A stretch of 64,000 bases of DNA, from positions 62,257 to 126,256 of the forward strand of contig NZ_KB904724.1 in the NCBI RefSeq assembly GCF_000380165.1, given 5' to 3'. The position numbers and the translations under genes were made by a program. The stretch comes from Wenjunlia vitaminophila DSM 41686. Its GTDB lineage: Bacteria; Actinomycetota; Actinomycetes; Streptomycetales; Streptomycetaceae. Below, piece by piece: positions 1-64,000 of this stretch. The notes beneath the pieces were generated by a model. It saw only the letters and a list, made by a program, of their open reading frames with translations. It was not told the origin of the DNA and did not search any database. The stretch's first letter is position 1. Every line of letters begins with the position of its first letter.

Positions 1-787
1 TGTCCACGTAGTCGTCCATGTGCCCGGGCTGGGGGTCCTTGCCCAGGACGTCGTCGTCGTACGCGGACCCGGGCTCCTTCAGGGAACGCAGCGCCACGCC
101 CTCCACCTCGCTGGTGAGCAGGTCCGCGCCGATCAGCCAGTCAGCCTCCGCCGCCGTCTGCCCCAGGGCGTACTGGCGCACCAGCGAGCCGAACACGTCG
201 GAGACCGACTCGTTCAGCGCGCCTGACTGGTCCTGGTAGTCGAGGTTGGCGGTGTACTGGGTGACGCCGTGGGCCAGCTCGTGGCCGATCACGTCGAGCG
301 ACTTCGTGAAGTCGGTGAAGATCTCCCCGTCGCCGTCACCGAAGACCATCTGCTCGCCGTCCCAGAAGGCGTTCATGTAACGGCGGCCGTAGTGGACGGT
401 GGCGTTGAGCCGCAGCCCTGACCCGTCGATGGAGTCCCGGGAGAAGGCGTCCAGGAAGAGCTTGAACGTGTCGCCCAGGCCCTCGTAGGCGCGGTTCACC
501 GAGGGGTCGGCCACCGGACCGTCCCCCTCCGTGCGGACGATCCTGCCGGGCAGCCGTTGGTGCTGCTCGGCGTCCCCGATGGCGCGGTGGGGCTTGGGCC
601 GGGCCTCGGCCCTGGGCCTGGCGGGCGGCGTCGGGGCACTGACCAGACCGATCCGTCGGTCACGGTGGACCGCGTCCAGGCGCAGCGCGCTGCGGGCGGC
701 CTGGCGGACCGCTTCGCTGCCCGAGTCGGCCAGGCGGTCCAGGAGGTGGGGCGGGACGATGCCGCAGAAGACAGGGTTGACATCCAT
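1..787 (-). CDS. Protealysin-type M4 metallopeptidase (C-terminus cut by window edge)
   Basis: Zinc endopeptidase of the thermolysin family. The frame starts at ATG 787 and runs off the left edge, so only about 262 N-terminal residues are visible. HELAH lies at residues 169-173 and the third zinc ligand Glu193 lies in NESVSD. The 24-residue spacing between His169 and Glu193 matches thermolysin. The N-terminus MDVNPVFCGIVPPHLLD is the short protealysin-like propeptide, which replaces the long FTP/PepSY prosequence. No signal peptide is visible, as is usual for protealysins. It diverges from leuA. The identification is firm; the natural substrate cannot be read from sequence. Confidence 0.93.
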   Translation of the reverse strand, partial: MDVNPVFCGIVPPHLLDRLADSGSEAVRQAARSALRLDAVHRDRRIGLVSAPTPPARPRAEARPKPHRAIGDAEQHQRLPGRIVRTEGDGPVADPSVNRAYEGLGDTFKLFLDAFSRDSIDGSGLRLNATVHYGRRYMNAFWDGEQMVFGDGDGEIFTDFTKSLDVIGHELAHGVTQYTANLDYQDQSGALNESVSDVFGSLVRQYALGQTAAEADWLIGADLLTSEVEGVALRSLKEPGSAYDDDVLGKDPQPGHMDDYVD

Positions 788-2923
<2,136 letters not shown>

Positions 2924-2959
2924 CCTTCCCCGCGGGGCTGGACCGGCGGCACGACCGCA

Positions 2960-2999
2960 GGGCGGCACCCGGTGCCCGACGTGGCACCGGGTGCCGCCC
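2960..2999 (+). terminator. Rho-independent terminator after leuA
   Basis: A perfect 17-bp stem (2960-2976 with 2983-2999) with a 6-nt loop, followed by TTCTCGTTTT. It lies 36 nt after the leuA stop and ends leuA transcription. Confidence 0.9.
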
Positions 3000-3166
3000 T
3001 TCTCGTTTTGGCTTGAACTCTGCGGGCACGCGGTGCTGACTCGATGTCACTTGGTATGGCACCATCACGCCACCGGCACCGTTGCCGAAGCGTTATCGGA
3101 CTGCTGTCCAGCGGCGCCCCGGTATCAGCCGCGGTGCTGGTGAGCGTACGAGGCGGGGAGTGTTTG

Positions 3167-3859
3167 GTGCAGATTTGGGGCCTGTGTATCTGGGGCGTGC
3201 GCACCGCGTGGCGCACCGAGGCGGACGGCGAGTTCTACTGCCCGGAGTGCGGTGGCGACCGCGGCTACCGCAGACGCGGCGGGACGCGAAGACTCACCGT
3301 GCTGGGTGTTCCGTTGCTGCGCCGCGGCTCCGCGGGCACGGTCGTGGAGTGCTCCGGATGCCGGACCCGCTACGGCCTCGAAGCCCTGGAACGTCCCACG
3401 AGTACCCGGTTCTCCGCGATGCTGCGTGACGCCGCCTACACCGTCGCCCTCGCCGTCCTGGTCGCCGGAGGCGCACAGAGCCGCCAGGCCAGGGACGCCG
3501 CCACCACGGCGGTCCGCGAGGCGGGATTCCCCGAGTGCACCGAGGAACGGCTGGACGCCATGCTGACCGCGCTGGCCGAGGACACCGACGAGCCGGCCTA
3601 CCTGGAGTACGAGGACGCCATCGACGGCTGTGGGAGCTGGCTCTCCATCGAACTGCACGAGGTGCTCGAGCCACTGGCCGAACACCTCGCCCCGCAGGGC
3701 TGCGAGCGCATCCTCCTCCAAGGAGCACGCATCGCCCTCGCGGACGGCCCGTACCTCCCGGCGGAACGGGACGCGCTCGCCGCGATCGGCCGGTGCCTGC
3801 TGATGACTCCGAAGCGGACGCAGGGGGTGCTGGAGGCGGCGGAACGGACGCCGTTCTGA
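3167..3859 (+). CDS. TerB-like protein with N-terminal zinc ribbon
   Basis: A 230-residue protein that resembles actinobacterial proteins annotated as TerB-family tellurite resistance proteins. A CPECGGD...CSGC zinc ribbon lies around residues 25-65. A helical TerB-like domain follows, with acidic residues including the segment LEYEDAIDGCG. The start GTG 3167 is chosen because GGGGAG sits 6 nt upstream at 3155-3160; the longer in-frame extension to 3044 lacks a ribosome binding site and looks non-coding. It sits between leuA and recO, a common actinomycete neighbourhood. Its function is not established; metal or stress sensing is only a family-based guess. Confidence 0.75.
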   Translation: MQIWGLCIWGVRTAWRTEADGEFYCPECGGDRGYRRRGGTRRLTVLGVPLLRRGSAGTVVECSGCRTRYGLEALERPTSTRFSAMLRDAAYTVALAVLVAGGAQSRQARDAATTAVREAGFPECTEERLDAMLTALAEDTDEPAYLEYEDAIDGCGSWLSIELHEVLEPLAEHLAPQGCERILLQGARIALADGPYLPAERDALAAIGRCLLMTPKRTQGVLEAAERTPF

Positions 3860-4148
3860 TTGTGTTCGCTCGCCGCCGGCCGCTTGGGGGTGCCCCTGCC
3901 GGCGTTCCTCAGACCTGCTCCCTCGTTCCTCGGTCGCTGGTCTTCGTCTCTTCGGCAGGGGCAGCGGCCTTTGGCTCGCTCACGTCTTCGCGACGCCGGG
4001 GCGAAGGTGCACGACGCTGCGGCGTGGTGGGGTTCGCTCGCTGATGTTGGTGTCTCGGGGGCGGGGTGTGCGGCACGCCTGGGCTGGGGATGCGGAACAA
4101 TGGTTGGGTGAGCCAGCCAACCGAGCGAACCGGCCAGGGGTGGGCCGG
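3860..4148. other. Gene-free stretch before recO
   Basis: About 290 nt with no reading frame showing coding bias on either strand. The recO ribosome binding site AGGGG lies at its end (4136-4140). No clear hairpin terminator for the TerB-like gene was found. Confidence 0.4.
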
Positions 4149-4895
4149 ATGAGCCTGTTCCGTGACGACGGCGTGGTGCTGCGCACCCAGAAGCTGGGCG
4201 AGGCGGACCGGATCATCACCCTGCTCACCCGGCAGCACGGCCGGGTACGGGCGGTGGCCCGCGGGGTGCGCCGCACCAAGTCGAAGTTCGGTGCTCGCCT
4301 GGAACCGTTCTCCCACGTGGACGTGCAGTTCTTTGCCCGCGGGAGTGAACTGCTCGGACGTGGGCTGCCGCTGTGCACCCAGGTGGAGACCATAGCCCCG
4401 CACGGCGGCGAGATCGTCGGCGACTACCAGAGGTACACGGCGGGGACGGCGATGCTGGAGACCGCGGAGCGGTTCACCGACAGCGAGGGCGTGCCGGCCG
4501 TCCAGCAGTACCTGTTGCTGGTCGGGGCGCTGCGCACGCTGGCGGCCGGTACCCACGAGCCGCGTCTGGTGCTGGACGCGTTCCTGTTGCGTTCGCTGGC
4601 CGTCAACGGGTACGCGCCCAGCTTCGACGACTGCGCCAGGTGCGGACTCCCTGGACCGAACAGGTTCTTCTCGGTCGCCTCCGGGGGCACCGTCTGTGGC
4701 GATTGTCGGCCCCCGGGCAGCGTCGTACCCTCGCCGGAGTCCCTGGAGCTGCTGGGGGCGCTGCTCGCCGGGGACTGGGCGACCGCTGACGCGTGCGAAC
4801 CGCGGTTCAGCCGTGAGGGCAGTGGCATGGTCGCCGCCTACCTACAGTGGCACCTCGAGCGGGGTCTCCGCTCCCTGAGATACGTGGAGAAGTAG
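4149..4895 (+). CDS. recO: DNA repair protein RecO
   Basis: Recombination mediator of the RecFOR pathway that helps load RecA on SSB-coated DNA and anneals strands. It has 248 residues. The N-terminal OB fold contains LFRDDGVVLRTQKLGEADRI. A C-terminal zinc motif has CARCG and CGDC pairs around residues 165-190. The start ATG 4149 has AGGGG 8 nt upstream; the in-frame extension to 4044 is not supported. It is followed 3 nt later by uppS, so the two genes are cotranscribed, the usual actinobacterial arrangement. Confidence 0.95.
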   Translation: MSLFRDDGVVLRTQKLGEADRIITLLTRQHGRVRAVARGVRRTKSKFGARLEPFSHVDVQFFARGSELLGRGLPLCTQVETIAPHGGEIVGDYQRYTAGTAMLETAERFTDSEGVPAVQQYLLLVGALRTLAAGTHEPRLVLDAFLLRSLAVNGYAPSFDDCARCGLPGPNRFFSVASGGTVCGDCRPPGSVVPSPESLELLGALLAGDWATADACEPRFSREGSGMVAAYLQWHLERGLRSLRYVEK

Positions 4896-4898
4896 CGC

Positions 4899-5714
4899 AT
4901 GGCACGTCGTGGGATCCTCAGCCGGCAGCGTCGCGAGTACCTGCCGCCCGAACCGCATCCCTCGGGGGCCCAACCGCCCAAGCTGCCCGGAGAGCTGGTT
5001 CCCGGCCACGTGGCGATCGTCATGGACGGGAACGGCCGGTGGGCCAAGGCGCGCAACCTGCCTCGCACCGAGGGCCACAAGGTCGGCGAGGCGGTGGTGC
5101 TCGACGTGGTCAGGGGCTGCATCGAACTGGGGGTGCGGAACCTGTCCCTGTACGCGTTCTCCACCGAGAACTGGAAGCGTTCACCGGACGAGGTCCGCTT
5201 CCTGATGAACTTCAACCGGGACGTGATCCGCCGCCGCCGGGAGGAGCTCGGCGCCATGGGGGTGCGCATCCGCTGGGCCGGTCGGATGCCCAAGCTGTGG
5301 AAGAGCGTTGTCCACGAGTTGCAGATAGCGGAGGAGCACACCCGCGACAACGACCTGATGACGCTCTACATGTGCGTCAACTACGGTGGGCGGGCCGAGG
5401 TCGCCGACGCCGCGCAGGCACTCGCCCGGGATGTGGCGGCGGGCAGGGTGGACCCGTCCAAGGTCAACGAGAAGCTGTTCGCCCGGTACATGTACTACCC
5501 GGACATGCCGGACGTGGACCTGTTCATCCGTCCGTCCGGTGAGCAGCGGACCTCCAACTACCTGATATGGCAGTCGGCGTACGCGGAGATGGTGTTCCAG
5601 GACGTGCTGTGGCCGGACTTCGACCGCAGGAACCTGTGGGCGGCGTGCGAGGAGTACGCCTCCAGGGACCGCCGTTACGGCGGGACGTTGCCCACCGCCG
5701 CACGGAACTCCTAG
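4899..5714 (+). CDS. uppS: Isoprenyl (undecaprenyl) diphosphate synthase
   Basis: Cis-prenyltransferase that condenses isopentenyl diphosphate units to make the polyprenyl carrier lipid for peptidoglycan and other surface polymers. It has 271 residues. The P-loop-like [10 protein letters not shown] carries the catalytic Asp near residue 43, followed by [13 protein letters not shown] and the diphosphate-binding [12 protein letters not shown] near residue 215. It starts 3 nt after the recO stop and is followed by a stable hairpin. Product chain length cannot be judged from sequence. Confidence 0.95.
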
Positions 5715-5716
5715 CT

Positions 5717-5747
5717 GGTGGCCCCCGGGCAGCGCCCGGGGGCCACC
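5717..5747 (+). terminator. Hairpin terminator after uppS
   Basis: A 14-bp perfect GC-rich stem (5717-5730 with 5734-5747), 3-nt loop, immediately after the uppS stop. There is no U-tract, as often seen in high-GC actinomycetes. Confidence 0.75.
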
Positions 5748-5869
5748 CAGCACGGCGCCGTACTTGGGTGGGCGCGGTTTTCTCGTCCAGTGACAGCGAT
5801 CACCGGTTTACGGTGTAAATGAAAGCGCAAACTTTTCCACAGTACTACCTGAGCCGGTACGCTGTGCTC

Positions 5870-6274
5870 ATGGACACACCGCGATGCGCATCGGCGGCAC
5901 CGGACACGTCAGTGGAGTTCGACGTGTTCGCCCGCGGCTGCCCTTCCCGGCCCGTCCTTGAACACCTCACCGGTCGCTGGGGAACGCTCGTCCTGGCCGC
6001 CCTCGCCAAGGGGCCCACCCGCTTCGGAGCGCTGCGCCGCCGGGTGGACGGGGTCAGCGAGAAGATGCTGTCCCAGACGCTGCACCTGCTGGAGCGCGAC
6101 GGGTTCGTCCACCGCGAGGTGCGCAGCACCATCCCGCCGCACGTCGAGTACCGCCTCACCGAGTTGGGCGCGGACACCGCGCCCCGCCTGCTGGCCCTGA
6201 TCGAGCACCTGGAGGCCCGCATGCCGGAGATCCTCGCCGCCCAACACCGCCACGGGGCGGGCTCGGCTGAGTGA
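5870..6274 (+). CDS. HxlR-family winged-helix transcriptional regulator
   Basis: A 134-residue regulator. FARGCPSRPVLEHLTGRWGTLVLAAL is split here as its family hallmark: CPSRP near the N-terminus, then HLTGRWG, then a winged helix with MLSQTLHLLERDGFV. The start ATG 5870 is favoured because a -10 box TACGCT at 5858-5863 with TTCCAC 17 nt upstream places the transcription start on the A of ATG (leaderless). An in-frame ATG at 5819 lies upstream of that promoter. It is codirectional with the DODA dioxygenase and probably controls it. Members often sense quinones, aldehydes or redox change; the ligand here is unknown. Confidence 0.9.
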   Translation: MDTPRCASAAPDTSVEFDVFARGCPSRPVLEHLTGRWGTLVLAALAKGPTRFGALRRRVDGVSEKMLSQTLHLLERDGFVHREVRSTIPPHVEYRLTELGADTAPRLLALIEHLEARMPEILAAQHRHGAGSAE

Positions 6275-6293
6275 CGTCCCCTCGGGGACGTCA
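6272..6293 (+). terminator. Short palindromic hairpin at the HxlR gene end
   Basis: A 10-bp perfect inverted repeat TGACGTCCCC/GGGGACGTCA around a 2-nt centre, overlapping the HxlR stop codon. It could be a terminator or a protein-binding palindrome. Confidence 0.45.
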
Positions 6294-6490
6294 ACGCCAG
6301 GTGCGCTCGATCCCGGTCGGGTTGTCGCCGGTCACCGGACCGATGAAGTCCTCCATCGCGCCGCGAGCTCGTCCATCGCCGTGTCCTCGGTGCGCTCGTC
6401 CAAGGCTGCCTCCGTGACCGGTCCCTTCCGGATGCCCCCGGGGCCCCGGTCGATTCCTGTCCGCCCGGCCGGTTCGGGCCGGCGGTAGCC
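6294..6490 (-). pseudogene. Possible degenerate C-terminal gene remnant
   Basis: On the minus strand a reading frame encodes a segment containing EAALDERTEDTAMDELAA. After an apparent one-base slip near 6360 it continues as EDFIGPVTGDNPTGIERTWR and a stop. Both halves show coding-like G/C third positions, but no single frame spans them. This suggests the frameshifted tail of a lost gene between the HxlR and DODA genes. The parent family is not recognised, and chance cannot be excluded. Confidence 0.3.
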
Positions 6491-6562
6491 GTCACGGGTG
6501 GCCGGGACGCCTGCGGCGGTCCTCGGGGCGGCAGGCGGTCACTTGTCCGCGTCGACACTTCG

Positions 6563-6604
6563 ACTTATGCTTTCTAATCGTAAGTGGTTACTTTTCGAAA
6601 GTAA
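6563..6604 (+). promoter_or_regulatory. AT-rich operator/promoter before the DODA dioxygenase
   Basis: An AT-rich island in a 72% GC context. An inverted repeat ACTTA (6563-6567)/TAAGT (6581-6585) is followed by an imperfect palindrome TTACTTTTCGAAAGTAA (6588-6604), ending 25 nt before the dioxygenase ATG. HxlR/MarR-type regulators bind such ACTT/AAGT dyads, so this is a likely operator for the neighbouring HxlR protein. Confidence 0.55.
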
Positions 6605-6629
6605 TCGCCGCGCCGAAGGAAGCCGCGCC

Positions 6630-7484
6630 ATGCCCAACGCCGCGTACGAACGATTCCTCTCCGAAGCGGGACCCCGGAGCGCCGCGCAGTCCCTCTGGAC
6701 CGCCGCGGACGGCCCCCTCCCGGCGCTCTACCTGAGCCACGGTGCCCCGCCACTGCTGGACGACGCCGACTGGATGCGCCAGCTCAACGCCTGGGCCCTG
6801 TCGATGCCCAAGCCGCGCGGCATCCTCGTCGTCAGTGCCCACTGGGAGGCCGCGCCCGTCGCGGTCACGGCTCCCGCCGCGGCGACGCCGCTCGTCTACG
6901 ACTTCCACGGGTTCGAAGAGCGCTACTACCGGATGACCTACCCCAGCCCGGACGCCGGTGACCTCACCCGCCGCGTCGTGGCCGCGCTGCCGGAACGGGT
7001 CCACGAGCACCCCGACCGGGGGCTCGACCACGGCGCCTGGGTCCCCCTCAAGGCGATGTACCCGCTCGCCGACGTCCCGGTCGTGCAGCTCAGCATGCCG
7101 ACCCTCGCCGCGGAGCCCCTGCTGGACGTCGGGCGCAGACTGCGTGCCCTGCGCGACGAGGGCGTTCTCGTCGTCGGCTCGGGCTTCATGACCCACGGGC
7201 TCCCGTTCCTCACCCGCGAGATCATCGGGGGCGCGGTGCCGGAACCCGCCTGGTCCGTGGACTTCGACGCCTGGGCCGCCGACGCGCTGCGCCGCAACGA
7301 CCTCGACGCGCTCGCCGACTTCCGGACCAAGGCGCCGGGCATGCCCTACGCCCACCCCACCGTCGAGCACTTCAGCCCGCTCTTCGTCGCCCTCGGCGCT
7401 TCGAGCGCCGGGGCGGAGCGGGCCAGGAGCGTCATCGACGGCTACTGGTGGGGGCTGTCCAAGCGCTCGTTCCAGGTGGCCTGA
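6630..7484 (+). CDS. DODA-type (LigB-like) extradiol ring-cleavage dioxygenase
   Basis: A 284-residue cytoplasmic enzyme of the class III extradiol dioxygenase family related to 4,5-DOPA dioxygenase. Metal-site motifs are visible: LSHGAPP (His37), SAHWEA near residue 75, LDHGAWVPL near 135, and a further His in GFMTHGLPF. The start ATG 6630 has GAAGGAAG 7 nt upstream; the longer frame from 6498 is unsupported. It lies 356 nt after the HxlR gene, behind an AT-rich operator. Many such proteins act on catechol-like compounds; the substrate here is not predictable. Confidence 0.9.
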   Translation: MPNAAYERFLSEAGPRSAAQSLWTAADGPLPALYLSHGAPPLLDDADWMRQLNAWALSMPKPRGILVVSAHWEAAPVAVTAPAAATPLVYDFHGFEERYYRMTYPSPDAGDLTRRVVAALPERVHEHPDRGLDHGAWVPLKAMYPLADVPVVQLSMPTLAAEPLLDVGRRLRALRDEGVLVVGSGFMTHGLPFLTREIIGGAVPEPAWSVDFDAWAADALRRNDLDALADFRTKAPGMPYAHPTVEHFSPLFVALGASSAGAERARSVIDGYWWGLSKRSFQVA

Positions 7485-7541
7485 CCGCGCCTGGGCTCCG
7501 CCGGTGTCACCCGGGGGTGCCCGTCCAGCCGCCCGCGCGGT

Positions 7542-7949
7542 TCAATCCCCGGCGCACTGGGCGCAGGTGCCGAAGATCTCCATCGTGTGTGCCACATCGA
7601 CGAACCCGTGGTCGGCCGCGACCCCTTCGGCCCACTTCTCCACGGCCGGACCCTCGACCTCCACCGTCCGCCCGCAGGAGCGGCACACCAGGTGGTGGTG
7701 GTGTCCCCGGCTGCACCGCCGGTACATGGCCTCGCCCTCGTCGGTGCGCAGCACGTCCACCTCGCCCGCGTCGGCCAGGGACTGCAGGGTGCGGTAGACC
7801 GTGGTCAGCCCCACCGAGTCGCCGCGGTGCCGGAGCAGGTCGTGGAGTTCCTGGGCGCTGCGGAACTCGTCCACCTCGTCGAGGGCGGACGCGACCGCGG
7901 CGCGCTGCCGGGTCGCCCGGCCGCGCGTCGGGGGGTTGGCGGTGTTCAC
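7542..7949 (-). CDS. zur: Fur-family zinc uptake regulator
   Basis: A 135-residue Fur-family repressor with an N-terminal winged helix (RATRQRAAVASALDEVDEFRSAQELHDLLR region split over the first 40 residues), a HHHHLVC metal-binding segment, and two CxxC pairs (CRSC, CAQC) for structural zinc. The start GTG 7949 is chosen for GGAGGAG immediately upstream. It lies 63 nt after znuB and is codirectional with the znu genes, so it is identified as Zur rather than Fur. It should bind the dyad at the znuA promoter when zinc is plentiful. Confidence 0.9.
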   Translation of the reverse strand: MNTANPPTRGRATRQRAAVASALDEVDEFRSAQELHDLLRHRGDSVGLTTVYRTLQSLADAGEVDVLRTDEGEAMYRRCSRGHHHHLVCRSCGRTVEVEGPAVEKWAEGVAADHGFVDVAHTMEIFGTCAQCAGD

Positions 7950-8012
7950 CGGTTTCTCCTCCTCGAGACTGGCCGTGCTGTCCTTCCGGCACATTGTGCC
8001 AGTAAGGCAACC

Positions 8013-8912
8013 CTAAACGGGTAGGTCGCCCTTGGGCGTGACCGAAGGGAGCGTGGGGAGGCGCTCGTCCGGGCGCTCCGCCTCCGCCCTGCGGGCGCGC
8101 CGCGCGGCCAGCGGCGTCGCGATCGCGGTGACCACGAGGAAGACACCGATGGCCAGGACGACGATGGTGGCTCCGGAGGGGGCGTCCACGTAGTAGGTGG
8201 AGACGGTGCCGGACAGGGTCACCGTCACGCCGATGGCCACGGCGATGACCAGGGTGCTGGCGAACGCCCGGGTGAGCTGTTGGGCGGCGGCGACCGGGAT
8301 CACCATCAGGGCGCTGACCAGCAGCAGTCCGACCACCCGCATGGCCACCGTGACGGTGACTGCGGCGGTGACCGCCAGGGTGAGGTTGAGCAGGCGCACC
8401 GGCAGACCGGTCACCCGGGCGAACTCCTCGTCCTGGCAGACCGCGAAGAGCTGCCTGCGCAGCCCCAGGGTCACCGCCATCACCAGTCCGGCGAGCACGC
8501 TGATCACGATGACGTCGTCCTCGGAGACGGTGGTGATCGAACCGAACAGGTAGGAGAGCAACTGGGCGTTGCTGCCGTCGTCGGAGAGGTTGATCAGCAG
8601 CACACCGCCGGACATCCCGCCGTAGAAGAGCATGGCCAGGGCGATGTCGCCGTGGGTCTTGCCGTGGGCGCGGATCAGCTCCATGGCCACCGCGCCGAGG
8701 GTGGCGACCAGCACGGCCATCCAGACCGGGTCGGCGCTGAGCAGGAAGCCGAGCGCCACTCCGGCGAGCGCCACGTGGCCGATGCCGTCACCCATGATCG
8801 CCTGTCGGCGCTGCACCAGGTAGATGCCGACCGCGGGTGCGATGACCCCGATCAGTGCCGCGGCGATCAGCGCCCGCTGCATGAACGCGTGGTCGAGGAA
8901 CTCCAGGGTCAT
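8013..8912 (-). CDS. znuB: Zinc ABC transporter permease
   Basis: Membrane subunit of a high-affinity Zn(II)/Mn(II) importer of the ABC-3 family. It has 299 residues with about eight hydrophobic segments; MGDGIGHVALAGVALG is the conserved family segment near residue 40. The C-terminal tail is charged. Its ATG overlaps the znuC stop by 4 nt (ATGA), so translation is coupled. Gene order znuA-znuC-znuB-zur and the Zur box upstream support zinc as the metal. Confidence 0.94.
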   Translation of the reverse strand: MTLEFLDHAFMQRALIAAALIGVIAPAVGIYLVQRRQAIMGDGIGHVALAGVALGFLLSADPVWMAVLVATLGAVAMELIRAHGKTHGDIALAMLFYGGMSGGVLLINLSDDGSNAQLLSYLFGSITTVSEDDVIVISVLAGLVMAVTLGLRRQLFAVCQDEEFARVTGLPVRLLNLTLAVTAAVTVTVAMRVVGLLLVSALMVIPVAAAQQLTRAFASTLVIAVAIGVTVTLSGTVSTYYVDAPSGATIVVLAIGVFLVVTAIATPLAARRARRAEAERPDERLPTLPSVTPKGDLPV

Positions 8913-9760
8913 GGCTGACCTGCCCAGGTGTCGAGGAAACCGGTCCGCCCCGGCTCCGTGGTCGCGTGCGGGTGGACGTGGTCGTGTCCGGGCAGCGCGT
9001 GCGGCCCGGTGGCGGCGGGCGGGGCACCCTCGTGCACCACGAGGCCGTCGCGCAGCACTACCGCCCGGTCGATCAACGACTCGAGGGCGCCGAGCTCGTG
9101 CAGGACCAGCAGCACGGTGGTGCCCGCCGCGACCCGCTGGCGCAGGGTGTCGGCCAGGACCTGCTGGCTGGCCAGGTCAACGCCGGCCATCGGTTCGTCC
9201 ATGATCAGCAATTCGGGATCGGACGCCAGCGCCCGGGCGATCAGCACCCGCTGGTGCTGGCCCCCGGAGAGCGCGTTGACCGAGTCGTCCGCCCGGTTCG
9301 CCATGCCGACGAGCTCCAGGGCCCAGGTCACCGCCGCCCGGTCGGCGCGCCCGAGTGGGCGCAGCCCGGTGCGGGAGAGCCGACCGGTGGAGACCACCTC
9401 GCGCACGGTCGCCGGCACCCCGCTGGCCGCGGTGGTGCGCTGCGGTACGTAGCCGATCCGCCGCCACTGCCGGAAGCGCCTGCTCGGGGTGCCGAACAGC
9501 TCCAGCTCCCCGGTGGTCAGCGGAACCTGGCCGACCACCGCCCGGATGGTGGTGGACTTGCCGGAGCCGTTCCCGCCGAGGAGCGCCACCACCTCGCCGC
9601 GGTGGACGGTCAGGTCCACCCCGCGCAGCACCGGGCGCCCTCCGAGGGACGCGGTGGCGCCGCGCAGGGACACCACGGCGGGCGGGTGAGCCGCGCCGCT
9701 GTCGGGTGTCGTCGTGCGGGGTTCCGGCCGCTGCTTGGAGCGGCCCGCGGGAGCGGTCAC
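8909..9760 (-). CDS. znuC: Zinc ABC transporter ATP-binding protein
   Basis: A 283-residue cytoplasmic ATPase that powers ZnuB. Walker A is GGNGSGKST, the signature LSGGQHQR, Walker B LLIMDEPMAGVD, and the H-loop lies in LLVLHELG. The His-rich C-terminal tail (HDHVHPH) may bind metal. The start GTG 9760 overlaps the znuA stop (GTGA) with GGAGG 6 nt upstream. The open frame extends far upstream through znuA in another register, but that part is not coding. Confidence 0.95.
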   Translation of the reverse strand: MTAPAGRSKQRPEPRTTTPDSGAAHPPAVVSLRGATASLGGRPVLRGVDLTVHRGEVVALLGGNGSGKSTTIRAVVGQVPLTTGELELFGTPSRRFRQWRRIGYVPQRTTAASGVPATVREVVSTGRLSRTGLRPLGRADRAAVTWALELVGMANRADDSVNALSGGQHQRVLIARALASDPELLIMDEPMAGVDLASQQVLADTLRQRVAAGTTVLLVLHELGALESLIDRAVVLRDGLVVHEGAPPAATGPHALPGHDHVHPHATTEPGRTGFLDTWAGQP

Positions 9761-10692
9761 GATGCCTCCAGGGCGACGCGTAGTTCCTTGAGGTTCTGCC
9801 GCATCACTGTGAAGTAGGTGCTCTTCTCCGGGTCGCTGACGCTCTCCAGGGGATTGAGCACCGCGGTGCGCAGGCCGAGGTCCTTGGCGAGCGTCTTCGC
9901 GGTCTTCGGGCTGGCCTGCGACTCGAAGAAGATCGTGGTCACCTTCTCGTCCTTGACCGTCTCCTCCAGGTCGGCGAGGCGGGCGGGGCTGGGCTCGGCC
10001 TCGGGGTTCACCCCGTTGATGGCCACCTGCTTCAGGTGGTAGCGCTCGGCCAGGTAACCGAACGCGGAGTGGGTGGTGACGAAGGTACGGTTCTGCACGG
10101 TGGCCAGGCCCTCCTGGAACTCCCTGTCCAGCGCCTTGAGCTCCTTGACCAGCGTCGCGGCGTTGGCCCGGTAGTCGTCGGCGTGGTCCGGATCGACGTC
10201 CGAGAGCTCGTCCCGCACGCCCTCGGCGACCTTGGCCAGCCGGGTGGGATCCAGCCAAATGTGCGGGTCGCCGTGGTCGTGGTCGTGGCCGCCCTCCTCG
10301 TCGCCGTGCTCCTCGCCCTCGTGTTCCACCAGGGCGGAGTACTCGGTGGCCTCCGCGACGTGGTCCACGCCGGCCTGCTCGACGGCCTCGTCCACCGCCG
10401 GTTGCAGGCCCTTGAGGTAGACCACCAGGTCGGCGTCGCCGAGCTCGCCGGTCTGCCGCGCGGAGAGTTCCAGGTCATGGGGCTCGGCACCGGGCTTGAC
10501 GAGGTTGGTGACCTTCACGTGCGTCCCGCCCACGCGCTCGGTGACGTACTGCAGGGGGTAGAGGGTGGTGGTGGCGTCCACCCGGCCGTCGTCACCGACC
10601 GCCTCGTCCGAGGCGCATCCGGTGGCGCCGAACACGACGAGTGCGGCGACTCCGGCCACGGAGGCGGATATGAGCGGATCACGTACGTTCAT
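9757..10692 (-). CDS. znuA: Zinc-binding lipoprotein of ABC transporter
   Basis: A 311-residue extracellular metal-binding lipoprotein of the cluster A-I family. The signal peptide ends in lipobox ATGC (Cys26). The mature protein has the three His ligands expected of the family (EPHD, HIWLDP, THSAFGYL) and a His/Asp/Glu-rich loop, HEGEEHGDEEGGHDHDHGD, typical of zinc-specific members. The start ATG 10692 lies exactly at the predicted transcription start of a TTGACA-18-GATAAT promoter, so the mRNA is probably leaderless. An ATG 18 nt upstream is inside the -10/operator region and is less likely. Confidence 0.94.
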   Translation of the reverse strand: MNVRDPLISASVAGVAALVVFGATGCASDEAVGDDGRVDATTTLYPLQYVTERVGGTHVKVTNLVKPGAEPHDLELSARQTGELGDADLVVYLKGLQPAVDEAVEQAGVDHVAEATEYSALVEHEGEEHGDEEGGHDHDHGDPHIWLDPTRLAKVAEGVRDELSDVDPDHADDYRANAATLVKELKALDREFQEGLATVQNRTFVTTHSAFGYLAERYHLKQVAINGVNPEAEPSPARLADLEETVKDEKVTTIFFESQASPKTAKTLAKDLGLRTAVLNPLESVSDPEKSTYFTVMRQNLKELRVALEAS

Positions 10693-10706
10693 GAAAATCA
10701 TTATCA
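10692..10706 (-). promoter_or_regulatory. Zur box over the znuA start
   Basis: TGAAAATCATTATCA (plus strand), i.e. TGATAATGATTTTCA reading toward znuA, closely matches the actinobacterial Zur consensus (TGAAAATGATTTTCA-like). It covers the -10 box and the znuA ATG, so bound Zur would block both initiation of transcription and the leaderless message. Confidence 0.85.
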
Positions 10707-10729
10707 ACAAATCTGGAAACGGTTGTCAA
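10700..10729 (-). promoter_or_regulatory. znuA sigma-A-type promoter
   Basis: A -35 box TTGACA (10729-10724), 18-bp spacer, -10 box GATAAT (10705-10700). The expected transcription start is 10693 or 10692, on or next to the znuA ATG. This is the best consensus promoter in the window. Confidence 0.75.
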
Positions 10730-10879
10730 TTGAGGTACGGTCCTGACCGGTCCGATGACCATCAACCGATTTGGAACCGGGGGTGCCAGCGCCGGTAACC
10801 TGAGGTATTCGCTCGGCACCGCGGCCCGCCCGCCCGCCAGCGGACCCCACTGACCGCTTCGTCGTATGAAGAGAGCACT

Positions 10880-12262
10880 GTGGCCGCCGACAAGATCGAC
10901 ACCATCGTCAGCCTGAGCAAGCGCCGTGGCTTCGTCTACCCCTGCAGTGAGATCTACGGAGGTCAGCGGGCGGCCTGGGACTACGGGCCGCTGGGAGTGG
11001 AGCTGAAGGAGAACCTCAAGCGCCAGTGGTGGCGGGCGATGGTCACCTCCCGTGACGACGTCGTCGGCATCGACTCCTCGGTCATCCTGGCCCGGGAGGT
11101 CTGGGAGGCGTCCGGCCACGTCTCCACGTTCACCGACCCGCTGACCGAGTGCACCTCGTGCCACAAGCGCTTCAGGGCCGACCACCTGGAGGAGGCCTAC
11201 GAGGCCAAGCACGGCCGGCTGCCGGAGAACGGCCTGACCGACCTGAACTGCCCCAACTGCGGCAACAAGGGCACGTTCACCGAGCCCAAGCAGTTCTCCG
11301 GACTGCTCTCCACCCACCTCGGCCCCACCCAGGACACCGGGTCGGTGGCGTACCTGCGGCCCGAGACCGCCCAGGGCATCTTCATCAACTTCGCCGCGGT
11401 CCAGCAGACGTCCCGCCGGAAGCCCCCGTTCGGCATCGCCCAGACCGGGAAGTCCTTCCGCAACGAGATCACCCCGGGCAACTTCATCTTCCGCACCCGC
11501 GAGTTCGAACAGATGGAGATGGAGTTCTTCGTCAAGCCGGGCGAGGACGAGAAGTGGCACGAGTACTGGCTCGCCGAGCGCTGGAACTGGTACACCGGCC
11601 TGGGACTGCGCGAGGAGAACATGCGCTTCCTCGAGCACCCCAAGGAGAAGCTGTCCCACTACTCCAAGCGCACCGTGGACATCGAGTACCGCTTCGAGTT
11701 CGGCGGCGGCGAGTTCGGTGAGCTGGAGGGCATCGCCAACCGCACCGACTACGACCTGGCCGCCCACTCCAAGGCGTCCGGCACCGACCTCTCGTACTTC
11801 GACCAGGAGGCCGGGGAGCGCTGGTTCCCCTACGTGATCGAGCCGGCGGCCGGTGTGAACCGCGCCATGCTCGCCTTCCTCCTCGACGCCTACGTCGAGG
11901 ACGAGGCGCCCAACGCCAAGGGCGTGATGGAGAAGCGGGTGGTGCTCCGCCTCGACCAGCGCCTGTCCCCGGTGAAGGTCGCGGTCCTCCCGCTGTCCCG
12001 GAACCCCGCACTCTCCCCGAAGGCCCGCGGTCTCGCCGCCGACCTGCGCCGCCACTGGAACGTGGAGTTCGACGACGCCGGCGCCATCGGCCGCCGCTAC
12101 CGCCGCCAGGACGAGATCGGCACGCCGTACTGCGTCACCGTGGACTTCGACACCCTCGAGGACAACGCGGTCACCGTGCGCGAGCGGGACTCCATGGAGC
12201 AGCAGCGGATCTCCCTGGACCAGGTGGAGAGCTACCTGGCGGGACGCCTCCTGGGCTGCTGA
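10880..12262 (+). CDS. glyS: Glycyl-tRNA synthetase (single-chain, dimeric type)
   Basis: Class II aminoacyl-tRNA synthetase that charges tRNA-Gly. It has 460 residues, the length of the bacterial alpha2 enzyme similar to archaeal/eukaryotic GlyRS. Visible parts are [15 protein letters not shown] near residue 14, motif 2 [23 protein letters not shown] split around residue 195-215, and the anticodon-binding C-terminal domain. A zinc-binding insertion CTSCHKRF...CPNCGNKG lies at about 92-140. The start GTG 10880 has GAAGAGAG 4-5 nt upstream. It is divergent from znuA, sharing a repeat-containing intergenic region, and is followed by a bidirectional hairpin. Confidence 0.96.
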
Positions 12263-12311
12263 CCAGGGGCGGGCGCCCGCAGCTCCCGGGGGCGGCGGGC
12301 CCGACGACGCC

Positions 12312-12348
12312 GGAACAGCCCCACGCCGCGAAGGCGTGGGGCTGTTCC
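12312..12348 (+). terminator. Bidirectional terminator between glyS and the MFS gene
   Basis: A perfect 16-bp stem (12312-12327 with 12333-12348) and GCGAA loop, between convergent glyS and MFS genes. It can serve both. Confidence 0.85.
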
Positions 12349-12383
12349 CGTGGCACCACGGCCAGCCCGGGCGTGGCCGCGGA

Positions 12384-13895
12384 TCAGGCCACGCGGCGGG
12401 GCAGGCGGGTGGTGAGCCAGACGGTGGCCAGGCAGACGGCGAACTGGACGGCGAGGACCGTCCGCCACGCGTCGCCCATGCCGCCGTCGGACGACAGCTC
12501 CGCGAAGAGCGAGCCCAGCGTGGCCACGCCCAGGGCGAGGCTGGACTGCTGCGCGGTGATCAGCACCCCGCTGCCGACCCCGGCGCGGTCCCCGGGGACC
12601 TCGGCGAGCACCACCCGGAACAGCGGCGTCATGACCAGGCCCTGGCCGAAGCCGAACAGCGTCATCCCGGGCACCAGGTACCACGGCTCCAGGTCGGGCC
12701 AGCCGAGCGCGACGGTGCCCAGCAGCACCGCCACCCCGGAGGCCAGCAGCGCCGCACCCCCGGTGAGCACGCGACGGCCGTGGGCGACGATCCACCGCGG
12801 GGCGACGAGCGAGGCGAAGAAGAACGCCGCCGCCGTCGGCACCATGGTCGCACCGGCCACCACCGGGTCCAGGCCGAGCCCCTGCTGGAGCACCACCGCC
12901 ATCACGAACATGAACCCGCCGAACCCGGCGAACAGCGGCAGCGCCGTGCCGAGGCCGGAGCGCACCGCGGGCACCGCCAGCAGGCTGGGCGGCACCAGCG
13001 GGACGCGCCCGGACCGCTCCGCGCGCCGCTCCACCGCGACGAACCCGGCCAGCAGCGCCGGCAGCGCGGCCAGCAGTACCCAGGACCACACCGGCCAGCC
13101 CGTGGCGCGCCCCTGGGTGAGCGGCACCAGCAGGGCGAGCAGGGACGAGGCGAGCAGCACCGTGCCGGGGACGTCGATCCCGGCCGGCTGCTCCGCGCGG
13201 GTGTCCGGCACCGTGCGCAGCGCCAGCACCAGCACCACCAGGACCACCGGCACGTTGACCAGGAAGATCGACCGCCAGCCGGTCCCGGCGACGTCCGCCT
13301 CCACCAGCACACCACCGAGCACCTGGCCGACGATGGTGGACAGGCCCGCCATGGCCCCGTACAGGCTGAGCGCCCGCGCCCGGCGCTCGCCCGCGCAGGC
13401 CGCGTGGATGGTGGCGAGCACCTGGGGCACCATCAGTGCGGCGGACGCGCCCTGCGCCATGCGGGCGGCCACCAGGGTGACCACACCCGGGGCAACCCCG
13501 CAGGCCAGGGAGGTGACCCCGAACGTGGACACGCCGATGAGGAACAACGTGCGCCGTCCGTAGGTGTCCCCCAGCCGCCCGCCGACGACCAGCAGCACCG
13601 CGTAGGTGATGCCGTAACCGGCCACGATCATCTCCAGTGTGGCCCCGTCGGCGTGGAGGTCGCTCTCGATGGTGGACAGGGCGACGTTGACGATGAAGAA
13701 GTCGAGGATCGACAGGGCGGCGCCGAGCAGGACGGTCAGCAACCCGAGGGTGCCGAGCAGCGGCCGGTCCGGTCCGGGGGAGCGTGCCGTGTGCGCGGCG
13801 GTGGAGTCGGGCTTCGGCTCGGACCGCGAGTGGCTGGGGTTGGGGACGGGTCGGCTCGGGATGGTGCTCGGGGCGTGGTGCGGTGTTCCTGTCAC
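12384..13895 (-). CDS. MFS drug exporter (DHA2-type, 14 TM)
   Basis: A proton-driven multidrug efflux protein of about 503 residues with many hydrophobic helices. The DHA2-like first helix is LLGAALSILDFFIVNVALSTI, split here after position 10; motif A follows as GGRLGDTYGRR and motif C as a GVLVEADVAGTGWRSIFLVNVP region. The start GTG 13895 is the best in-frame choice, giving a 35-residue cytosolic N-terminus, though no strong ribosome binding site is seen. It is divergent from an MmyB-like regulator that probably controls it. The substrate is unknown. Confidence 0.88.
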   Translation of the reverse strand: MTGTPHHAPSTIPSRPVPNPSHSRSEPKPDSTAAHTARSPGPDRPLLGTLGLLTVLLGAALSILDFFIVNVALSTIESDLHADGATLEMIVAGYGITYAVLLVVGGRLGDTYGRRTLFLIGVSTFGVTSLACGVAPGVVTLVAARMAQGASAALMVPQVLATIHAACAGERRARALSLYGAMAGLSTIVGQVLGGVLVEADVAGTGWRSIFLVNVPVVLVVLVLALRTVPDTRAEQPAGIDVPGTVLLASSLLALLVPLTQGRATGWPVWSWVLLAALPALLAGFVAVERRAERSGRVPLVPPSLLAVPAVRSGLGTALPLFAGFGGFMFVMAVVLQQGLGLDPVVAGATMVPTAAAFFFASLVAPRWIVAHGRRVLTGGAALLASGVAVLLGTVALGWPDLEPWYLVPGMTLFGFGQGLVMTPLFRVVLAEVPGDRAGVGSGVLITAQQSSLALGVATLGSLFAELSSDGGMGDAWRTVLAVQFAVCLATVWLTTRLPRRVA

Positions 13896-13997
13896 AGCGC
13901 CAACGATGTTGCTCGGCCAAGCCTGGTACCAGAGTGCAGTTATCCGGGTATTCGTACTACCTGGCGACCGGCTGGACGATGCCCCATCCTGGGGGGC

Positions 13998-15110
13998 ATG
14001 AGCACCACCACGACGGTCGGCCGCGGCCCGGCCGAGGTCCCGGTCCAGGCGGCGGCCCCGGTCCAGGCGGCGGGCCCGGGAACACCCGCCGGTGACCTCC
14101 CGCCCACCGACCGGGCCAGACGCCGGGAACTCGCGGCGTTCCTGCGCAGCCGCCGGGAGCGGATCACGCCGGAGCAGGTGGGGCTGCCCCGCGGTCCCCG
14201 TCGCCGCACCCCGGGGCTGCGCCGGGAGGAGGTGGCCCAGCTCGCGGCCGTGGGGGTCACCTGGTACACCTGGCTCGAGCAGGCGAGGGACATCCACGTC
14301 TCCGCCCAGGTGCTGGACGCGGTGGCGCGCGCCCTGCTGCTGGACGCCAACGAGCGGCGGCACCTGTTCGTGCTGGCGGGGGAGTCCGACCCCACGCGCA
14401 CGGGGCACTGCGCCGTGGTGACCCCGGCGGCGCTGGCGGCCATGCGGCAGCTCGAGCCGTTCCCGGCGTGCGTGCAGAACAGCAGGTACGACATCCTGGC
14501 CTACAACCGCACCTACGCGCTGCTCCTCGGGGACCTGGACCAACTCCCCCGCGAGGACCGCAACGTGCTGTGGCTGTCCCTCACCCACCCGGTGTGGCAC
14601 GAGGCGCTGGTGGACCGGGAGGAAGCGGTCCGGGTGATGGCCGGGAAGCTCCGTGCCTCGATGGCCGAACACCTCACCGACCCGACCTGGAAGCACCTGC
14701 TCAGGCGGTTGCAGGACGCGTCGCCTGAGTTCTGCGAGGTGTGGCAGCGGCACGAGGTGGTCCAGCCGGACACCCGCGTCAAGTGCTTCCTCAACCCGTT
14801 CGTCGGCCGGCTCGACCTCGACCACACCTCGATGTGGCTGGGCCCCCGCCCCGGGCCGCGGATGGTGGTGTACACGCCGAGGAACGACAGCACCCGGGAG
14901 CGGCTGGTCCGGCTGCACGCCAGGGCGGTGCGGGCGTCCGTCGGGGAGGGCGCCCCGGCCGGGGCGTGGGAGAATGGGAGTTCTGCCGTCGCACTGCCGG
15001 AGGACGTCGTTGAGCCAGTTGCAGATCGGGCCGCACACCGTGGAACCCCCGGTGGTGCTGGCGCCGATGGCGGGGATCACCAACGCCCCGTTCCGCACCC
15101 TGTGCCGTGA
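13998..15110 (+). CDS. XRE-family regulator with MmyB-like ligand domain
   Basis: A transcription factor with an N-terminal HTH (LAAFLRSRRERITPEQVGLP, then PGLRREEVAQLAAVGVTWYTWLEQ) followed by a MmyB-like PAS-type domain with NRYDILAYNRTYALL-type signature. The start ATG 13998 has GGGGGG 1-7 nt upstream. The neighbouring divergent MFS exporter is its likely target. The reading frame has no stop where family members normally end (about residue 320). It runs 101 bp into dus in another register, giving 370 residues with an odd Gly/Pro-rich tail, so the last ~40 residues are probably a recent extension. Confidence 0.85.
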   Translation: MSTTTTVGRGPAEVPVQAAAPVQAAGPGTPAGDLPPTDRARRRELAAFLRSRRERITPEQVGLPRGPRRRTPGLRREEVAQLAAVGVTWYTWLEQARDIHVSAQVLDAVARALLLDANERRHLFVLAGESDPTRTGHCAVVTPAALAAMRQLEPFPACVQNSRYDILAYNRTYALLLGDLDQLPREDRNVLWLSLTHPVWHEALVDREEAVRVMAGKLRASMAEHLTDPTWKHLLRRLQDASPEFCEVWQRHEVVQPDTRVKCFLNPFVGRLDLDHTSMWLGPRPGPRMVVYTPRNDSTRERLVRLHARAVRASVGEGAPAGAWENGSSAVALPEDVVEPVADRAAHRGTPGGAGADGGDHQRPVPHPVP

Positions 15111-16218
15111 GTTCGCCGCCACGGCCGGCTCCCCGCGCCCGGCCGCGCCCACCACCGCCGCCCCCGGCTCCGGGGGCGCCGCCCGGAGCCGGCCGGAGCC
15201 CCACCGGGGCCTGTTCGTCAGCGAGATGATCACGACCCGGGCGCTGGTGGAGCGGGACGCCAAGACCCTCCGGCTGATCCGTTTCCAGGACGGTGAACGC
15301 CCGCGTTCCCTGCAGTTGTACGGCGTGGACCCGGACACCGTCGGGCGCGCCGTGCGCATGATCGTGGACGAGGACCTGGCCGACCACGTGGACCTCAACT
15401 TCGGTTGCCCGGTGCCCAAGGTGACCCGCAGGGGCGGCGGTTCCGCGCTGCCGTACAAGCGGCCCCTGCTGCGGGCCATCCTGCGGGCCGCCGTGGGCAA
15501 CGCCGGGTCGCTGCCGGTGACCATGAAGATGCGGACGGGCATCGACGACGACCACCTGACCTATCTCGACGCCGGCCGGATCGCCGCCGAGGAGGGTGTG
15601 GCCGCGATCGCGCTGCACGGCAGGACGGCGCAGCAGCACTACGGCGGCACCGCGGACTGGTCGGCCATCGCCCGGCTGAAGGAGGCCGTGTCCGAGGTGC
15701 CGGTGCTCGGCAACGGGGACGTCTTCAGCGCCGAGGACGCGGTGCGCATGGTCCGGGAGACCGGGTGCGACGGCGTGGTGGTGGGGCGCGGCTGTCTGGG
15801 GCGCCCCTGGCTCTTCGCGGACCTGGTGGGGGCCTTCACCGGCGGCGGGGCCCCGGCGCGGCCCACGCTGAAGGAGGTCGCCGCGGTGATGGTGCGGCAC
15901 GCCGAACTGCTGGGCCTGTGGCTGGGCGATGAGGCACGGGGTGTCATCGACTTCCGTAAGCACGTGGCCTGGTACACCAAGGGCTTCGCGGTGGGTTCCA
16001 CGCTGCGCCAGCGCATGGCCATGGCGTCGTCGCTGGCCGAGCTCGAGGAGCACCTGGCGGCGCTGGACCTGGACCAGCCGTGGCCGGTGGGGGCGGAGGG
16101 GCCCCGGGGGCGGACCACGGGGAGCCGGCGGGTGGTGCTTCCTGACGGCTGGCTTCGGGACCCGTACGACGCGGCCGTCCCCAGCGACGGGGCCGAGTCG
16201 GACGTCTCCGGCGGCTGA
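15010..16218 (+). CDS. dusB: tRNA-dihydrouridine synthase (DusB-like)
   Basis: An FMN enzyme that reduces uridines in the tRNA D-loop. It has 402 residues: PMAGITNAPFRTLCRE near residue 20, FMN-contacting EMITTRALVE, catalytic Cys133 in FGCPVPKVTRRGGG, HGRTAQQHY near 205 and GNGDVFSAEDA near 235. The start is TTG 15010 with GGAGGA 5 nt upstream. An Ala/Pro/Gly-rich insertion of about 25 residues sits between CREF and FVSEM near residues 36-65, absent from typical Dus proteins. The 5' end overlaps the upstream XRE frame by 101 bp. Confidence 0.93.
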   Translation: MSQLQIGPHTVEPPVVLAPMAGITNAPFRTLCREFAATAGSPRPAAPTTAAPGSGGAARSRPEPHRGLFVSEMITTRALVERDAKTLRLIRFQDGERPRSLQLYGVDPDTVGRAVRMIVDEDLADHVDLNFGCPVPKVTRRGGGSALPYKRPLLRAILRAAVGNAGSLPVTMKMRTGIDDDHLTYLDAGRIAAEEGVAAIALHGRTAQQHYGGTADWSAIARLKEAVSEVPVLGNGDVFSAEDAVRMVRETGCDGVVVGRGCLGRPWLFADLVGAFTGGGAPARPTLKEVAAVMVRHAELLGLWLGDEARGVIDFRKHVAWYTKGFAVGSTLRQRMAMASSLAELEEHLAALDLDQPWPVGAEGPRGRTTGSRRVVLPDGWLRDPYDAAVPSDGAESDVSGG

Positions 16219-16749
16219 ACCGGGCCCCCGGGCAGTGGTCGCGCGCCGGCCGGCGGGCCGGTCCAGTGGGGGATGCCCGGGTCCGCCCGCCCGTCGCCCG
16301 GGTTGATGTCCGTATGCCGAGATGGCCGGATGCGGGTCCTGGCGTGATCCTCACCACCTGCCACCCGGGGACAGGCGACCGTTTCGCGTCGCGTTGGCGG
16401 GCCCACCCGGTGGGGCCCCGCCGACAACTGTCCAAGACATGGCACCCCGTGCCACCTCTGCTGACTGCACAGGTCCAAGAGTCCGGTCACCCTGCGCAGT
16501 CGTCGGTCCGGCGGTTGCGCGTAGAACGGGCGGGTTCCGGTGCGGCGTGTCCTCGCCCGTTCAACCAGTGAACTCGCCATGACAACGTTGGCCCGATTGG
16601 AGGATCGTAGGCGCCATGGCGTGAATCCCTTTCGATCTTCTGTCGGATGGGTGGTTGGCCGCTGCCTGGCCGTCGTGAACGCTCTCATCCGCCTTTGATT
16701 TGGGTACGCTCCCCGCCGTCAGGGCATCCGTGCGGCGAGGAGCTGACCC
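16219..16749. promoter_or_regulatory. Long gene-free leader before ppdK
   Basis: About 530 nt without a convincing gene. It contains a 9-bp inverted repeat GAACGGGCG (16524-16532)/CGCCCGTTC (16554-16562), a candidate -10 box TACGCT at 16705-16710, and the ppdK ribosome binding site GAGGAG just before the GTG. The length suggests a regulated promoter or an untranslated leader. Confidence 0.45.
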
Positions 16750-19503
16750 GTGTCGGAACAGGCGCAGAAATTCGTCTACGACTTCACCGAGGGCAACAAA
16801 GACCTCAAGGACCTGCTCGGCGGGAAGGGGGCGAACCTCGCCGAGATGACCAACCTCGGCCTGCCCGTCCCTCCGGGCTTCACCATCACCACCGAGGCGT
16901 GTCGGGTCTATCTGGAAAGTGGCAGCGAGCCGGCCGCGCTGCGCGACGAGGTGAGTGCGCACCTCGAGGCGTTGGAGCGGCGGATGGGCAAGAAGCTGGG
17001 GCAGCAGGACGACCCGCTGCTGGTCTCCGTCCGGTCCGGGGCGAAGTTCTCCATGCCCGGGATGATGGACACCGTGCTCAACATCGGGCTGACCGACGCC
17101 TCGGTGTCGGGCCTGGCCCACCAGGCCGGGGACGAGCGGTTCGCCTGGGACTCCTACCGGCGGCTCGTCCAGATGTTCGGCAAGACGGTGCTCGGCGTGG
17201 ACGGGGACCTGTTCGAGGAGGCGATGGCCGAGGCCAAGCGGGCCAGGGGCGCGGAGACCGACCTCGACCTCGACGCCGACGACCTGCGCCAGCTGGTCGA
17301 GGACTTCAAGGCGATCGTGCTCAAGGAAGCGGGGCGGGAGTTCCCGCAGGAACCCAGGGAGCAGATGGACCTGGCCGTACGTGCGGTCTTCGACTCCTGG
17401 AACGGCGAGCGGGCACGGCTCTACCGCCGCCAGGAGCGCATCCCCAACGACCTGGGCACGGCCGTCAACATATGTTCCATGGTCTTCGGCAACCTCGGTC
17501 CTGACTCCGGCACCGGGGTGGCGTTCACCCGTGACCCGGCCTCCGGCCACCAGGGGGTCTACGGGGACTACCTGTCCAACGCCCAGGGCGAGGACGTGGT
17601 GGCCGGCATCCGCAACACCATCCCGCTGGCCGAGCTCGAGCGGCTGGACGGCGCGTCGTACGCCGAGCTGTTGCGGATCATGGAGGTGCTGGAACGGCAC
17701 TACCTGGACCTGTGCGACATCGAGTTCACCATCGAGCGGGGCAAGCTGTGGATGCTCCAGACGCGGGTGGGCAAGCGCACCGCCGCCGCCGCGTTCTGCA
17801 TCGCCACGCAGTTGGTGGACGAGGGACTGATCGACGAGGCCGAGGCGCTGCAACGGGTGAACGGCAGCCAACTCGCCCAGTTGATGTTCCCCCGTTTCGA
17901 CCCGGCCGCCCTCCAGGAACGGGGCAAGGGCGGCCCGTCGGGCGGCGTGGCCGCACCGGCGGAGCGGATCGCCTGGGGGATCGCCGCGTCGCCCGGCGCC
18001 GCGGTGGGCAAGGCGGTCTTCGACTCCTACACCGCGGTGAAGTGGTCGCGCTCCGGCGAGAAGGTCATCCTGATCCGCCGGGAGACCAACCCCGACGACC
18101 TCAACGGCATGATCGCGGCCGAGGGCATCCTCACCTCCAGGGGCGGCAAGACCTCGCACGCCGCGGTGGTCGCCCGGGGCATGGGCAAGACCTGCGTCTG
18201 CGGTGCCGAGGAGTTGGAGGTGGACACCAAGCGCCGTCGGATGACGGCGCCGGGCGGGGTGGTGATCGAGGAGGGTGACACCGTCTCCATCGACGGTTCC
18301 ACCGGCCGGGTCTACACCGGTGAGGTCCCGGTGGTGCCGTCCCCGGTGGTGGAGTACTTCGAGGGCCGCATGCACGCGGGCGCGGAGGACGCCGACGAGC
18401 TGGTCCGGGCGGTCCACCGGATCATGGCCTACGCCGACCGGGTGCGCCGGCTGCGGGTGCGGGCCAACGCGGACAACGCCGAGGACGCGGCCAGGGCCCG
18501 GCGCTTCGGGGCGCAGGGCATCGGGCTGTGCCGCACGGAGCACATGTTCCTCGGGGAGCGGCGGGAGCTGGTGGAGAAGCTCATCCTCGCCGACACCGAG
18601 GAGGAGCGGGAACAGGCCCTCGCGGTGCTGCTCCCGCTCCAGGAGGACGACTTCGTCGAGCTGTTCGAGGCGATGGACGGGCTGCCGGTGACCGTCCGGC
18701 TCCTGGACCCGCCGCTGCACGAGTTCCTGCCGGACATCACCGAGCTGTCGGTGCGGGTGGCGCTGGCCGAGGCCCGCAAGGACGCCAACGAGAACGACCT
18801 GCGGCTGCTCCAGGCCGTGCACAAGCTGCACGAGCAGAACCCGATGCTGGGTCTGCGCGGGGTCCGGCTCGGCCTGGTGATCCCCGGGCTGTTCACCATG
18901 CAGGTCCGGGCCATCGCCCGGGCGGTGGCCCGGAGGCTCCGGGCCAACGGCGACCCGCGGGCAGAGATCATGATCCCGCTGGTCGGCACGGTGCAGGAGC
19001 TCGAGCTGGTCCGCGAGGAGGCGGAACAGGTCATCGACGAGGTCCGCGGGGACACCGGGGTGGATCTGTCGCTGGCCCTGGGGACGATGATCGAACTGCC
19101 CCGGGCCGCGTTGACCGCGGGGCAGATCGCCGAGGCGGCCGAGTTCTTCTCGTTCGGCACCAACGACCTCACCCAGACGGTGTGGGGATTCAGCCGGGAC
19201 GACGTGGAGGCGTCCTTCTTCACCGCCTACCTGGAGAAGGGCATCTTCGGGGTCTCGCCATTCGAGACGATTGACCGGGACGGCGTGGGGGCGTTGGTCC
19301 GCCAGGCGGTCCGGGAGGGCCGGGGCACCCGTCCCGACCTGAAGCTGGGCGTCTGCGGGGAGCACGGCGGGGACCCGGAGTCGGTGCACTTCTTCCACGA
19401 GGTCGGCCTGGACTACGTGTCCTGCTCGCCGTTCCGCATCCCGGTGGCCAGGTTGGAGGCCGGTCGCGCGGCGGCCGAGGCCGTGGGCAGCGACAGCAGG
19501 TGA
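16750..19503 (+). CDS. ppdK: Pyruvate, phosphate dikinase
   Basis: Interconverts pyruvate + ATP + Pi and phosphoenolpyruvate + AMP + PPi. It has 917 residues with the full architecture: N-terminal ATP-grasp domain (GGKGANLAEMTNLGLPVPPG near 20-40), central swivelling phosphohistidine domain with His470 in GGKTSHAAVVARGMGK, and C-terminal PEP-binding TIM barrel with Cys869 in GVCGEHGGDPES. The start GTG 16750 has GAGGAG upstream. The gene stands alone with its own long leader and a strong terminator, and links glycolysis and gluconeogenesis. Confidence 0.97.
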   Translation: MSEQAQKFVYDFTEGNKDLKDLLGGKGANLAEMTNLGLPVPPGFTITTEACRVYLESGSEPAALRDEVSAHLEALERRMGKKLGQQDDPLLVSVRSGAKFSMPGMMDTVLNIGLTDASVSGLAHQAGDERFAWDSYRRLVQMFGKTVLGVDGDLFEEAMAEAKRARGAETDLDLDADDLRQLVEDFKAIVLKEAGREFPQEPREQMDLAVRAVFDSWNGERARLYRRQERIPNDLGTAVNICSMVFGNLGPDSGTGVAFTRDPASGHQGVYGDYLSNAQGEDVVAGIRNTIPLAELERLDGASYAELLRIMEVLERHYLDLCDIEFTIERGKLWMLQTRVGKRTAAAAFCIATQLVDEGLIDEAEALQRVNGSQLAQLMFPRFDPAALQERGKGGPSGGVAAPAERIAWGIAASPGAAVGKAVFDSYTAVKWSRSGEKVILIRRETNPDDLNGMIAAEGILTSRGGKTSHAAVVARGMGKTCVCGAEELEVDTKRRRMTAPGGVVIEEGDTVSIDGSTGRVYTGEVPVVPSPVVEYFEGRMHAGAEDADELVRAVHRIMAYADRVRRLRVRANADNAEDAARARRFGAQGIGLCRTEHMFLGERRELVEKLILADTEEEREQALAVLLPLQEDDFVELFEAMDGLPVTVRLLDPPLHEFLPDITELSVRVALAEARKDANENDLRLLQAVHKLHEQNPMLGLRGVRLGLVIPGLFTMQVRAIARAVARRLRANGDPRAEIMIPLVGTVQELELVREEAEQVIDEVRGDTGVDLSLALGTMIELPRAALTAGQIAEAAEFFSFGTNDLTQTVWGFSRDDVEASFFTAYLEKGIFGVSPFETIDRDGVGALVRQAVREGRGTRPDLKLGVCGEHGGDPESVHFFHEVGLDYVSCSPFRIPVARLEAGRAAAEAVGSDSR

Positions 19504-19529
19504 GCGCGGACCGCTAGACCACCGTGAAT

Positions 19530-19562
19530 GGGGGCGGCGCCTGGTGCGGAGGCGCCGCCCCC
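19530..19562 (+). terminator. Terminator after ppdK
   Basis: A 12-bp perfect stem GGGGGCGGCGCC/GGCGCCGCCCCC (19530-19541 with 19551-19562), 9-nt loop, followed by GCTTTCGT. Confidence 0.85.
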
Positions 19563-19784
19563 GCTTTCGTGCACATGAACGATTTTGCTCAGGTAAAGGA
19601 GGGAGGTCTAGACCGCTATCCTGTGCGCCGCGTCTCCGCCTCACCGCTGAGTACTGGGAATCTACCGAGAATCCAGGGCCGACGCCCATATTCCGGATGG
19701 GCGAGAAAATCACCAGCCGCTGAATTAAGCTGGTGGTGAGGTACCAGCCTGCGGGCTGTCAGCACAGGGACGGAGGACCTCACG

Positions 19785-20957
19785 ATGGCCGCACTTCCCA
19801 CCCGCACAGATGTCCTGATCGTCGGCGCCGGCCCCACCGGGTTGGCCCTGGCCTCCACACTCGCCACCGCGGAGGTCCCCTTCGTGGCCGTGGACCAGGT
19901 GGACGAGGGCGCGAACTACTCCCGCGCCGTGGGTACCCTCCCCCGGACCCTCCAGATGCTCGACCAGCTCCAGGTCGCCGAGCGGCTGGCCAAGACGGGC
20001 AACCAGGCCCAGCGCATACGGGCGTTCTCCGGCGACCGTGACCGGACCATAGCCACGCTCCACGTGGACCGGCTCGCCACTCCGTACCCGTTCGCCGTGG
20101 TCATGCCGCAGCACCACACCGAGGAGGCCCTGCTCGGCCGGCTGCGGGAGCTGGGCGGCCGGGTGCACCGGCCGTGGCGGCTGACGGCGCTCACCCAGGA
20201 CGAGGACGGGGTCACCGCGACCCTCCAGGGCTCGGACGGTGAGCGGCACACCCTGTGGGCCAGGTACGCCGTCGGCGCGGACGGAGCCCGCAGCGCGGTA
20301 CGCAGGTACGCCGGGGTGGCCTTCCCCGGTGAGACGTTCCGGCAGTCGTTCCTCCTGGCCGACCTGCTCCTGAGCGACGGGCCGCCGCCCGACGAGATCC
20401 ACCTGTTCTTCTCCCGCCACGGGGCCGTCATCATGGGGCGGATGCCGTCGGGGCTCCACCGGGTGTGCATCTCGGTGGACCAGGTGCCCGAGCAGCCGCT
20501 CAGCCCGCAGCTCGCCCAGGAGCTGCTCAGGCTCCGGGCCCCGGAGAGTCACCGCATCCGGGTGCGCGAGGTGGTGGGCAGCTCCCACACCAAGGTCCAC
20601 CACCGGATCGCGGAGCGTTTCCGCGCAGGACGGATCTTCCTCGCCGGCGACGCCGCCCACCTGAACAGCCCCATCGTCGGGCAGGGCATGAACCTCGGCA
20701 TCCAGGACGGCATCACCCTCGGCAACACCCTGGTCTCCACGCTGCGCGACGGGGTGGACACCCTCGACGACTACGAGCGGGTCCGACGTCAGATCGCCAA
20801 GGAGGCCGTGGAGTTCACCCGGCGGATCAACGACCTCGCCACGGCCAAGAGCCCGTCCATGGGGGCCGTGCGGGACCGGGTCGCGCCCCTGGTCTCCTCG
20901 CTCCCCCCGGTCAACCGCCGCCTGATCGCCAGGCTGGCCAGGGTCATCGACGGCTGA
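19785..20957 (+). CDS. FAD-dependent aromatic-type monooxygenase
   Basis: A 390-residue flavoprotein of the p-hydroxybenzoate hydroxylase/group A flavin monooxygenase family. FAD-binding VGAGPTGLALA lies near residue 15, the NADPH/FAD DG motif GADGARSAVRR near 165, and the GD motif FLAGDAAHLNSPIVGQGMN near 285-303. The start ATG 19785 has GGAGG 8 nt upstream. It is transcribed alone; the upstream AT-containing region (19563-19784) carries its promoter. Such enzymes hydroxylate phenols, polyketides or antibiotics; the substrate is not predictable here. Confidence 0.9.
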   Translation: MAALPTRTDVLIVGAGPTGLALASTLATAEVPFVAVDQVDEGANYSRAVGTLPRTLQMLDQLQVAERLAKTGNQAQRIRAFSGDRDRTIATLHVDRLATPYPFAVVMPQHHTEEALLGRLRELGGRVHRPWRLTALTQDEDGVTATLQGSDGERHTLWARYAVGADGARSAVRRYAGVAFPGETFRQSFLLADLLLSDGPPPDEIHLFFSRHGAVIMGRMPSGLHRVCISVDQVPEQPLSPQLAQELLRLRAPESHRIRVREVVGSSHTKVHHRIAERFRAGRIFLAGDAAHLNSPIVGQGMNLGIQDGITLGNTLVSTLRDGVDTLDDYERVRRQIAKEAVEFTRRINDLATAKSPSMGAVRDRVAPLVSSLPPVNRRLIARLARVIDG

Positions 20958-20968
20958 CCCCACGATCG

Positions 20969-21004
20969 GGAGGCCGCGGGAAACCCCCCGCACCCGCGGC
21001 CTCC
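20969..21004 (+). terminator. Bidirectional terminator between the monooxygenase and SDR genes
   Basis: A 12-bp perfect stem GGAGGCCGCGGG/CCCGCGGCCTCC (20969-20980 with 20993-21004) between convergent genes. Confidence 0.75.
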
Positions 21005-21074
21005 TTCGACCCGGCCGCCGGGCCCGCCCGGCCCGGCAGGGCCCGGCAACCGGAACCCCCGGGGCCCTCGCGGG

Positions 21075-21995
21075 TCAGAACTCCGGGAACCGCACCTTGG
21101 TGAGCTGTTCCGAGGCGCTCCACAGCAGCTCCGCGGGCTTGTCGTCGCGCGTCCTGCGGGCGCGCCAGGAAGGGGCCGGGGAGCCGCGCCAGGACAGGAA
21201 GCGCGGACCGTGGAAGGAGTTGGGGCGCACCCCCGCGGCGGTGGCGGCGTACAGCGTGGGGAGGGCGCCGGCGTCGGGGGACTGGGCGAACAGGCGGTCC
21301 CCCAGGGCGGCGAGGCGTTCCCGGGTGCGGCGGCCCTCCATGCGGGCGCCGGCCGTGGTGAGGTTGGTGGAGGCGTAGCCGGGGTGCGCGGCGGTGGCGA
21401 CGAGGTCGGCGCCGGCGGCCTCCGCACGGCGGGCCAGCTCGTGGGTGAACAGCAGGTTGGCGCTCTTGCTGCGCCCGTAGGCCAACCAACGGTGGTACGC
21501 GCGTTCGCTGTTGAGGTCACCGAAGTCCGGGTTGCCCAGGACGTGCAGGCCGCTGGACACGCTCACCACCCGGGCGCCGGGCCTGGCGAGCAGCTTGGGC
21601 AGGAGCAGCCCCGTCAGGGCGAAGTGCCCCAGGTGGTTCACCCCGAACTGCGTCTCGAAACCGTCCGCGGTGGTGCGGCGTGGCAACGCCATCACTCCGG
21701 CGTTGTTGACCAGCAGGTCCAGGCCGTCCGGTGGGTACTCCTCGGCGAACGACCGTATCGAGGCGAGGTCGGCCAGGTCGAGCGGGGCCAGCACCAGGTC
21801 GGCGTCCGGCACTTCCGCGCGGATGCGGTCAAGGGCAGTCCTGCCCCGGGCCTGGTCCCGACAGCCGAGTACCACCCGGGCACCGTGCCGGGCCAGTTCG
21901 CGTGCGGTGCAGTAGCCGAGGCCGCTGTTGGCTCCGGTCACCACGGCTGTGCGCCCGCTCTGATCGGGTATGTCTGCTGCTGTCCAGCCTGCCAC
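21075..21995 (-). CDS. Short-chain dehydrogenase/reductase
   Basis: A 306-residue NAD(P)-dependent oxidoreductase of the classical SDR family (retinol dehydrogenase/WWOX-like subgroup). The Rossmann motif TGANSGLG lies near residue 18, NNAGVM near 93, catalytic Ser in VSVSSGLH near 146, and YGRSKSANLL near 175. The start GTG 21995 has GGGAGA 6 nt upstream. It lies 85 nt downstream of, and codirectional with, the glycosyltransferase gene, so it may be cotranscribed with it. The substrate is unknown. Confidence 0.9.
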   Translation of the reverse strand: MAGWTAADIPDQSGRTAVVTGANSGLGYCTARELARHGARVVLGCRDQARGRTALDRIRAEVPDADLVLAPLDLADLASIRSFAEEYPPDGLDLLVNNAGVMALPRRTTADGFETQFGVNHLGHFALTGLLLPKLLARPGARVVSVSSGLHVLGNPDFGDLNSERAYHRWLAYGRSKSANLLFTHELARRAEAAGADLVATAAHPGYASTNLTTAGARMEGRRTRERLAALGDRLFAQSPDAGALPTLYAATAAGVRPNSFHGPRFLSWRGSPAPSWRARRTRDDKPAELLWSASEQLTKVRFPEF

Positions 21996-22080
21996 TGCCG
22001 TCTCCCGGGTCCGGGGGTCTGCGGGTGCCGTGCCTGTGCAGCCCCAGGGTAGACGGGCCCGGTGGGGGCGGGACCCGTCC

Positions 22081-24234
22081 CTACCCGGCGGCCGGGTCCG
22101 CGTCCAGGACGCTGAGGGCGAGGTCGTTGTCGGCGCTGAAGCACGGCCAGACCCAGGTCGGGCCCCGCTGTCCGACGTCCACCCGGGCTGCCGGGTGGAC
22201 GTCCACGGCGCTGCGGTCGGGGACGTCCCCGAAGATCCGGCCCACCCGCACCGGCTCCGCGGCCGGGCCGGGGAGCAACGACAGGTCCCACAGGTCGGTC
22301 TCCGCGGTGCGCCGGGTGACCAGCGCCTCGTGGGGGACCCGGAAGGTGAACCGGCCGTCCGTGCCCGGCCGCGCCGCCACCTCGAACTGCCCGCCCGCAC
22401 CGACCCGCGGCCGGACCCGCACCGTCCCACCGGGGACCAGCACCGCGGCCGGGTGCGCCACCGCGGTGACCTCGACCCCGGTGTCGTCCACCCGCACCTC
22501 GGCCACCTCGGCGTGGGCGGGCCGCCGCCAGACGCGCACCGCGAGGAACCCCGTGGAGGTCGTGTAGGGAATCCAGGTCCTGACGCCGTGCGCGTCGTCG
22601 GGGACGCGGTGCACCAGGTGCCGCTGCTCGACCAGGGCGGCGGCGACCCGGCGGAGCTTGCCGCTCGCTTCGGCCTCGACGAAGGCGTCCCAGCGGCCCT
22701 CGGCGAGGTCGAGCGCCCCGTGCTCGAGCACCATGGTGACCCGTTCCCCCCGCAGCTCGGTGAGCGGTGGCAGGGGGACCCGCACCTCGACGGGGTCCGC
22801 GGTGCCGCGCAGCCGGAGCAGCAGGTTGAGCCGCCCCCCGGGCAGCCCCCGGGCCCCGATCCGCACGGTGATGTTGGCCTTGTCGTCCACCAGGCAGTGC
22901 GCGGTGGGCCGCAGCCACCCGCGGCTGGTCGGCGGTGCGGGTGGTGGGGACGGGATGCGCACCGGCTCGGGTTGGAGCAGCGCGGGGACCAGCGAGCGCG
23001 CGGCGGCGCGGGCCCGGGCGACGGGTCCCGGGCGGGGCGCGGCCGGGTGCGGCCGGGCGAAGTAGCGATCGGCGAGCAGGTCCCGGATCACCGACTCGTA
23101 CCGTTGGGCGATCACCGAGGGGTTGTACGACCTTGCCTTGCGGCGGGCGGCCCGCCCCATCTCCTGCCGCCGCATCGGGTCGTCGATCAGCTCGAGCAGC
23201 GCGGCGGCGTACGCCTCCACCGTCCGCTCCGGGTCCTGGTCGTCGAGCGGCACCAGGCTGCCGTCCACCCCGTCCTCGATGATCTCGGCAGGGCCGAACG
23301 GGCAGTCCGTGGAGACGACCGGCACCCCGCAGTGCATGGCCTCGACGATGGTCATCCCGAAGGACTCGGCGTCGGACGAGACCGCGGCGATGGAGCCCTT
23401 GGCCCACTCCGTCTCGATGGGGGAGCGCGGGCCCATCAGCAGGACGTTGTTGCCGACGCCGAGTTCGTCGACCAGCCGGCGCAGCTCCTGGCGCTGCGGT
23501 CCGCGGCCGTAGATGCGCAAGGACCAGTCCGGGCGTTCGGCGGCGACCCGGGCGAACGCCCTGACCAGCCGGTCGTACCGTTTCACCGCGACCAGCCGGC
23601 CGGCCGCGACCACCAGCTTGGTCTCCACGTCGGACGTCTCCACCTGGGGTTCGGGCACCGCGTTGGGGATGCACAGGATGCGGGTGCTCACCTCGGGGAG
23701 CGCCTCGCGGTAGGCGGCGGCGTCCGCCTCGGAGACGGTGACGAACGCGTCGAGCTCGGCCAGCGCCGCGTTCTGGTCCCGGCGCAGCGGTTCCTGGTGG
23801 GACCTGAGGCTCAGGTGCTCCTGGCCGATCCGTAGGTAGCGGTCGCTGCCGAAGCGGGCCAGGTAGCCGTTGAGCACCGGCCGGGTGGCGATGACCACGT
23901 CGGCGTCGGTGGAGGTCAGGTACTCGGCCACCCGCTCGTCGGTGAGCGCGGTGGGGGCCAGCCGCTTGCCGGGCCCGGCCACGCCGGGGTCGTGGAACAT
24001 GGTGCTCGGCTGTGCGGCGAGCCGGTGGTCGCCGTCCCTGGAGTCCCTGCGCATGTCGATCAGGGAGGTGATCCGCACCCGGGGGTCCACCGGGAGCAGG
24101 GGGGTGCTGGCCACCCGGTGCACGCTGACGACCTCCACGTCGTGCCGTGCAGAAAGGGCGCGGGAGAGGTTGACGGTGGAGCGGATGGTGCCGCCGATCC
24201 CGTACACGTTGTAGATGAGGAAAGCAATCTTCAT
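22081..24234 (-). CDS. GT4 glycosyltransferase with long C-terminal beta-rich region
   Basis: A 717-residue protein. Residues 1-370 form a GT-B fold: IAFLIYNVYGIGGTIRS at the N-terminus, acceptor/donor motifs GRLVAVKRYDRLVRAF, and E-x7-E-type ESFGMTIVEAMHCGVPVVS near 300. The remaining ~330 residues are beta-rich and unlike typical GT4 enzymes; they resemble the extra domains of poly(glycerol/ribitol phosphate) glucosyltransferases. The start ATG 24234 has GGAGGG 6 nt upstream. It likely decorates a cell-wall or teichoic-acid-like polymer, which is inference. Confidence 0.83.
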   Translation of the reverse strand: MKIAFLIYNVYGIGGTIRSTVNLSRALSARHDVEVVSVHRVASTPLLPVDPRVRITSLIDMRRDSRDGDHRLAAQPSTMFHDPGVAGPGKRLAPTALTDERVAEYLTSTDADVVIATRPVLNGYLARFGSDRYLRIGQEHLSLRSHQEPLRRDQNAALAELDAFVTVSEADAAAYREALPEVSTRILCIPNAVPEPQVETSDVETKLVVAAGRLVAVKRYDRLVRAFARVAAERPDWSLRIYGRGPQRQELRRLVDELGVGNNVLLMGPRSPIETEWAKGSIAAVSSDAESFGMTIVEAMHCGVPVVSTDCPFGPAEIIEDGVDGSLVPLDDQDPERTVEAYAAALLELIDDPMRRQEMGRAARRKARSYNPSVIAQRYESVIRDLLADRYFARPHPAAPRPGPVARARAAARSLVPALLQPEPVRIPSPPPAPPTSRGWLRPTAHCLVDDKANITVRIGARGLPGGRLNLLLRLRGTADPVEVRVPLPPLTELRGERVTMVLEHGALDLAEGRWDAFVEAEASGKLRRVAAALVEQRHLVHRVPDDAHGVRTWIPYTTSTGFLAVRVWRRPAHAEVAEVRVDDTGVEVTAVAHPAAVLVPGGTVRVRPRVGAGGQFEVAARPGTDGRFTFRVPHEALVTRRTAETDLWDLSLLPGPAAEPVRVGRIFGDVPDRSAVDVHPAARVDVGQRGPTWVWPCFSADNDLALSVLDADPAAG

Positions 24235-24676
24235 GCGGCCCCTCCAGGGCGTGCGCCGGCAGCGCGCCCGGCGGGGTACGGCACGCGGCTGCCGGTGAAG
24301 GAACGTGACACCGCCGGCCCGTCCAGTCTGCCCCTGTGAGCTGGCACGATGGTGTGCGCCTGTCTCCTTCCCGCTGGCGCACGGGGCGGATCGCAGGAGC
24401 GAGCGAATCTTACCGCCGTTACGCGCCAAGCCGGCTAACTGTGCTTTCGTAGCAATTTCCCCATTCAGTCCGGCCGGTCGCCCGTTCGGTGACCCGGGGC
24501 TCAAGGGAGGGGAAGGGCGCCGGGATGCGCACCGCCTCTTCGCCGAGGCAGACCCCGGTGCACAGGTCGAAACGCTGTTTGGGCATGGCCACGAACAGGC
24601 GGCCGCCGGGCGGGCGCCTCGGAGCCCCACCGCATCTCACGGCAGGGCTCCGAGGCACGCGTTGCCGAGGCGGTGG
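24235..24676. other. Gene-poor spacer between the glycosyltransferase and M23 genes
   Basis: About 440 nt. It holds the glycosyltransferase promoter region and, near 24616-24656, the M23 terminator. A minus-strand frame ending at 24419 with a Met near 24587 (MPKQRFDLCTGVCLGEE...) shows some third-position G/C bias. It lacks a ribosome binding site and recognisable homology, so it is not called as a gene. Confidence 0.4.
24616..24656 (-). terminator. Terminator after the M23 peptidase gene
   Basis: A 12-bp perfect stem GCCTCGGAGCCC/GGGCTCCGAGGC (24616-24627 with 24645-24656), 17-nt loop, 21 nt after the stop codon on the minus strand. Confidence 0.75.
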
Positions 24677-25774
24677 TCAGCTGGTGCGGTTGTAGATCGC
24701 TGTACCGGGGCAGGCGGTGTAGCCGAGGCGGGTGGCGCAGCCGGTGTACTGGCTGGAGCCGTTCCACCAGGTCCAGCCGCCGATGGTCCGGCCGTTCAGC
24801 CAGGTGTACTGACCGAAGAGGTTGGCGTCGTACGTGCGCAGGCTCCAGTGCACGTGGGCGCCAGTCGCCGAACCGCCGGCGCAGACGTCGGTGCCTATGG
24901 TGCCGAGCAGGGCGCTGGAGCCGATCGACGTCCCGTTGTAGTAGGTCGTGTTCCACATGTGGTAATAGTCCGTCGAGAAGCCGCCGGGGTGGATCACCCT
25001 GGTCCAGCCGCCACCGGCACCGCACATCGAGGTCGCTGTGCCCTCACGGGACGATCGGACCCGCCCGCTGGCGTTGCCACCGGCGAAGTCCAGGCTGCTC
25101 CAGTAGCCGGACCCGCCGGTGTGGGAGTGCGGACCGCCGGTCAGGGTCATGTAGTAGTCAGGCATCCAAGGCAGCAGCAGCCCGCCGGTGTTGGCCGTGG
25201 CCGCCGTCGGTGACGCCTCCTTGTCCGAGGTCACCCTACGCGCGTAGTCCATCATGGTTTTCCGCTCCGCCTTGCCGACCAGCGGTGATGTCGCCACGTG
25301 GTCGGTGAACTCGGGGTCGCCTTCGAGGCCGGAGACCCAGCGCCCGTTCTCGCGGTGGGCGATGAACAGCCAGCCCTCCGGCTGGCTGTGGACCGTGCGC
25401 GGCGCTTCGACGTACGCGACACCCCGGGCCCACCCGGGTGAGGCGGTGCGGACGTCGACGACGACCTCGCGGCCCTCGGCAGCGAGTTTGCTGACGGCGT
25501 TCGCCGGGGCGAGGCCCTTGGCGTCGTGGGACTGGGAGAGGACATCGGTGGAGACGGCGTCGATCAGCGCCTCGCGGCCGGCGCCGAGATGGTCAGCGAC
25601 CCGGTCCGGCAGCTTCACGGTGACACCGGCGGACGGCGACGTGTCGGACGCCGGTGCCGCTGCGGGTGTCGCTACCGCGTCCCGGGAGGTCGCCACCGCC
25701 GAGGGCGCGGTGGCGAGCAGCCCGAAGACGGCAAGGGTGGCGAGGGTGGATCTCACGGACAATTTGGAGAGCAA
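24677..25774 (-). CDS. Secreted M23 (LasA/LytM-like) peptidase
   Basis: A 365-residue exported zinc peptidase expected to cut glycine-containing peptides or peptidoglycan cross-bridges. The signal peptide has a hydrophobic core ATLAVFGLLATAPSAVA. The mature part has an N-terminal pro-like region, then the metal site HSHTGGSGYWSSLDF (His and Asp ligands) and GAHVHWSL (HxH motif). The start is probably TTG 25774: GGAAGGAG lies 7-8 nt upstream, and the alternative ATG 25792 would place that ribosome binding site inside the coding sequence. It is monocistronic and divergent from dgt. Confidence 0.88.
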   Translation of the reverse strand: MLSKLSVRSTLATLAVFGLLATAPSAVATSRDAVATPAAAPASDTSPSAGVTVKLPDRVADHLGAGREALIDAVSTDVLSQSHDAKGLAPANAVSKLAAEGREVVVDVRTASPGWARGVAYVEAPRTVHSQPEGWLFIAHRENGRWVSGLEGDPEFTDHVATSPLVGKAERKTMMDYARRVTSDKEASPTAATANTGGLLLPWMPDYYMTLTGGPHSHTGGSGYWSSLDFAGGNASGRVRSSREGTATSMCGAGGGWTRVIHPGGFSTDYYHMWNTTYYNGTSIGSSALLGTIGTDVCAGGSATGAHVHWSLRTYDANLFGQYTWLNGRTIGGWTWWNGSSQYTGCATRLGYTACPGTAIYNRTS

Positions 25775-26035
25775 GGGTGGTACTCCTTCCATGCGTGAGG
25801 GCCCGTCCCGCGGACAGGCCGCCGGAGTATGACAGAACGCGGTCAAGTCGAGCGAGATGTTGACGTCAGGGAACCGGAGGTCGAGCGACCCTTGCCGCTC
25901 CCGGGGGTTGTCTCACACGGCGAGGTGAGCGAGCTTCTTGGAGCAGGTCAGGGCGGTCGTGACCCGGACAACCCGGAGACCCGTCCGATGGCGGGTTCCT
26001 GGGGTCTCCGGGTGATACCGGGTTACCGTGCGGGC
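25775..26035. promoter_or_regulatory. Divergent promoter region of M23 peptidase and dgt
   Basis: About 260 nt. On the dgt side, -10 box TACCGT (26024-26029) followed by 6 nt places the transcription start on the A of the dgt ATG. On the other side TTGACC lies at 25853-25848 in minus orientation; no convincing -10 was assigned. Confidence 0.4.
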
Positions 26036-27307
26036 ATGGTCGGCGAGAACAGTCCGCGTCCCCCCGGGGACCCCCACTACGGGCCGGCAGCACGGGAGCG
26101 TTGGGTGCCCGAGCCGGACAAGCGCCCCGGCCGCACCGCGTTCCAGCGGGACCGTGCCCGGGTGCTGCACTCCGCCGCGCTGCGCAGGCTGGCCGGGAAG
26201 ACACAGGTGGTGCCGCCCCTGGAGGGCGACTTCCCGCGCACCCGACTCACCCACTCGCTGGAGTGCGCCCAGGTCGGCCGGGAACTCGGCGCCGCCCTGG
26301 GCTGTGACCCGGACCTGGTGGAAGCGGCCTGCCTCGCGCACGACCTGGGCCATCCACCGTTCGGCCACAACGGGGAGCAGGTGCTGGACGAGGTCGCCGC
26401 CCGCTGCGGGGGGTTCGAGGGCAACGCCCAGTCGCTGCGGCTGCTCACCCGGCTCGAGCCCAAGCGCTTCGGGGCCGAGGGGGGCAGCGTCGGCCTCAAC
26501 CTCACCCGGGCGACCCTGGACGCCGCCACCAAGTACCCGTGGCCGCGCGGCGGCCACCCCGTGGACCCCGGTTCCACCAAGTTCGGCGTGTACCCCGACG
26601 ACCGTCCGGTGTTCGACTGGCTGCGGGCCGGGGCTCCCGCGGGGCGGCGCTGCTTCGAGGCGCAGGTGATGGACTGGTCCGACGACGTCGCCTACTCGGT
26701 GCACGACCTGGAGGACGGCCTGCACGCGGGTCATGTGGACCCCAGGCTGCTGGTCGCGGAGCCGGAGCGGCAGGCGCTGGCCGCGCTCGCGGCGAGCCGC
26801 TACGCGGTCCCGGGAACCGATCCCCAGGAGCTGGTCGAGGCGCTTGACCGACTGCTGGCGCAGGAGTGGTGGCCGCGTTCCTTCGACGGCTCCTCGATGG
26901 CCGAGGCCCGGTTGAAGGACGCCACCAGCCAGCTCATCGGTCGGTTCTGCCTCGCCGCGGAACGTGCCACCCGGGCCCGCCACGGACCTGGGCGGCTCAC
27001 CCGCTACCGCGCGGACCTCGTCGTCCCGCCGGCCGTCCTCGGGGAGTGCGCCGTGCTGAAGGCGGTCACCGACCGCTGTGTGATGCAGCGCGCGGACCAG
27101 GAACGACGCCGGTCCCGGCAGCGCCTGCTGCTCGAGGAGCTCAGCGACACCCTGGTCCGGCAGGCCCCGCGGGGGCTCACCCCGCCGTTCCGCGCCCTGT
27201 TCCACCAGGCCCCGGACGACGCTGCCCGGCTCCGTGCGGTGGTGGACCAGGTGGCGTCCCTCACCGACGCCTCCGCCCTAGCGCTGCACCAGCGGCTCGT
27301 GGGCTGA
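26036..27307 (+). CDS. dgt: dGTP triphosphohydrolase-like protein
   Basis: An HD-domain dNTP triphosphohydrolase of the type-2 group, hydrolysing dNTPs to nucleoside and triphosphate. It has 423 residues. [23 protein letters not shown] is typical of the N-terminus; the metal site uses the His of RLTHSLE near residue 73, HD at 102-103 in [14 protein letters not shown], and Asp in [14 protein letters not shown]. The start ATG 26036 is supported by a leaderless promoter; the frame extends to 25829 without support. It sits two genes upstream of dnaG, the common actinomycete order. Confidence 0.94.
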
Positions 27308-27327
27308 GCGACCGGACGGTGCTGCGT

Positions 27328-27351
27328 CCCCCGGCCCGACCCGGGCAGGGG
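27328..27351 (+). terminator. Imperfect hairpin between dgt and the TSUP gene
   Basis: An interrupted stem CCCC-GCCCG/CGGGC-GGGG with a small internal mismatch between convergent genes. It is weaker than other terminators here. Confidence 0.4.
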
Positions 27352-27362
27352 CCGCGACCGGC

Positions 27363-28130
27363 TCACCCCCACTGGTCGTGGCCCAGCTTGACCAGGATCA
27401 GCAGGACCACGACGAGCAGCACGCCGCGTACGAAACCCGCTCCCCTGCTCAGGGCCACCCTGGCTCCGACCGTGCCACCGGCGACGTTGCAGCAGGCCAT
27501 ACCGAGGCCGAGGAGCCACAGCACGTGGCCCTGGACGGCGAACACCAGCAGGGCGCCGGCGTTGGTCCCCAGGTTCACCCACTTGGCCATGGCCGAGCCG
27601 CCCACGAAGTCCGCCCCGAGCAGCGCGACGAACGTGATGATGAGGAAGGTGCCCGTGCCGGCCCCCAGGACGCCGTCGTAGAAGCCGATGCCGCCGCCGG
27701 CCAGCGCCGCCGCGGCGTACAGCCGGCCCCTGCTCGCGGTGCCCTCCCGGGCCGACCGGCCGAACGCCGGGCGCAGGGTGACGAAGAGGGCGACGCCCAG
27801 CAGCACCACCATGATCGCCGGTCGGAACACGTCCGCGGGCAGCTCGGAGGCGATCAGGGCGCCCGCCGCGGAACAGGGCACCGCCAGTGCGGCGGCCCGG
27901 CCCACCGTGCGCCAGTCCACGCTCGTCCGCCGCGCGTAGGAGACCGCCGCCGCGGTGGTCCCGGTGATGGCCACCAGCTTGTTGGTGCCCAGGGCGGTGG
28001 CGATCGGGGCGTTGGGCAGCGCCAGCAGCAGCGCGGGGAACTGGATCAGCCCTCCGCCGCCGACCACCGCGTCCACCCAGCCGGCGGCGAAGGCGACGCA
28101 CAGCAGCGCCGCGATCACCTCGACGTCCAC
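27363..28130 (-). CDS. TSUP-family (TauE/SafE) membrane transporter
   Basis: A 255-residue integral membrane protein with about eight hydrophobic segments and the two family repeats: GWVDAVVGGGGLIQFPALLL near residue 18 and GFYDGVLGAGTGTFLI near 150. Family members export or import sulfite, organosulfur compounds or anions. The start ATG 28130. Upstream, 62 nt away, lies a long AT-rich inverted repeat that is likely its operator. The next gene is a divergent flavoprotein; the pair also neighbours dnaG. Confidence 0.9.
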   Translation of the reverse strand: MDVEVIAALLCVAFAAGWVDAVVGGGGLIQFPALLLALPNAPIATALGTNKLVAITGTTAAAVSYARRTSVDWRTVGRAAALAVPCSAAGALIASELPADVFRPAIMVVLLGVALFVTLRPAFGRSAREGTASRGRLYAAAALAGGGIGFYDGVLGAGTGTFLIITFVALLGADFVGGSAMAKWVNLGTNAGALLVFAVQGHVLWLLGLGMACCNVAGGTVGARVALSRGAGFVRGVLLVVVLLILVKLGHDQWG

Positions 28131-28191
28131 GCGTCGCCCCCCTGCCCCTGTCCATCGACTGCGCCCTCCGCGGGCCGAAGGGGACGAACAT

Positions 28192-28224
28192 TGAAATCAA
28201 ATCGCCATTGAACGCTTGATTTCA
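28192..28224 (-). promoter_or_regulatory. AT-rich inverted repeat upstream of the TSUP gene
   Basis: A perfect 9-bp inverted repeat TGAAATCAA (28192-28200)/TTGATTTCA (28216-28224) with a 15-nt spacer, in an AT-rich island within GC-rich DNA. It is a likely regulator-binding site for the TSUP gene and perhaps the divergent oxidoreductase. Confidence 0.6.
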
Positions 28225-28488
28225 GAGCTATTTGATCCGTTTCGGACTCCACCAGGCGATCGGTGTCGAGTCGGAACCGGTGGAAAGCATGGCACACCAC
28301 CGCCCGTACCCCGCACGGCGGTTCGCTCTGTGGTGACTGAGTACGATGCGATCTTGACTGCCATGTCGCCGTCTCGTTTCCTGCTCTTCACGGAAGCGAT
28401 GCATTGCGGCACGCTCCAAGAGGCATGGCGCGTGATGGAGGGCGAAGCGCACGACGCGGGGGACGATGCGAGATCGGAGAGCACGGTG
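28225..28488. other. Leader region of the flavoprotein gene
   Basis: About 260 nt with lower GC than its surroundings. The reading frame of the flavoprotein stays open through it up to 28216, but codon bias is absent and no homology to the family is seen. It is treated as non-coding. Confidence 0.4.
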
Positions 28489-29751
28489 GTGAAGGAACAC
28501 GCGACATTCGTGATCGTCGGAGGCGGTCTCGCCGGCGCCAGGGCCGCGCAGACCCTCCGTTCCGAGGGATTCACCGGCCGGGTGATCCTGATCGGTGATG
28601 AGCGTGATCAGCCCTATGAACGACCGCCTCTGTCCAAAGGTTTTCTGACCGGTGCCGCTGAGCGCGAGACCCTGCACGTCCACGCCCATTCCTGGTACGC
28701 CAACCATGATGTGGAACTGCACCTCGGCCAGGCCGTCACCCACCTCGACCGCGCCGCCAAGACCGTCCGCCTCGGCGACGGCACCGTGATCCGCTACGAC
28801 AAGCTCCTGCTCACCACCGGGGCCGAGCCCCGCCGCCTGGACGTCCCGGGAACGGGCCTCGCCGGGGTGTACCACCTGCGCCGCATCGCCCACGCCGAAC
28901 TCCTGCGGGGTGTCCTGGCCAACCTCGGCCGGGAGAACGGCCGGCTGCTCATCGCGGGTGCCGGCTGGATCGGGCTCGAGGTGGCCGCCGCCGCCCGGCA
29001 CTACGGCGCCGAGGTCACCGTGGTGGAGCCGCAGCCCACCCCGCTGCACGGGGTGGTGGGGCCGGAACTCGGGGCGTTCTTCGCCGACCTGCACCGCGAG
29101 CACGGGGTCCGCTTCCACTTCGGTACCCGACTCACCGAGATCGTCGGCCAGGACGGCATGGTCTTCTCCGCCGTCACCGCCGACGGCGAGGAACACCCCG
29201 CGCACGCCGTGCTGGCCGCGCTCGGCGCCGCGCCGCGCACCGCGCTCGCCGAGGCCGCGGGACTCGCCCTCGCCACCCCCGAACAGGGCGGAGGCATCCT
29301 CGTCGACTCCACCCTGCGCACCAGTGACGCCGACGTCTACGCCGCGGGGGACGTGGCCAACGCCGAGCACCCGCTCCTCGGCCGCCACCTGCGCACCGAG
29401 CACTGGGCCAACGCCCACGACGGCGGCCCGGCCGCGGCCCGCGCCATGCTCGGCCGGAACGTCCGCTACGACCGCGTCCCCTACTTCTTCAGCGACCAGT
29501 ACGACCTGGGCATGGAGTACTCCGGCCACGCCGCTCCGGGCACCTATGACCAGGTGGTGTGCCGGGGGGACATCGCCAAACGGGTCTTCGTCGCCTTCTG
29601 GCTGCGCGGGGACCGGGTGCTCGCCGGCATGAACGTCAACGTCTGGGACGTCGCCGACGACATCCAGGACCTTGTCCGACGCGGCGTGCGGGTCGATCCC
29701 GAGCGCCTCGCCGACCCCGACGTGCCGCTGTCCTCGGCCGCGGTGGACTGA
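28489..29751 (+). CDS. Ferredoxin-reductase-like FAD/NAD(P) oxidoreductase
   Basis: A 420-residue flavoprotein. FAD-binding VIVGGGLAGARAAQTLR lies at the N-terminus, PYERPPLSKGFL near 45, the NAD(P)-binding LIAGAGWIGLEVAAAARHYG near 150, YAAGDVAN near 285, and a C-terminal reductase domain. It matches rubredoxin/ferredoxin reductases that feed P450 or Rieske systems. The start GTG 28489 has GGAGAG 7 nt upstream; GTG 28486 is also possible. No ferredoxin is adjacent, so the electron partner is unknown. A hairpin terminator separates it from dnaG. Confidence 0.9.
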   Translation: MKEHATFVIVGGGLAGARAAQTLRSEGFTGRVILIGDERDQPYERPPLSKGFLTGAAERETLHVHAHSWYANHDVELHLGQAVTHLDRAAKTVRLGDGTVIRYDKLLLTTGAEPRRLDVPGTGLAGVYHLRRIAHAELLRGVLANLGRENGRLLIAGAGWIGLEVAAAARHYGAEVTVVEPQPTPLHGVVGPELGAFFADLHREHGVRFHFGTRLTEIVGQDGMVFSAVTADGEEHPAHAVLAALGAAPRTALAEAAGLALATPEQGGGILVDSTLRTSDADVYAAGDVANAEHPLLGRHLRTEHWANAHDGGPAAARAMLGRNVRYDRVPYFFSDQYDLGMEYSGHAAPGTYDQVVCRGDIAKRVFVAFWLRGDRVLAGMNVNVWDVADDIQDLVRRGVRVDPERLADPDVPLSSAAVD

Positions 29752-29791
29752 CGCGGAAGCAGCGGACGCGGCGCACCGGACCGGTCGCGTG

Positions 29792-29826
29792 CCGGGAGGG
29801 GGCGGGCACCGGCGCACCCCTCCCGG
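29792..29826 (+). terminator. Hairpin between the flavoprotein gene and dnaG
   Basis: A 10-bp stem CCGGGAGGGG/CCCCTCCCGG (29792-29801 with 29817-29826), loop 15 nt, just upstream of the dnaG -10 box. Confidence 0.65.
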
Positions 29827-29846
29827 GCCGGCCGTAGAATCGCCGC

Positions 29847-31805
29847 GTGGCAGGCAGGATCAGGGATGAGGACGTCAAGGCCGTCCGCGGCGCGGTCCCC
29901 ATCGACGTGGTCGTCTCCGAGTACCTCCAGTTGCGCAACGCCGGTGGCGGGAACCTCAAGGGGCTGTGTCCCTTCCACGAGGAGAAGAGCCCGTCCTTCC
30001 AGGTCAGCCCCTCCAAGGGGCTCTACTTCTGCTTCGGCTGCCAGGAGGGCGGGGACACCCTCGACTTTGTGATGAAGCTCGAGCACATCACCTTTGCCGA
30101 AGCGGTGGAGCGGCTCGCCGCGCAGGCCGGGATCGCGCTGCGCTACGAGGAGGGCGGCTACACCCCTGGCCGCCAGCAGGGTGAGCGCACCCGTCTGCTC
30201 GAGGCGCACCGGGTGGCCGCGGCCTGGTTCGTGGAGCAGTTGGACGGGCCGGAGGCCGAGCCGGCCCGCAGGTTCCTCAGCGAGCGCGGCTTCGACCAGG
30301 CGGCGGCGCAGCACTTCGGTGTGGGGTACGCCCCGGGCGGCTGGGAGAACCTGGTCCGCTTCCTGCGCGGGAAGGGGTTCACCGAGCGGGAGCTGCTCAC
30401 CTCCGGGCTGGCCAGCGAGGGCCGCCGCGGCCCCATGGACCGGTTCCGCGGCCGACTGCTGTGGCCGATCCGGGACATCACCGGCGAGGTCATCGGCTTC
30501 GGCGCACGCCGGTTGCGGGACGACGACAACGGCCCCAAGTACCTCAACACCCCCGAGACCCCGATCTACAAGAAGTCCCAGGTGCTGTACGGCATCGACC
30601 TGGCCAAACGGGAGATCGCCAAGACCGGCCGGGCGGTGGTCGTCGAGGGCTACACCGACGTGATGGCCTGTCACCTCGCCGGGATCACCACCGCCATCGC
30701 GACCTGCGGCACCTCGTTCGGCGAGGAGCACATCAGGATCCTGCGCCGGCTGCTGATGGACAGCTCCGAGTTCCGCGGCGAGGTCGTGTACACCTTCGAC
30801 GGCGACGCCGCGGGGCAGAAGGCCGCGCTGCGGGCGTTCGAGGGCGACCAGAAGTTCGCCGCCAGGACCTTCATCGCGGTGGGACCGGACGGCATGGACC
30901 CGTGCGACCTGCGGCTGGCCCGGGGTGACGGCGCCGTGCGGGACCTGGTGGAGGGACGCCGGCCGCTGTTCGACTTCGCCATCCGCTCCCTGGTGGACCG
31001 CTACGACGTGGAGACCCCGGAGGGGCAGGCCGCCGCCCTCCAGGCGGCCGTCCCGTTGATCGCCAGGATCAAGGACGAGTACGTCCGCGAGTCCTACGGC
31101 CGCCAGCTCGCCTCGATGCTGGGGGTGCTGGACGAGCGGTCGGTGATCCGCCGGGTCGCCCAGCTCGCCCACTGGGAGCGGGAGCGCCGGCGCCAGGGCG
31201 GTTCCGCCGCGGGGCCGGGGCGCCGGGACCAGGGGGCGCCGGCCCGCGGCCCGTCCGGTGCCCCCGGCCACGGCGGTGCACCCGGGCCCCAGGGCGGCCG
31301 GGCGCCCCAGGCCAGGCCCTCCGGGCCGCGCCTGGACCTGCGGAACCCGGTGCACATGGCGGAGCGGGAGCTGCTCAAGCTGGCCCTGCAGACCCCGGCC
31401 CTGGTGGCGCCGGCGTTCGACGCCTACGGCGAGGACGAGTTCACCGCGCCCCCGTACGCCGCGGTGTGCCGGGCCGTCGCCGAAGCCGGTGGGACGTCCG
31501 GGGCGGACGACGACTACCTCGCCCGGGTCCGCGAGGCGGCCCCCGACGACCAGCTCCGCTCACTGGTCACCGAACTCGCGGTGGAGCCGATGCGGACCCC
31601 CCGGCAGGTGGACGCCGTCTACGCGGGCGAGCAGTTGGTCGCCGTCCGGCTCCGTGCCGTGGACCGGCGGATCACCGTGGTCCGCGGGCAGTTGCGGCGT
31701 CTGGACCCGCGGGACGCCGAACGGGCCGCGGCCGTCACCGAGGAGCTGTGGACGCTCCAGCAGTACGCCCAGGGCCTGCGCGACAGGGGTGCCGCGGCCC
31801 TGTGA
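29847..31805 (+). CDS. dnaG: DNA primase
   Basis: Makes RNA primers at the replication fork. It has 652 residues. The N-terminal CHCC zinc motif uses Cys41, His44, Cys62 and Cys65. The TOPRIM domain has VVEGYTDVM with Glu268 region and TFDGDAAGQKAA near 316-325. A Gly/Pro/Ala-rich linker (about 450-490) precedes the DnaB-interacting C-terminal domain. The start GTG 29847 lies 6 nt after -10 box TAGAAT (29835-29840), so transcription begins at the GTG itself (leaderless). A group-2-like sigma gene follows, as in other actinomycetes. Confidence 0.97.
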   Translation: MAGRIRDEDVKAVRGAVPIDVVVSEYLQLRNAGGGNLKGLCPFHEEKSPSFQVSPSKGLYFCFGCQEGGDTLDFVMKLEHITFAEAVERLAAQAGIALRYEEGGYTPGRQQGERTRLLEAHRVAAAWFVEQLDGPEAEPARRFLSERGFDQAAAQHFGVGYAPGGWENLVRFLRGKGFTERELLTSGLASEGRRGPMDRFRGRLLWPIRDITGEVIGFGARRLRDDDNGPKYLNTPETPIYKKSQVLYGIDLAKREIAKTGRAVVVEGYTDVMACHLAGITTAIATCGTSFGEEHIRILRRLLMDSSEFRGEVVYTFDGDAAGQKAALRAFEGDQKFAARTFIAVGPDGMDPCDLRLARGDGAVRDLVEGRRPLFDFAIRSLVDRYDVETPEGQAAALQAAVPLIARIKDEYVRESYGRQLASMLGVLDERSVIRRVAQLAHWERERRRQGGSAAGPGRRDQGAPARGPSGAPGHGGAPGPQGGRAPQARPSGPRLDLRNPVHMAERELLKLALQTPALVAPAFDAYGEDEFTAPPYAAVCRAVAEAGGTSGADDDYLARVREAAPDDQLRSLVTELAVEPMRTPRQVDAVYAGEQLVAVRLRAVDRRITVVRGQLRRLDPRDAERAAAVTEELWTLQQYAQGLRDRGAAAL

Positions 31806-32059
31806 CCGGTTGACCGCGCACCGCGACCAGCACTGGAAAAAGTACCCGCAGCCCCCTCGTGGCGGTGCGGCGTCGTGCCCCACACTGGGTTCCGGTGCCC
31901 CAGTCATCGCAGCGCGGAACGCCTGGACCCGAGGGGTTCCCGCCAACGAAGTCCCGGGCGGAGGACGGCTCGGCCGCATCCGTTCCGGTTGGGCACGTCC
32001 CCGTAGCGCACGCCACCGCGAAGCCGCCGTTACCCGCGCCCACTGTGGAGGCCGTCCCC
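31806..32059. other. Spacer between dnaG and the sigma factor gene
   Basis: About 254 nt. The sigma reading frame remains open back to 31859, but the segment lacks clear codon bias, so the start is placed at 32060. No strong hairpin was found; a promoter for the sigma gene probably lies here. Confidence 0.35.
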
Positions 32060-33418
32060 GTGCCGACGCGAGTGCTCCCCGCCAGCCCTCTCCCCGCCAC
32101 GTCGCGGTCCACGGCCCAGCACCCCGGGGGTGCCCTGCCCACCACCGCCCAGCCGCCCGCAGCCCTGCCCGCCACCGCCCAGCCCGCCACCGACCGCCTC
32201 CAGGTCCGGTCCGCGGCCCACCCGTCCCCCGTTCCCGAGCCCGCCCCCGCCGGCCGCGCCCGGGACGACCCACGGGACGCGGCACCCCCCGCGCCGACAG
32301 GACGGCGCCCCCGCGCCCGCGGCGTCACCCGCGACACCCCCGGAGTCAGCGCCGTCGTGGACCAGGACATCCCGGACCCGGAACCCCTCGACGGCCCACC
32401 GCCGGACCTCGGCCCCGACCTGGCCGAGCCGGACCCGGTGCTCCTCGGGTCCCGGTCGTCGGACCCGGACCCCGACGCCGACCGGTCGCGACGCGAGGAG
32501 TCCACCGGTCCCTCCGCCGACCTGTTCCGCCAGTACCTGCGCGAGATCGGCCGGATCAGCCTGCTCACCGCCGCGGAGGAAGTGGAGCTGGCGCGTCGGG
32601 TGGAGGCCGGTCTGTTCGCCGAGGCGGAGCTCGCCGACCACGCCGACCTCGACTCCACGCTCGCCGAGGAACTCGACCAACTGGTGGTGCTCGGCCGGAT
32701 CGCCAAGCGCCGACTGATCGAGGCCAACCTGCGGTTGGTGGTCTCCGTCGCCAAACGCTACGTCGGACGCGGCCTGACCATGCTGGACCTGGTGCAGGAG
32801 GGCAACCTCGGGCTGATCCGTGCGGTGGAGAAGTTCGACTACGCCCGTGGCTACAAGTTCTCCACCTACGCCACCTGGTGGATCCGCCAGGCGATGAGCC
32901 GGGCGCTGGCCGACCAGGCCCGCACCATACGGGTGCCGGTGCACGTCGTCGAACTGATCAACCGGGTGGTGCGTGTCCAGCGCCGACTGCTCCAGGAGCG
33001 GGGCTACGAGCCGAGCACCGCCGAGGTCGCCGCCCAGCTCGGACTGCCGGAGGAACGGATCAGCGAGGTCCTGCGGCTGGCCCAGGAACCGGTGTCGCTG
33101 CACGCGCCGGTGGGCGAGGAGGACGACGTCTCCCTCGGCGACCTGATCGAGGACGGCGACGCCGCCTCCCCCGTGGAGTCCGCCGCGTTCCTGCTGCTCC
33201 GCGAGCACCTGGAGGCCGTGCTCTCCACCCTCGGAGAACGCGAGCGCCGGGTGGTGCAGCTCCGCTACGGGCTGGTGGACGGCCGTCCCCGGACCCTGGA
33301 GGAGATCGGCCGGATCTTCGGGGTGACCCGCGAACGCATCCGGCAGATCGAGTCCAAGACCCTCGGTAAGCTCCGCGACCACGCCTTCGCCGACCAGCTC
33401 CGCGGCTACCTGGACTGA
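32060..33418 (+). CDS. Sigma-70 family factor, HrdA/HrdB-like
   Basis: An RNA polymerase sigma subunit of about 452 residues. A Pro/Ala-rich, probably disordered N-terminal part of about 150 residues precedes region 1.2 ([21 protein letters not shown]), regions 2.1-2.4 ([21 protein letters not shown], then [18 protein letters not shown]), region 3, and region 4.2 ([20 protein letters not shown]). The start GTG 32060 has GTGGAGG 8 nt upstream; GTG 31859 is an alternative. Position beside dnaG suggests the nonessential HrdA-like group rather than the principal factor, but sequence alone does not settle it. Confidence 0.9.
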
Positions 33419-33447
33419 CGCCCCGGGAGCGCCCGTCGCGGCCGGCT

Positions 33448-34914
33448 TCAGGAGAGCTGGGGCGTGCGGGCGAACGCGTCCGGATGGGTATCGTCCCGCA
33501 CCGCGCCGAACTGCTGCCGCACCGCCGCGCCGATCGCCAGGTCCTCCTCGCCGGGCTCCGGGCCCGGCTCGCTGTCCAGCGTCGGCCACTGCGGCGGCTG
33601 CGCCGCCACCGCACCGGTCCGTTCGCCCGCGAGCACCCAGGCGGCCTGCCGGGCCGCGCCCAGCGCGGCGTACTCGGCCGGCCGGGGGACGGTCACCGGG
33701 GCGCCGAAGAACAGCGGGGCGAGCTGCCGCACCGCCGGCAGGTTGGCCGTCGCGCCCAGCAGGAACACCCGCCGTACCTGGACGCCTCGCCCGCGCAGCA
33801 CGTCCAGGGCGTCGGCCAGCCCGCAGAGCATCCCCTCCACCGCGGCCCTGGCCAGGTGCTCGCGCTTCATGCTCTCCCGGCGCAGCCCGGCCAGGGTGCC
33901 CGCGGTGTGCGGCAGGTAGGGGGTGCGCTCGCCCTCCAGGTACGGCAACAGCACCAGGCCCGAGGCCCCGGGGGTGGACCGCAGCGCGAGCTCGGAGAGC
34001 GTTTCGAGTTCCAGGCCGAGCAGCTCGGCCGTGCCGCGCAGCACCCGTGAGGCGTTGAGGGTGTGCACCATCGGCAGGTGGTGGCCGGTGGCGTCGGCGA
34101 ACGAGGCGATCGTCCCGGCCGGATCGACCAGCGGCTCGCCGTGCACGGCGAAGATCGTGGAGGAGGCGCCGAGCGACACCACCGCGTCCCCGGGACCGAT
34201 CCCCAGCCCCAGGGCCGCCGCCATGGTGTCCCCGGTGCCCGCAGAGATCAACAACCCCTCCGGGGTGTGCCCGGCGGGCTCCGCGGGACCGAGCACCCTG
34301 GGCAGCGCCACCGGGTGCCCGAGCGCCAACTCCACCAGGTCGGTGCGGTACTCGCCGGTGGCCGCCGACCAGTAGCCGGTGCCCGACACGTCGCCCCGGT
34401 CGGTGCAGCGGGCCGCGGGACGGCCAAGCAACTGCCAGGTGAGCCAGTCGTGGGGGAGGAGCACCTCGGCGGTGCGTTGTGCGGAGAGCGGCTCGGCCTG
34501 GGCCAGCCAGCGCAGTTTCGCCACCGTGGAGGCGGCCTGGGGGACGAACCCCACGGCCTGCGCCCACCCGGCCGGACCGCCCAGGGCCTCGACGAGGTCG
34601 GCGGCGGCTCCGGTCGCCCGCTTGTCGTTCCACAGGATCGCCGGCCGGACCAGCACCCCGCCCGCGTCCAGCGCGAGCAACCCGTGCTGCTGGGCGGCGA
34701 TCCCGATCGCCTGCACCCCTTCGAGGAGCCCGCCGGCGGCCGCCTCGCCGAGGGAGAGCAACCATGCCTGGGGGTCGATCTCCGTCTTCTCCCTCGGCCC
34801 GGGCAGATCGGGGTGCGGGGCATGGCCCTGCCGCAGTATGGTGCCCGTCTCCGCGTCACAAACGACGATCTTGGTGAACTGAGACGAGCATTCGATGCCG
34901 GCGACTATCCCCAT
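33448..34914 (-). CDS. xylB: Xylulokinase
   Basis: A FGGY-family sugar kinase that phosphorylates D-xylulose to xylulose 5-phosphate. It has 488 residues, the usual size. The N-terminus is VAGIECSSQFTKIVV; the substrate-binding segment QHGLLALD and WNDKRA lie near 85-105. GLLISAGTGDTMAAALGLG lies near 230 and the C-terminal LLGATANLPAVRQLAPLFFG near 395. The start ATG 34914 lies 7 nt after the -10 box TATGAT (leaderless). A palindrome overlapping that box suggests sugar-responsive repression. No xylA or xylose transporter is adjacent. Confidence 0.92.
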   Translation of the reverse strand: MGIVAGIECSSQFTKIVVCDAETGTILRQGHAPHPDLPGPREKTEIDPQAWLLSLGEAAAGGLLEGVQAIGIAAQQHGLLALDAGGVLVRPAILWNDKRATGAAADLVEALGGPAGWAQAVGFVPQAASTVAKLRWLAQAEPLSAQRTAEVLLPHDWLTWQLLGRPAARCTDRGDVSGTGYWSAATGEYRTDLVELALGHPVALPRVLGPAEPAGHTPEGLLISAGTGDTMAAALGLGIGPGDAVVSLGASSTIFAVHGEPLVDPAGTIASFADATGHHLPMVHTLNASRVLRGTAELLGLELETLSELALRSTPGASGLVLLPYLEGERTPYLPHTAGTLAGLRRESMKREHLARAAVEGMLCGLADALDVLRGRGVQVRRVFLLGATANLPAVRQLAPLFFGAPVTVPRPAEYAALGAARQAAWVLAGERTGAVAAQPPQWPTLDSEPGPEPGEEDLAIGAAVRQQFGAVRDDTHPDAFARTPQLS

Positions 34915-34920
34915 GCCGCA

Positions 34921-34933
34921 GATCATATTGATC
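34921..34933 (-). promoter_or_regulatory. Palindrome over the xylB -10 box
   Basis: GATCATATTGATC is a palindrome of two 5-bp arms around TAT. It contains the -10 box TATGAT (34927-34922 on the minus strand), 7 nt before the xylB ATG. A repressor bound here would block a leaderless transcript. Confidence 0.5.
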
Positions 34934-35045
34934 CGGCGAGCCGGTCCGGGCCACGGCGAGCCGCGCGGGCCGGGCGCGGCGCCAGGAGCGGGGCGGAGGG
35001 CCACCGGCCCGGTGCCCCCGGCGGGGCCCGCCGGGGCCGGCGACG

Positions 35046-35339
35046 TCAGGCGGTGTCGCTGCCCCAGCCGTCATCCGAGCCGTGTTCGCGCAGGTAGCGG
35101 ACCCGTTCGGTGATCTGGTCGGGGAGCTTGTCGCCCGCTGCCCCGGCCACCGTGTCCGCTGCCCTCGCCGCAGCGGTGCGCCCGGCGTCGAGGGCGTTCT
35201 TCGCCGCGTCGTGAACGGCGGGGTTCTGGGTGACCCGGTGGGCCGCCTTGCGCAGCCGCTCGTACTGCTCCCGCCCGGCCCTGGTGCCGAGCACGTACCC
35301 CACGGCCAGCCCGCTCACGAATGTCAGCCGATACCGCAT
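35046..35339 (-). CDS. Small YtxH-like membrane-anchored protein
   Basis: A 97-residue protein. One hydrophobic segment near the N-terminus (LTFVSGLAVGYVLGTRAG) is followed by an amphipathic, Ala/Arg-rich helical region. The GYVLGTRAGREQYERLRK signature is the actinobacterial YtxH-like domain. The start ATG 35339 has a purine-rich ribosome binding site GGAAGGG upstream. The function is unknown; family members are often linked to envelope stress. The longer open frame upstream is not supported. Confidence 0.75.
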   Translation of the reverse strand: MRYRLTFVSGLAVGYVLGTRAGREQYERLRKAAHRVTQNPAVHDAAKNALDAGRTAAARAADTVAGAAGDKLPDQITERVRYLREHGSDDGWGSDTA

Positions 35340-35655
35340 GGCTCCGCCCTTCCTCCCGCGTCCGGCGCTGTCGATGTCCGTCACAAGCCTGTGTGCTGGG
35401 CGCCCCGCCCCGGTGTGCCCGGTAGCGACTACCCCTGACGGCGCCCGGTGAATCCGCGGCGGCCGGTGAATCCCATTGGCGGAGCACCCCCCTGGTTGCG
35501 CTACTGTATGTCTCACAGCGAGCGTCCACCGCCTGACCTGGCGGGGGGCGTGAGTGGAATGGTCCTCATCGGGGGCATTCCTCCTTGGATACACTCTTCC
35601 ATGGATGCGGTTCTCCGTGGATGTGTTCCTTGAGGAGCGTCTCCTTGAGAAGCGG
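35340..35655. promoter_or_regulatory. Region upstream of tRNA-Asn
   Basis: About 316 nt, AT-richer toward its right end. It holds the YtxH-like gene promoter and the tRNA promoter, with candidate -10 boxes TACTGT (35504-35509) and TACACT (35591-35596). Short imperfect repeats GTGGATG/ATGGATG and TCCTTGAG occur just before the tRNA. Confidence 0.4.
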
Positions 35656-35728
35656 TCCCCTGTAGCTCAATTGGCAGAGCAGCCGGCTGTTAACCGGCAG
35701 GTTACTGGTTCGAGTCCAGTCGGGGGAG
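35656..35728 (+). tRNA. tRNA-Asn (GTT)
   Basis: A 73-nt cloverleaf: 7-bp acceptor stem (TCCCCTG/CGGGGGA with one G-U), D-arm TAGCTCAATTGGCAGAGC, anticodon loop CTGTTAA with anticodon GTT, T-loop GGTTCGAGTCC. CCA is not encoded. A hairpin follows. Confidence 0.95.
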
Positions 35729-35736
35729 CGGCTGAG

Positions 35737-35765
35737 CGGCCCCCTGGCACTGGCCATGGGGGCCG
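35737..35765 (+). terminator. Terminator after tRNA-Asn
   Basis: An 8-bp stem CGGCCCCC/GGGGGCCG (35737-35744 with 35758-35765) followed by TTCTTCGT. Confidence 0.7.
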
Positions 35766-35940
35766 TTCTTCGTCTCACCAGTCCTTGTGCCACCAGTAGT
35801 CACGGAGCGTTACGGACGGCAGGTCGCGCTGCTGCTGCGGAAGCAGTCAGTGATCTTTCCTACCCGCGAGGGCGACAGATCCTATGAACGGCTATGCTGC
35901 GGCAGACGGTACGGACGTTGTCCAGCGACGTGCCGTTTCC

Positions 35941-36014
35941 GGGGCGGTAGCTCAGCCGGTTAGAGCAGCGGACTCATAATCCGTGGGTCGTGGGTTCGAG
36001 TCCCACCCGCCCCA
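35941..36014 (+). tRNA. tRNA with CAT anticodon (elongator Met; Ile2 not excluded)
   Basis: A 74-nt cloverleaf: acceptor GGGGCGG/CCGCCCC, discriminator A, D-arm with GCCGGTTAGAGC, anticodon loop CTCATAA (anticodon CAT), T-loop GGTTCGAGTCC. It is not an initiator because of the paired acceptor end. CAT-anticodon tRNAs read AUG, or AUA after lysidine modification by TilS; the acceptor stem does not settle which. CCA is not encoded. Confidence 0.9.
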
Positions 36015-36439
36015 CCCGGCCACTTCGGCGCAGGGTCAGGCCCGGCCCGCAACCGCGTCAACGAGCAACGGTCATGAAGGTTACGAAGCCCCGCGCGGTT
36101 GCCGGCCCCCGTTGGCCGTCGTCCCGGCCGACGTCTCCCGGCTGTGCGCCCCGTCCCGCCCCGCTGTCCCCGGTGTCCCGCGCGCCCCTGCGTGCCCTCG
36201 GTCCGGCCGTGCGGTCCCCGCCGGAGCGGGTCCGGTGGCGCCCCAGGGGCGCGCGTGGTGGCCGAGGTGCTGCGATGGGGTGCACCAGGAGGTGGCGCGG
36301 GGAGGCGGCCACTGGATAAGACTGGACTCCCACGGGTAGTTGCCAGGAGTCCGCACCTGCGTCGATCCGTCCGTAGGCGTTGACGTGAGCCCGGTGACAA
36401 CATCCCGTGCTTGGGGCGGAGCAGGACGAAGGGGGCAGC
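36015..36439. other. Gene-free stretch after the CAT tRNA
   Basis: About 425 nt with no reading frame carrying coding bias. It contains a 7-bp inverted repeat GGACTCC/GGAGTCC (about 36324-36352) and a -35-like TTGACG before the methyltransferase gene. It marks the start of the accessory segment. Confidence 0.4.
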
Positions 36440-37288
36440 ATGGGCAAGGGTGAGTCGTCGTACACGGACAACGGTGTCGAGGCTCCTGACCGGTTACGGC
36501 AGGACCGACCGCACAGTGCGCGGATGTACGACTACTACCTCGGAGGCAAGACCAACTACGCCGTTGACCGGGCCGCGGCGGAGCAGGTGATCAGCAGGTT
36601 CCCCGCCATCAGAACGGTGGCGCAGGTGAACCGGGCGTTCGTGCACCGCTCCGCGCGGTTCCTCGCCCGGGAGCGCGGCGTTCGGCAGTTCCTCGACATC
36701 GGGACGGGCATCCCCACCGCGCCCACCCTGCACGACGTCGTCCAACAGGAGGTGCCGGAGGCGAGGGTCGCCTACGTGGACAACGACCCGATCGTGCTGG
36801 TCTACGCCGACAGCCTGCTCAGCGGCTCCCCGCAGGGGCTGACCGACTACGTCGAGGCCGACGTCACGGACCCGCAGGCGCTGCTGGAGAAGGTGGAGGA
36901 GTCGGCTTCGCGCTGCATCGACTTCGACCAACCCGTGGGCCTGAGCCTCAACGCCGTGCTCCACTTCGTCCCCGACGGGATGGACCCCTACGGCGTGGTG
37001 CGCACGCTGGTGGCGCGGCTGGCGCCCGGGTCGTACCTGACCATCTCGCACTGCACCCCGGACTTCGACCCGTTGGCGTGGGCGGAGATCGTGGACGTCT
37101 ACAACCGCAGCGGGACCCCCACCCAGGTCCGCGGCAAGGACGAGGTGGCGCGGTTCTTCGACGGGCTGGACCTCATCGACCCCGGTGTGGTGCTCGCCAA
37201 CCGGTGGCGGCCCGAGCCGGGCAGCGGCCCGGGCGTCGTCTCCGACGCCCAGGTGTCCCTGTACGTCGGGGTGGCCCGCAAACCGTAG
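36440..37288 (+). CDS. DUF574-family SAM-dependent methyltransferase
   Basis: A 282-residue protein of the actinomycete-specific DUF574 family. The N-terminal signature HSARMYDYYLGGKTNYAVDR lies near residue 26, then a Rossmann methyltransferase core with FLDIGTGIPTAPTLHDV near 92, VAYVDNDPIVLVYA near 120, and LNAVLHFVPD. The start ATG 36440 has AAGGGGG 4-10 nt upstream. Genes of this family often accompany WhiJ-like XRE and DUF397 genes, as here. Substrates are unknown; some members influence development. Confidence 0.9.
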   Translation: MGKGESSYTDNGVEAPDRLRQDRPHSARMYDYYLGGKTNYAVDRAAAEQVISRFPAIRTVAQVNRAFVHRSARFLARERGVRQFLDIGTGIPTAPTLHDVVQQEVPEARVAYVDNDPIVLVYADSLLSGSPQGLTDYVEADVTDPQALLEKVEESASRCIDFDQPVGLSLNAVLHFVPDGMDPYGVVRTLVARLAPGSYLTISHCTPDFDPLAWAEIVDVYNRSGTPTQVRGKDEVARFFDGLDLIDPGVVLANRWRPEPGSGPGVVSDAQVSLYVGVARKP

Positions 37289-37305
37289 CGGGCGCGTGGG
37301 CACCA

Positions 37306-37337
37306 CCCGTTGGCGGTGCCGCGGCACCGCCAACGGG
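37306..37337 (+). terminator. Bidirectional terminator between the DUF574 and WhiJ-like genes
   Basis: A 15-bp perfect stem (37306-37320 with 37323-37337) and 2-nt loop between convergent genes. Confidence 0.8.
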
Positions 37338-37348
37338 GTCACGGCGTC

Positions 37349-38260
37349 TCAGGTGGCGTACTTCTTGCGGTGGTCCATGAGCCTGCGCACACACGCCCTG
37401 TGGTGCAGCGAGGCCTGCATGAGCTGGTCGAAACCCTTGATCAGCTCGTCCACGTCCTGGGGTTCCTGGAGGTACAGCCCGCCGTTGACCCGCTCGATGT
37501 AGACGATCTCGGGGAGTTGGCCGTCCTCGAAGTCGAAGACGGTCATCGGCCCGATCTGCACGGGCAGGTTCGGCGCGCTCATCTCGGCCAGGCGGAAGGA
37601 GATCCGCCGGTGGTCGGCGAGGTCCAGCAGGTGCTCGATCTGTCGGCGCATGACCTGCCTGTCCCCATAGCCCCGGGTCAGGGTGACCTCGTCCAGGACG
37701 CACCGCAGCACCATGCGTGAGTCCTCCATGAACCGCTTCTGGCGCATCTCCCGCAGTTCGACGATGCGGTCGATCTCCCGTTTCTCCTTGGACCTGCTGT
37801 TGGCCCGGACCAGGGCCGCGGTGTAGTCGGGTATCTGGAGCAGGCCGTGCAACTGACCGCTCTCGTAGGAGCGGATGCGCTGGGCCAACGACTCAAGGCT
37901 CACGTATGTCTGGAGTGCCTTGGTGGTGACGTCTCTCCACGGGTCCCACCAGCCACGCTCGTTGGCCTTGCTGGCCAGCTCCAGCAGTCGTTCCCGCTCT
38001 TGGGGAACAGTGACGCCGTAGATGTCCAGCAACCGTTGGACATCGGTCCTCTTGAAGTCGTGCAGGCCGTGCTCGAGCCGATTGATCTTGGAAGCCGAGT
38101 ACCTGGTCCGGCGAGCGACCTCGCTCTCGGAGAGGCCACTCGCCAGGCGACGTTGTCGCAGGGTGTTGCCGAACATCATGCGCTGCGCTGTCGGGGCCCT
38201 TCCGGACAGGTCGCTGACGATGCGATGACTCCGAGGGCTACGAGAGGGCTGAGTGGACAC
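37349..38260 (-). CDS. WhiJ-like XRE regulator (DUF5753 C-terminus)
   Basis: A 303-residue actinomycete regulator. The N-terminal HTH has LRQRRLASGLSESEVARRT and YSASKINRLEHG. The C-terminal DUF5753 domain includes IRSYESGQLHGLLQIPDYT near residue 130. The start GTG 38260 has AGGAGAG 7 nt upstream. It lies 104 nt downstream of a DUF397 gene in the same orientation, the typical WhiJ/DUF397 pairing that tunes morphological development and antibiotic production in streptomycetes. A motif shared with the DUF397 promoter lies 41 nt upstream. Confidence 0.92.
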   Translation of the reverse strand: MSTQPSRSPRSHRIVSDLSGRAPTAQRMMFGNTLRQRRLASGLSESEVARRTRYSASKINRLEHGLHDFKRTDVQRLLDIYGVTVPQERERLLELASKANERGWWDPWRDVTTKALQTYVSLESLAQRIRSYESGQLHGLLQIPDYTAALVRANSRSKEKREIDRIVELREMRQKRFMEDSRMVLRCVLDEVTLTRGYGDRQVMRRQIEHLLDLADHRRISFRLAEMSAPNLPVQIGPMTVFDFEDGQLPEIVYIERVNGGLYLQEPQDVDELIKGFDQLMQASLHHRACVRRLMDHRKKYAT

Positions 38261-38300
38261 GGGTGAGCTCTCCTTGCGGTTCGAGGGGTGTTTCCCCTTC

Positions 38301-38310
38301 ATAGCTCACA
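38301..38310 (-). promoter_or_regulatory. Motif shared by the WhiJ-like and DUF397 promoters, copy 1
   Basis: ATAGCTCACA (reads TGTGAGCTAT toward the gene), 41 nt before the WhiJ-like start. It matches the copy at 38651-38660 at 9 of 10 positions and is a candidate autoregulatory operator. Confidence 0.45.
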
Positions 38311-38364
38311 CATCGTGCCCCAGTCATGGACTGGGTGTAGTTGTGAACTCGTACAGATGGCCGG

Positions 38365-38625
38365 TTATCGCCGAACGGCGATTCCCGCGTGGGCGACACC
38401 AGCGAGGAACGCTGTCGCTTCCTGGCGGGTGAAGACCAGAACTGGCCCGCTCGGGTCCTTCGAGTCGCGGAACGCGATCGTTTCCTGATCTATTCTGGCC
38501 AATTCGACGCAGGCGCTCTGATGGTTGCTGTACGAACTCTTTCGCCACTGGAGCGAGGACTTGGCTGCCGCCGTGCTCGCCTCCGTGGTTACGGCCCGCG
38601 ATGAGCTGTGCTGACGTTCACTCAT
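38365..38625 (-). CDS. DUF397 protein (WhiJ partner)
   Basis: An 86-residue protein with the DUF397 core LQWRKSSYSNHQSACVELA, AFRDSKDPSGPVLVFTRQEATAFL. The N-terminal ~25 residues are Ser/Thr-rich. Proteins of this family are encoded beside WhiJ-like XRE factors and antagonise them, an arrangement likened to toxin-antitoxin pairs. The start ATG 38625. It is first in the minus-strand pair and shares a promoter motif with its partner gene. Confidence 0.92.
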   Translation of the reverse strand: MSERQHSSSRAVTTEASTAAAKSSLQWRKSSYSNHQSACVELARIDQETIAFRDSKDPSGPVLVFTRQEATAFLAGVAHAGIAVRR

Positions 38626-38650
38626 GTCTCACCTGTCTCTTCCTGCCATG

Positions 38651-38660
38651 ATCGCTCACA
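38651..38660 (-). promoter_or_regulatory. Motif shared by the WhiJ-like and DUF397 promoters, copy 2
   Basis: ATCGCTCACA, 26 nt before the DUF397 start, in the same orientation as copy 1 at 38301-38310. Confidence 0.45.
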
Positions 38661-39147
38661 TAAGACGGACTGCAATTGCACGCCACCGTCATTTTTTATG
38701 ATGTCCGTTTGATGAGGGGCTTACGCGCTAACCGTGCGGGCAGTCTGGTCAACCGCGGGGGGAGCGCTCTGCAAGTGCGCGCTCGATGGGCCCTGTTCAC
38801 CGAGGGAACGGTGCGGTTGTGGGACACGGCGCGAGGACCGCTGGACGGGCCGGGGGTGCGACGGCCGGCGCCCCGCGGCCGAAAGCGCGCTCTGGAGTCC
38901 TACCTGCGGCAGTGCATGGGTGTTCGAAAAGTCCCGGACAGGGATCGGGAATAGTCGCGAGAGCCGTTCTTCTGCGACTTCCTGACGCCCTGTGTCAGTC
39001 GCCACGCCGAGGAAGCGCCCGTATGGGTGCGACTTGTGGCTTGATGGAGCGCGCTAAAGTTCGAGGGCGATGATCCGCGGAGCACCCCCGACCCTCACAC
39101 GCCGTCGGAGGCCGGTCCGCCACAGGTTCGGATCATCGTCACACCCG

Positions 39148-39195
39148 CAGGGCCCTGGCCCCACCTGGTTGGTCGCCACGGCGCCAGGGCCCTGC
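39148..39195 (+). repeat. 12-bp hairpin before the small-protein gene
   Basis: A perfect inverted repeat GCAGGGCCCTGG (39148-39159)/CCAGGGCCCTGC (39184-39195). Each arm is itself nearly palindromic (GGGCCC centre). It ends 15 nt before the GAAGGAG ribosome binding site of the next gene, so it may be a 5' leader structure. Confidence 0.6.
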
Positions 39196-39224
39196 GTCGA
39201 TCGACGAATCGAAGGAGTAAGGCA

Positions 39225-39476
39225 ATGCCGACTTCCCCCAACCGTCGCAGCGGCAGCCGAAAAGGTCGCCGCCGGGAGTCCAAGGCTAACAGGAACGCGC
39301 AAATGCGCGCGTGGAGAACGCTCGCTGTCAACACCTCGGTGCTGGTGCCGTTCTACGGCACCGCCACCCCCCACGGGCCCCAGTTCCCCCTCGATCCGAT
39401 GACGGCGTTCGCGGCGCTGGTCGGTTCGGCCCTCATCACCTGGGTCAACGTCTCGGGGAACAGCGGCCGACCGTGA
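39225..39476 (+). CDS. Small basic protein with C-terminal membrane segment
   Basis: An 83-residue protein I do not recognise. The first 35 residues are rich in Arg, Lys and Ser (RRSGSRKGRRRESKANRNAQ), followed by a short neutral stretch. A single hydrophobic segment, MTAFAALVGSALITWVNV, lies at about residue 60-77. GAAGGAG sits 7 nt before the ATG, a strong ribosome binding site. Strong hairpins lie on both sides. It may be a small membrane-anchored, nucleic-acid- or phosphate-binding protein; no function can be assigned. Confidence 0.65.
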   Translation: MPTSPNRRSGSRKGRRRESKANRNAQMRAWRTLAVNTSVLVPFYGTATPHGPQFPLDPMTAFAALVGSALITWVNVSGNSGRP

Positions 39477-39481
39477 CCGCG

Positions 39482-39508
39482 GGGCCGCGGGCACCACGCC
39501 CGCGGCCC
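39482..39508 (+). terminator. Terminator after the small-protein gene
   Basis: An 11-bp stem GGGCCGCGGGC/GCCCGCGGCCC (39482-39492 with 39498-39508), loop ACCAC, 5 nt after the stop. Confidence 0.75.
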
Positions 39509-39573
39509 GTCGCCCGTCCGTGCCCGCCGGGCCGGCCACGGCGACGCAAAGGCGCCCGTTGCCCGTGGCCAAC

Positions 39574-39605
39574 GACGAAACGGCGCGGCCCCCCGCCGTT
39601 TCGTC
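39574..39605 (+). terminator. Second hairpin, upstream of the zinc-ribbon HTH gene
   Basis: A perfect 12-bp stem GACGAAACGGCG/CGCCGTTTCGTC (39574-39585 with 39594-39605), 8-nt loop, 38 nt before the next GTG. It is either a backup terminator or a leader structure of the following gene. Confidence 0.55.
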
Positions 39606-39643
39606 ACCAGCCGACATCCGCGCGTACCAGGGAGGAGACCGCT

Positions 39644-40888
39644 GTGACCACGCCCACCGCCTGCCTGCACTGCGGCATCGAACTCACGCCGCGTGCGGGG
39701 ACGCCGGGCCGACCGCCCGACTACTGTGGCACCGCCTGCCGGCAGGCGGCGTACCGCAGGCGCCGCCGGGGGGAGCCGACGCCCGAGGCCCCAGCGACCG
39801 TCGCGGACACCGCCGTGCGGGAGCTCGCGCAGGACGTCCTTGAGGAAGCTCGGCACCTCGTGCGGGTGCTCTCCTCCCCGGACGCCCCCCTGCTCGACCC
39901 CTTGGAACAGGCCGCCAACCTCAGCCGGGTGATGGACGTGCTGACCGCCGCGCTCGTGGGTCGAGCCCGGCTGCGGCGTGTTCCCTGGGCCCGCCTCGGG
40001 CCGGCCCTGTCCATGCGACCGGACACCGCCCGACGGACGTACCACGCCGAAGCGGTCAGTCGGCGGATGCGGGAGGCGTCCCCCCAACGGCGTCCCGAGC
40101 GGGTGGCGCAACCGGCCCGGCCGGACGGCCCCGAGCCGGCCCCGGCCCCGCGGTCCCGGTCGCACCTGGCCCCGGTCCTGGCCCGCCTGCAACGGGCCTC
40201 CCGGCTGTCCCTGCGGGCGCTCGCCGCCCGGCTGGACGTCTCCCCGTCCCAGATGTCCCGCGTGCTGTCCGGTGAGAGGTTCCCCAGTTGGTACCTCACC
40301 GAACGGTTCGCCCGCGCCTGCGGCGCCGACCCCCTGGTGCTGCGCAAGGTGTGGGAGGCCGAGAAGCTCCGCGAGGAGCGACCGCCCGACCCCTCGGCCG
40401 ACACCGGCGAACCCCCCGACGAGCGGCTCCGCACGGCCCTGCGCACCCTCCACGTCAAGGCGGGCCGTCCCACCGCGGAGGTCCTCGCCGAAGCCAGCCG
40501 GCACACGCTGGGGCCGGGGGACGTCAGTGCGGTGCTCGCCGGGAACCTCCCGAACTGGCCGCTGTTGGCCGACGTGGTGCAGAGCCTCGACGGCGACCTG
40601 ACGTACTTCCAGTCCCTGTGGGGTTCCGCGTTCGGACGGCGCCCGGCGACGCCGGTGGACCCGGCCGGCGCCGACCCCGGCCCCCCGCCGCGCCGGGCCA
40701 CCGACGAGCGGCTGGTCCGTCTCTTCCAGGTCTTCGGCCCGGTGCTGTCGGCCGCCCTCGAACCGGTGACCGAGCCCGCGCCGGTCCGCGCGCCTCACCG
40801 GGGAGCGCTGGCCGGGCGCCCCGGGCCGTTCCTCCCGCCCCGGGCGGAACGCGTCCGTCGGGTCACAGGCCGCACCATGCGCGGATGA
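39644..40888 (+). CDS. Zinc-ribbon plus XRE-like HTH protein
   Basis: A 414-residue protein. The N-terminus carries a CLHCG-x17-CGTAC zinc finger (residues 6-30) followed by a basic QAAYRRRRR helix, a pattern seen in actinomycete HTH proteins. The middle region, about 170-230, is an XRE-like HTH (SLRALAARLDVSPSQMSRVL). The C-terminal part repeats a weaker HTH-like segment (HTLGPGDVSAVLAGNLPNWP). The start GTG 39644 has GGAGGAG 6 nt upstream. It is probably a DNA-binding regulator; the target is unknown. Its last 26 nt overlap the convergent M20 gene. Confidence 0.75.
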   Translation: MTTPTACLHCGIELTPRAGTPGRPPDYCGTACRQAAYRRRRRGEPTPEAPATVADTAVRELAQDVLEEARHLVRVLSSPDAPLLDPLEQAANLSRVMDVLTAALVGRARLRRVPWARLGPALSMRPDTARRTYHAEAVSRRMREASPQRRPERVAQPARPDGPEPAPAPRSRSHLAPVLARLQRASRLSLRALAARLDVSPSQMSRVLSGERFPSWYLTERFARACGADPLVLRKVWEAEKLREERPPDPSADTGEPPDERLRTALRTLHVKAGRPTAEVLAEASRHTLGPGDVSAVLAGNLPNWPLLADVVQSLDGDLTYFQSLWGSAFGRRPATPVDPAGADPGPPPRRATDERLVRLFQVFGPVLSAALEPVTEPAPVRAPHRGALAGRPGPFLPPRAERVRRVTGRTMRG

Positions 40889-41981
40889 TCCGCTCGTAGA
40901 TCGTCACTGATTCCTGGATCTTCGTCACCGAGCACCACTCGTCGGTGGCGTGGGCGAGTTCCGGTTGGCCGGGGCCGCAGATCAGGGTGGGTACCGAGCC
41001 GAGGAGCGGGGTCAGGACCGCTGCGTCGGTGAAGAAGGTGGCGGCCTGGGGACGGTGGGTCCGGCTGCCCGTGACGTCGGAGACGACGCCGCTCACGCCG
41101 CGGACCCATTCGTCGTCCGGCTCGGTCCACACCGGGGGGAGGTCGAGGAGCGTGGTGTAGCTGATGTCGGGGCCGGTGCGTCGCGTCAGCTCGGCGATGA
41201 CCTCGGCGTGCTCCTGACCGGCCACGGTGCGCACGTCCACCGTGGCCCGGGCCTGGTCAGGGACGGAGTTGGGGTTGAGTCCGGCCTGGAAGGTGGCGGT
41301 GTTGAGGGTGGGGGCGCCCATCACCGGGTGCGGTGCCACCGGGAAGGTGAGGGATTCCAGGCGGGTGACCGCGCGCGCGAGCTTGTACAGGGCGTTGTCG
41401 CCCAGGTGCGGCGTGGAACCGTGGGCGGTGACGCCGCTGGCGCGCGCTTCGAGCCAGAGGGCGCCCTTGTGCCCGTGCACGATGGTGTTGGCGGTCGGCT
41501 CAGCGATGAGCAGGGGGCCACTGCGGCACCGGTGCAGGGCCGTCCGCAGGTGGCGCGCGCCGAGGGCACCGGTCTCCTCGGCGGCGGTGAGGACCAGCCG
41601 CAGGCCCGCCCTGCGGGGACGCCCCTCGCCGGCCGCCCCCACGGCGGCCCGGACGATGGCTGCCACACCGGCCTTCATGTCGCTGGCGCCCCGGCCGTGG
41701 AGACGGTCCCCGTCGATGTCGCCGGCGAAGGGGTCGTGTTGCCAGGACTGGGCTCCGAGCGGAACGGTGTCCACGTGACCGGAGAGGCACAGCGGTGCGA
41801 CCTCCGTGTCCGTGGCCCACTCGGCCACCAGGCTGCCGCGCCCGGGCAGGTGCTCGAAGGTGCGGACGGTGAAGCCGGCCTCCTCGAGCAGCGGCCCCAG
41901 GATGTCGTGGGCGTGGCCCTCGTCCCGGTCCACCGTGTTGAGCCTGACGAGCCGGCGTGTGAGATCGACGACGTCTGTCAT
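40863..41981 (-). CDS. M20-family metallohydrolase (ArgE/DapE-like)
   Basis: A 372-residue zinc amidohydrolase. The metal site has LSGHVDTVPLG near residue 68, RGASDMKAGVAA near 97, the catalytic Glu pair TAAEETGALG near 131, and IAEPTAN near 160. A dimerisation (lid) domain covers about 175-285. Family members remove acyl, carbamoyl or succinyl groups from amino acids. The start ATG 41981 lies 26 nt after the PfkB kinase gene, so it is the last gene of the divergent-LacI operon and presumably releases an amino-acid-like product. Confidence 0.9.
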   Translation of the reverse strand: MTDVVDLTRRLVRLNTVDRDEGHAHDILGPLLEEAGFTVRTFEHLPGRGSLVAEWATDTEVAPLCLSGHVDTVPLGAQSWQHDPFAGDIDGDRLHGRGASDMKAGVAAIVRAAVGAAGEGRPRRAGLRLVLTAAEETGALGARHLRTALHRCRSGPLLIAEPTANTIVHGHKGALWLEARASGVTAHGSTPHLGDNALYKLARAVTRLESLTFPVAPHPVMGAPTLNTATFQAGLNPNSVPDQARATVDVRTVAGQEHAEVIAELTRRTGPDISYTTLLDLPPVWTEPDDEWVRGVSGVVSDVTGSRTHRPQAATFFTDAAVLTPLLGSVPTLICGPGQPELAHATDEWCSVTKIQESVTIYERIIRAWCGL

Positions 41982-42007
41982 GCGTGTGTTCCCCCTGCTG
42001 GTCGGGC

Positions 42008-42919
42008 CTACGAACCCTCCGCGGCCGGCACCTGCTCCGCGGTCGGGAAGGAGTCCTGCGCCCCGGCCCGGGTCACCGCCGCCGCGCCGACGCGGACGGC
42101 GAACCCCACTGCCTGGGCCAGGGTGTCGCCCCTGGCGAGTCTCGAGGCCAGGGCCCCGGTGAAGGCGTCACCCGCGCCGGTGGTGTCCACGGCGACCACG
42201 GGGATTCCGGGCACCCGGACGACGCCCGACGGGTCCGCCGCCACAGCCCCTCGCGCACCGAGGGTCACCACGACGGACCGCGGTCCCCGCTCCAGCAGGG
42301 CGGTGCACCACGCCTCCGGGGTGTCCTCCGTCGCCCCGCCCAGCATCTCCAGGGCCTCGTGTTCGTTGAGGACCAGGGGATCGCAGGCCGCGAGTACCGG
42401 GGCCGGCAGCGGCGCCGACGGCGAGGCGTTGAGCATGACCCGGGTCCCGGGAGCGACCACGGCGACGGCCTCCGCGACCGTCTCCAGGGGGATCTCCAGT
42501 TGCAGCGAGACCACCCGGGCGGCGGACAACAGGTCCCTGGACGCCCGCACGTCCTGCGCGGAGAGCAGCGCGTTGGCCCCGGGGGACACCACGATGCTGT
42601 TGTCACCCCGCGGCCCGACGACGATGAGTGCGACACCTGTCGGTGCCCCCCCGACCCGGACCGCGCGGGTGTCGACCCCCGCCGCCCGCTGCGCGTCGAG
42701 GAGGAAACGGCCGTGGGCGTCGTCGCCGACCCGGCCCACCAGCGCGACGGTGGAACCCAGCCGCGCCGCGGCGACCGCCTGGTTGCCGCCCTTGCCGCCG
42801 GGATGGACGGCCAGGTCCGACCCCAGGACCGTCTCCCCGGCCGCGGGGCGGCGTTCGACCCCGACGACCAGGTCGGCGTTGGCGGAGCCGACCACCACCA
42901 CGTCGTACCGCCGCGTCAT
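42008..42919 (-). CDS. PfkB-family (ribokinase-like) carbohydrate kinase
   Basis: A 303-residue kinase. PfkB signature 1 is HPGGKGGNQAVAAARLG near residue 40 and signature 2 DTTGAGDAFTGALA near 250 (catalytic Asp). N-terminal VVGSANADLVVGVERRPAAGET matches ribokinases. Possible substrates are ribose, a nucleoside or a sugar-like moiety. The ATG overlaps the stop of the nitrilase-like gene (ATGA). Its place among amidohydrolases hints that the imported compound contains a ribose or similar unit, which is inference. Confidence 0.9.
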   Translation of the reverse strand: MTRRYDVVVVGSANADLVVGVERRPAAGETVLGSDLAVHPGGKGGNQAVAAARLGSTVALVGRVGDDAHGRFLLDAQRAAGVDTRAVRVGGAPTGVALIVVGPRGDNSIVVSPGANALLSAQDVRASRDLLSAARVVSLQLEIPLETVAEAVAVVAPGTRVMLNASPSAPLPAPVLAACDPLVLNEHEALEMLGGATEDTPEAWCTALLERGPRSVVVTLGARGAVAADPSGVVRVPGIPVVAVDTTGAGDAFTGALASRLARGDTLAQAVGFAVRVGAAAVTRAGAQDSFPTAEQVPAAEGS

Positions 42920-43803
42920 CCGCGTCGCCCTCCCCGCTGTTCCTCGCCGCCGGTGTACGGGGCGTAGACCTCCGGGCGCCGGTTGGCGAGCGGGTCGTTG
43001 TGGGTGTTCCACCGGCGCAGCCGCCGTCCGTCGGTCAGGTCGGTCGTGGCCAGCACCGTCTCCGGCTCCTGGCTGCCGGCCGGGGGGACCAGCGGCCACC
43101 CGGTGGGGCCGACGATGACGCTCTGGCCGATGAAGGGCTGTTCCCGTTCCGTTCCGACCCGGTCCGCGGCGATGACGTGGATGCTGTTGACGTGGGCCGC
43201 CGCCTGGCACAGCGACAGCGCCATGGCCGGTTCGCCGGGCTGCTGCCCGGGGATGGGAACCCAGTTGGTGGGCAGGCAGACCGCGTCGGCCCCCTGGAGG
43301 GCGAGCGCTCGGAAGGCCTCCGGGAACCAGGCGTCGTAACAGACCAGCATGCCGAGCCGGCCGTGGGGGGTGTCGAAGACCGGCAGGCCGAGGTTGCCCG
43401 GTTCGAAGATGGTGTTCTCGTTGTCCCAGAGGTGGACCTTGCGGTAGGTGCCCAGGTGGCCGTCCGGGCCGAGGAGCACCGCGCTGTTGTAGAGGAGGTC
43501 ACCCTCCCGCTCGGCGATCCCCGCCACCAGGTGGACCCCCAGCTCGGAACACAGCCCGGTCAGGGACCGTGTGCTCGGCCCGGTCGGAACCTCCTCGGCG
43601 AGGGCACGGGCCTCCTCGCGCGAGGCGAACACGTAGCCGGTCGTGCACAGCTCCGGCAGGACGACCAGTCGGGCTCCGCGCTCGGCGGCCCGCGTGACGG
43701 CCTCGGTGATCGCGGCGAGGTTGCCCCGCACGTCACCGATGACCGGCTGCGTCTGCACGGCGGCGACGGTGATCGACGGTCGTCCGGTTCCCTGGTTCGT
43801 CAC
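42916..43803 (-). CDS. Nitrilase-superfamily carbon-nitrogen hydrolase
   Basis: A 295-residue amidase/carbamoylase-type enzyme. The Cys-Glu-Lys triad is visible: Glu51 in VVLPELCTTGYVF, Lys122 in GTYRKVHLWDNEN, Cys155 in GMLVCYDAWFPE. Candidate activities are omega-amidase, N-carbamoyl hydrolase or aliphatic amidase. The start GTG 43803 overlaps the permease stop by 4 nt. It sits in an operon with an M20 hydrolase and importer, suggesting stepwise breakdown of an amide, ureido or nitrile compound. Confidence 0.92.
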   Translation of the reverse strand: MTNQGTGRPSITVAAVQTQPVIGDVRGNLAAITEAVTRAAERGARLVVLPELCTTGYVFASREEARALAEEVPTGPSTRSLTGLCSELGVHLVAGIAEREGDLLYNSAVLLGPDGHLGTYRKVHLWDNENTIFEPGNLGLPVFDTPHGRLGMLVCYDAWFPEAFRALALQGADAVCLPTNWVPIPGQQPGEPAMALSLCQAAAHVNSIHVIAADRVGTEREQPFIGQSVIVGPTGWPLVPPAGSQEPETVLATTDLTDGRRLRRWNTHNDPLANRRPEVYAPYTGGEEQRGGRRG

Positions 43804-44690
43804 CGTGCCCCCTTGGACGCCGGAACGGGCGGTGCCGCCTCCGCTGGCCTCACTTCTGACCCGGGGGCCACGTCGCCCGGCCGGGAGACGTGGGTGCGCC
43901 ACCGGCGTGGTGCGCTGCCGTGCCTGCGCCACGGTGTGGCGATCGTCTCCAGGACGGCGATCAGCGCGAAGGCGATGATGCCCATGGCGGCGAGCAGGAC
44001 GATGTCGGCGAAGACAGCGGCGGTGTTCAGCCGGGACTGCTGCTGGGTCAGGTACACCCCCAGTCCGCCGGTGCTGGACGCGGTCTGCTCGCCGATGACG
44101 GCTCCGGTGACGCTGAACGTCGCCGACATCTTCAGCGCCGAGAAGAGCGGTGTGTAGGTGGCGGGCAGGCGGACGGTCCGGAAGGTGCGCCAGGGCCCGC
44201 CGCCCATCGACCGGGCGAGGTTGATGGAGTCCTCGTCCACCGACGACAGGCCGTCGAGCACGTTGACCACCACCGGGAAGAACACGATGAGGGCGACGAT
44301 GACGACCTTGGGGGTCAGGCCGAAGCCCAGCCAGATCACCAGGGCCGCGCCGATGGCGATGATGGGCACGGCCTGGCTGGCTATGAGGATCGGGTACAGG
44401 GCCCGCAGCACCCACCGCGACTGGGCCATGAACACCGCGAGGCCGAAGCCCGTCGCCGTGCCCACGAGGAAACCCAGGACGAACTCCTTGCCGGTGATGA
44501 CGATGCCGTCCGACAGGACGTCCCAGTCGTCGGCGATGGCCCGCACCGTGGCGCTCGGCGAGGGCAGCACGTAGGGGGCGACGCCCACGCCGTGCACCAG
44601 CAGCAGCCACACGGCCACCACGGCGAGTACCGACAGGACCGGCACGGCCAGCCGCAACCACAGCTTGTCCTGGTGGCGCGCGCGGATCAT
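43800..44690 (-). CDS. ABC transporter permease (SsuC/TauC type)
   Basis: A 296-residue integral membrane subunit with about six hydrophobic helices and the EAA loop LARSMGGGPWRTFRTVRLPAT near residue 178. It resembles permeases for nitrate, taurine, alkanesulfonates and thiamine precursors. The C-terminal 30 residues are Pro/Ala/Arg-rich and cytosolic. The ATG overlaps the ATPase stop by 4 nt. Confidence 0.92.
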   Translation of the reverse strand: MIRARHQDKLWLRLAVPVLSVLAVVAVWLLLVHGVGVAPYVLPSPSATVRAIADDWDVLSDGIVITGKEFVLGFLVGTATGFGLAVFMAQSRWVLRALYPILIASQAVPIIAIGAALVIWLGFGLTPKVVIVALIVFFPVVVNVLDGLSSVDEDSINLARSMGGGPWRTFRTVRLPATYTPLFSALKMSATFSVTGAVIGEQTASSTGGLGVYLTQQQSRLNTAAVFADIVLLAAMGIIAFALIAVLETIATPWRRHGSAPRRWRTHVSRPGDVAPGSEVRPAEAAPPVPASKGAR

Positions 44691-45514
44691 GCCTGCCTCC
44701 CGTTGGGCGTGGACGACGGGGATTCGCCACCGGATGACGGCGACGGTGCGCCGGGGGCCGCGTCCCGCTCGTAGATCAGCGCGAGGATGTCGCGCTTGAG
44801 GGTGGTGAACTCCGGCGTCGTCAGCGTCTCCAGGTCCCGGGGGCGCTGGAGCTCCACATCGAACACCTGGCGGATGCGGCCCGGCCGGGGGGACATCACG
44901 ACGACGCGGTCAGCGAGGAAGATGGCCTCGTCCACGTCGTGGGTGACGAAAAGGATCGTGCTGCGCTGCTCCGCCCAGACCCTCAGCAGCCACTGCTGCA
45001 TCTCCATCCGGGTCTGGGAGTCCAGGGCGCCGAACGGCTCGTCCAGGAGCATGACGTCGCGCGCGAAGGCGAGGGTGCGCATGAGGGCCACCCGCTGTCG
45101 CATGCCGCCGCTCATCGCGTGCGGATAGTGGTCGAGGAAGTCGCCCAGCCCGTACTGGGTGGCCAGGCCGGCCGCGTGGGCGCGGTCCGCGCGGGAGACC
45201 CGCCGGGTCAGTGAGGCGCCCAGCAGGATGTTGTCCAACGTGGACCGCCAGGGCAGGAGCAGGTCCTTCTGGAGCATGTACCCCACCTGGCCGGACCGGC
45301 CGGTCACGTCCGACCCCTCGAGGAGGACCCGTCCCCCGGTGGGCCGTTGGATGCCGGAGACGATGTTGAACAGGGTGCTCTTGCCGCATCCCGACGGGCC
45401 GACGATCGAGATGAACTCGCCGTCCCGCACGTTCAGGGACGTACGGGAGAGGGCAACCGTGGAGTCGAAGCGCTGCTCGACGTCACGGATCTCCAGCTTC
45501 GCCGTCGTACTCAT
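44687..45514 (-). CDS. ABC transporter ATP-binding protein (SsuB/TauB type)
   Basis: A 275-residue ATPase. Walker A GPSGCGKST near residue 40, Q-loop YMLQKDLLLPWR, signature MSGGMRQRVALMR near 135, Walker B VMLLDEPFGALD, H-loop FVTHDVDEA. The LLLPWR after the Q-loop is typical of nitrate/taurine/sulfonate-type importers. The ATG 45514 overlaps the upstream M24-like stop (ATGA). Confidence 0.94.
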   Translation of the reverse strand: MSTTAKLEIRDVEQRFDSTVALSRTSLNVRDGEFISIVGPSGCGKSTLFNIVSGIQRPTGGRVLLEGSDVTGRSGQVGYMLQKDLLLPWRSTLDNILLGASLTRRVSRADRAHAAGLATQYGLGDFLDHYPHAMSGGMRQRVALMRTLAFARDVMLLDEPFGALDSQTRMEMQQWLLRVWAEQRSTILFVTHDVDEAIFLADRVVVMSPRPGRIRQVFDVELQRPRDLETLTTPEFTTLKRDILALIYERDAAPGAPSPSSGGESPSSTPNGRQA

Positions 45515-46185
45515 CTGATCACCACGCAGTTGTCCCGGCCGAACCAGATGACGTCCTCCTGCTTCACGCCCCACAGGTGGTTGCCCATGAACGGCTCGAC
45601 GGCCCAGGCGCCCCACAGGCGGGTCTCGTTCCAGGGGTCGAGGTAGCCCAGGTCGTAGGAGGTGCTCCGGTCCAGCGAGTGGCCGATGTTGTTGAGCCGG
45701 TCGAGCAGCAGCAGACCGGTCGGTTCCAGCGCCTCCTGGAAGGCGAAGAACAGGTCACACGCCCGCATCCCGGGCCGGGCCGCGGCCAGCGTGGTCTCGT
45801 GGACGTGCCGCATGGTCTCCAACGCCTCGCGGTAGCCCGGGTTGTCGCCCCGCATGAAACTGCGGGTGCAGTCCCCCCACCACCCGTCCGCCGTGATGGG
45901 GTGTACGTCGACGAAACCGAGGTCGATGTTCCACAGGACGCGGTCGCTCGGCTTGTCCGTGGGGAAGCAACTGAGCGTTCCCGCGCCGAATCCGACGTTG
46001 GTCGGGGTCCACACGCCGGTGCTGCCGCGCGCGTCCAGCAGCCCCTCGGTCCAGTCGCGCACCGCGATCTCGGTCTGCCCTGCCCGGGCCTGCGCGGCCA
46101 CCAGCTCGGCGACCGCGACGGCCAGGCGCTGGGCGGTCACCAGACCGGTCGGGGGCGCCTCGGTCAGTCCTTCGGGGGGAGTCAC
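45511..46185 (-). CDS. M24-family (aminopeptidase P/creatinase fold) protein
   Basis: A 224-residue pita-bread-fold protein. Visible ligands: Asp in WNIDLGFVDVH, Asp in GDCTRSFMRG, His in NNIGHSLDRS, Glu in VEPFMGNHLWG, and a C-terminal VKQEDVIWF. It is shorter than Xaa-Pro aminopeptidases (no N-terminal domain) and nearer to creatinase-like or methionine-aminopeptidase-like single domains. The start GTG 46185 overlaps the upstream stop (GTGA). Activity on a C-N or peptide bond of the transported compound is inferred. Confidence 0.8.
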   Translation of the reverse strand: MTPPEGLTEAPPTGLVTAQRLAVAVAELVAAQARAGQTEIAVRDWTEGLLDARGSTGVWTPTNVGFGAGTLSCFPTDKPSDRVLWNIDLGFVDVHPITADGWWGDCTRSFMRGDNPGYREALETMRHVHETTLAAARPGMRACDLFFAFQEALEPTGLLLLDRLNNIGHSLDRSTSYDLGYLDPWNETRLWGAWAVEPFMGNHLWGVKQEDVIWFGRDNCVVIR

Positions 46186-46973
46186 GGCGCGGACACCGCC
46201 TGGAGCCTGTCGGCCGCGGGGCCGGGGGTGGCGGAGCACAGCCACCGGACCGACTGCTGCCAGAACGGGTCGTAGCCGCTCCAGGTCACGAAGTCGTCGG
46301 GCAGCCAGTGCGGCCCCATGTCCGAGGTGAAGGCCATCACCCGTCCCTTCCCCGCCCGGCCGGTCACGGCCAGGGGCTGACCGTCCACTTCGACCAGGAC
46401 GTCCGCGCCGGCTCGGGCCCGCACGCGCTGGAAGCCGAGGATCTGCGGCCACACGCGCGGAAGGCCTCGGGTGACGGGGTGCTCGGGGTTGGTGACGACG
46501 GGGGCGACCCCGTGGGGTGTCTCCTCCCGGTCGTCCCCGCTCTCCATCTCCACGGGCAGCACGTCGGCGATGGCGGTGTTGACGTAGTTCGCCTTGGCCT
46601 CGATGCCCTGGAAACTCAGGTAGCCGCCCACCATCAGCAGGGACCCGCCGGCCCGGACCCACGAGGCGAGGGCGTCGAGTCGGTTGGGGGTGCGGGTGCC
46701 CGCCAGGAACGTCGCCGCCGACAGCAGCAGGGTGTTGGCGCCGATGTCGCTGAGCACCACGAGGTCGAAGGAGTCCAGCTCCGCCTCGGTGGACGGGAAG
46801 TGGTCAGCGGCCACGTGATTGGGCAGGTACGTCACCTCGTGGCCGGCCGACCGCAGCGCCTTCAGGAACGGGCCCGCCCCCTCGGCGTAGGTCGAGGTGA
46901 CGAACGAGTCGAAACCCTTGGTGTGGGTCGAGGTCGTCGTCCACGACTCACCGGCCAGCAGGACACGGCTCAC
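46182..46973 (-). CDS. Class I glutamine amidotransferase-like protein (cytoplasmic, DUF1355-like)
   Basis: A 263-residue flavodoxin-like/GATase1-like protein. N-terminal RVLLAGESWTTTSTHTKG, VVLSDIGANTLLL near residue 75, GGYLSFQGIEAKANY near 122, and C-terminal AFTSDMGPHWLPDDFVTWSGY. No clear nucleophilic Cys elbow is seen, so true amidotransferase activity is doubtful. Such proteins neighbour ribokinases and carbohydrate-handling genes in other bacteria. The start GTG 46973 overlaps the binding-protein stop. Confidence 0.8.
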   Translation of the reverse strand: MSRVLLAGESWTTTSTHTKGFDSFVTSTYAEGAGPFLKALRSAGHEVTYLPNHVAADHFPSTEAELDSFDLVVLSDIGANTLLLSAATFLAGTRTPNRLDALASWVRAGGSLLMVGGYLSFQGIEAKANYVNTAIADVLPVEMESGDDREETPHGVAPVVTNPEHPVTRGLPRVWPQILGFQRVRARAGADVLVEVDGQPLAVTGRAGKGRVMAFTSDMGPHWLPDDFVTWSGYDPFWQQSVRWLCSATPGPAADRLQAVSAP

Positions 46974-48031
46974 TTGCTCTCCAGAAGCTCGTTGGTGAAG
47001 TGCGCGCTCGGCGCGTCGGTCTTCTTCGCCAGCTCGTAGTCGTTCGCGGCCTTCAGCAGGGACTCCCAGTCGGCGTCGCTCTGCTTGAGGCTGTTCGCTG
47101 TGACGTCCTTGCCGAACAGGGCACTCGTGGCCTCCCACTGGAGCGTGGTGAACTCACGGGTCTGCGCCTTGGGGTAGGTGGTCAGGAACGTGTCGACGGC
47201 TTCCTCGGGGTGCGCGATCGCGTACTTCAGCCCCTCGATGGTGGCGTCCATGAACTTCTGCGCGGTGTCCTGGTGGCCCGAGAGCCACTTGCTGTTCGCC
47301 GCCAGCACCCACACCGGGCTGTTCGGCACGCCGTGGTCCTTGGCGAGCGTCATCGCGTAGTCGTCGACGCCCTGCGACGCGAGCGAGCTCCCCTCGGCGT
47401 TGGTGACGCCGGTGATGGCGTCGACCTTCTTCTGCAGCAGCAGCGGCACGGTGTCGCTCGACGCGGTGACCAGGTGGACGTCTGACAGCTTCAGCCCCTG
47501 GCTGTCCAGCATGATCTGCAACTGCGCCTTGGACCACGCGTCGTTGTAGGTGCCGATCGTCTTGCCCTTGACCGAGGCGAAGTCCAGCGGCTTGTCCGGG
47601 GAGCTGATCAGCCCCCAGTTGTTGCCCGTGCCGTACCGGGCGATGCTCACCATCGGCGCGCCCTGGGAGCGTGCGAAGACGATGTCCATCGAGGTGGCGA
47701 AGGCGAGGTCGGCCCGCCCCGTGCCGATGTACTGCGTGGTGGCGGCCGTGTTCGGCGGTGGAATGATCTTCAGGTCGATACCGGCCTTGCGGTAGAACCC
47801 CTGCTTCTGGGCGACGACCCACGGAATCCAGAACCCGTCGGCGACCGGCCACTCCTGGACCATGCGCACCGTCGTCAGGCCGTCGGCCTCGTCCGACCCG
47901 CCGGAAGCGGAAGGCTGACTGCTTCCGCAGGCGGTGGCCGCCAGCGCGCAGACCGTGGCGACCGCGAGAACCCGCCAGCCCGTCCTACGGGATCGGTGAG
48001 GGACATCGGGGTCGTATCTCTGGACGTCCAT
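46970..48031 (-). CDS. NMT1/SsuA-type ABC substrate-binding lipoprotein
   Basis: A 353-residue extracellular solute-binding protein of the taurine/sulfonate/THI5 group. Twin-Arg-containing N-region, signal peptide and lipobox ATAC (Cys35). The mature part has WVVAQKQGFYRKAGIDLKI, FATSMDIVFARSQGAPMV and GKTIGTYNDAWSKAQ. It is the first gene of the operon, with GAGGAG 5 nt before ATG 48031. Substrates of this group are nitrogen- or sulfur-containing small organics; which one is unclear here. Confidence 0.93.
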   Translation of the reverse strand: MDVQRYDPDVPHRSRRTGWRVLAVATVCALAATACGSSQPSASGGSDEADGLTTVRMVQEWPVADGFWIPWVVAQKQGFYRKAGIDLKIIPPPNTAATTQYIGTGRADLAFATSMDIVFARSQGAPMVSIARYGTGNNWGLISSPDKPLDFASVKGKTIGTYNDAWSKAQLQIMLDSQGLKLSDVHLVTASSDTVPLLLQKKVDAITGVTNAEGSSLASQGVDDYAMTLAKDHGVPNSPVWVLAANSKWLSGHQDTAQKFMDATIEGLKYAIAHPEEAVDTFLTTYPKAQTREFTTLQWEATSALFGKDVTANSLKQSDADWESLLKAANDYELAKKTDAPSAHFTNELLESK

Positions 48032-48061
48032 AGTGCTCCTCAGTGGCTGGACCGTCGCGGA

Positions 48062-48069
48062 AATCGATT
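48062..48069 (-). promoter_or_regulatory. LacI-type palindrome at the SBP operon start
   Basis: AATCGATT is a perfect 8-bp palindrome with the central CG typical of LacI-family operators. It occupies about +1 to +8 relative to the predicted start of a TTGACA-18-CATGAT promoter, so bound repressor would block transcription of the eight-gene operon. Confidence 0.5.
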
Positions 48070-48076
48070 GCCGTGA

Positions 48077-48106
48077 ATCATGGGTCGGCCCCGCGAGCCC
48101 TGTCAA
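48077..48106 (-). promoter_or_regulatory. Promoter of the eight-gene uptake/hydrolase operon
   Basis: -35 TTGACA (48106-48101), 18-bp spacer, -10 CATGAT (48082-48077). The predicted start is near 48070, about 40 nt before the binding-protein ATG. Confidence 0.6.
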
Positions 48107-48240
48107 GGGGTAAGTTTTGCGGTAATTCAGGCGAAACATCGGGGTTACCCAGGGGGAGCCCGCCGACGGCACCTCGCGGCCCGCCCCGTGACGACCACAG
48201 GGGCCGCACCGCACGGCTCCCATGGCATACTCGCCCGGAA

Positions 48241-49359
48241 GTGACCGCCGTCAGTGGCGACGGCACCCCACCGGAGGACCTCGGGATCACCGTGCAAGCC
48301 AGCATCTACGACGTCGCGAAGGCCGCCGGAGTGTCCGCGTCGACCGTGTCGCGGGTGCTCAGCGGCGCCCGCTCGGTGCGGCCGGAGTCAGCCGCGGCCG
48401 TGATGGCCGCGGTCGAGGAGCTCGGCTACCGGCCCAACCAGCTCGGGCGCGCCCTGCGCCGGCGCTCCACCCAGGCGATCGGCATGATCGTGCCCAGGGT
48501 GGACAACCCGTTCTTCCCGAGCGTGGTCCAGCACACCGAGGAGTACCTGCGCCTCCAGGGGTACGCGCTGTTGCTGTGCACCTCCAACGACGACCCCGGC
48601 ATCGAGGCGCAGCGCCTTGACATGCTCACCGAGCGCCAGGTGGACGGCCTGCTGATCAGCCCCTGCCACCAGACCCGGAGCCTGCCCGCGGTGCGGCGGG
48701 CGGCGGAACGCATACCGCTCGTCCAGTTGGACCGCAGCGTCGAGGGGGAGACCTACGACTTCGTGGGTGTCGACGACGCCGGGGGCATCCGACAACTCAT
48801 CACGCACATGCGGTCACTGGGCCGGTGGGACATCGCCTATGTCGGCGGCGACCGCGGCAACTGGTCCGGCGCGCAACGGCACACCGCCTTCCTCGCCGCC
48901 CTCGACGGCTCAGAACCCGACCCCGAACGCGTCCTGCTCGCCTCGTTCTCCGAGAGGTGGGGCCGGGAAGCGGCCGAACGACTCCTCACGTCGCCGACAC
49001 CACCGGACGCCATCGTGTGCGGGAACGACCTGATCGCCCTCGGTGTGCTCAGCGCCGCCGCGCGTCTCGGGCTGCGCGTGCCCCAGGACGTCACGGTCAG
49101 CGGCTACGACGACATCAGCATGGCCGTACTCGCCCAGCCCTCCCTGACCACCGTCCGGCAACCGGTCGAGGAACTGACGAGACAGGCCGCCGACCTGCTC
49201 CTGGCGCGCATCACCGAACCGGGCCGCGAGCCGTGCACGCTCACCCTCCCGACCCAGGTCATCGTCCGGGGCAGCACCTGCCCCACGCACGCCGACGAGG
49301 GCCCGCTGCACGCCGGCGGGGCCGCTGACGGAGTCCCAGGCGTTCACGTCGCCCGCTGA
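48241..49359 (+). CDS. LacI-family transcriptional regulator
   Basis: A 372-residue repressor. The HTH is SIYDVAKAAGVSASTVSRVLS, followed by the hinge YRPNQLGRALRRRST and a periplasmic-binding-type effector domain (LLISPCHQTRSLP, VGVDDAGGIRQL, IVCGNDLIALGVL, SGYDDISMAVLAQPSLTTVRQP split across the chain). The start GTG 48241 follows a -10 box CATACT by 9 nt; GTG 48292 is an alternative closer to the HTH. It diverges from the binding-protein operon and is the likely repressor acting at the AATCGATT palindrome. The effector is probably the imported compound. Confidence 0.9.
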   Translation: MTAVSGDGTPPEDLGITVQASIYDVAKAAGVSASTVSRVLSGARSVRPESAAAVMAAVEELGYRPNQLGRALRRRSTQAIGMIVPRVDNPFFPSVVQHTEEYLRLQGYALLLCTSNDDPGIEAQRLDMLTERQVDGLLISPCHQTRSLPAVRRAAERIPLVQLDRSVEGETYDFVGVDDAGGIRQLITHMRSLGRWDIAYVGGDRGNWSGAQRHTAFLAALDGSEPDPERVLLASFSERWGREAAERLLTSPTPPDAIVCGNDLIALGVLSAAARLGLRVPQDVTVSGYDDISMAVLAQPSLTTVRQPVEELTRQAADLLLARITEPGREPCTLTLPTQVIVRGSTCPTHADEGPLHAGGAADGVPGVHVAR

Positions 49360-49378
49360 GCACGCCTCTTGCCGCTGG

Positions 49379-50980
49379 TCACATGCGCGGGGCGGGGACG
49401 AGTCGGCGCAGGCCGACCCGGTCCAGGGCGCAGGTACCGGGGACCGCGGTGCTCTCCGGGCGCTGCCCGACGTGGGTCAGGCGCAGCTCGTTCCTCCCGG
49501 CCCGCAACGGCACCGGGGCGAACTCCGGCTCCGCGTACGCCGTCACCGGGCTGTACAGGTCCAGCGGCTCGCCGATGTCGGTGCCGTTCACCGAGAGTTG
49601 GTAGGTGCCGCGGGAGTGGTGACGTTTCACCCGTAGCCGCAGTGCCCGCGGACCGGCCAGGGGAACCCGCACCGACCAGGACAGCGCGCCGTCGGGCGCG
49701 GTCGGGGTGAACAGCAGGCCGTGCCCAGCGCCGCACTGCGGGTCGGCGAAGACCTCGGCGCGGCCTCCCGTGGTGGTGACCTCCAGGGTCTCCGCCTCCT
49801 CCTGCGAGTCCAGGGGGTGCGGTGCCCAGTCACCGCCCGACTCGAACAGCACCACCCGGGTGCGGTCGGTGGCGGCCTCGGTGTCGGTGTGGGCGACGAG
49901 CGTGCCGTCGGGGGAGAACGCCGGGTGGGGGTGGCCCGGGTGGGCGGAGCCCCAACCCGCGAGGCCGAGGGTGCGCGGCGGGTGCACCCCCGTCAGGTCC
50001 ACCAGAGTCACCGCGCCCACCTGGCCCCGCGCCGAGCCCCGGGCGCCGTTGGTGTCGACCACCGCCCAGTGGCCGTCCGCGGTCAGGTCGCAGTGGTTGT
50101 AGGCGCCGTTGGCGCCGGAGGGGCCGGGTGCCACCAGCCGGTCCGGCCGGTCGTCGGGGTGGACCATCCACAGTCCCGCCGCGTCACCGCCGACGGCGAC
50201 CGCCAGGCAGCCGGTCACGGTCCGGGACTTCCACACCTCGTGGGTCCCGACGGGAACCCCGGCCGCGGCCTGGTCCCAGATCAGCTTCCCCCGCGGTGCG
50301 TGTTCCGGGTGCAGGGCCCAGGAGCGGGTGCTCCCGCCGAGCGAGTAGCCGATCCACTCGGGATCGTGGGCGCCGTACTGGAAGTGGGTGGCGAAGACGT
50401 CGCCGGAGAAGACGTCCCGGGAGCGCCCGCTGGCGAGTTCGACCTCCACCGCCGTGGTGGGGCCACCGGTGATCGGTGCCGGATAGTGGCTGCACAGGAC
50501 GCGGTCCCCGGCCGGGTGCAGGTTGACCACCACGCTCAGCGCACGGCCGGCGGGCGGCTGGTAGAGCGTGGTCGGTGCGGGAGCGGCCAGGTCGATCAGC
50601 CAGATCGCGTTCTCGGCGCAGGTCACGAGGCGGCCGGAGTGGATGTTCCACCACACGAAGGGGTTCCGGTCGTCAGCCGGGGTGGCGAACCGGGCGAGGA
50701 AACGCTCCTGTCCCGACTCCAGGTCCACCTCCCACAGGCTGGTCGCACCGGTCTCCCGCTGCCCCAGCACGATGCGGCGCGCATCGACGAAGCCGTTGTG
50801 GGTGGGGTAGGTGAAGTAGCGCTGCTGCTCGAACGAGCTCAGGTAACGCGGTGTGAACGGCTCCTGTGCCGCGTCGCGCGGGGACGCACGGGCGAAGGAG
50901 CCCGTGGCGAGGCTCAGACCCGTGGTGAGCGCGGTCAGTCCGGCGAGGCGGCCGAACGCTCGTCGGGTGAGGTCGTTCAT
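49379..50980 (-). CDS. Tat-exported beta-propeller protein with C-terminal carbohydrate-binding-like domain
   Basis: A 533-residue secreted protein. The Tat signal has RRAFGRLAGLTALTTGLSL near residue 6-24. Residues 40-390 show repeated TolB/oligogalacturonide-lyase-like blades (SLWEVDLESGQERFL, HFQYGAHDPEWIGYSLGG, HCDLTADGHWAVVDTNG, AFSPDGTLVAHT). Residues 400-525 form a beta-sandwich (LRVKRHHSRGTYQLSVNGTDIGEP). It resembles PL22 oligogalacturonide lyases, but catalytic residues were not confirmed. The start ATG 50980 has GGGAGG upstream. It is divergent from a LacI regulator with which it shares operators. Confidence 0.72.
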   Translation of the reverse strand: MNDLTRRAFGRLAGLTALTTGLSLATGSFARASPRDAAQEPFTPRYLSSFEQQRYFTYPTHNGFVDARRIVLGQRETGATSLWEVDLESGQERFLARFATPADDRNPFVWWNIHSGRLVTCAENAIWLIDLAAPAPTTLYQPPAGRALSVVVNLHPAGDRVLCSHYPAPITGGPTTAVEVELASGRSRDVFSGDVFATHFQYGAHDPEWIGYSLGGSTRSWALHPEHAPRGKLIWDQAAAGVPVGTHEVWKSRTVTGCLAVAVGGDAAGLWMVHPDDRPDRLVAPGPSGANGAYNHCDLTADGHWAVVDTNGARGSARGQVGAVTLVDLTGVHPPRTLGLAGWGSAHPGHPHPAFSPDGTLVAHTDTEAATDRTRVVLFESGGDWAPHPLDSQEEAETLEVTTTGGRAEVFADPQCGAGHGLLFTPTAPDGALSWSVRVPLAGPRALRLRVKRHHSRGTYQLSVNGTDIGEPLDLYSPVTAYAEPEFAPVPLRAGRNELRLTHVGQRPESTAVPGTCALDRVGLRRLVPAPRM

Positions 50981-51040
50981 GGCGGGCGTCCTCCCGTTGG
51001 GTGACGCTCAGCATCCGGCCCGCCCATCGGGCAGTCAAGA

Positions 51041-51055
51041 GCTAATACGAATTAA
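51041..51055 (+). promoter_or_regulatory. LacI-type operator copy 1
   Basis: GCTAATACGAATTAA, with central CG and AAT/ATT arms. It lies immediately upstream of the -35 (TTGACT, 51038-51033 on the minus strand) of the Tat propeller gene. Confidence 0.75.
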
Positions 51056-51099
51056 CTCGCCCTGTGGAGCTCTCGTGCCCGCATCGCCCCCTCCGGCCA

Positions 51100-51114
51100 G
51101 CTAATCCGTATTGC
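51100..51114 (+). promoter_or_regulatory. LacI-type operator copy 2
   Basis: GCTAATCCGTATTGC. It lies 16 nt upstream of the -35 TTGACT (51131-51136) of the LacI gene promoter (TTGACT-18-TACTCT). Confidence 0.75.
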
Positions 51115-51177
51115 TTCTGGGGCTCACCCCTTGACTGACGTCTCGAGGGCTCCTTACTCTCCTCGGGCCAGCCATCG

Positions 51178-51192
51178 GCAATTCGTATTAGC
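51178..51192 (-). promoter_or_regulatory. LacI-type operator copy 3
   Basis: GCAATTCGTATTAGC, i.e. GCTAATACGAATTGC on the minus strand; 14 of 15 positions match copy 1. It lies just downstream of the predicted LacI transcription start and 25 nt before its ATG, a roadblock/autoregulation position. Confidence 0.75.
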
Positions 51193-51217
51193 TACGCACC
51201 GTAGGGGGTTCTCACTC

Positions 51218-52231
51218 ATGCACCGAGGTCCCGCCAGGCTCACCCAGCGTGACATAGCCAGGCTGGCCGGGGTCAGCCAGACGACGGTGTCCCTGGTGCT
51301 CAACAACCGCCTCGACGCGGCGGCGCGCATCGCCCCGGAGACCCGGGAGCGTGTGCTGCGGGTCATCCGGGAGACGGGGTACGTCGCTGACCCGTTGGCC
51401 CGCCGCATGCTCAAACAGCTCAACCAGATCCTCGGCGTCTTCACCTACGAACCGGTCTTCCCCAGCACCAGCGCCGACTTCTACTACCCCTTCCTGCGCG
51501 GCATCGAGGAGAGCGCCGAGCGCAGCGGCTGCGACCTGCTGCTGTTCACCAGCGCGCCGGTGCGCAACGGACAGCGGCGCATCTTCCACGAGAACAACCG
51601 CCTGCGGGTGGCGGACGGCTGCCTGCTGCTCGGACGGGAGATCCCTTCGGCCGAGCTCAGCCGGCTGGTGGCGGAGGACTACCCGTTCGTCTGCGTGGGA
51701 CGCCGCGACGACGCCGACGGGCAGCCGGTGCCCTACGTCGGAGTGGACTACGTGACCGCCACGGCACGCCTCGTGCGGCAGGCCGTCGCCCTGGGGCACC
51801 GCAGGTTCGCGTACCTCGGTCCCGAGCCCCTCGCCGAGTCGTCCGCCGACCGGCTGAGGGGTTTCCGCGAGGTCGCCGGGGCGGACGCACCGCACCTGTT
51901 GGACGGTGCGCACACGCCGCAGGAGCACCTGGCCCGGTTGCTCGAGCACGGGGTGACCGCGGCGTTCGTGGAGTTCCCCGTCACCGCCGCCGCCCTGGTC
52001 GAGGCCGCGGCGGAACGCGGGCTCGACGTGCCCGGCGACCTGTCGCTGGTCGTGCTCGGCGCCCCGGCAAGCGCGGGTGACCTCACCGGTTTCCGCATCC
52101 CCCGGGAGGAGATGGGCCACCAGGCCGTCGCCCTCCTCCTGGACGTGCTGCACGGTCAGGCGACCGAGGTCCAGCAACTCCTGCGGTGCGAGCCGGCACA
52201 GGGGCGCACGCTCGCCGCGCCGCGCGACTGA
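51218..52231 (+). CDS. LacI-family regulator of the sugar locus
   Basis: A 337-residue repressor. The HTH LTQRDIARLAGVSQTTVSLVLNN lies at residues 8-30, then a sugar-binding-type effector domain (YPFLRGIEESAERSGCDLLLF, RRFAYLGPE, FVEFPVTAAALVEAAAERGL). The start ATG 51218 has TAGGGGG upstream. Three matching operators with central CG surround its promoter and that of the divergent propeller gene. It therefore probably represses both directions, including the downstream oxidoreductase and transporter genes. Confidence 0.92.
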   Translation: MHRGPARLTQRDIARLAGVSQTTVSLVLNNRLDAAARIAPETRERVLRVIRETGYVADPLARRMLKQLNQILGVFTYEPVFPSTSADFYYPFLRGIEESAERSGCDLLLFTSAPVRNGQRRIFHENNRLRVADGCLLLGREIPSAELSRLVAEDYPFVCVGRRDDADGQPVPYVGVDYVTATARLVRQAVALGHRRFAYLGPEPLAESSADRLRGFREVAGADAPHLLDGAHTPQEHLARLLEHGVTAAFVEFPVTAAALVEAAAERGLDVPGDLSLVVLGAPASAGDLTGFRIPREEMGHQAVALLLDVLHGQATEVQQLLRCEPAQGRTLAAPRD

Positions 52232-52290
52232 CCGCCGGCCCGTCCGGCCCGTCCGACCCCACCTCGCCCAGCGAACCAGCAAGGAGACCC

Positions 52291-53886
52291 ATGCACGCGG
52301 ACGTCCTCGTCGTCGGCGGTGGCACCGGAGGTGTCGCGGCGGCGCTCGGCGCGCTGCGCGTCGGCCGGACCGTGATCCTCACCGAGGAGTACGACTGGCT
52401 CGGCGGCCAGTTCACCAGCCAGGCCGTGCCGCCGGACGAGCACACCTGGATCGAGCAGTTCGGCGCGACCGCCTCCTACCGGGCGCTGCGCGACGGCGTC
52501 CGTGACTACTACCGGCGCAACCACCCGCTCACCGACACCGCGCGGCGCCGCCGCGACCTGAACCCGGGCGCCGGCTGGGTCAGCCGCCTGTGCCACGAGC
52601 CCCGGGTCGCCGTTGCCGTCATCGACGAGATGCTCGCCCCCCACCGCGGCTCCGGCCGGCTGACCGTGCTCCAGCCCTACCGGCCCGTCGCCGCCGACAC
52701 CGACGGCGACCGGGTCACCGCGGTGACCCTCGCCCACCGGGACAGCGGGGAGCGGCTCACCGTCACCGCCGCCTACGTGCTGGACGCCACCGAGACCGGG
52801 GAACTGCTGCCGCTGACCGGCACCGAGTACGTCACCGGATTCGAGTCGCAGTCCGACACCGGCGAGCCCAGTGCCCCCGGCACCGCCCAACCCCTCAACA
52901 TGCAGGCGGTCTCCTACTGCTTCGCCGTGGACCACGTGGACGGCGACCACACCATCGACCGTCCCGCCGGTTACGACTTCTGGCGCGACCGGCAACCCCC
53001 GTTCTGGGGCGCCCCGCTGCTGTCCTGGAGGGCCCCGCACCCACGGACCCTGGAGATCGTCGAGCGGAGCTTCACCCCCAACCCCGGCGACGACCCGCAC
53101 TCCGTCCTCGCCGACCAGCGCGTCGGCGGTGGCGACGCCAACCTGTGGACGTTCCGCAGGATCGCCGCCCGCGACAACTTCCTCCCGGGCGCCTACGACA
53201 GCGACATCACCCTGGTCAACTGGCCGATGATCGACTACTTCGAGGGCCCGGTCCTCGACGTGCCGGACGCCGGGGCGCACCTGGCGGCGGCCAAGGAACT
53301 GTCGTTCTCCTTCCTGTACTGGATGCAGACCGAGGCGCCCCGCCCCGACGGGGGCACCGGCTTCCCGGGCCTGCGGCTGCGGGGGGACGTCACCGGCAGC
53401 GCCGACGGTCTCGCCCAGGCGCCCTACGTCCGCGAGTCCCGCCGCATCCGCGCCGAGTACACCGTGGTCGAGCAGGACCTCTCGCTCGACGTGCGCGGCG
53501 GGGCGGGCGCCGTCAGCTACCGCGACTCCGTCGGCGTCGGCATGTACCGCATCGACCTGCACCCCTCCACCGGCGGGGACAACTACATCGACGTCCCGTC
53601 CAGCCCCTTCGAGATCCCCCTCGGCGCACTGCTGCCCCTCCGCGTCGAGAACCTCCTGCCCGCCAGCAAGAACCTCGGCACCACCCACATCACCAACGGC
53701 TGTTACCGCCTCCACCCGGTCGAATGGAACATCGGCGAGGTCGCCGGGCTGCTCGCGGCGCACTGCGTGGCCGGCGGACTGACCCCGCGCGCCGTGCGGA
53801 ACACCCCCCACCTCCTCGAGGACTTCCAGCGCCTGCTCACCGACCACGGGATCGAGCTGCGCTGGCCCGACATCAGCGGCTACTGA
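52291..53886 (+). CDS. FAD-dependent oxidoreductase (PF12831-like)
   Basis: A 531-residue flavoprotein. Dinucleotide-binding VLVVGGGTGGVAAALGALRVG at the N-terminus, LTEEYDWLGGQFTSQ near 32, VLDATETGELLPL near 165, C-terminal NLLPASKNLGTTHITNGCYRLHP with a further FAD contact. It belongs to a family often located beside ABC sugar importers and thought to oxidise sugars or their derivatives. AAGGAG lies 4-5 nt before ATG 52291. No signal peptide; cytoplasmic. It is 59 nt after the LacI gene and 14 nt before the binding-protein gene. Confidence 0.88.
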   Translation: MHADVLVVGGGTGGVAAALGALRVGRTVILTEEYDWLGGQFTSQAVPPDEHTWIEQFGATASYRALRDGVRDYYRRNHPLTDTARRRRDLNPGAGWVSRLCHEPRVAVAVIDEMLAPHRGSGRLTVLQPYRPVAADTDGDRVTAVTLAHRDSGERLTVTAAYVLDATETGELLPLTGTEYVTGFESQSDTGEPSAPGTAQPLNMQAVSYCFAVDHVDGDHTIDRPAGYDFWRDRQPPFWGAPLLSWRAPHPRTLEIVERSFTPNPGDDPHSVLADQRVGGGDANLWTFRRIAARDNFLPGAYDSDITLVNWPMIDYFEGPVLDVPDAGAHLAAAKELSFSFLYWMQTEAPRPDGGTGFPGLRLRGDVTGSADGLAQAPYVRESRRIRAEYTVVEQDLSLDVRGGAGAVSYRDSVGVGMYRIDLHPSTGGDNYIDVPSSPFEIPLGALLPLRVENLLPASKNLGTTHITNGCYRLHPVEWNIGEVAGLLAAHCVAGGLTPRAVRNTPHLLEDFQRLLTDHGIELRWPDISGY

Positions 53887-53900
53887 CCAGGAGAACCGCC

Positions 53901-55166
53901 ATGAACACGCACCTCCGGAACCGCAGAACCACCCTCGCCGCACTGACCGTCGCCGGCCTGCTCGCCCTCACCGCCTGCGGAGGGGGCGACGGCGGGTCGG
54001 GCAGCGAAGGACCCGTCTCCCTGAGCATGACCATCTGGACCGGGAACGAGGAGCACCTGAAGCTCCTGAACGGCATAGCGGCCGACTACCGCAAGAGCCA
54101 CCCGGAGGTGAAGGAGATCAAGTTCGACACCCTGCCGGTGGAGACCTACACCACCACCCTCACCACCCGGATCGCCGGGGGCAAGGCCCCCGACCTGGCC
54201 TGGATACTGGAGAACTCAGCCCCGGACTTCGTCTCCTCCGGGGCCCTGGTCCCCGTCAAGGACGACCCGGACGTGCTGCCGGCGGCCAAGAAGCTCTGGC
54301 AGCGGGACGGCAAGCTCTACGCCTACCCCTTCTCCACCTCGCCCTACGGGGTCTTCGTCAACACGGACCTGATCAAGAAGGCAGGTCAGCCCGCGCCCGC
54401 GGACCTGATCGAGCAGGGCAGGTGGAACTGGGACGAGGTCGCCAAGATCGGCTCCGCGGTGAACGCCAGGACCGGCAAGGCCGGCATGGTGATCCGTGAC
54501 TTCGACTACAAGGCATGGGACAACCTCGCCTCCGTGTGGAACGGCTGGGGCGCGGAGGCGTGGAGCGAGGACGGCAGGACCTGCGGCTTCGACAAGCCCG
54601 AGATGGTCGGCGCGATGACCTACCTGCACCGGGCCGTCTTCGAGGACAAGGCGATGCCCGCGCCGGGCACGACCGCGGACTTCTTCTCCGGGGAGGCGGC
54701 AATGACCGTCACCCAGATCAGCCGCGCCTCGCTGCTGACGGACTCGTTCGCGTGGGACTTCGTGCCGCTCCCGGAGGGCCCGAAGGGTCCCTATGACGTG
54801 ATCGGCCAGGCCGGGCTCGGTGTCTTCGGCAACGGCAGGCACGTGGAGGAGGCCACCGACTTCCTCACGTTCATGACCAACGCGGAGAACTCCGCCAAGC
54901 TCGGCCGCTTCTTCCCCCAGGCCCGCACCTCCCAGTTGGACGCGGCCACCCTCGCCGCGAGCAACCCCCAGGTCAAGCCCGAGGCATTGGAGGAGGTCGT
55001 GATCAACGGGATCAAGGAGGGCAAGGTGAAGCCGAGCCACACCAACCAGTCGGAGATCGCCGAGGCCGTGCGGTCCGCGCTCGACCCGCTGTGGACGCCC
55101 GACGCGGACGTGGAGAAGGTCCTCGGTGACGTCTGCTCCGCGATCAGGCCGCAGTTGGAGAAGTGA
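53901..55166 (+). CDS. ABC sugar-binding lipoprotein (CUT1 type)
   Basis: A 421-residue extracellular binding protein. Signal peptide with lipobox LTAC (Cys26), then a family-1 solute-binding fold (MTIWTGNEEHLKLLNGIAADY near 43, FSTSPYGVFVNTDL near 146, EAAMTVTQISRASL, VIGQAGLGVFGNGRHVEEA). Together with the two permeases it forms an oligosaccharide importer; no ATPase gene is present, so a shared ATPase (MsiK type in actinomycetes) is likely used. GGAG lies 9 nt before ATG 53901. Confidence 0.94.
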   Translation: MNTHLRNRRTTLAALTVAGLLALTACGGGDGGSGSEGPVSLSMTIWTGNEEHLKLLNGIAADYRKSHPEVKEIKFDTLPVETYTTTLTTRIAGGKAPDLAWILENSAPDFVSSGALVPVKDDPDVLPAAKKLWQRDGKLYAYPFSTSPYGVFVNTDLIKKAGQPAPADLIEQGRWNWDEVAKIGSAVNARTGKAGMVIRDFDYKAWDNLASVWNGWGAEAWSEDGRTCGFDKPEMVGAMTYLHRAVFEDKAMPAPGTTADFFSGEAAMTVTQISRASLLTDSFAWDFVPLPEGPKGPYDVIGQAGLGVFGNGRHVEEATDFLTFMTNAENSAKLGRFFPQARTSQLDAATLAASNPQVKPEALEEVVINGIKEGKVKPSHTNQSEIAEAVRSALDPLWTPDADVEKVLGDVCSAIRPQLEK

Positions 55167-56119
55167 CGGTCCCCGCCATGAAGACCCTCGAACGGTCCAC
55201 CTCCGCAGTGCCCCCGCCCCAGCGGTCCCGGCGCCCCTTCTGGACCGCACGCCGCCGGGACCACGCGGTCGGCTACCTGTTCATCGCACCGCAGCTCGCC
55301 GGCAGTGTGATCTTCGTCCTGATCCCGCTGGTGATGGTGCTCTGGTACAGCTTCCACGAGTGGAACGTGCTGGCGGGGACGTTCCACTCGGTGGGGGCGG
55401 ACAACTACCGCGCCCTCGCCGACGACCCCAAGCTGCCCGGCGTCCTGAGGAACACCGCCCTCTTCTCGGCCGGCCTGGTGACCCTCAACCTCGGCCTCGC
55501 GCTGGCCCTCGCCGTGCTGCTCAACCAGAGACTGCGCGGCCGCGTCGTCTTCCGCACCCTGTTCTTCTCGCCGGTCGTCGTCTCGCTGGTGGCCTGGACC
55601 ATCGTGTGGGGGTTCCTCCTGCAGAAGAACGGCGGCATCAACGCCTTCCTCGACCTGGTGGGCGTCCAGGGGCCCAACTGGCTGCGCGGCGAGGGCACCG
55701 CGATGCTGTCCGTCGTCGTCGTCCAGGTGTTCAAGAACGTCGGCCTGAACATGGTGCTCTTCCTGGCCGCGCTCCAGGGCGTGCCCCAGGAGTTCTACGA
55801 GGCGGCGACCGTGGACGGCGCGGGGCGGTGGCGCCAGTTCTGGCGCATCACGGTGCCGCTGATCAGCCCCACGATCCTGCTCACCTCGATCATCACCGTC
55901 GTCGGCTCGCTCCAGGTGTTCGCCCAGATCGCCGTGCTCACCCAGGGCGGCCCCGGGGACTCCACCACCGTGCTCGTCTACTACCTCTACCAGCAGGCCT
56001 TCGAGTTCCACCACTTCGGCTACGGCGCGACGCTCTCGGTGCTGCTGTTCCTCATCGTCCTCGTCCTCACCGTCATCCAGTGGCAGATGCGCAAGAGGTG
56101 GGTCTTCCATGAGAACTAA
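55163..56119 (+). CDS. ABC sugar transporter permease 1
   Basis: A 318-residue MalF-type membrane subunit with about six hydrophobic helices and the EAA loop EFYEAATVDGAGRWRQFWRITVPLISPT near residue 212-240 (split). The N-terminal 40 residues are cytosolic and basic. The start is taken as GTG 55163 overlapping the upstream stop (GTGA); ATG 55178 is equally plausible. Confidence 0.92.
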   Translation: MTVPAMKTLERSTSAVPPPQRSRRPFWTARRRDHAVGYLFIAPQLAGSVIFVLIPLVMVLWYSFHEWNVLAGTFHSVGADNYRALADDPKLPGVLRNTALFSAGLVTLNLGLALALAVLLNQRLRGRVVFRTLFFSPVVVSLVAWTIVWGFLLQKNGGINAFLDLVGVQGPNWLRGEGTAMLSVVVVQVFKNVGLNMVLFLAALQGVPQEFYEAATVDGAGRWRQFWRITVPLISPTILLTSIITVVGSLQVFAQIAVLTQGGPGDSTTVLVYYLYQQAFEFHHFGYGATLSVLLFLIVLVLTVIQWQMRKRWVFHEN

Positions 56120-56948
56120 GCCGTCCCCCCGCGCCAGGCTCCTGCTCTACGGACTGCTGCTGGTCCTGTGCGTACCGTTCGTCTTCCCCACCTGGTGGAT
56201 GGTGACGTCCTCGCTGAAGCCGGCCACGGAGATCTTCGCGTTCCCGCCGTCGCTGCTGCCCGACCACCCGGAGTTCGGCGCCTACGACAAGGTCTTCGAC
56301 CTCCAGCCCTTCGGACAGCAGTACGTCAACAGCATGTACATCGCGGCGGTCGTGACGCTGGGCACCCTGGCCTTCTCCTCCCTCGCCGGCTACGCCTTCG
56401 CCCGCATCCGCTTCCGCGGCCAGAACGCCCTCTTCCTCGTGGTGCTCACCGGGCTGCTCATCCCCAGCGAGGTCACCATCGTGCCGCTGTTCCAGATGTT
56501 CCGTGACTGGGACATGATCGACACGCACTGGCCGCTCATCCTGGTCCCGGTCTTCGGGGCCCCCAGCGTCCTGGCGACCTTCATCATGCGGCAGTTCTAC
56601 ATCGCGCTGCCCAACGAGCTCGAGGAGGCCGCGCGCATGGACGGCCTCGGTCGGTTCGCCACCTTCCTGAAGATCGCCCTGCCCCTGTCCCGACCGGCCC
56701 TGGCCGCTGTCGCGATCTTCACCTTCCTGCACAGTTGGAACCTCTACCTCGAGCCGACGGTGTACCTCTCCACCCCGGAGAAGTTCACCCTGCCCCAGGC
56801 GCTGACCAGTTACGTCGACGCCTACGGCGGTCCCATGTGGAACGTCCAGCTCGCCGCGGCCTCGCTCACGGCGCTTCCGGTGCTCGCGGTGTTCGTCTTC
56901 GCGCAGCGGCAGTTCGTCGAGGGGCTCGCCCACACCGGTCTGAAGTGA
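56109..56948 (+). CDS. ABC sugar transporter permease 2
   Basis: A 279-residue MalG-type membrane subunit with about six helices and EAA loop ELEEAARMDGLGRFATFLKIALP. It overlaps permease 1 by 11 nt. It ends 6 nt from the convergent AsnB-like gene, without a terminator between them. Confidence 0.93.
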   Translation: MRTKPSPRARLLLYGLLLVLCVPFVFPTWWMVTSSLKPATEIFAFPPSLLPDHPEFGAYDKVFDLQPFGQQYVNSMYIAAVVTLGTLAFSSLAGYAFARIRFRGQNALFLVVLTGLLIPSEVTIVPLFQMFRDWDMIDTHWPLILVPVFGAPSVLATFIMRQFYIALPNELEEAARMDGLGRFATFLKIALPLSRPALAAVAIFTFLHSWNLYLEPTVYLSTPEKFTLPQALTSYVDAYGGPMWNVQLAAASLTALPVLAVFVFAQRQFVEGLAHTGLK

Positions 56949-56954
56949 CCCCCC

Positions 56955-58682
56955 TCAGTCGGTGACGTCGAAGGAGCGCAGCCACAGCTCCAGGGTGAGG
57001 ACGAGCCACAGCTTGCCGCCCTGACGGGGCAGCAGCGTTCCCGTGCCGCGGAGCCACGACCGCACGGTGTCCTCGCGGAACAGGCCCCGGTCGCGGGCCG
57101 ACCTGCCCAGCAGCAGGTCGTGGCCCAACTCCCGCAGGGGCCCGTGCAGCCACCGCTGGACGGGCACCCGCATGCCGCTCTTCGGCCGGTCCACGACGGT
57201 CGCCGGCAGCAGGTCCCGCACGGCCTCCTTGAGGATCCACTTCTCCACGGTCCCGGAGAGCTTGAACCGGGACGGCACCCGGAACGCCTGGTCGATCACC
57301 TCCCGGTCGAACAGCGGGGCACGGCCCTCGAGTCCGGTGGCGGCGGTGATCCGCTCCACCTTGCTCAGGATGTGGTGGGCGCCCTTGGTCCGCAGGTTGG
57401 CGTGGAGCAACTGGTTGAGCAGGCCGTTCATGCGTCCCGGACGCAGGTAGGGCGCCACCAGGTCCTGCGGGGGCGGGGCGGGGGCCAGCGCCGCCAGCGC
57501 GTCACGGGTCAGCAGGGTGGGCAGGTCGGCGTGGCACTTGCGGTAGGAGTCCACGTACGCCCGCGCCCGGGACTCCGGGGAGGGATCGTCCCGGTGCAGC
57601 TCGTGGACGAGCATCGGGAGGTTCTTGGGGCCGCCGAACACCGGGTCGCCGCCCTCGCCGTTGAGCGCCACCCGCATCCCGTCGGCGGCGACCGCCTCGG
57701 CCAGCAGCAGGTTGGGCACGGTGAGCGGGTCGCCGACGGGGCAGTCCAGCAGGGCGACGGTCTCCGGGAGCCGGGCGGCGACGGTCTCCCCCGCGACGGT
57801 GAGCACCCGGTGCTCGGTCCCGCAGTGCGCGGCCACGAGCCCGGAGTAGGCCAGCTCGTTGGGCGCGTCGTCGCCGAAGCTGATCGAATAGGTGCGGACC
57901 GGGCCCGGGTGGAGCCGCGCCGCGAGCGCGGTGACCAGACTGCTGTCCACGCCGCCGGACAGCAGGACCCCGACCGGCCCCGCGTCCGGCAACCGCCGCG
58001 CCGTGGCCTGCTCGAGCAGGGCGCGCAGTCGCCCGGCGTGCTCGGCGGCCGGTGACTCGTCCACCGCCTCGGCCGGCTCCCAGAAGGTCTCCTCCACGGT
58101 GGTCCCGTCCGCGCGCAGCCTCAGGCACCGGCCGGGCAGCACCTCGTGCACCCCGCGCAGCAGCGTCTCGGTGCCCGGGAGGTAGGCGAACGTGAGGAAC
58201 GAGCGCACCGCGGGCAGGTGCAGCCCGGTGTGCAGCGCCGGCCAGCGGCGCAGGGCGCGCAGCGAGGTCGCCGCCGCCCACCGGGAGCCGGCGCGGGCGT
58301 GGAACACCGTGCGGGCCCCCACGTGGTCCCGGACCAGCACCAGGTCCTCTCCGTCCGCGATGGCCAGCGCGAACATGCCGTCCGCCGCGGCGAGGCCGGC
58401 GGTGCCGAACGCCGCGTAGCAGCGCAGCAGCAGCTCGCCGTCCGGGCAGTCGCCGCCGTCGGCCCCGGCGGCGCCGAGCCGGGCGCGCAGTTCGGCCGCG
58501 TTGAACAGGGTGACCTCACCCACCGCCCAGCGTCCGGCCGCCTCGAACGGGCCGGTCGCCGCGCCGGGTCCTTCGAGCAGCCCCAGGGCCCGCCGGCCGG
58601 CGACCCGCACCGCCCGGCCGCCCATCGCCTCCACCTGGCCGGCCGGGTCGTCCGCCGCCAGGCACGCACACCACCGCGCCAT
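56955..58682 (-). CDS. Asparagine-synthetase-like enzyme lacking the N-terminal Cys nucleophile
   Basis: A 575-residue protein. C-terminal ATP-pyrophosphatase synthetase domain with SGGVDSSLV at 242-250, NGEGGDPVFGG near 350, KVERITAATGLEGRAPLFD near 455. The N-terminal ~200 residues keep parts of the GATase fold (DGMFALAIAD, VRDHVGARTVFHA), but the protein starts MARWCACLA, so Cys2 of true AsnB is missing, as are RGPD-type motifs. It probably uses ammonia or forms another amide bond, as in lasso cyclases and beta-lactam synthetases. It ends a minus-strand operon, 10 nt after the glycine-rich protein gene. Confidence 0.85.
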   Translation of the reverse strand: MARWCACLAADDPAGQVEAMGGRAVRVAGRRALGLLEGPGAATGPFEAAGRWAVGEVTLFNAAELRARLGAAGADGGDCPDGELLLRCYAAFGTAGLAAADGMFALAIADGEDLVLVRDHVGARTVFHARAGSRWAAATSLRALRRWPALHTGLHLPAVRSFLTFAYLPGTETLLRGVHEVLPGRCLRLRADGTTVEETFWEPAEAVDESPAAEHAGRLRALLEQATARRLPDAGPVGVLLSGGVDSSLVTALAARLHPGPVRTYSISFGDDAPNELAYSGLVAAHCGTEHRVLTVAGETVAARLPETVALLDCPVGDPLTVPNLLLAEAVAADGMRVALNGEGGDPVFGGPKNLPMLVHELHRDDPSPESRARAYVDSYRKCHADLPTLLTRDALAALAPAPPPQDLVAPYLRPGRMNGLLNQLLHANLRTKGAHHILSKVERITAATGLEGRAPLFDREVIDQAFRVPSRFKLSGTVEKWILKEAVRDLLPATVVDRPKSGMRVPVQRWLHGPLRELGHDLLLGRSARDRGLFREDTVRSWLRGTGTLLPRQGGKLWLVLTLELWLRSFDVTD

Positions 58683-58692
58683 TGCCCGTCCC

Positions 58693-59211
58693 TCAGCCGA
58701 AGTCGTCGAAGAGGTCGTCGCCACCCGTGCCGTCGCCCCAGTCGCCGTAGCCCCCGCCGCCCGAGAAGTCGCCGCCCGAGGCGTCGCCGCCGGCCTGGCC
58801 CTGGGCCTGGGCCTGGCGGCGCAGCTCCTCCTCCTGCTCCGGGGTCAACGCGGTGGGCGGTGCGACGAGACCCCCGACCAGGGCGCCCGCGGAGGCGGCG
58901 GCCAGGATCGCCCCCAGGCGCCCGCCGAACGACGTCCGGTTCACCGTCAGCACCCCGTCGCTCCACAGGGTGCGGCCGTAGCCGGCCTCCCGGCCGTAGA
59001 GCACCCGCCCGTTGCTGAAGACCCGCTTGACGACGCGCTGGCCGAGCAACTCGTCGGTGCCCTGGCGACCGCGGTTGTCCCGCCAGGCCACGAGGGTGGG
59101 CCCCTGGCGGACGCGCCACTCCTGGCGGCGGTCGGAGTACCGCCGGTGCACGGAGCCGTCCGCGAGCAACTCGTCCGTGTAGGTCGTCTCCTGCCGGTTC
59201 CGGGGCGACAC
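58693..59211 (-). CDS. Hypothetical protein with membrane segment and glycine/aspartate-rich tail
   Basis: A 172-residue protein I do not recognise. The N-terminal ~90 residues hold aromatic/charged beta-like motifs (YTDELLADGSVHRRYSD, VKRVFSNGRVLYGREAG, RTLWSDGVLTVNRTSFGG). One hydrophobic segment LGAILAAASAGALVGGLVA lies near 110-128. The C-terminal tail is Gln/Gly/Asp-rich and acidic (DWGDGTGGDDLFDDFG). The start GTG 59211 has AGAGGA 6 nt upstream; ATG 59226 overlapping the upstream stop is an alternative. It lies between the HDASP-motif genes and the AsnB-like gene. Confidence 0.75.
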   Translation of the reverse strand: MSPRNRQETTYTDELLADGSVHRRYSDRRQEWRVRQGPTLVAWRDNRGRQGTDELLGQRVVKRVFSNGRVLYGREAGYGRTLWSDGVLTVNRTSFGGRLGAILAAASAGALVGGLVAPPTALTPEQEEELRRQAQAQGQAGGDASGGDFSGGGGYGDWGDGTGGDDLFDDFG

Positions 59212-59222
59212 TGCATGTCCTC

Positions 59223-60038
59223 TCATCGGGTGGGCCAGCTCAGGAAGCCGGTCTCGCGGGCCCGTCGCACCCCACCGGGCCGCCGTCGGGTCCTGACGTC
59301 GCGGACCAGCCGGTGCACCGTGCGCAGCAGCGACGCCGGCCGCACGGCCGCGACCTCCGCGAACCTGTCCCGCTCCAGCCACCGCTGTTCCGCGTGGGCC
59401 AGCCGCAGCGTGGGGCTCGGCGGTGCCACGGTCCGGGTGGTGGCCCGGCCGTGGGTCAGGTGCAGGGAGCCGGCCTGCCGGGGACGCAGCCCGAGCGGGA
59501 CCACCCTGGTGCCGTCCGGCAGCCCGGTGAGACCGGGGAGGCGCTGCGGGAAGGTGAGTCCCCACGGGGACGCGTCGTGCAGCAGGTAGACCGTGGCGCC
59601 CTCGGCGCGGGCGAGCATCTCGACCACCCCCGGGGCGAGGGGGAGTTCGGCGGCGCTGAACATCGGGCACGCCGACTCCATCGGCAGCCCGTTGGCCCGC
59701 AGCATCCGCGCGATGTCATGGGACTCGCACACCAACAGCCGCGGCAGCCCGTAGTCGAACAGGTCCGGCTCCGGGGTGTGCCGTCCGGCACCAGGCACCG
59801 GCGGTGCCGCCGCCGGGAGCAGCCCGGGCACGTCGCCGAGGCGGCACAGTGCCGCGCGGAAGTCCGGGTAGCGCACCGTCGGGGCGACGGTGAACGCGGG
59901 CCGCCGGGGCGCCCGGTGCCAGGGGCCCAGCACCCGGCACAGCTCGTAGTACAACTGGCGCTCGGTGAAGCGGACCGCCCCGGGGGCGGCGGCGCTGGCC
60001 ACCGCGATCCGCAGCGCCCGGTCCACCAGGGTGCCCAT
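59223..60038 (-). CDS. HDASP-motif protein A (unknown, paralogue of the next gene upstream)
   Basis: A 271-residue protein of unknown function, paralogous to the 339-residue protein encoded just upstream. Shared features: RFTERQLYYELCR near residue 22, LLVCESHDIARMLRANGLP near 107, VYLLHDASPWGLTF near 155, PLGLRPRQ, LLRTVHRLV near 243 and the C-terminus GFLSWPTR. The ERQLYYELCR segment plus CES/HDASP-x-GL recalls the Topo VI-A/TOPRIM layout, but the second Asp of DxD is replaced by Ser. The ATG overlaps the upstream stop by 1 nt (TGATG). Confidence 0.75.
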   Translation of the reverse strand: MGTLVDRALRIAVASAAAPGAVRFTERQLYYELCRVLGPWHRAPRRPAFTVAPTVRYPDFRAALCRLGDVPGLLPAAAPPVPGAGRHTPEPDLFDYGLPRLLVCESHDIARMLRANGLPMESACPMFSAAELPLAPGVVEMLARAEGATVYLLHDASPWGLTFPQRLPGLTGLPDGTRVVPLGLRPRQAGSLHLTHGRATTRTVAPPSPTLRLAHAEQRWLERDRFAEVAAVRPASLLRTVHRLVRDVRTRRRPGGVRRARETGFLSWPTR

Positions 60039-61057
60039 CACCGCTCCGGCCAGGTGAGGAAGCCCACCCCGCGGGCGCCCCGGTGGTCCGGGTCGGTGGC
60101 TTCCGCCGCCCGCCGCGCCGCCTGGTGCACCGCCGTGAGCAGCGCTGCCGGGGGCACCGCTGCCAGCGGCGACCACCAGCCCTGGGCCAGCCAGTCCAGC
60201 TCCTCGTCGGTCAGGGTCGGGCAGGAGGCCCGCAGCTCCGCCACGCCGTACTGGGGAAGCGGGCTCTCCCGTAGCCGGACGGCGTTCTCGTGGGCCATCA
60301 CGGACCGCGGCAGCAGCCCGACGACCAGTGCTCGCTCGCCGAGCGCGGTGCGGGCCGCGGCGGCGAAGGCGAGCCCGGAGGGACTGGCGTCGTGCAGGAC
60401 CACGGCGGGCACCCCGGGGGGAACCTGGTCCGGTGACTGAACCATCGCCATGGTCGGGGCGGCCGGGGCGTCGTTCGCGGCGAGGCAGTCGAGCACCGCC
60501 CGGTCCGGGCAGAGCACGGCGACCCCGGGACGGGGCGGCGCGGGCAGCGGGGCCGCGGTCGGCGGCACCAGGCCGCGCGGGCGACGCCCGTACACCTCGG
60601 CCCACCGCTGGAGCACCGCCGACTCGAACCGCTCCAGGGACATCGGCATCCGGACCGGATCGACCCTGCGGGCCCGGCGGCGGGCCAGGAACAGGCACAG
60701 GACCAGCACCGCGAGCACCGGCCCGCCGACGAGCAGCACGGGCTTCCGGAAGGGGTTCGCCGACACGATCGAGACCGCGGCGACCAGGGTGATGACGACG
60801 AGGGTGACGAAGCAGCCCCTGGAGGCCTGGCCGGCCGGGGGGATGCGGTTGCGTGACGCGGCGTACCACAGTTGGGGAGCGGTGTAGCGCAGCCCCCGGC
60901 CGTCACCGAGCTTCTCGGCGAGTGTGCGCATCCGCACGTCGTGCAGCCGCAGCTCGTTGTCCTTGGGCTCCAGGGCGAACGTCCGCTTGCAGGCGAGGCA
61001 GGTCCGGCCGGTGCGTTCCTTGTGCAGCAGGTTCACCGAGCAGTGCGGGCAGATCAC
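60038..61057 (-). CDS. HDASP-motif protein B (zinc ribbon, two TM segments)
   Basis: A 339-residue protein. CPHC...CLAC zinc ribbon at residues 3-25, a RYTAPQLWYAASRNRI segment near 60, two hydrophobic helices (VTLVVITLVAAVSIVSA, VLLVGGPVLAVLVLCLFLA) near 80-120, then the domain shared with protein A: VAVLCPDRAVLDCLAAN, VVLHDASPSGLAF, VGLLPRS, LLTAVHQAARRA, GFLTWPER. So it is a membrane-tethered paralogue. The start GTG 61057 overlaps the stop of a 36-codon frame (GTGA). Confidence 0.72.
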   Translation of the reverse strand: MICPHCSVNLLHKERTGRTCLACKRTFALEPKDNELRLHDVRMRTLAEKLGDGRGLRYTAPQLWYAASRNRIPPAGQASRGCFVTLVVITLVAAVSIVSANPFRKPVLLVGGPVLAVLVLCLFLARRRARRVDPVRMPMSLERFESAVLQRWAEVYGRRPRGLVPPTAAPLPAPPRPGVAVLCPDRAVLDCLAANDAPAAPTMAMVQSPDQVPPGVPAVVLHDASPSGLAFAAAARTALGERALVVGLLPRSVMAHENAVRLRESPLPQYGVAELRASCPTLTDEELDWLAQGWWSPLAAVPPAALLTAVHQAARRAAEATDPDHRGARGVGFLTWPER

Positions 61058-61164
61058 GACGGGCCGCCCGGTCGTGCCGGGCGCGGCGGGCGGGGCCCGG
61101 CCAGGTGGCGCGGCGGACCTCCCACCGACCCGGCCGGGTCGGTGGGTTCGCGTGTGCCGGTCAT
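61054..61164 (-). CDS. 36-residue Pro/Arg-rich frame upstream of protein B
   Basis: A short reading frame ATG 61164 to TGA 61054, preceded by GGAAGGG (5 nt spacing), a better ribosome binding site than that of gene B. The product begins MTGTREPTDPAGSVGG and is Pro/Arg/Gly-rich. Its stop overlaps the GTG of gene B by 4 nt, suggesting translational coupling. It may be a leader peptide, a small precursor peptide, or the true N-terminus of gene B separated by a one-base frameshift. Confidence 0.45.
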   Translation of the reverse strand: MTGTREPTDPAGSVGGPPRHLAGPRPPRPARPGGPS

Positions 61165-61347
61165 GGTGGGACCCTTCCGGAGTCGCGGTGCGATCAGTGG
61201 AGGAGACACCGTCCGGGCGCTCCCGGTTCCACCTGGTTTCCCCCCGGTGCGCCCGACCGCCGCCGGTCAGCGACGGGACGGGGTGGAAGAATCGCAACGA
61301 CCCCGGTTCTCCCGGGTTCTTGTGATGTGTCCGGCTCGGAGGGTCCG

Positions 61348-62088
61348 ATGAGCGTGTCGCACCAGCGAATGAAGCACAGCGCCGACGACGAGAACGAGGT
61401 GCACGACGTCGCCCGTTTCCAGGACGCGGCGAGGAACGTGGTCACCCCGGTCCTCCGACTCCCCGCGGACACGGCGCTGGCCGTGGTCAACGCGTTCGCC
61501 GAGATCGTCAGGAACGCCAAACGGAGCCGGGTGGCCACCACACCCGACCGGGACGGCGTCGTGCGCTCCCAGACCTTCGAGGAGGGCGACGTCTACATGG
61601 TCGAGGCGCCCTTCGACGGTTTCTTCGCGGACCGCTACCTCATGGACTTCTACGACGTGGAGCAACGGGGCATCTGCTCCCGCATGCACCTGCACACCGG
61701 GCTGCGACTGGTGCGGATGATGACCGGCCCGGACACCCAGATCCGGGTGAGCAGCCTCTCCCCGTTCGAGGTGACCGACGTGCCGGGCGTTACCCCGTTC
61801 CTGCCGCGGACGTTCCAGGACACCCTGCCGGACACCCCCGAGGACGTCACCAGGACCCGCCACAACCTCGTGGTACCGCCCTGTTCCTTCGTGGACATGC
61901 AGATACCGCGGGGGGTGAGCCACCAGTTCAACGCCGTCGGGCCGCACGCGGTGATCGACTCGGTGCACCCCGAGGAGTCCATCGAGACGTTCCGGGAAAG
62001 GATGTCGGGGTACCGGATGACGGCGCAGACCGTGTTCCTCGCCGAGGACCTCCCGCCCGCGGACACCTGCGTCAACCTGCCGACCTGA
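61348..62088 (+). CDS. Cupin-like protein of unknown function
   Basis: A 246-residue protein. The middle shows cupin-like segments: GICSRMHLHTGLRLVRMMTG near residue 108 (three His candidates) and a second motif VDMQIPRGVSHQFNAVGPHAVIDSVHPEE near 182-210 (split) with further His/Glu. No signal peptide. GGAGGG lies 4 nt before ATG 61348. Cupins include dioxygenases, isomerases and hydroxylases in natural-product pathways. It is divergent from gene B and overlaps the convergent ATP-grasp gene by 17 nt. Confidence 0.7.
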   Translation: MSVSHQRMKHSADDENEVHDVARFQDAARNVVTPVLRLPADTALAVVNAFAEIVRNAKRSRVATTPDRDGVVRSQTFEEGDVYMVEAPFDGFFADRYLMDFYDVEQRGICSRMHLHTGLRLVRMMTGPDTQIRVSSLSPFEVTDVPGVTPFLPRTFQDTLPDTPEDVTRTRHNLVVPPCSFVDMQIPRGVSHQFNAVGPHAVIDSVHPEESIETFRERMSGYRMTAQTVFLAEDLPPADTCVNLPT

Positions 62089-63364
62089 CGCCGACCGCCC
62101 CGGCCAGGTCCCTGGCGCCGACCCGCACGGGGCCCGGGGCGCCAGGACCGGGGAACTCCACGGTGAACGACAGTTCCGCAAGCGCCTCGGAGATCACCCG
62201 CGGCACCCGGGCGTGGTCCTCGGCCGAGCCGCACAGGATGTCCACCTCGCCGGTGCGCACCCCGCCGGTCAGCGAGGTGCCCGGGGACACCAGCGTGCGG
62301 TAGCCGGAGATCCCCGCGGCACGACGGACCCGGGACGCGCCGTGGACGCCCACGATCCGGCAGTCCACCGCGGGGGCCAGGGTGTGGTGCTGGAAGTGGA
62401 CGCGGTCCGGGCGGGCCACCGCCGGTTCCGGCCGCTCACCCAGGGCGATGCGGCCGGCGAGCTCCACCAGGTCCACCCCCGCGGCCCGGGTGCTGAGTTC
62501 GTTGACGAACCCGCCGAGCCTGCCGTTGACCTCGATGACGCGGGGGCCCCGCGGGGTCAGCTTGACCTCCGTGTGGGTCAGCCCGTGGGCGACCCCAAGG
62601 GCCCGCAGGGCGGCTCCGGTCAGCGCCAGCACCTGCCGTTCCTCGTGGGGGGCGAGCGACGACGGCCAGAACTGGCCGGTCTCCCGGAACGGCGGCACCA
62701 CGGGGAGCTTCCCGGTGACCGCGAGATGGGTGATCCGGCCGGCGACCACCGCCGACTCCACGGACACGTAGTCGCCGAACGGCCCGCGGTCGGTGCCCCG
62801 CAGGTACTCCTCGACCACCAGGCGGCGCTCGCCCGCGCCCCCGGCACCGACCGGCGCCAGCAACCACCCCACGAGCGCGGCCCCCTCGGCCCGGCCGCGC
62901 ACCAGGTGGGTGTGGCGGCTGGCGGCGCCCCGCGCCGGTTTGACCACCGCCGGCAGCCCCGTGGTCCGCACGGCGTCGGGCCACCGCCGGGGGTCGGTGA
63001 GGTCCACCGACACCACCGGGTGGGCCTCCGCGCGGCGCAGTCCGCGGCGCTGCGCCGACTTGTCGGTGAGCATGGTGACCGTGGGCCCGCTGTGCGCGGG
63101 CAGCCCCCACCGGGCGGCGATCCGGGCGGCCGGCCGCAGCATGGTCTCGCTGAAGGTCAGCACCGCGTCGGGGCGGGGGCCGTCGGCCACCTCGTCGAGG
63201 CGGACCACCTGGCCGAGCCGCCGCGACAGTTCCAGCTCCGCACCGCCGTGCCGCCGCGGCGGGAGGACCACCAGCAGGTCACCGAGGCGACCGAGGCCCT
63301 CGGCGATCTCCACCAGGGAGGCCGAACCGCCGTCATACAGGACGGCCAAGCGCTTCCTCGCCAT
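62072..63364 (-). CDS. ATP-grasp carboxylate-amine ligase
   Basis: A 430-residue ATP-grasp enzyme. Central ATP-binding region with VVKPARGAASRHTHLV near residue 142, VVEEYLRGTDRG near 183, and the metal-binding VIEVNGRLGGFVNELS near 272. C-terminal ~100 residues resemble the tail of L-amino-acid ligases (BacD/carnosine-synthase group). It activates a carboxylate as acyl phosphate and couples it to an amine, making a dipeptide or similar amide. The ATG 63364 overlaps the MFS gene end by 32 nt, so the two are cotranscribed. Confidence 0.9.
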   Translation of the reverse strand: MARKRLAVLYDGGSASLVEIAEGLGRLGDLLVVLPPRRHGGAELELSRRLGQVVRLDEVADGPRPDAVLTFSETMLRPAARIAARWGLPAHSGPTVTMLTDKSAQRRGLRRAEAHPVVSVDLTDPRRWPDAVRTTGLPAVVKPARGAASRHTHLVRGRAEGAALVGWLLAPVGAGGAGERRLVVEEYLRGTDRGPFGDYVSVESAVVAGRITHLAVTGKLPVVPPFRETGQFWPSSLAPHEERQVLALTGAALRALGVAHGLTHTEVKLTPRGPRVIEVNGRLGGFVNELSTRAAGVDLVELAGRIALGERPEPAVARPDRVHFQHHTLAPAVDCRIVGVHGASRVRRAAGISGYRTLVSPGTSLTGGVRTGEVDILCGSAEDHARVPRVISEALAELSFTVEFPGPGAPGPVRVGARDLAGAVGVRSAG

Positions 63365-64000
63365 GGGTGCGGTCCTCCTCCGTGTCGGGTCTCGGTGCGG
63401 ACCAGCCGCCCAGCGTCCTGACCTCGCGGACCGCCAGGACGCCCAGCGACGACAGGGCGACGACCGCGGCGGCGGCGAAGAGGGTGGTGCGCGCCCCGAC
63501 CGCCACCGCCAGGGGGCCGGCCAGGGCCATCCCGGCGGGGGTCAGGGCGGTGGAGGTCAACCAGTCGAAGGCCTCCACCCGGGAGATCCGGTCGGCCGGG
63601 ATGCGCTGTTGCACGGCGGTGTCCCACAGGGTGCCGCCCAGGCCGAGCGCGGTGTTCATCGCGCACGCCGCCAACGCGATGGCGGCGACCGGGGCGTGGA
63701 AGCCGATCAGCAGCAGCGGCACGCTGCCCAGCGCCATGCAGACGTTCGCGGTGACCAGCGGCCGGCGCGGGCGCCAGCGCAGCGCGAGGACCGCGCCGGC
63801 CAGTGCGCCGGCCGTCCCGGCCTGGCTGATCACCCCCCAGGAGAGCTCGCCGCCCAGGGAGCGCAGCACCACCAGCGCGCCGACGGTGAAGAACACGCAG
63901 CGGCCCAGGTTCCACAGGCAGTGGCTGATCAGGTTGGTCCAGTACCAGCGCCGCCGCCGCACCTCCCGGAAGCCCTCGGCGAGCTCGGCGGTGAACCGTC
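63333..64000 (-). CDS. MFS exporter (N-terminus cut by window edge)
   Basis: The C-terminal ~222 residues of a major-facilitator transporter (MFS_3/enterobactin exporter-like). The loop TAELAEGFREVRRRRWYWTN precedes about six hydrophobic helices. The stop lies inside the ATP-grasp gene start. Adjacent to an ATP-grasp ligase, it probably exports the product. The frame is open to the right edge. Confidence 0.87.
   Translation of the reverse strand, partial: RFTAELAEGFREVRRRRWYWTNLISHCLWNLGRCVFFTVGALVVLRSLGGELSWGVISQAGTAGALAGAVLALRWRPRRPLVTANVCMALGSVPLLLIGFHAPVAAIALAACAMNTALGLGGTLWDTAVQQRIPADRISRVEAFDWLTSTALTPAGMALAGPLAVAVGARTTLFAAAAVVALSSLGVLAVREVRTLGGWSAPRPDTEEDRTHGEEALGRPV

Follow-up and report, generated by a model that had tools for sequence, protein, structure and literature searches.

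We report a conserved set of bacterial genes in which two paralogous proteins with a TOPRIM-like fold, A and B, are encoded together with a small protein of near-invariant C-terminus, C, and an asparagine-synthetase-like ligase, D. The set lies in a 64,000-nucleotide stretch of the Wenjunlia vitaminophila DSM 41686 genome (the window; positions are those of this stretch). The component folds are already known, and their combination matches no described system among the libraries and papers searched. The system apparently employs a fold of the Topo VI-A/Spo11 type outside recognised DNA-cutting roles, in two or three copies per operon and tied to a ligase, and the near-absolute conservation of a C-terminal tripeptide beside a carboxylate-activating enzyme type hints at a new tail modification or anchoring.

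Gene organization and distribution

Genes A to D and all of their features given below lie on the reverse strand. B (60038-61057) encodes 339 aa from a GTG start, with a zinc ribbon, two predicted transmembrane helices, a TOPRIM-like domain and a C-terminal GFLTWP, and A (59223-60038) encodes a soluble paralogue of 271 aa with a winged-helix-like N-terminus and a TOPRIM-like domain, as judged from translation, alignment and a structural model. C (58693-59226, 177 aa) comprises an N-domain, a hydrophobic segment and a Gly-rich acidic tail (alignment, hydropathy, charge), and D (56955-58682, 575 aa) is an asparagine-synthetase-like ligase without the N-terminal Cys (Pfam, alignment, PDB alignments). 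Divergent from these genes is E (61348-62088, forward strand, 246 aa), assigned as cupin-like by motif (HxH ... PxGxxHxxN) and to the system by synteny. The lengths that the first-pass annotation gave for A and B are confirmed by translation, with B read from the GTG at 61057; the ATG at 61164, where the annotated span of 58693-61164 ends, is not in the frame of B.

Loci were located by exact matching of peptide patterns taken from the window's A, so the resulting set of 71 favours close relatives; synteny classes cover 70 of them, L095 being left out because it has no phmmer-scored A. A script placed B beside A in 64 of the 66 testable loci (65 once the start of A at L056 is corrected), and C and D each beside A in 65 of them. 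The joint conservation that the first-pass annotation had offered as a check on its four-gene operon is thus found, and the genes form one conserved unit. The unit is nevertheless larger than those four genes, since a cupin-type gene, either E (absent from the earlier set) or the unrelated G, belongs to it by synteny: exactly one of the two is present in 52 of 53 loci, and L057 has neither. E carries HxH and PxGxxHxxN in 28/28 copies and has no Pfam cupin match. G, present at other loci (19 by neighbour clustering, more by direct search), is Cupin_2-like (E 8e-6; its 25.9 bits fall below the cut-off of 27.2). Homology between E and G was considered and rejected (no profile match, probability 0.1%). 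An aldehyde dehydrogenase resembling amino-aldehyde dehydrogenases occurs in 27 loci and accompanies most Streptomyces copies.

Matches occur in 29 of 297 genomes of the family (the window's own included; two of the 29 are marginal partial hits), in 27 of 118 genomes of another genus, presumably Nocardia (two of the 27 weak or partial), and in 3 of 396 genomes of the phylum, again counting the window's own. The spread takes in actinobacteria, soil relatives of Streptomyces and Nocardia, and, as described below, one cyanobacterial plasmid from Gloeothece. Searches of phage records with A, B and the Gloeothece protein, and of viral contigs with A and the Gloeothece protein, found no relatives.

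Conservation was read from alignments of the window's A with 80 of 81 listed copies (81 rows) and of the window's B with 92 of 106 (93 rows). The alignments of C (23 of 83 listed copies and two unlisted), D (19 of 68 listed, besides the window's protein), E (12 of 28) and G (26 of 41) were hand-picked. Rows were dropped for short, contig-edge or identical copies, for the duplicate locus L030 and for an antisense hit in L096.

No named family takes in A, B or C, none of which reaches the cut-off of any family in Pfam, NCBIfam, PADLOC or PHROGs. The operon is undescribed in the open-licence literature searched, on which its absence from print rests; a term search of PMC13118837 found neither asparagine synthetase, TOPRIM nor topoisomerase.

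A and B as TOPRIM-like paralogues

A and B had been noted to share a collinear set of motifs, and the resemblance is real: two-sequence BLASTP aligns their last 135 residues at E 9e-10, and profile-profile comparison gives 99.8% (E 5.8e-29) over 244 columns. Judged from their sequences, A and B are true paralogues. The best structural matches of their AlphaFold models (pLDDT 86.8 for A, 92.3 for B) are the TOPRIM domains of Topo VI-A, JetD, Spo11 and DnaG, with Topo VI-A the top match for both at moderate scores (Z 9.8 for A, 8.6 for B). In this kind of search, Z values of 7 to 8 are common even for models that match nothing clearly. Foldseek alone returned no E below 0.04 for either model. 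The TOPRIM likeness suspected earlier is therefore moderately supported, for the TOPRIM part only, and the two folds, whose kinship the first-pass annotation had proposed to check by structure prediction and fold search, fall in the same group rather than being unrelated. Several other candidates were set aside: POMGNT2, in the top Foldseek rows for A, has a TM-score of 0.24, and matches of A to HMG-CoA reductase and NTP pyrophosphohydrolase, and of B to RPA_interact_C, SidA_fam and assorted zinc ribbons, are weak and were judged chance or generic.

The TOPRIM-like domain of A (59295-59747, residues 98-248, from alignment and fold match) has invariant C104, N116, E121 and H154 and includes the HDASP motif (59565-59579, residues 154-158); that of B spans 60113-60556 (residues 168-315, structural alignment). 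D155 of A is Asp in 77/81 rows and E228 is kept in 71/81. The first-pass annotation had read a TOPRIM-type Glu in the 'ESHD' of A and a Ser in place of the last acidic residue. The second observation holds in most rows (Ser in 73 of 81, Gly in 4, Thr in 3, Ala in 1, never Asp), but the Glu is not conserved, its position being mostly Gln (Gln in 54 rows, Glu in 21, Arg in 4, Gly in 2). The Glu described as lost in B is indeed lost in most rows, yet it is present in 11/93, and the lack of an acid at the last position, true of every A, does not extend to all B, which has Asp there in 20/93. A complete E-D-D metal triad is found in 0/81 A and 0/93 B, so DNA cutting by either protein looks unlikely.

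A resembles Topo VI-A/Spo11 in its TOPRIM fold (Z 9.8 with 1d3y over 165 residues, 3.8 Å) and in an R-x3-Y motif in an N-terminal helix, where R27 and Y31 correspond to the Topo VI-like pair Arg102 and Tyr106; by spacing, D155 and E228 would correspond to Asp254 and Glu342 of M. mazei Topo VI-A. The pair lies in the motif TERQLYY (59946-59966, residues 25-31), of which T25, R27, Q28 and L29 are kept in 81/81 rows and Y30 and Y31 in 80/81. Unlike Topo VI-A/Spo11, A mostly has Gln at the counterpart of E202 and never Asp at that of D256, has no match to TP6A_N in any of its 81 members, and is accompanied by a membrane paralogue and a ligase, with none of its regular partners recognised as a B-subunit ATPase. 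The suggestion of a winged helix in A derives from the motif T-x-R-Q-L-Y-Y, whose Arg and Tyr are spaced as in Topo VI-A, since the fold match spans the TOPRIM part only (the top-row alignments begin at residue 78). TP6A_N, sought as a source of Topo VI-A for profile comparison, was found in 0/396 phylum genomes, so the putative homology stays a motif argument.

A also shares its TOPRIM fold with JetD (7til, Z 7.8) and with the C. glutamicum nuclease 8b7f (Z 8.7), which we take to be MksG. According to PMC10123090, MksG retains its metal ligands but has no 5Y-CAP Tyr, the reverse of A, which keeps the Tyr without the full metal ligands.

Two further features of B proposed earlier are borne out. 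The four Cys of its zinc ribbon (60989-61051; Cys3/Cys6/Cys20/Cys23, CxxC...CxxC) are invariant in 93/93 rows, and a predicted membrane hairpin (60662-60829, residues 77-132, from DSSP on the model and hydropathy) consists of two long hydrophobic helices, 77-100 and 104-132. Both paralogues are strongly basic (median pI 11.1 for A, 10.1 for B).

The invariant C-terminus of C

C ends in Phe-Gly in 96/96 copies, which comprise 88 distinct proteins, and in Asp-Phe-Gly (58696-58704 in the window) in 95/96. The linker before it is variable, acidic and Gly-rich, with 42-74 residues from the last PP to the end in 83/96 copies and a median net charge of -11 over the last 35 residues. Among 3805 ORFs of at least 150 aa in the same loci, 73 end in FG; the 68 C genes account for 68 of them, and the background is thus 5/3737. 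The codons for Asp, Phe and Gly vary synonymously, and the end stays constant even with over 40 nt separating it from the start of D, so the constraint acts on the protein, and an end forced by the start of D is rejected. (Among C-to-D distances, a value of 5738 stems from a second D-like gene in L061, and the few negative values from start calls.)

Tcp10_C (Pfam) is weakly matched by 18 of 26 C members (best E 5e-5; the window's C scores 13.7 bits against a cut-off of 36) and CPAP chains match C at E near 1, perhaps reflecting a similar beta sheet. Were the hydrophobic segment to cross the membrane in the positive-inside orientation, the tail would face outwards and be separated from D. C recalls the pearlin-type scaffold peptides TglA and AmmA in being a small genome-encoded protein whose C-terminus may be a site of chemistry. 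Unlike those pathways, the system has no recognised PEARL, peptidase or dedicated transporter as a regular neighbour. Among the genes that recur across the 71 loci, whose small neighbour clusters are partly annotated, none was identified as a regular peptidase, regulator or transporter partner, a composition that does not resemble a pathway devoted to exporting a peptide.

The ligase D and its relatives

D has an Asn_synthase domain (Pfam) with an S-G-G-x-D-S-S loop (SGGVDSS in the window) invariant in 20/20 rows, as in PesC/TsrC/ScdTA, beta-lactam synthetase and lasso cyclases, and it retains the C-terminal Lys. It differs from AsnB in two respects. The glutaminase nucleophile, Cys at position 2, is absent from 68/68 N-termini as called by nearest start codon, and Pro-x4-Pro (DPVFGGP; P347 and P352 invariant in 20/20) replaces Glu-x4-Tyr. 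Solved relatives include a hydroxyamidotransferase, beta-lactam synthetase (E 2.6e-22) and AsnB; against the lasso cyclase model NF033535, D scores 109.8 bits (cut-off 525), and it falls under the cut-offs of the other NCBIfam models too. In a preprint (PMC13060819), the asparagine-synthetase-like enzymes PesC, TsrC and ScdTA use ribosomal peptides as substrates and target their C-terminal carboxylates, and the dyad Glu363-Tyr368 of PesC matters for carboxylate activation. Inferred from spacing, the Pro-x4-Pro of D would occupy the position of this dyad, and the chemistry of D may therefore differ from the PesC type.

On the Gloeothece plasmid, an A/B relative lies beside an orthologue of D with 43% identity, and the locus also encodes another AsnB-like protein and a PLP decarboxylase. 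In this relative HNAN replaces HDAS, and the protein itself ends in SFG (one case). No relative of C was found in 20 kb of the locus (best E 0.74).

Possible functions

We tentatively favour a membrane-bound system that modifies a protein tail, with D activating the end of C while the basic proteins A and B hold it, although we place this reading below even odds. Paired through their TOPRIM domains, A and B would form a basic platform at the membrane that does not cleave DNA and to which the acidic tail of C is bound. D would then adenylate a tail carboxylate, most likely that of the C-terminal Gly or of the Asp of DFG, and join it to an amine not derived from glutamine. The cupin-type protein (E or G) and, at most Streptomyces loci, the dehydrogenase-like enzyme may make or tailor the partner group. 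Synteny, the invariant end of C, the features of D, the precedent of asparagine-synthetase-like enzymes and the opposite charges of C and A/B all point to this explanation, as does the Gloeothece A/B relative, which accompanies a D orthologue and has an SFG end of its own. Against it speak the Pro-x4-Pro of D, the lack of a recognised regular peptidase, regulator or transporter partner, the outward position that the tail may have, and the fact that the SFG end is a single case. A role in tagging or on-protein synthesis, with anchored C activated at its DFG end by an AMP-forming D and held by a topoisomerase fold that has lost its metal site but carries an invariant Cys together with a conserved His, seems rather unlikely; we know of no ubiquitin-like or Pup-like tag made by AMP-forming ligation of the asparagine-synthetase type.

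It is possible, if doubtful, that the tail of C is instead a docking motif that binds A/B rather than a substrate, with A, B and C sensing, holding or delivering a small molecule that D, the cupin-type protein and the dehydrogenase produce. The charge complementarity of C and A/B, and invariant last residues after a variable linker, would suit such a motif. The acidic tip of SSB is likewise a Gly-rich linker followed by acidic residues and a terminal aromatic; SSB tails, however, end in Phe and C in Gly. The D orthologue, PLP decarboxylase and dehydrogenase suggest amine or acid chemistry, and many asparagine-synthetase-like enzymes act on small molecules, but Gloeothece has A/B and D relatives with no recognisable C in the 20 kb seen.

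We think it unlikely that the operon makes a small molecule under the control of A and B as membrane-associated DNA-binding regulators descended from a Topo VI-A/Spo11-like ancestor. Their very basic character, the conserved winged-helix-like motif, the zinc ribbon of B and the adjacent cupin, ligase and dehydrogenase genes would fit, yet two or three paralogous regulators heading one operon and so tightly co-inherited would be unusual, and the invariant end of C would go unexplained.

Quite improbable is a defence system that cleaves or traps DNA, Wadjet (JetD/MksG)-like or with a Topo VI-like Tyr: it would suit the kinship with JetD and 8b7f, the patchy spread (27/297 family genomes apart from the two marginal hits), the counterparts of Arg102, Tyr106, Asp254 and, by spacing, Glu342 kept in A, and the cleavage structure of Topo VI, where E202 and D256, mostly or wholly lost in A, sit about 4 Å from the metal and thus beyond inner-shell range (PMC13040014), but the triad is incomplete in every A and B aligned, Gloeothece has HNAN for HDAS, PADLOC gave no family for nine proteins (at E 0.1) and PHROGs no match for four, phage records and viral contigs lack relatives, and the regular partners are metabolic genes. 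No SMC partners of the JetD/MksG kind were recognised among the neighbours (beyond the cupin-type genes, the dehydrogenase and its antisense ORFs no family exceeds 10/71 loci, smaller clusters being partly annotated), and JetD_C was not found in the genome.

Minor neighbours

Three opposite-strand families in 24-28 loci are taken as shadow ORFs, because their representatives run antisense to the dehydrogenase and have no Pfam match. Beyond these, the cupin-type genes and the dehydrogenase, the widest neighbour family is an MFS transporter (10/71 loci), and the remaining clusters reach at most eight loci each. Six cluster representatives comprise two without a match, an acyltransferase, a beta-lactamase, a luciferase-like monooxygenase and a glyoxalase-fold dioxygenase.

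A conserved operon-like unit in actinobacteria

In the 6.43-Mb genome carrying the window, four minus-strand genes lie in close succession: B, a zinc-ribbon paralogue with a membrane hairpin (61057-60038, GTG start at 61057; an ATG at 61164 is not in frame with it), A, its soluble TOPRIM-like counterpart (60038-59223), C, a small protein with an acidic Gly-rich tail (59226-58693), and D, an asparagine-synthetase-like ligase (58682-56955). B/A and A/C overlap by one base or a few and only 10 bases separate the end of C from the start of D, so the arrangement is operon-like. The cupin-like gene E (61348-62088, plus strand) runs the opposite way from upstream of B. Converging on D, plus-strand genes at 51131-56948 (by sequence, an apparent LacI-type regulator, FAD-dependent oxidoreductase, sugar-binding lipoprotein and two ABC permeases) read like an unrelated sugar-uptake operon. 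Beside E, an ATP-grasp gene (62072-63364, minus strand) that faintly resembles alanine-anticapsin ligase, scoring well below the cut-off, is preceded by a putative MFS-like reading frame (63333-63998, minus strand), possibly forming a separate dipeptide or amide operon. Within the window, Rfam matches exceed the gathering score only for two tRNA genes, tRNA-Asn (35656-35729) and tRNA-Met (35941-36016).

Scanning contigs of genomes turned up 71 loci, including some in Streptomyces, Kitasatospora, Actinacidiphila, Nocardia, Gordonia, Prauserella, Amycolatopsis, Actinokineospora, Actinophytocola, Frankia and one Solirubrobacteraceae bin. Among 66 loci with sufficient flanks, B adjoins A in 64 (65 with a corrected A start in L056) and C and D adjoin A in 65; joint conservation, on which the first-pass annotation had staked its proposal, is thus borne out. 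The sole real exception is L086 (7944-8702), where A stands alone, its C-terminal motif altered, and B, C and D are all missing; this copy may be a remnant. Occurrence is scattered, with matches in 29 genomes out of 297 of the same family (two of them marginal), in 27 out of 118 from another genus (two of them weak) and in 3 out of 396 drawn evenly across the phylum.

The annotated four-gene operon holds as a core but is incomplete, since 52 of 53 loci have one and only one cupin-type gene, either E or the Cupin_2-type G (slightly below the Pfam cut-off), L057 having neither. Gene order among 70 classed loci is G-B-B-A-C-D-F in 23, B-A-C-D-E in 21 and with divergent E in 7, the remainder being variants or interrupted by contig ends; F is an aldehyde dehydrogenase closest to aminobutyraldehyde dehydrogenases, below the cut-off of that model. 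Profile comparison found no similarity between E and G. On the D tree, rooted by midpoint on the long branch of a Gloeothece sequence, all 29 rows with E cluster together (98/96), separate from 35 rows with G, so that a single swap of the cupin-type gene would be enough. An MFS transporter family occurs about 6 kb downstream of A, on either strand, in 10 of 71 loci (e.g., L038, 13667-15148).

A and B are paralogues with a predicted TOPRIM fold

The proposed paralogy of A and B was confirmed by BLASTP (E 9e-10) and profile comparison (99.8%, E 5.8e-29, 244 columns). The alignment runs from the N-terminal motif of A to the C-terminal GF[LM][TS]WP, with the membrane hairpin of B as an insertion, and an A-profile search of the genome matched at the places of A and B only. 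Models of A (mean pLDDT 86.8, 81-row alignment) and B (92.3, 93 rows) both ranked Topo VI-A first in VIA-align, which covered their TOPRIM part only. A matched 1d3y (Topo VI-A; Z 9.8, 165 residues, 3.8 A), 8b7f (8.7), JetD (7.8), Spo11 (6.9) and DnaG (5.7), and B matched 9o0g (8.6), DnaG (8.2), JetD (8.2) and 8b7f (8.0), moderate values given that 7 to 8 is commonly attained by models with no clear match; the first unrelated rows appear near 5 for A, and a receiver domain reaches 7.3 for B. The entry 8b7f is a C. glutamicum nuclease, presumably MksG. Foldseek alone returned nothing significant for either model. That the same TOPRIM group tops both searches nevertheless supports the likeness suggested at first pass.

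No copy has the full metal-binding triad

The excerpt of PMC13040014 assigns Tyr106 and Arg102 of M. mazei Topo VI-A to the winged helix; the TOPRIM domain contributes E202, D254, D256 and E342. A retains the Arg-Tyr pair at the same spacing (R27 in 81 of 81 rows, Y31 in 80). Position 105 is Gln in 54 rows, Glu in 21, Arg in 4 and Gly in 2; D155 is Asp in 77 and Glu in 4; E228, assigned by spacing, is Glu in 71, Gln in 9 and Asp in 1. Ser at the last acidic position, as first noticed, describes A well (position 157, Ser in 73 rows and Asp in none), whereas in B, where D223 is invariant (93/93), the +2 position is Asp in 20 of 93. No sequence has a complete acidic triad (0/81 A, 0/93 B). Cys104 of A is unchanged (81/81), as is the equivalent Cys183 of B (93/93), and the next most constant core residue is His154 (81/81 A, 79/93 B); a Gloeothece relative keeps both and has Gln, and HNAN, at matching active-site positions. 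Most probably, these proteins have a TOPRIM fold that has lost metal-dependent nuclease function; the Arg-Tyr pair retained in A gives nuclease-type activity a slim chance.

Protein C, ligase D and a possible mechanism

The N-domain of C spans some 90 residues and is followed by a hydrophobic stretch, for which 82 of 96 copies show a 19-residue hydropathy of 1.6 or more, and then by an acidic Gly-rich tail. All 96 copies, 88 of them distinct proteins with tails included, end in FG and 95 in DFG, with synonymous codon variation (GAC 72, GAT 23; TTC 84, TTT 12; GGC 78, GGG 11, GGT 4, GGA 3) and a C-to-D distance ranging from overlap up to about 200 nt. The loci contain 3805 ORFs that are 150 aa or longer; FG is the terminus of 73, of which 68 are C genes, giving a background of 5 in 3737 other ORFs.

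D retains SGGxDSS and RPKSG (20/20), has Cys at position 2 in none of 68 called N-termini and carries DPVFGGP (20/20) versus DEVFGGY in AsnB; among solved structures it is closest to a hydroxyamidotransferase and beta-lactam synthetase. Locus L061 carries an additional D-like asparagine-synthase gene (15128-16816) about 4 kb past D.

The conserved unit, common predicted fold, absent metal triad, constant C end and absent glutaminase Cys are established. We tentatively propose, as a possibility that we think will probably need replacing, that A and B would build a platform, that the C tail would be its ligand and that D would work on this tail. According to the excerpt of a preprint (PMC13060819), the C-terminal carboxylates of ribosomal peptides are known targets of AS-like enzymes, which is the precedent for this proposal; however, D lacks the Glu-x4-Tyr dyad, which counts against plain C-terminal amidation of that type. 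Rival to tail modification are readings in which the tail would only dock, or in which the system would serve regulation or defence. Relative to the libraries and literature searched, the kind of system is new, its parts being remote members of known folds.

A relative on a cyanobacterial plasmid

A Gloeothece plasmid encodes a single protein combining the zinc ribbon and membrane part of B with A-like TOPRIM sequence; by profile it matches A at 99.1% and B at 99.0%. It adjoins a D orthologue (43% identity, DPCFGGP), so the A/B-D pairing occurs in two phyla, with a single case in the second. Also adjoining are a further AsnB-like protein and a PLP-type decarboxylase closest to diaminopimelate decarboxylase, below the cut-off; no C relative was found in 20 kb of the plasmid. 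At E 1e-40, matches came from 12 further plasmid records, and a Streptomyces D was the only one of them with more than 30% identity to D. The same Gloeothece stretch (L108) encodes a TIGR04222 membrane protein with a Gly/Cys tail, GGCGCGC (730-2049), and, near the cluster, a gene annotated as protelomerase family (14000-15361); the plasmid record is typed conjugative and listed as linear.
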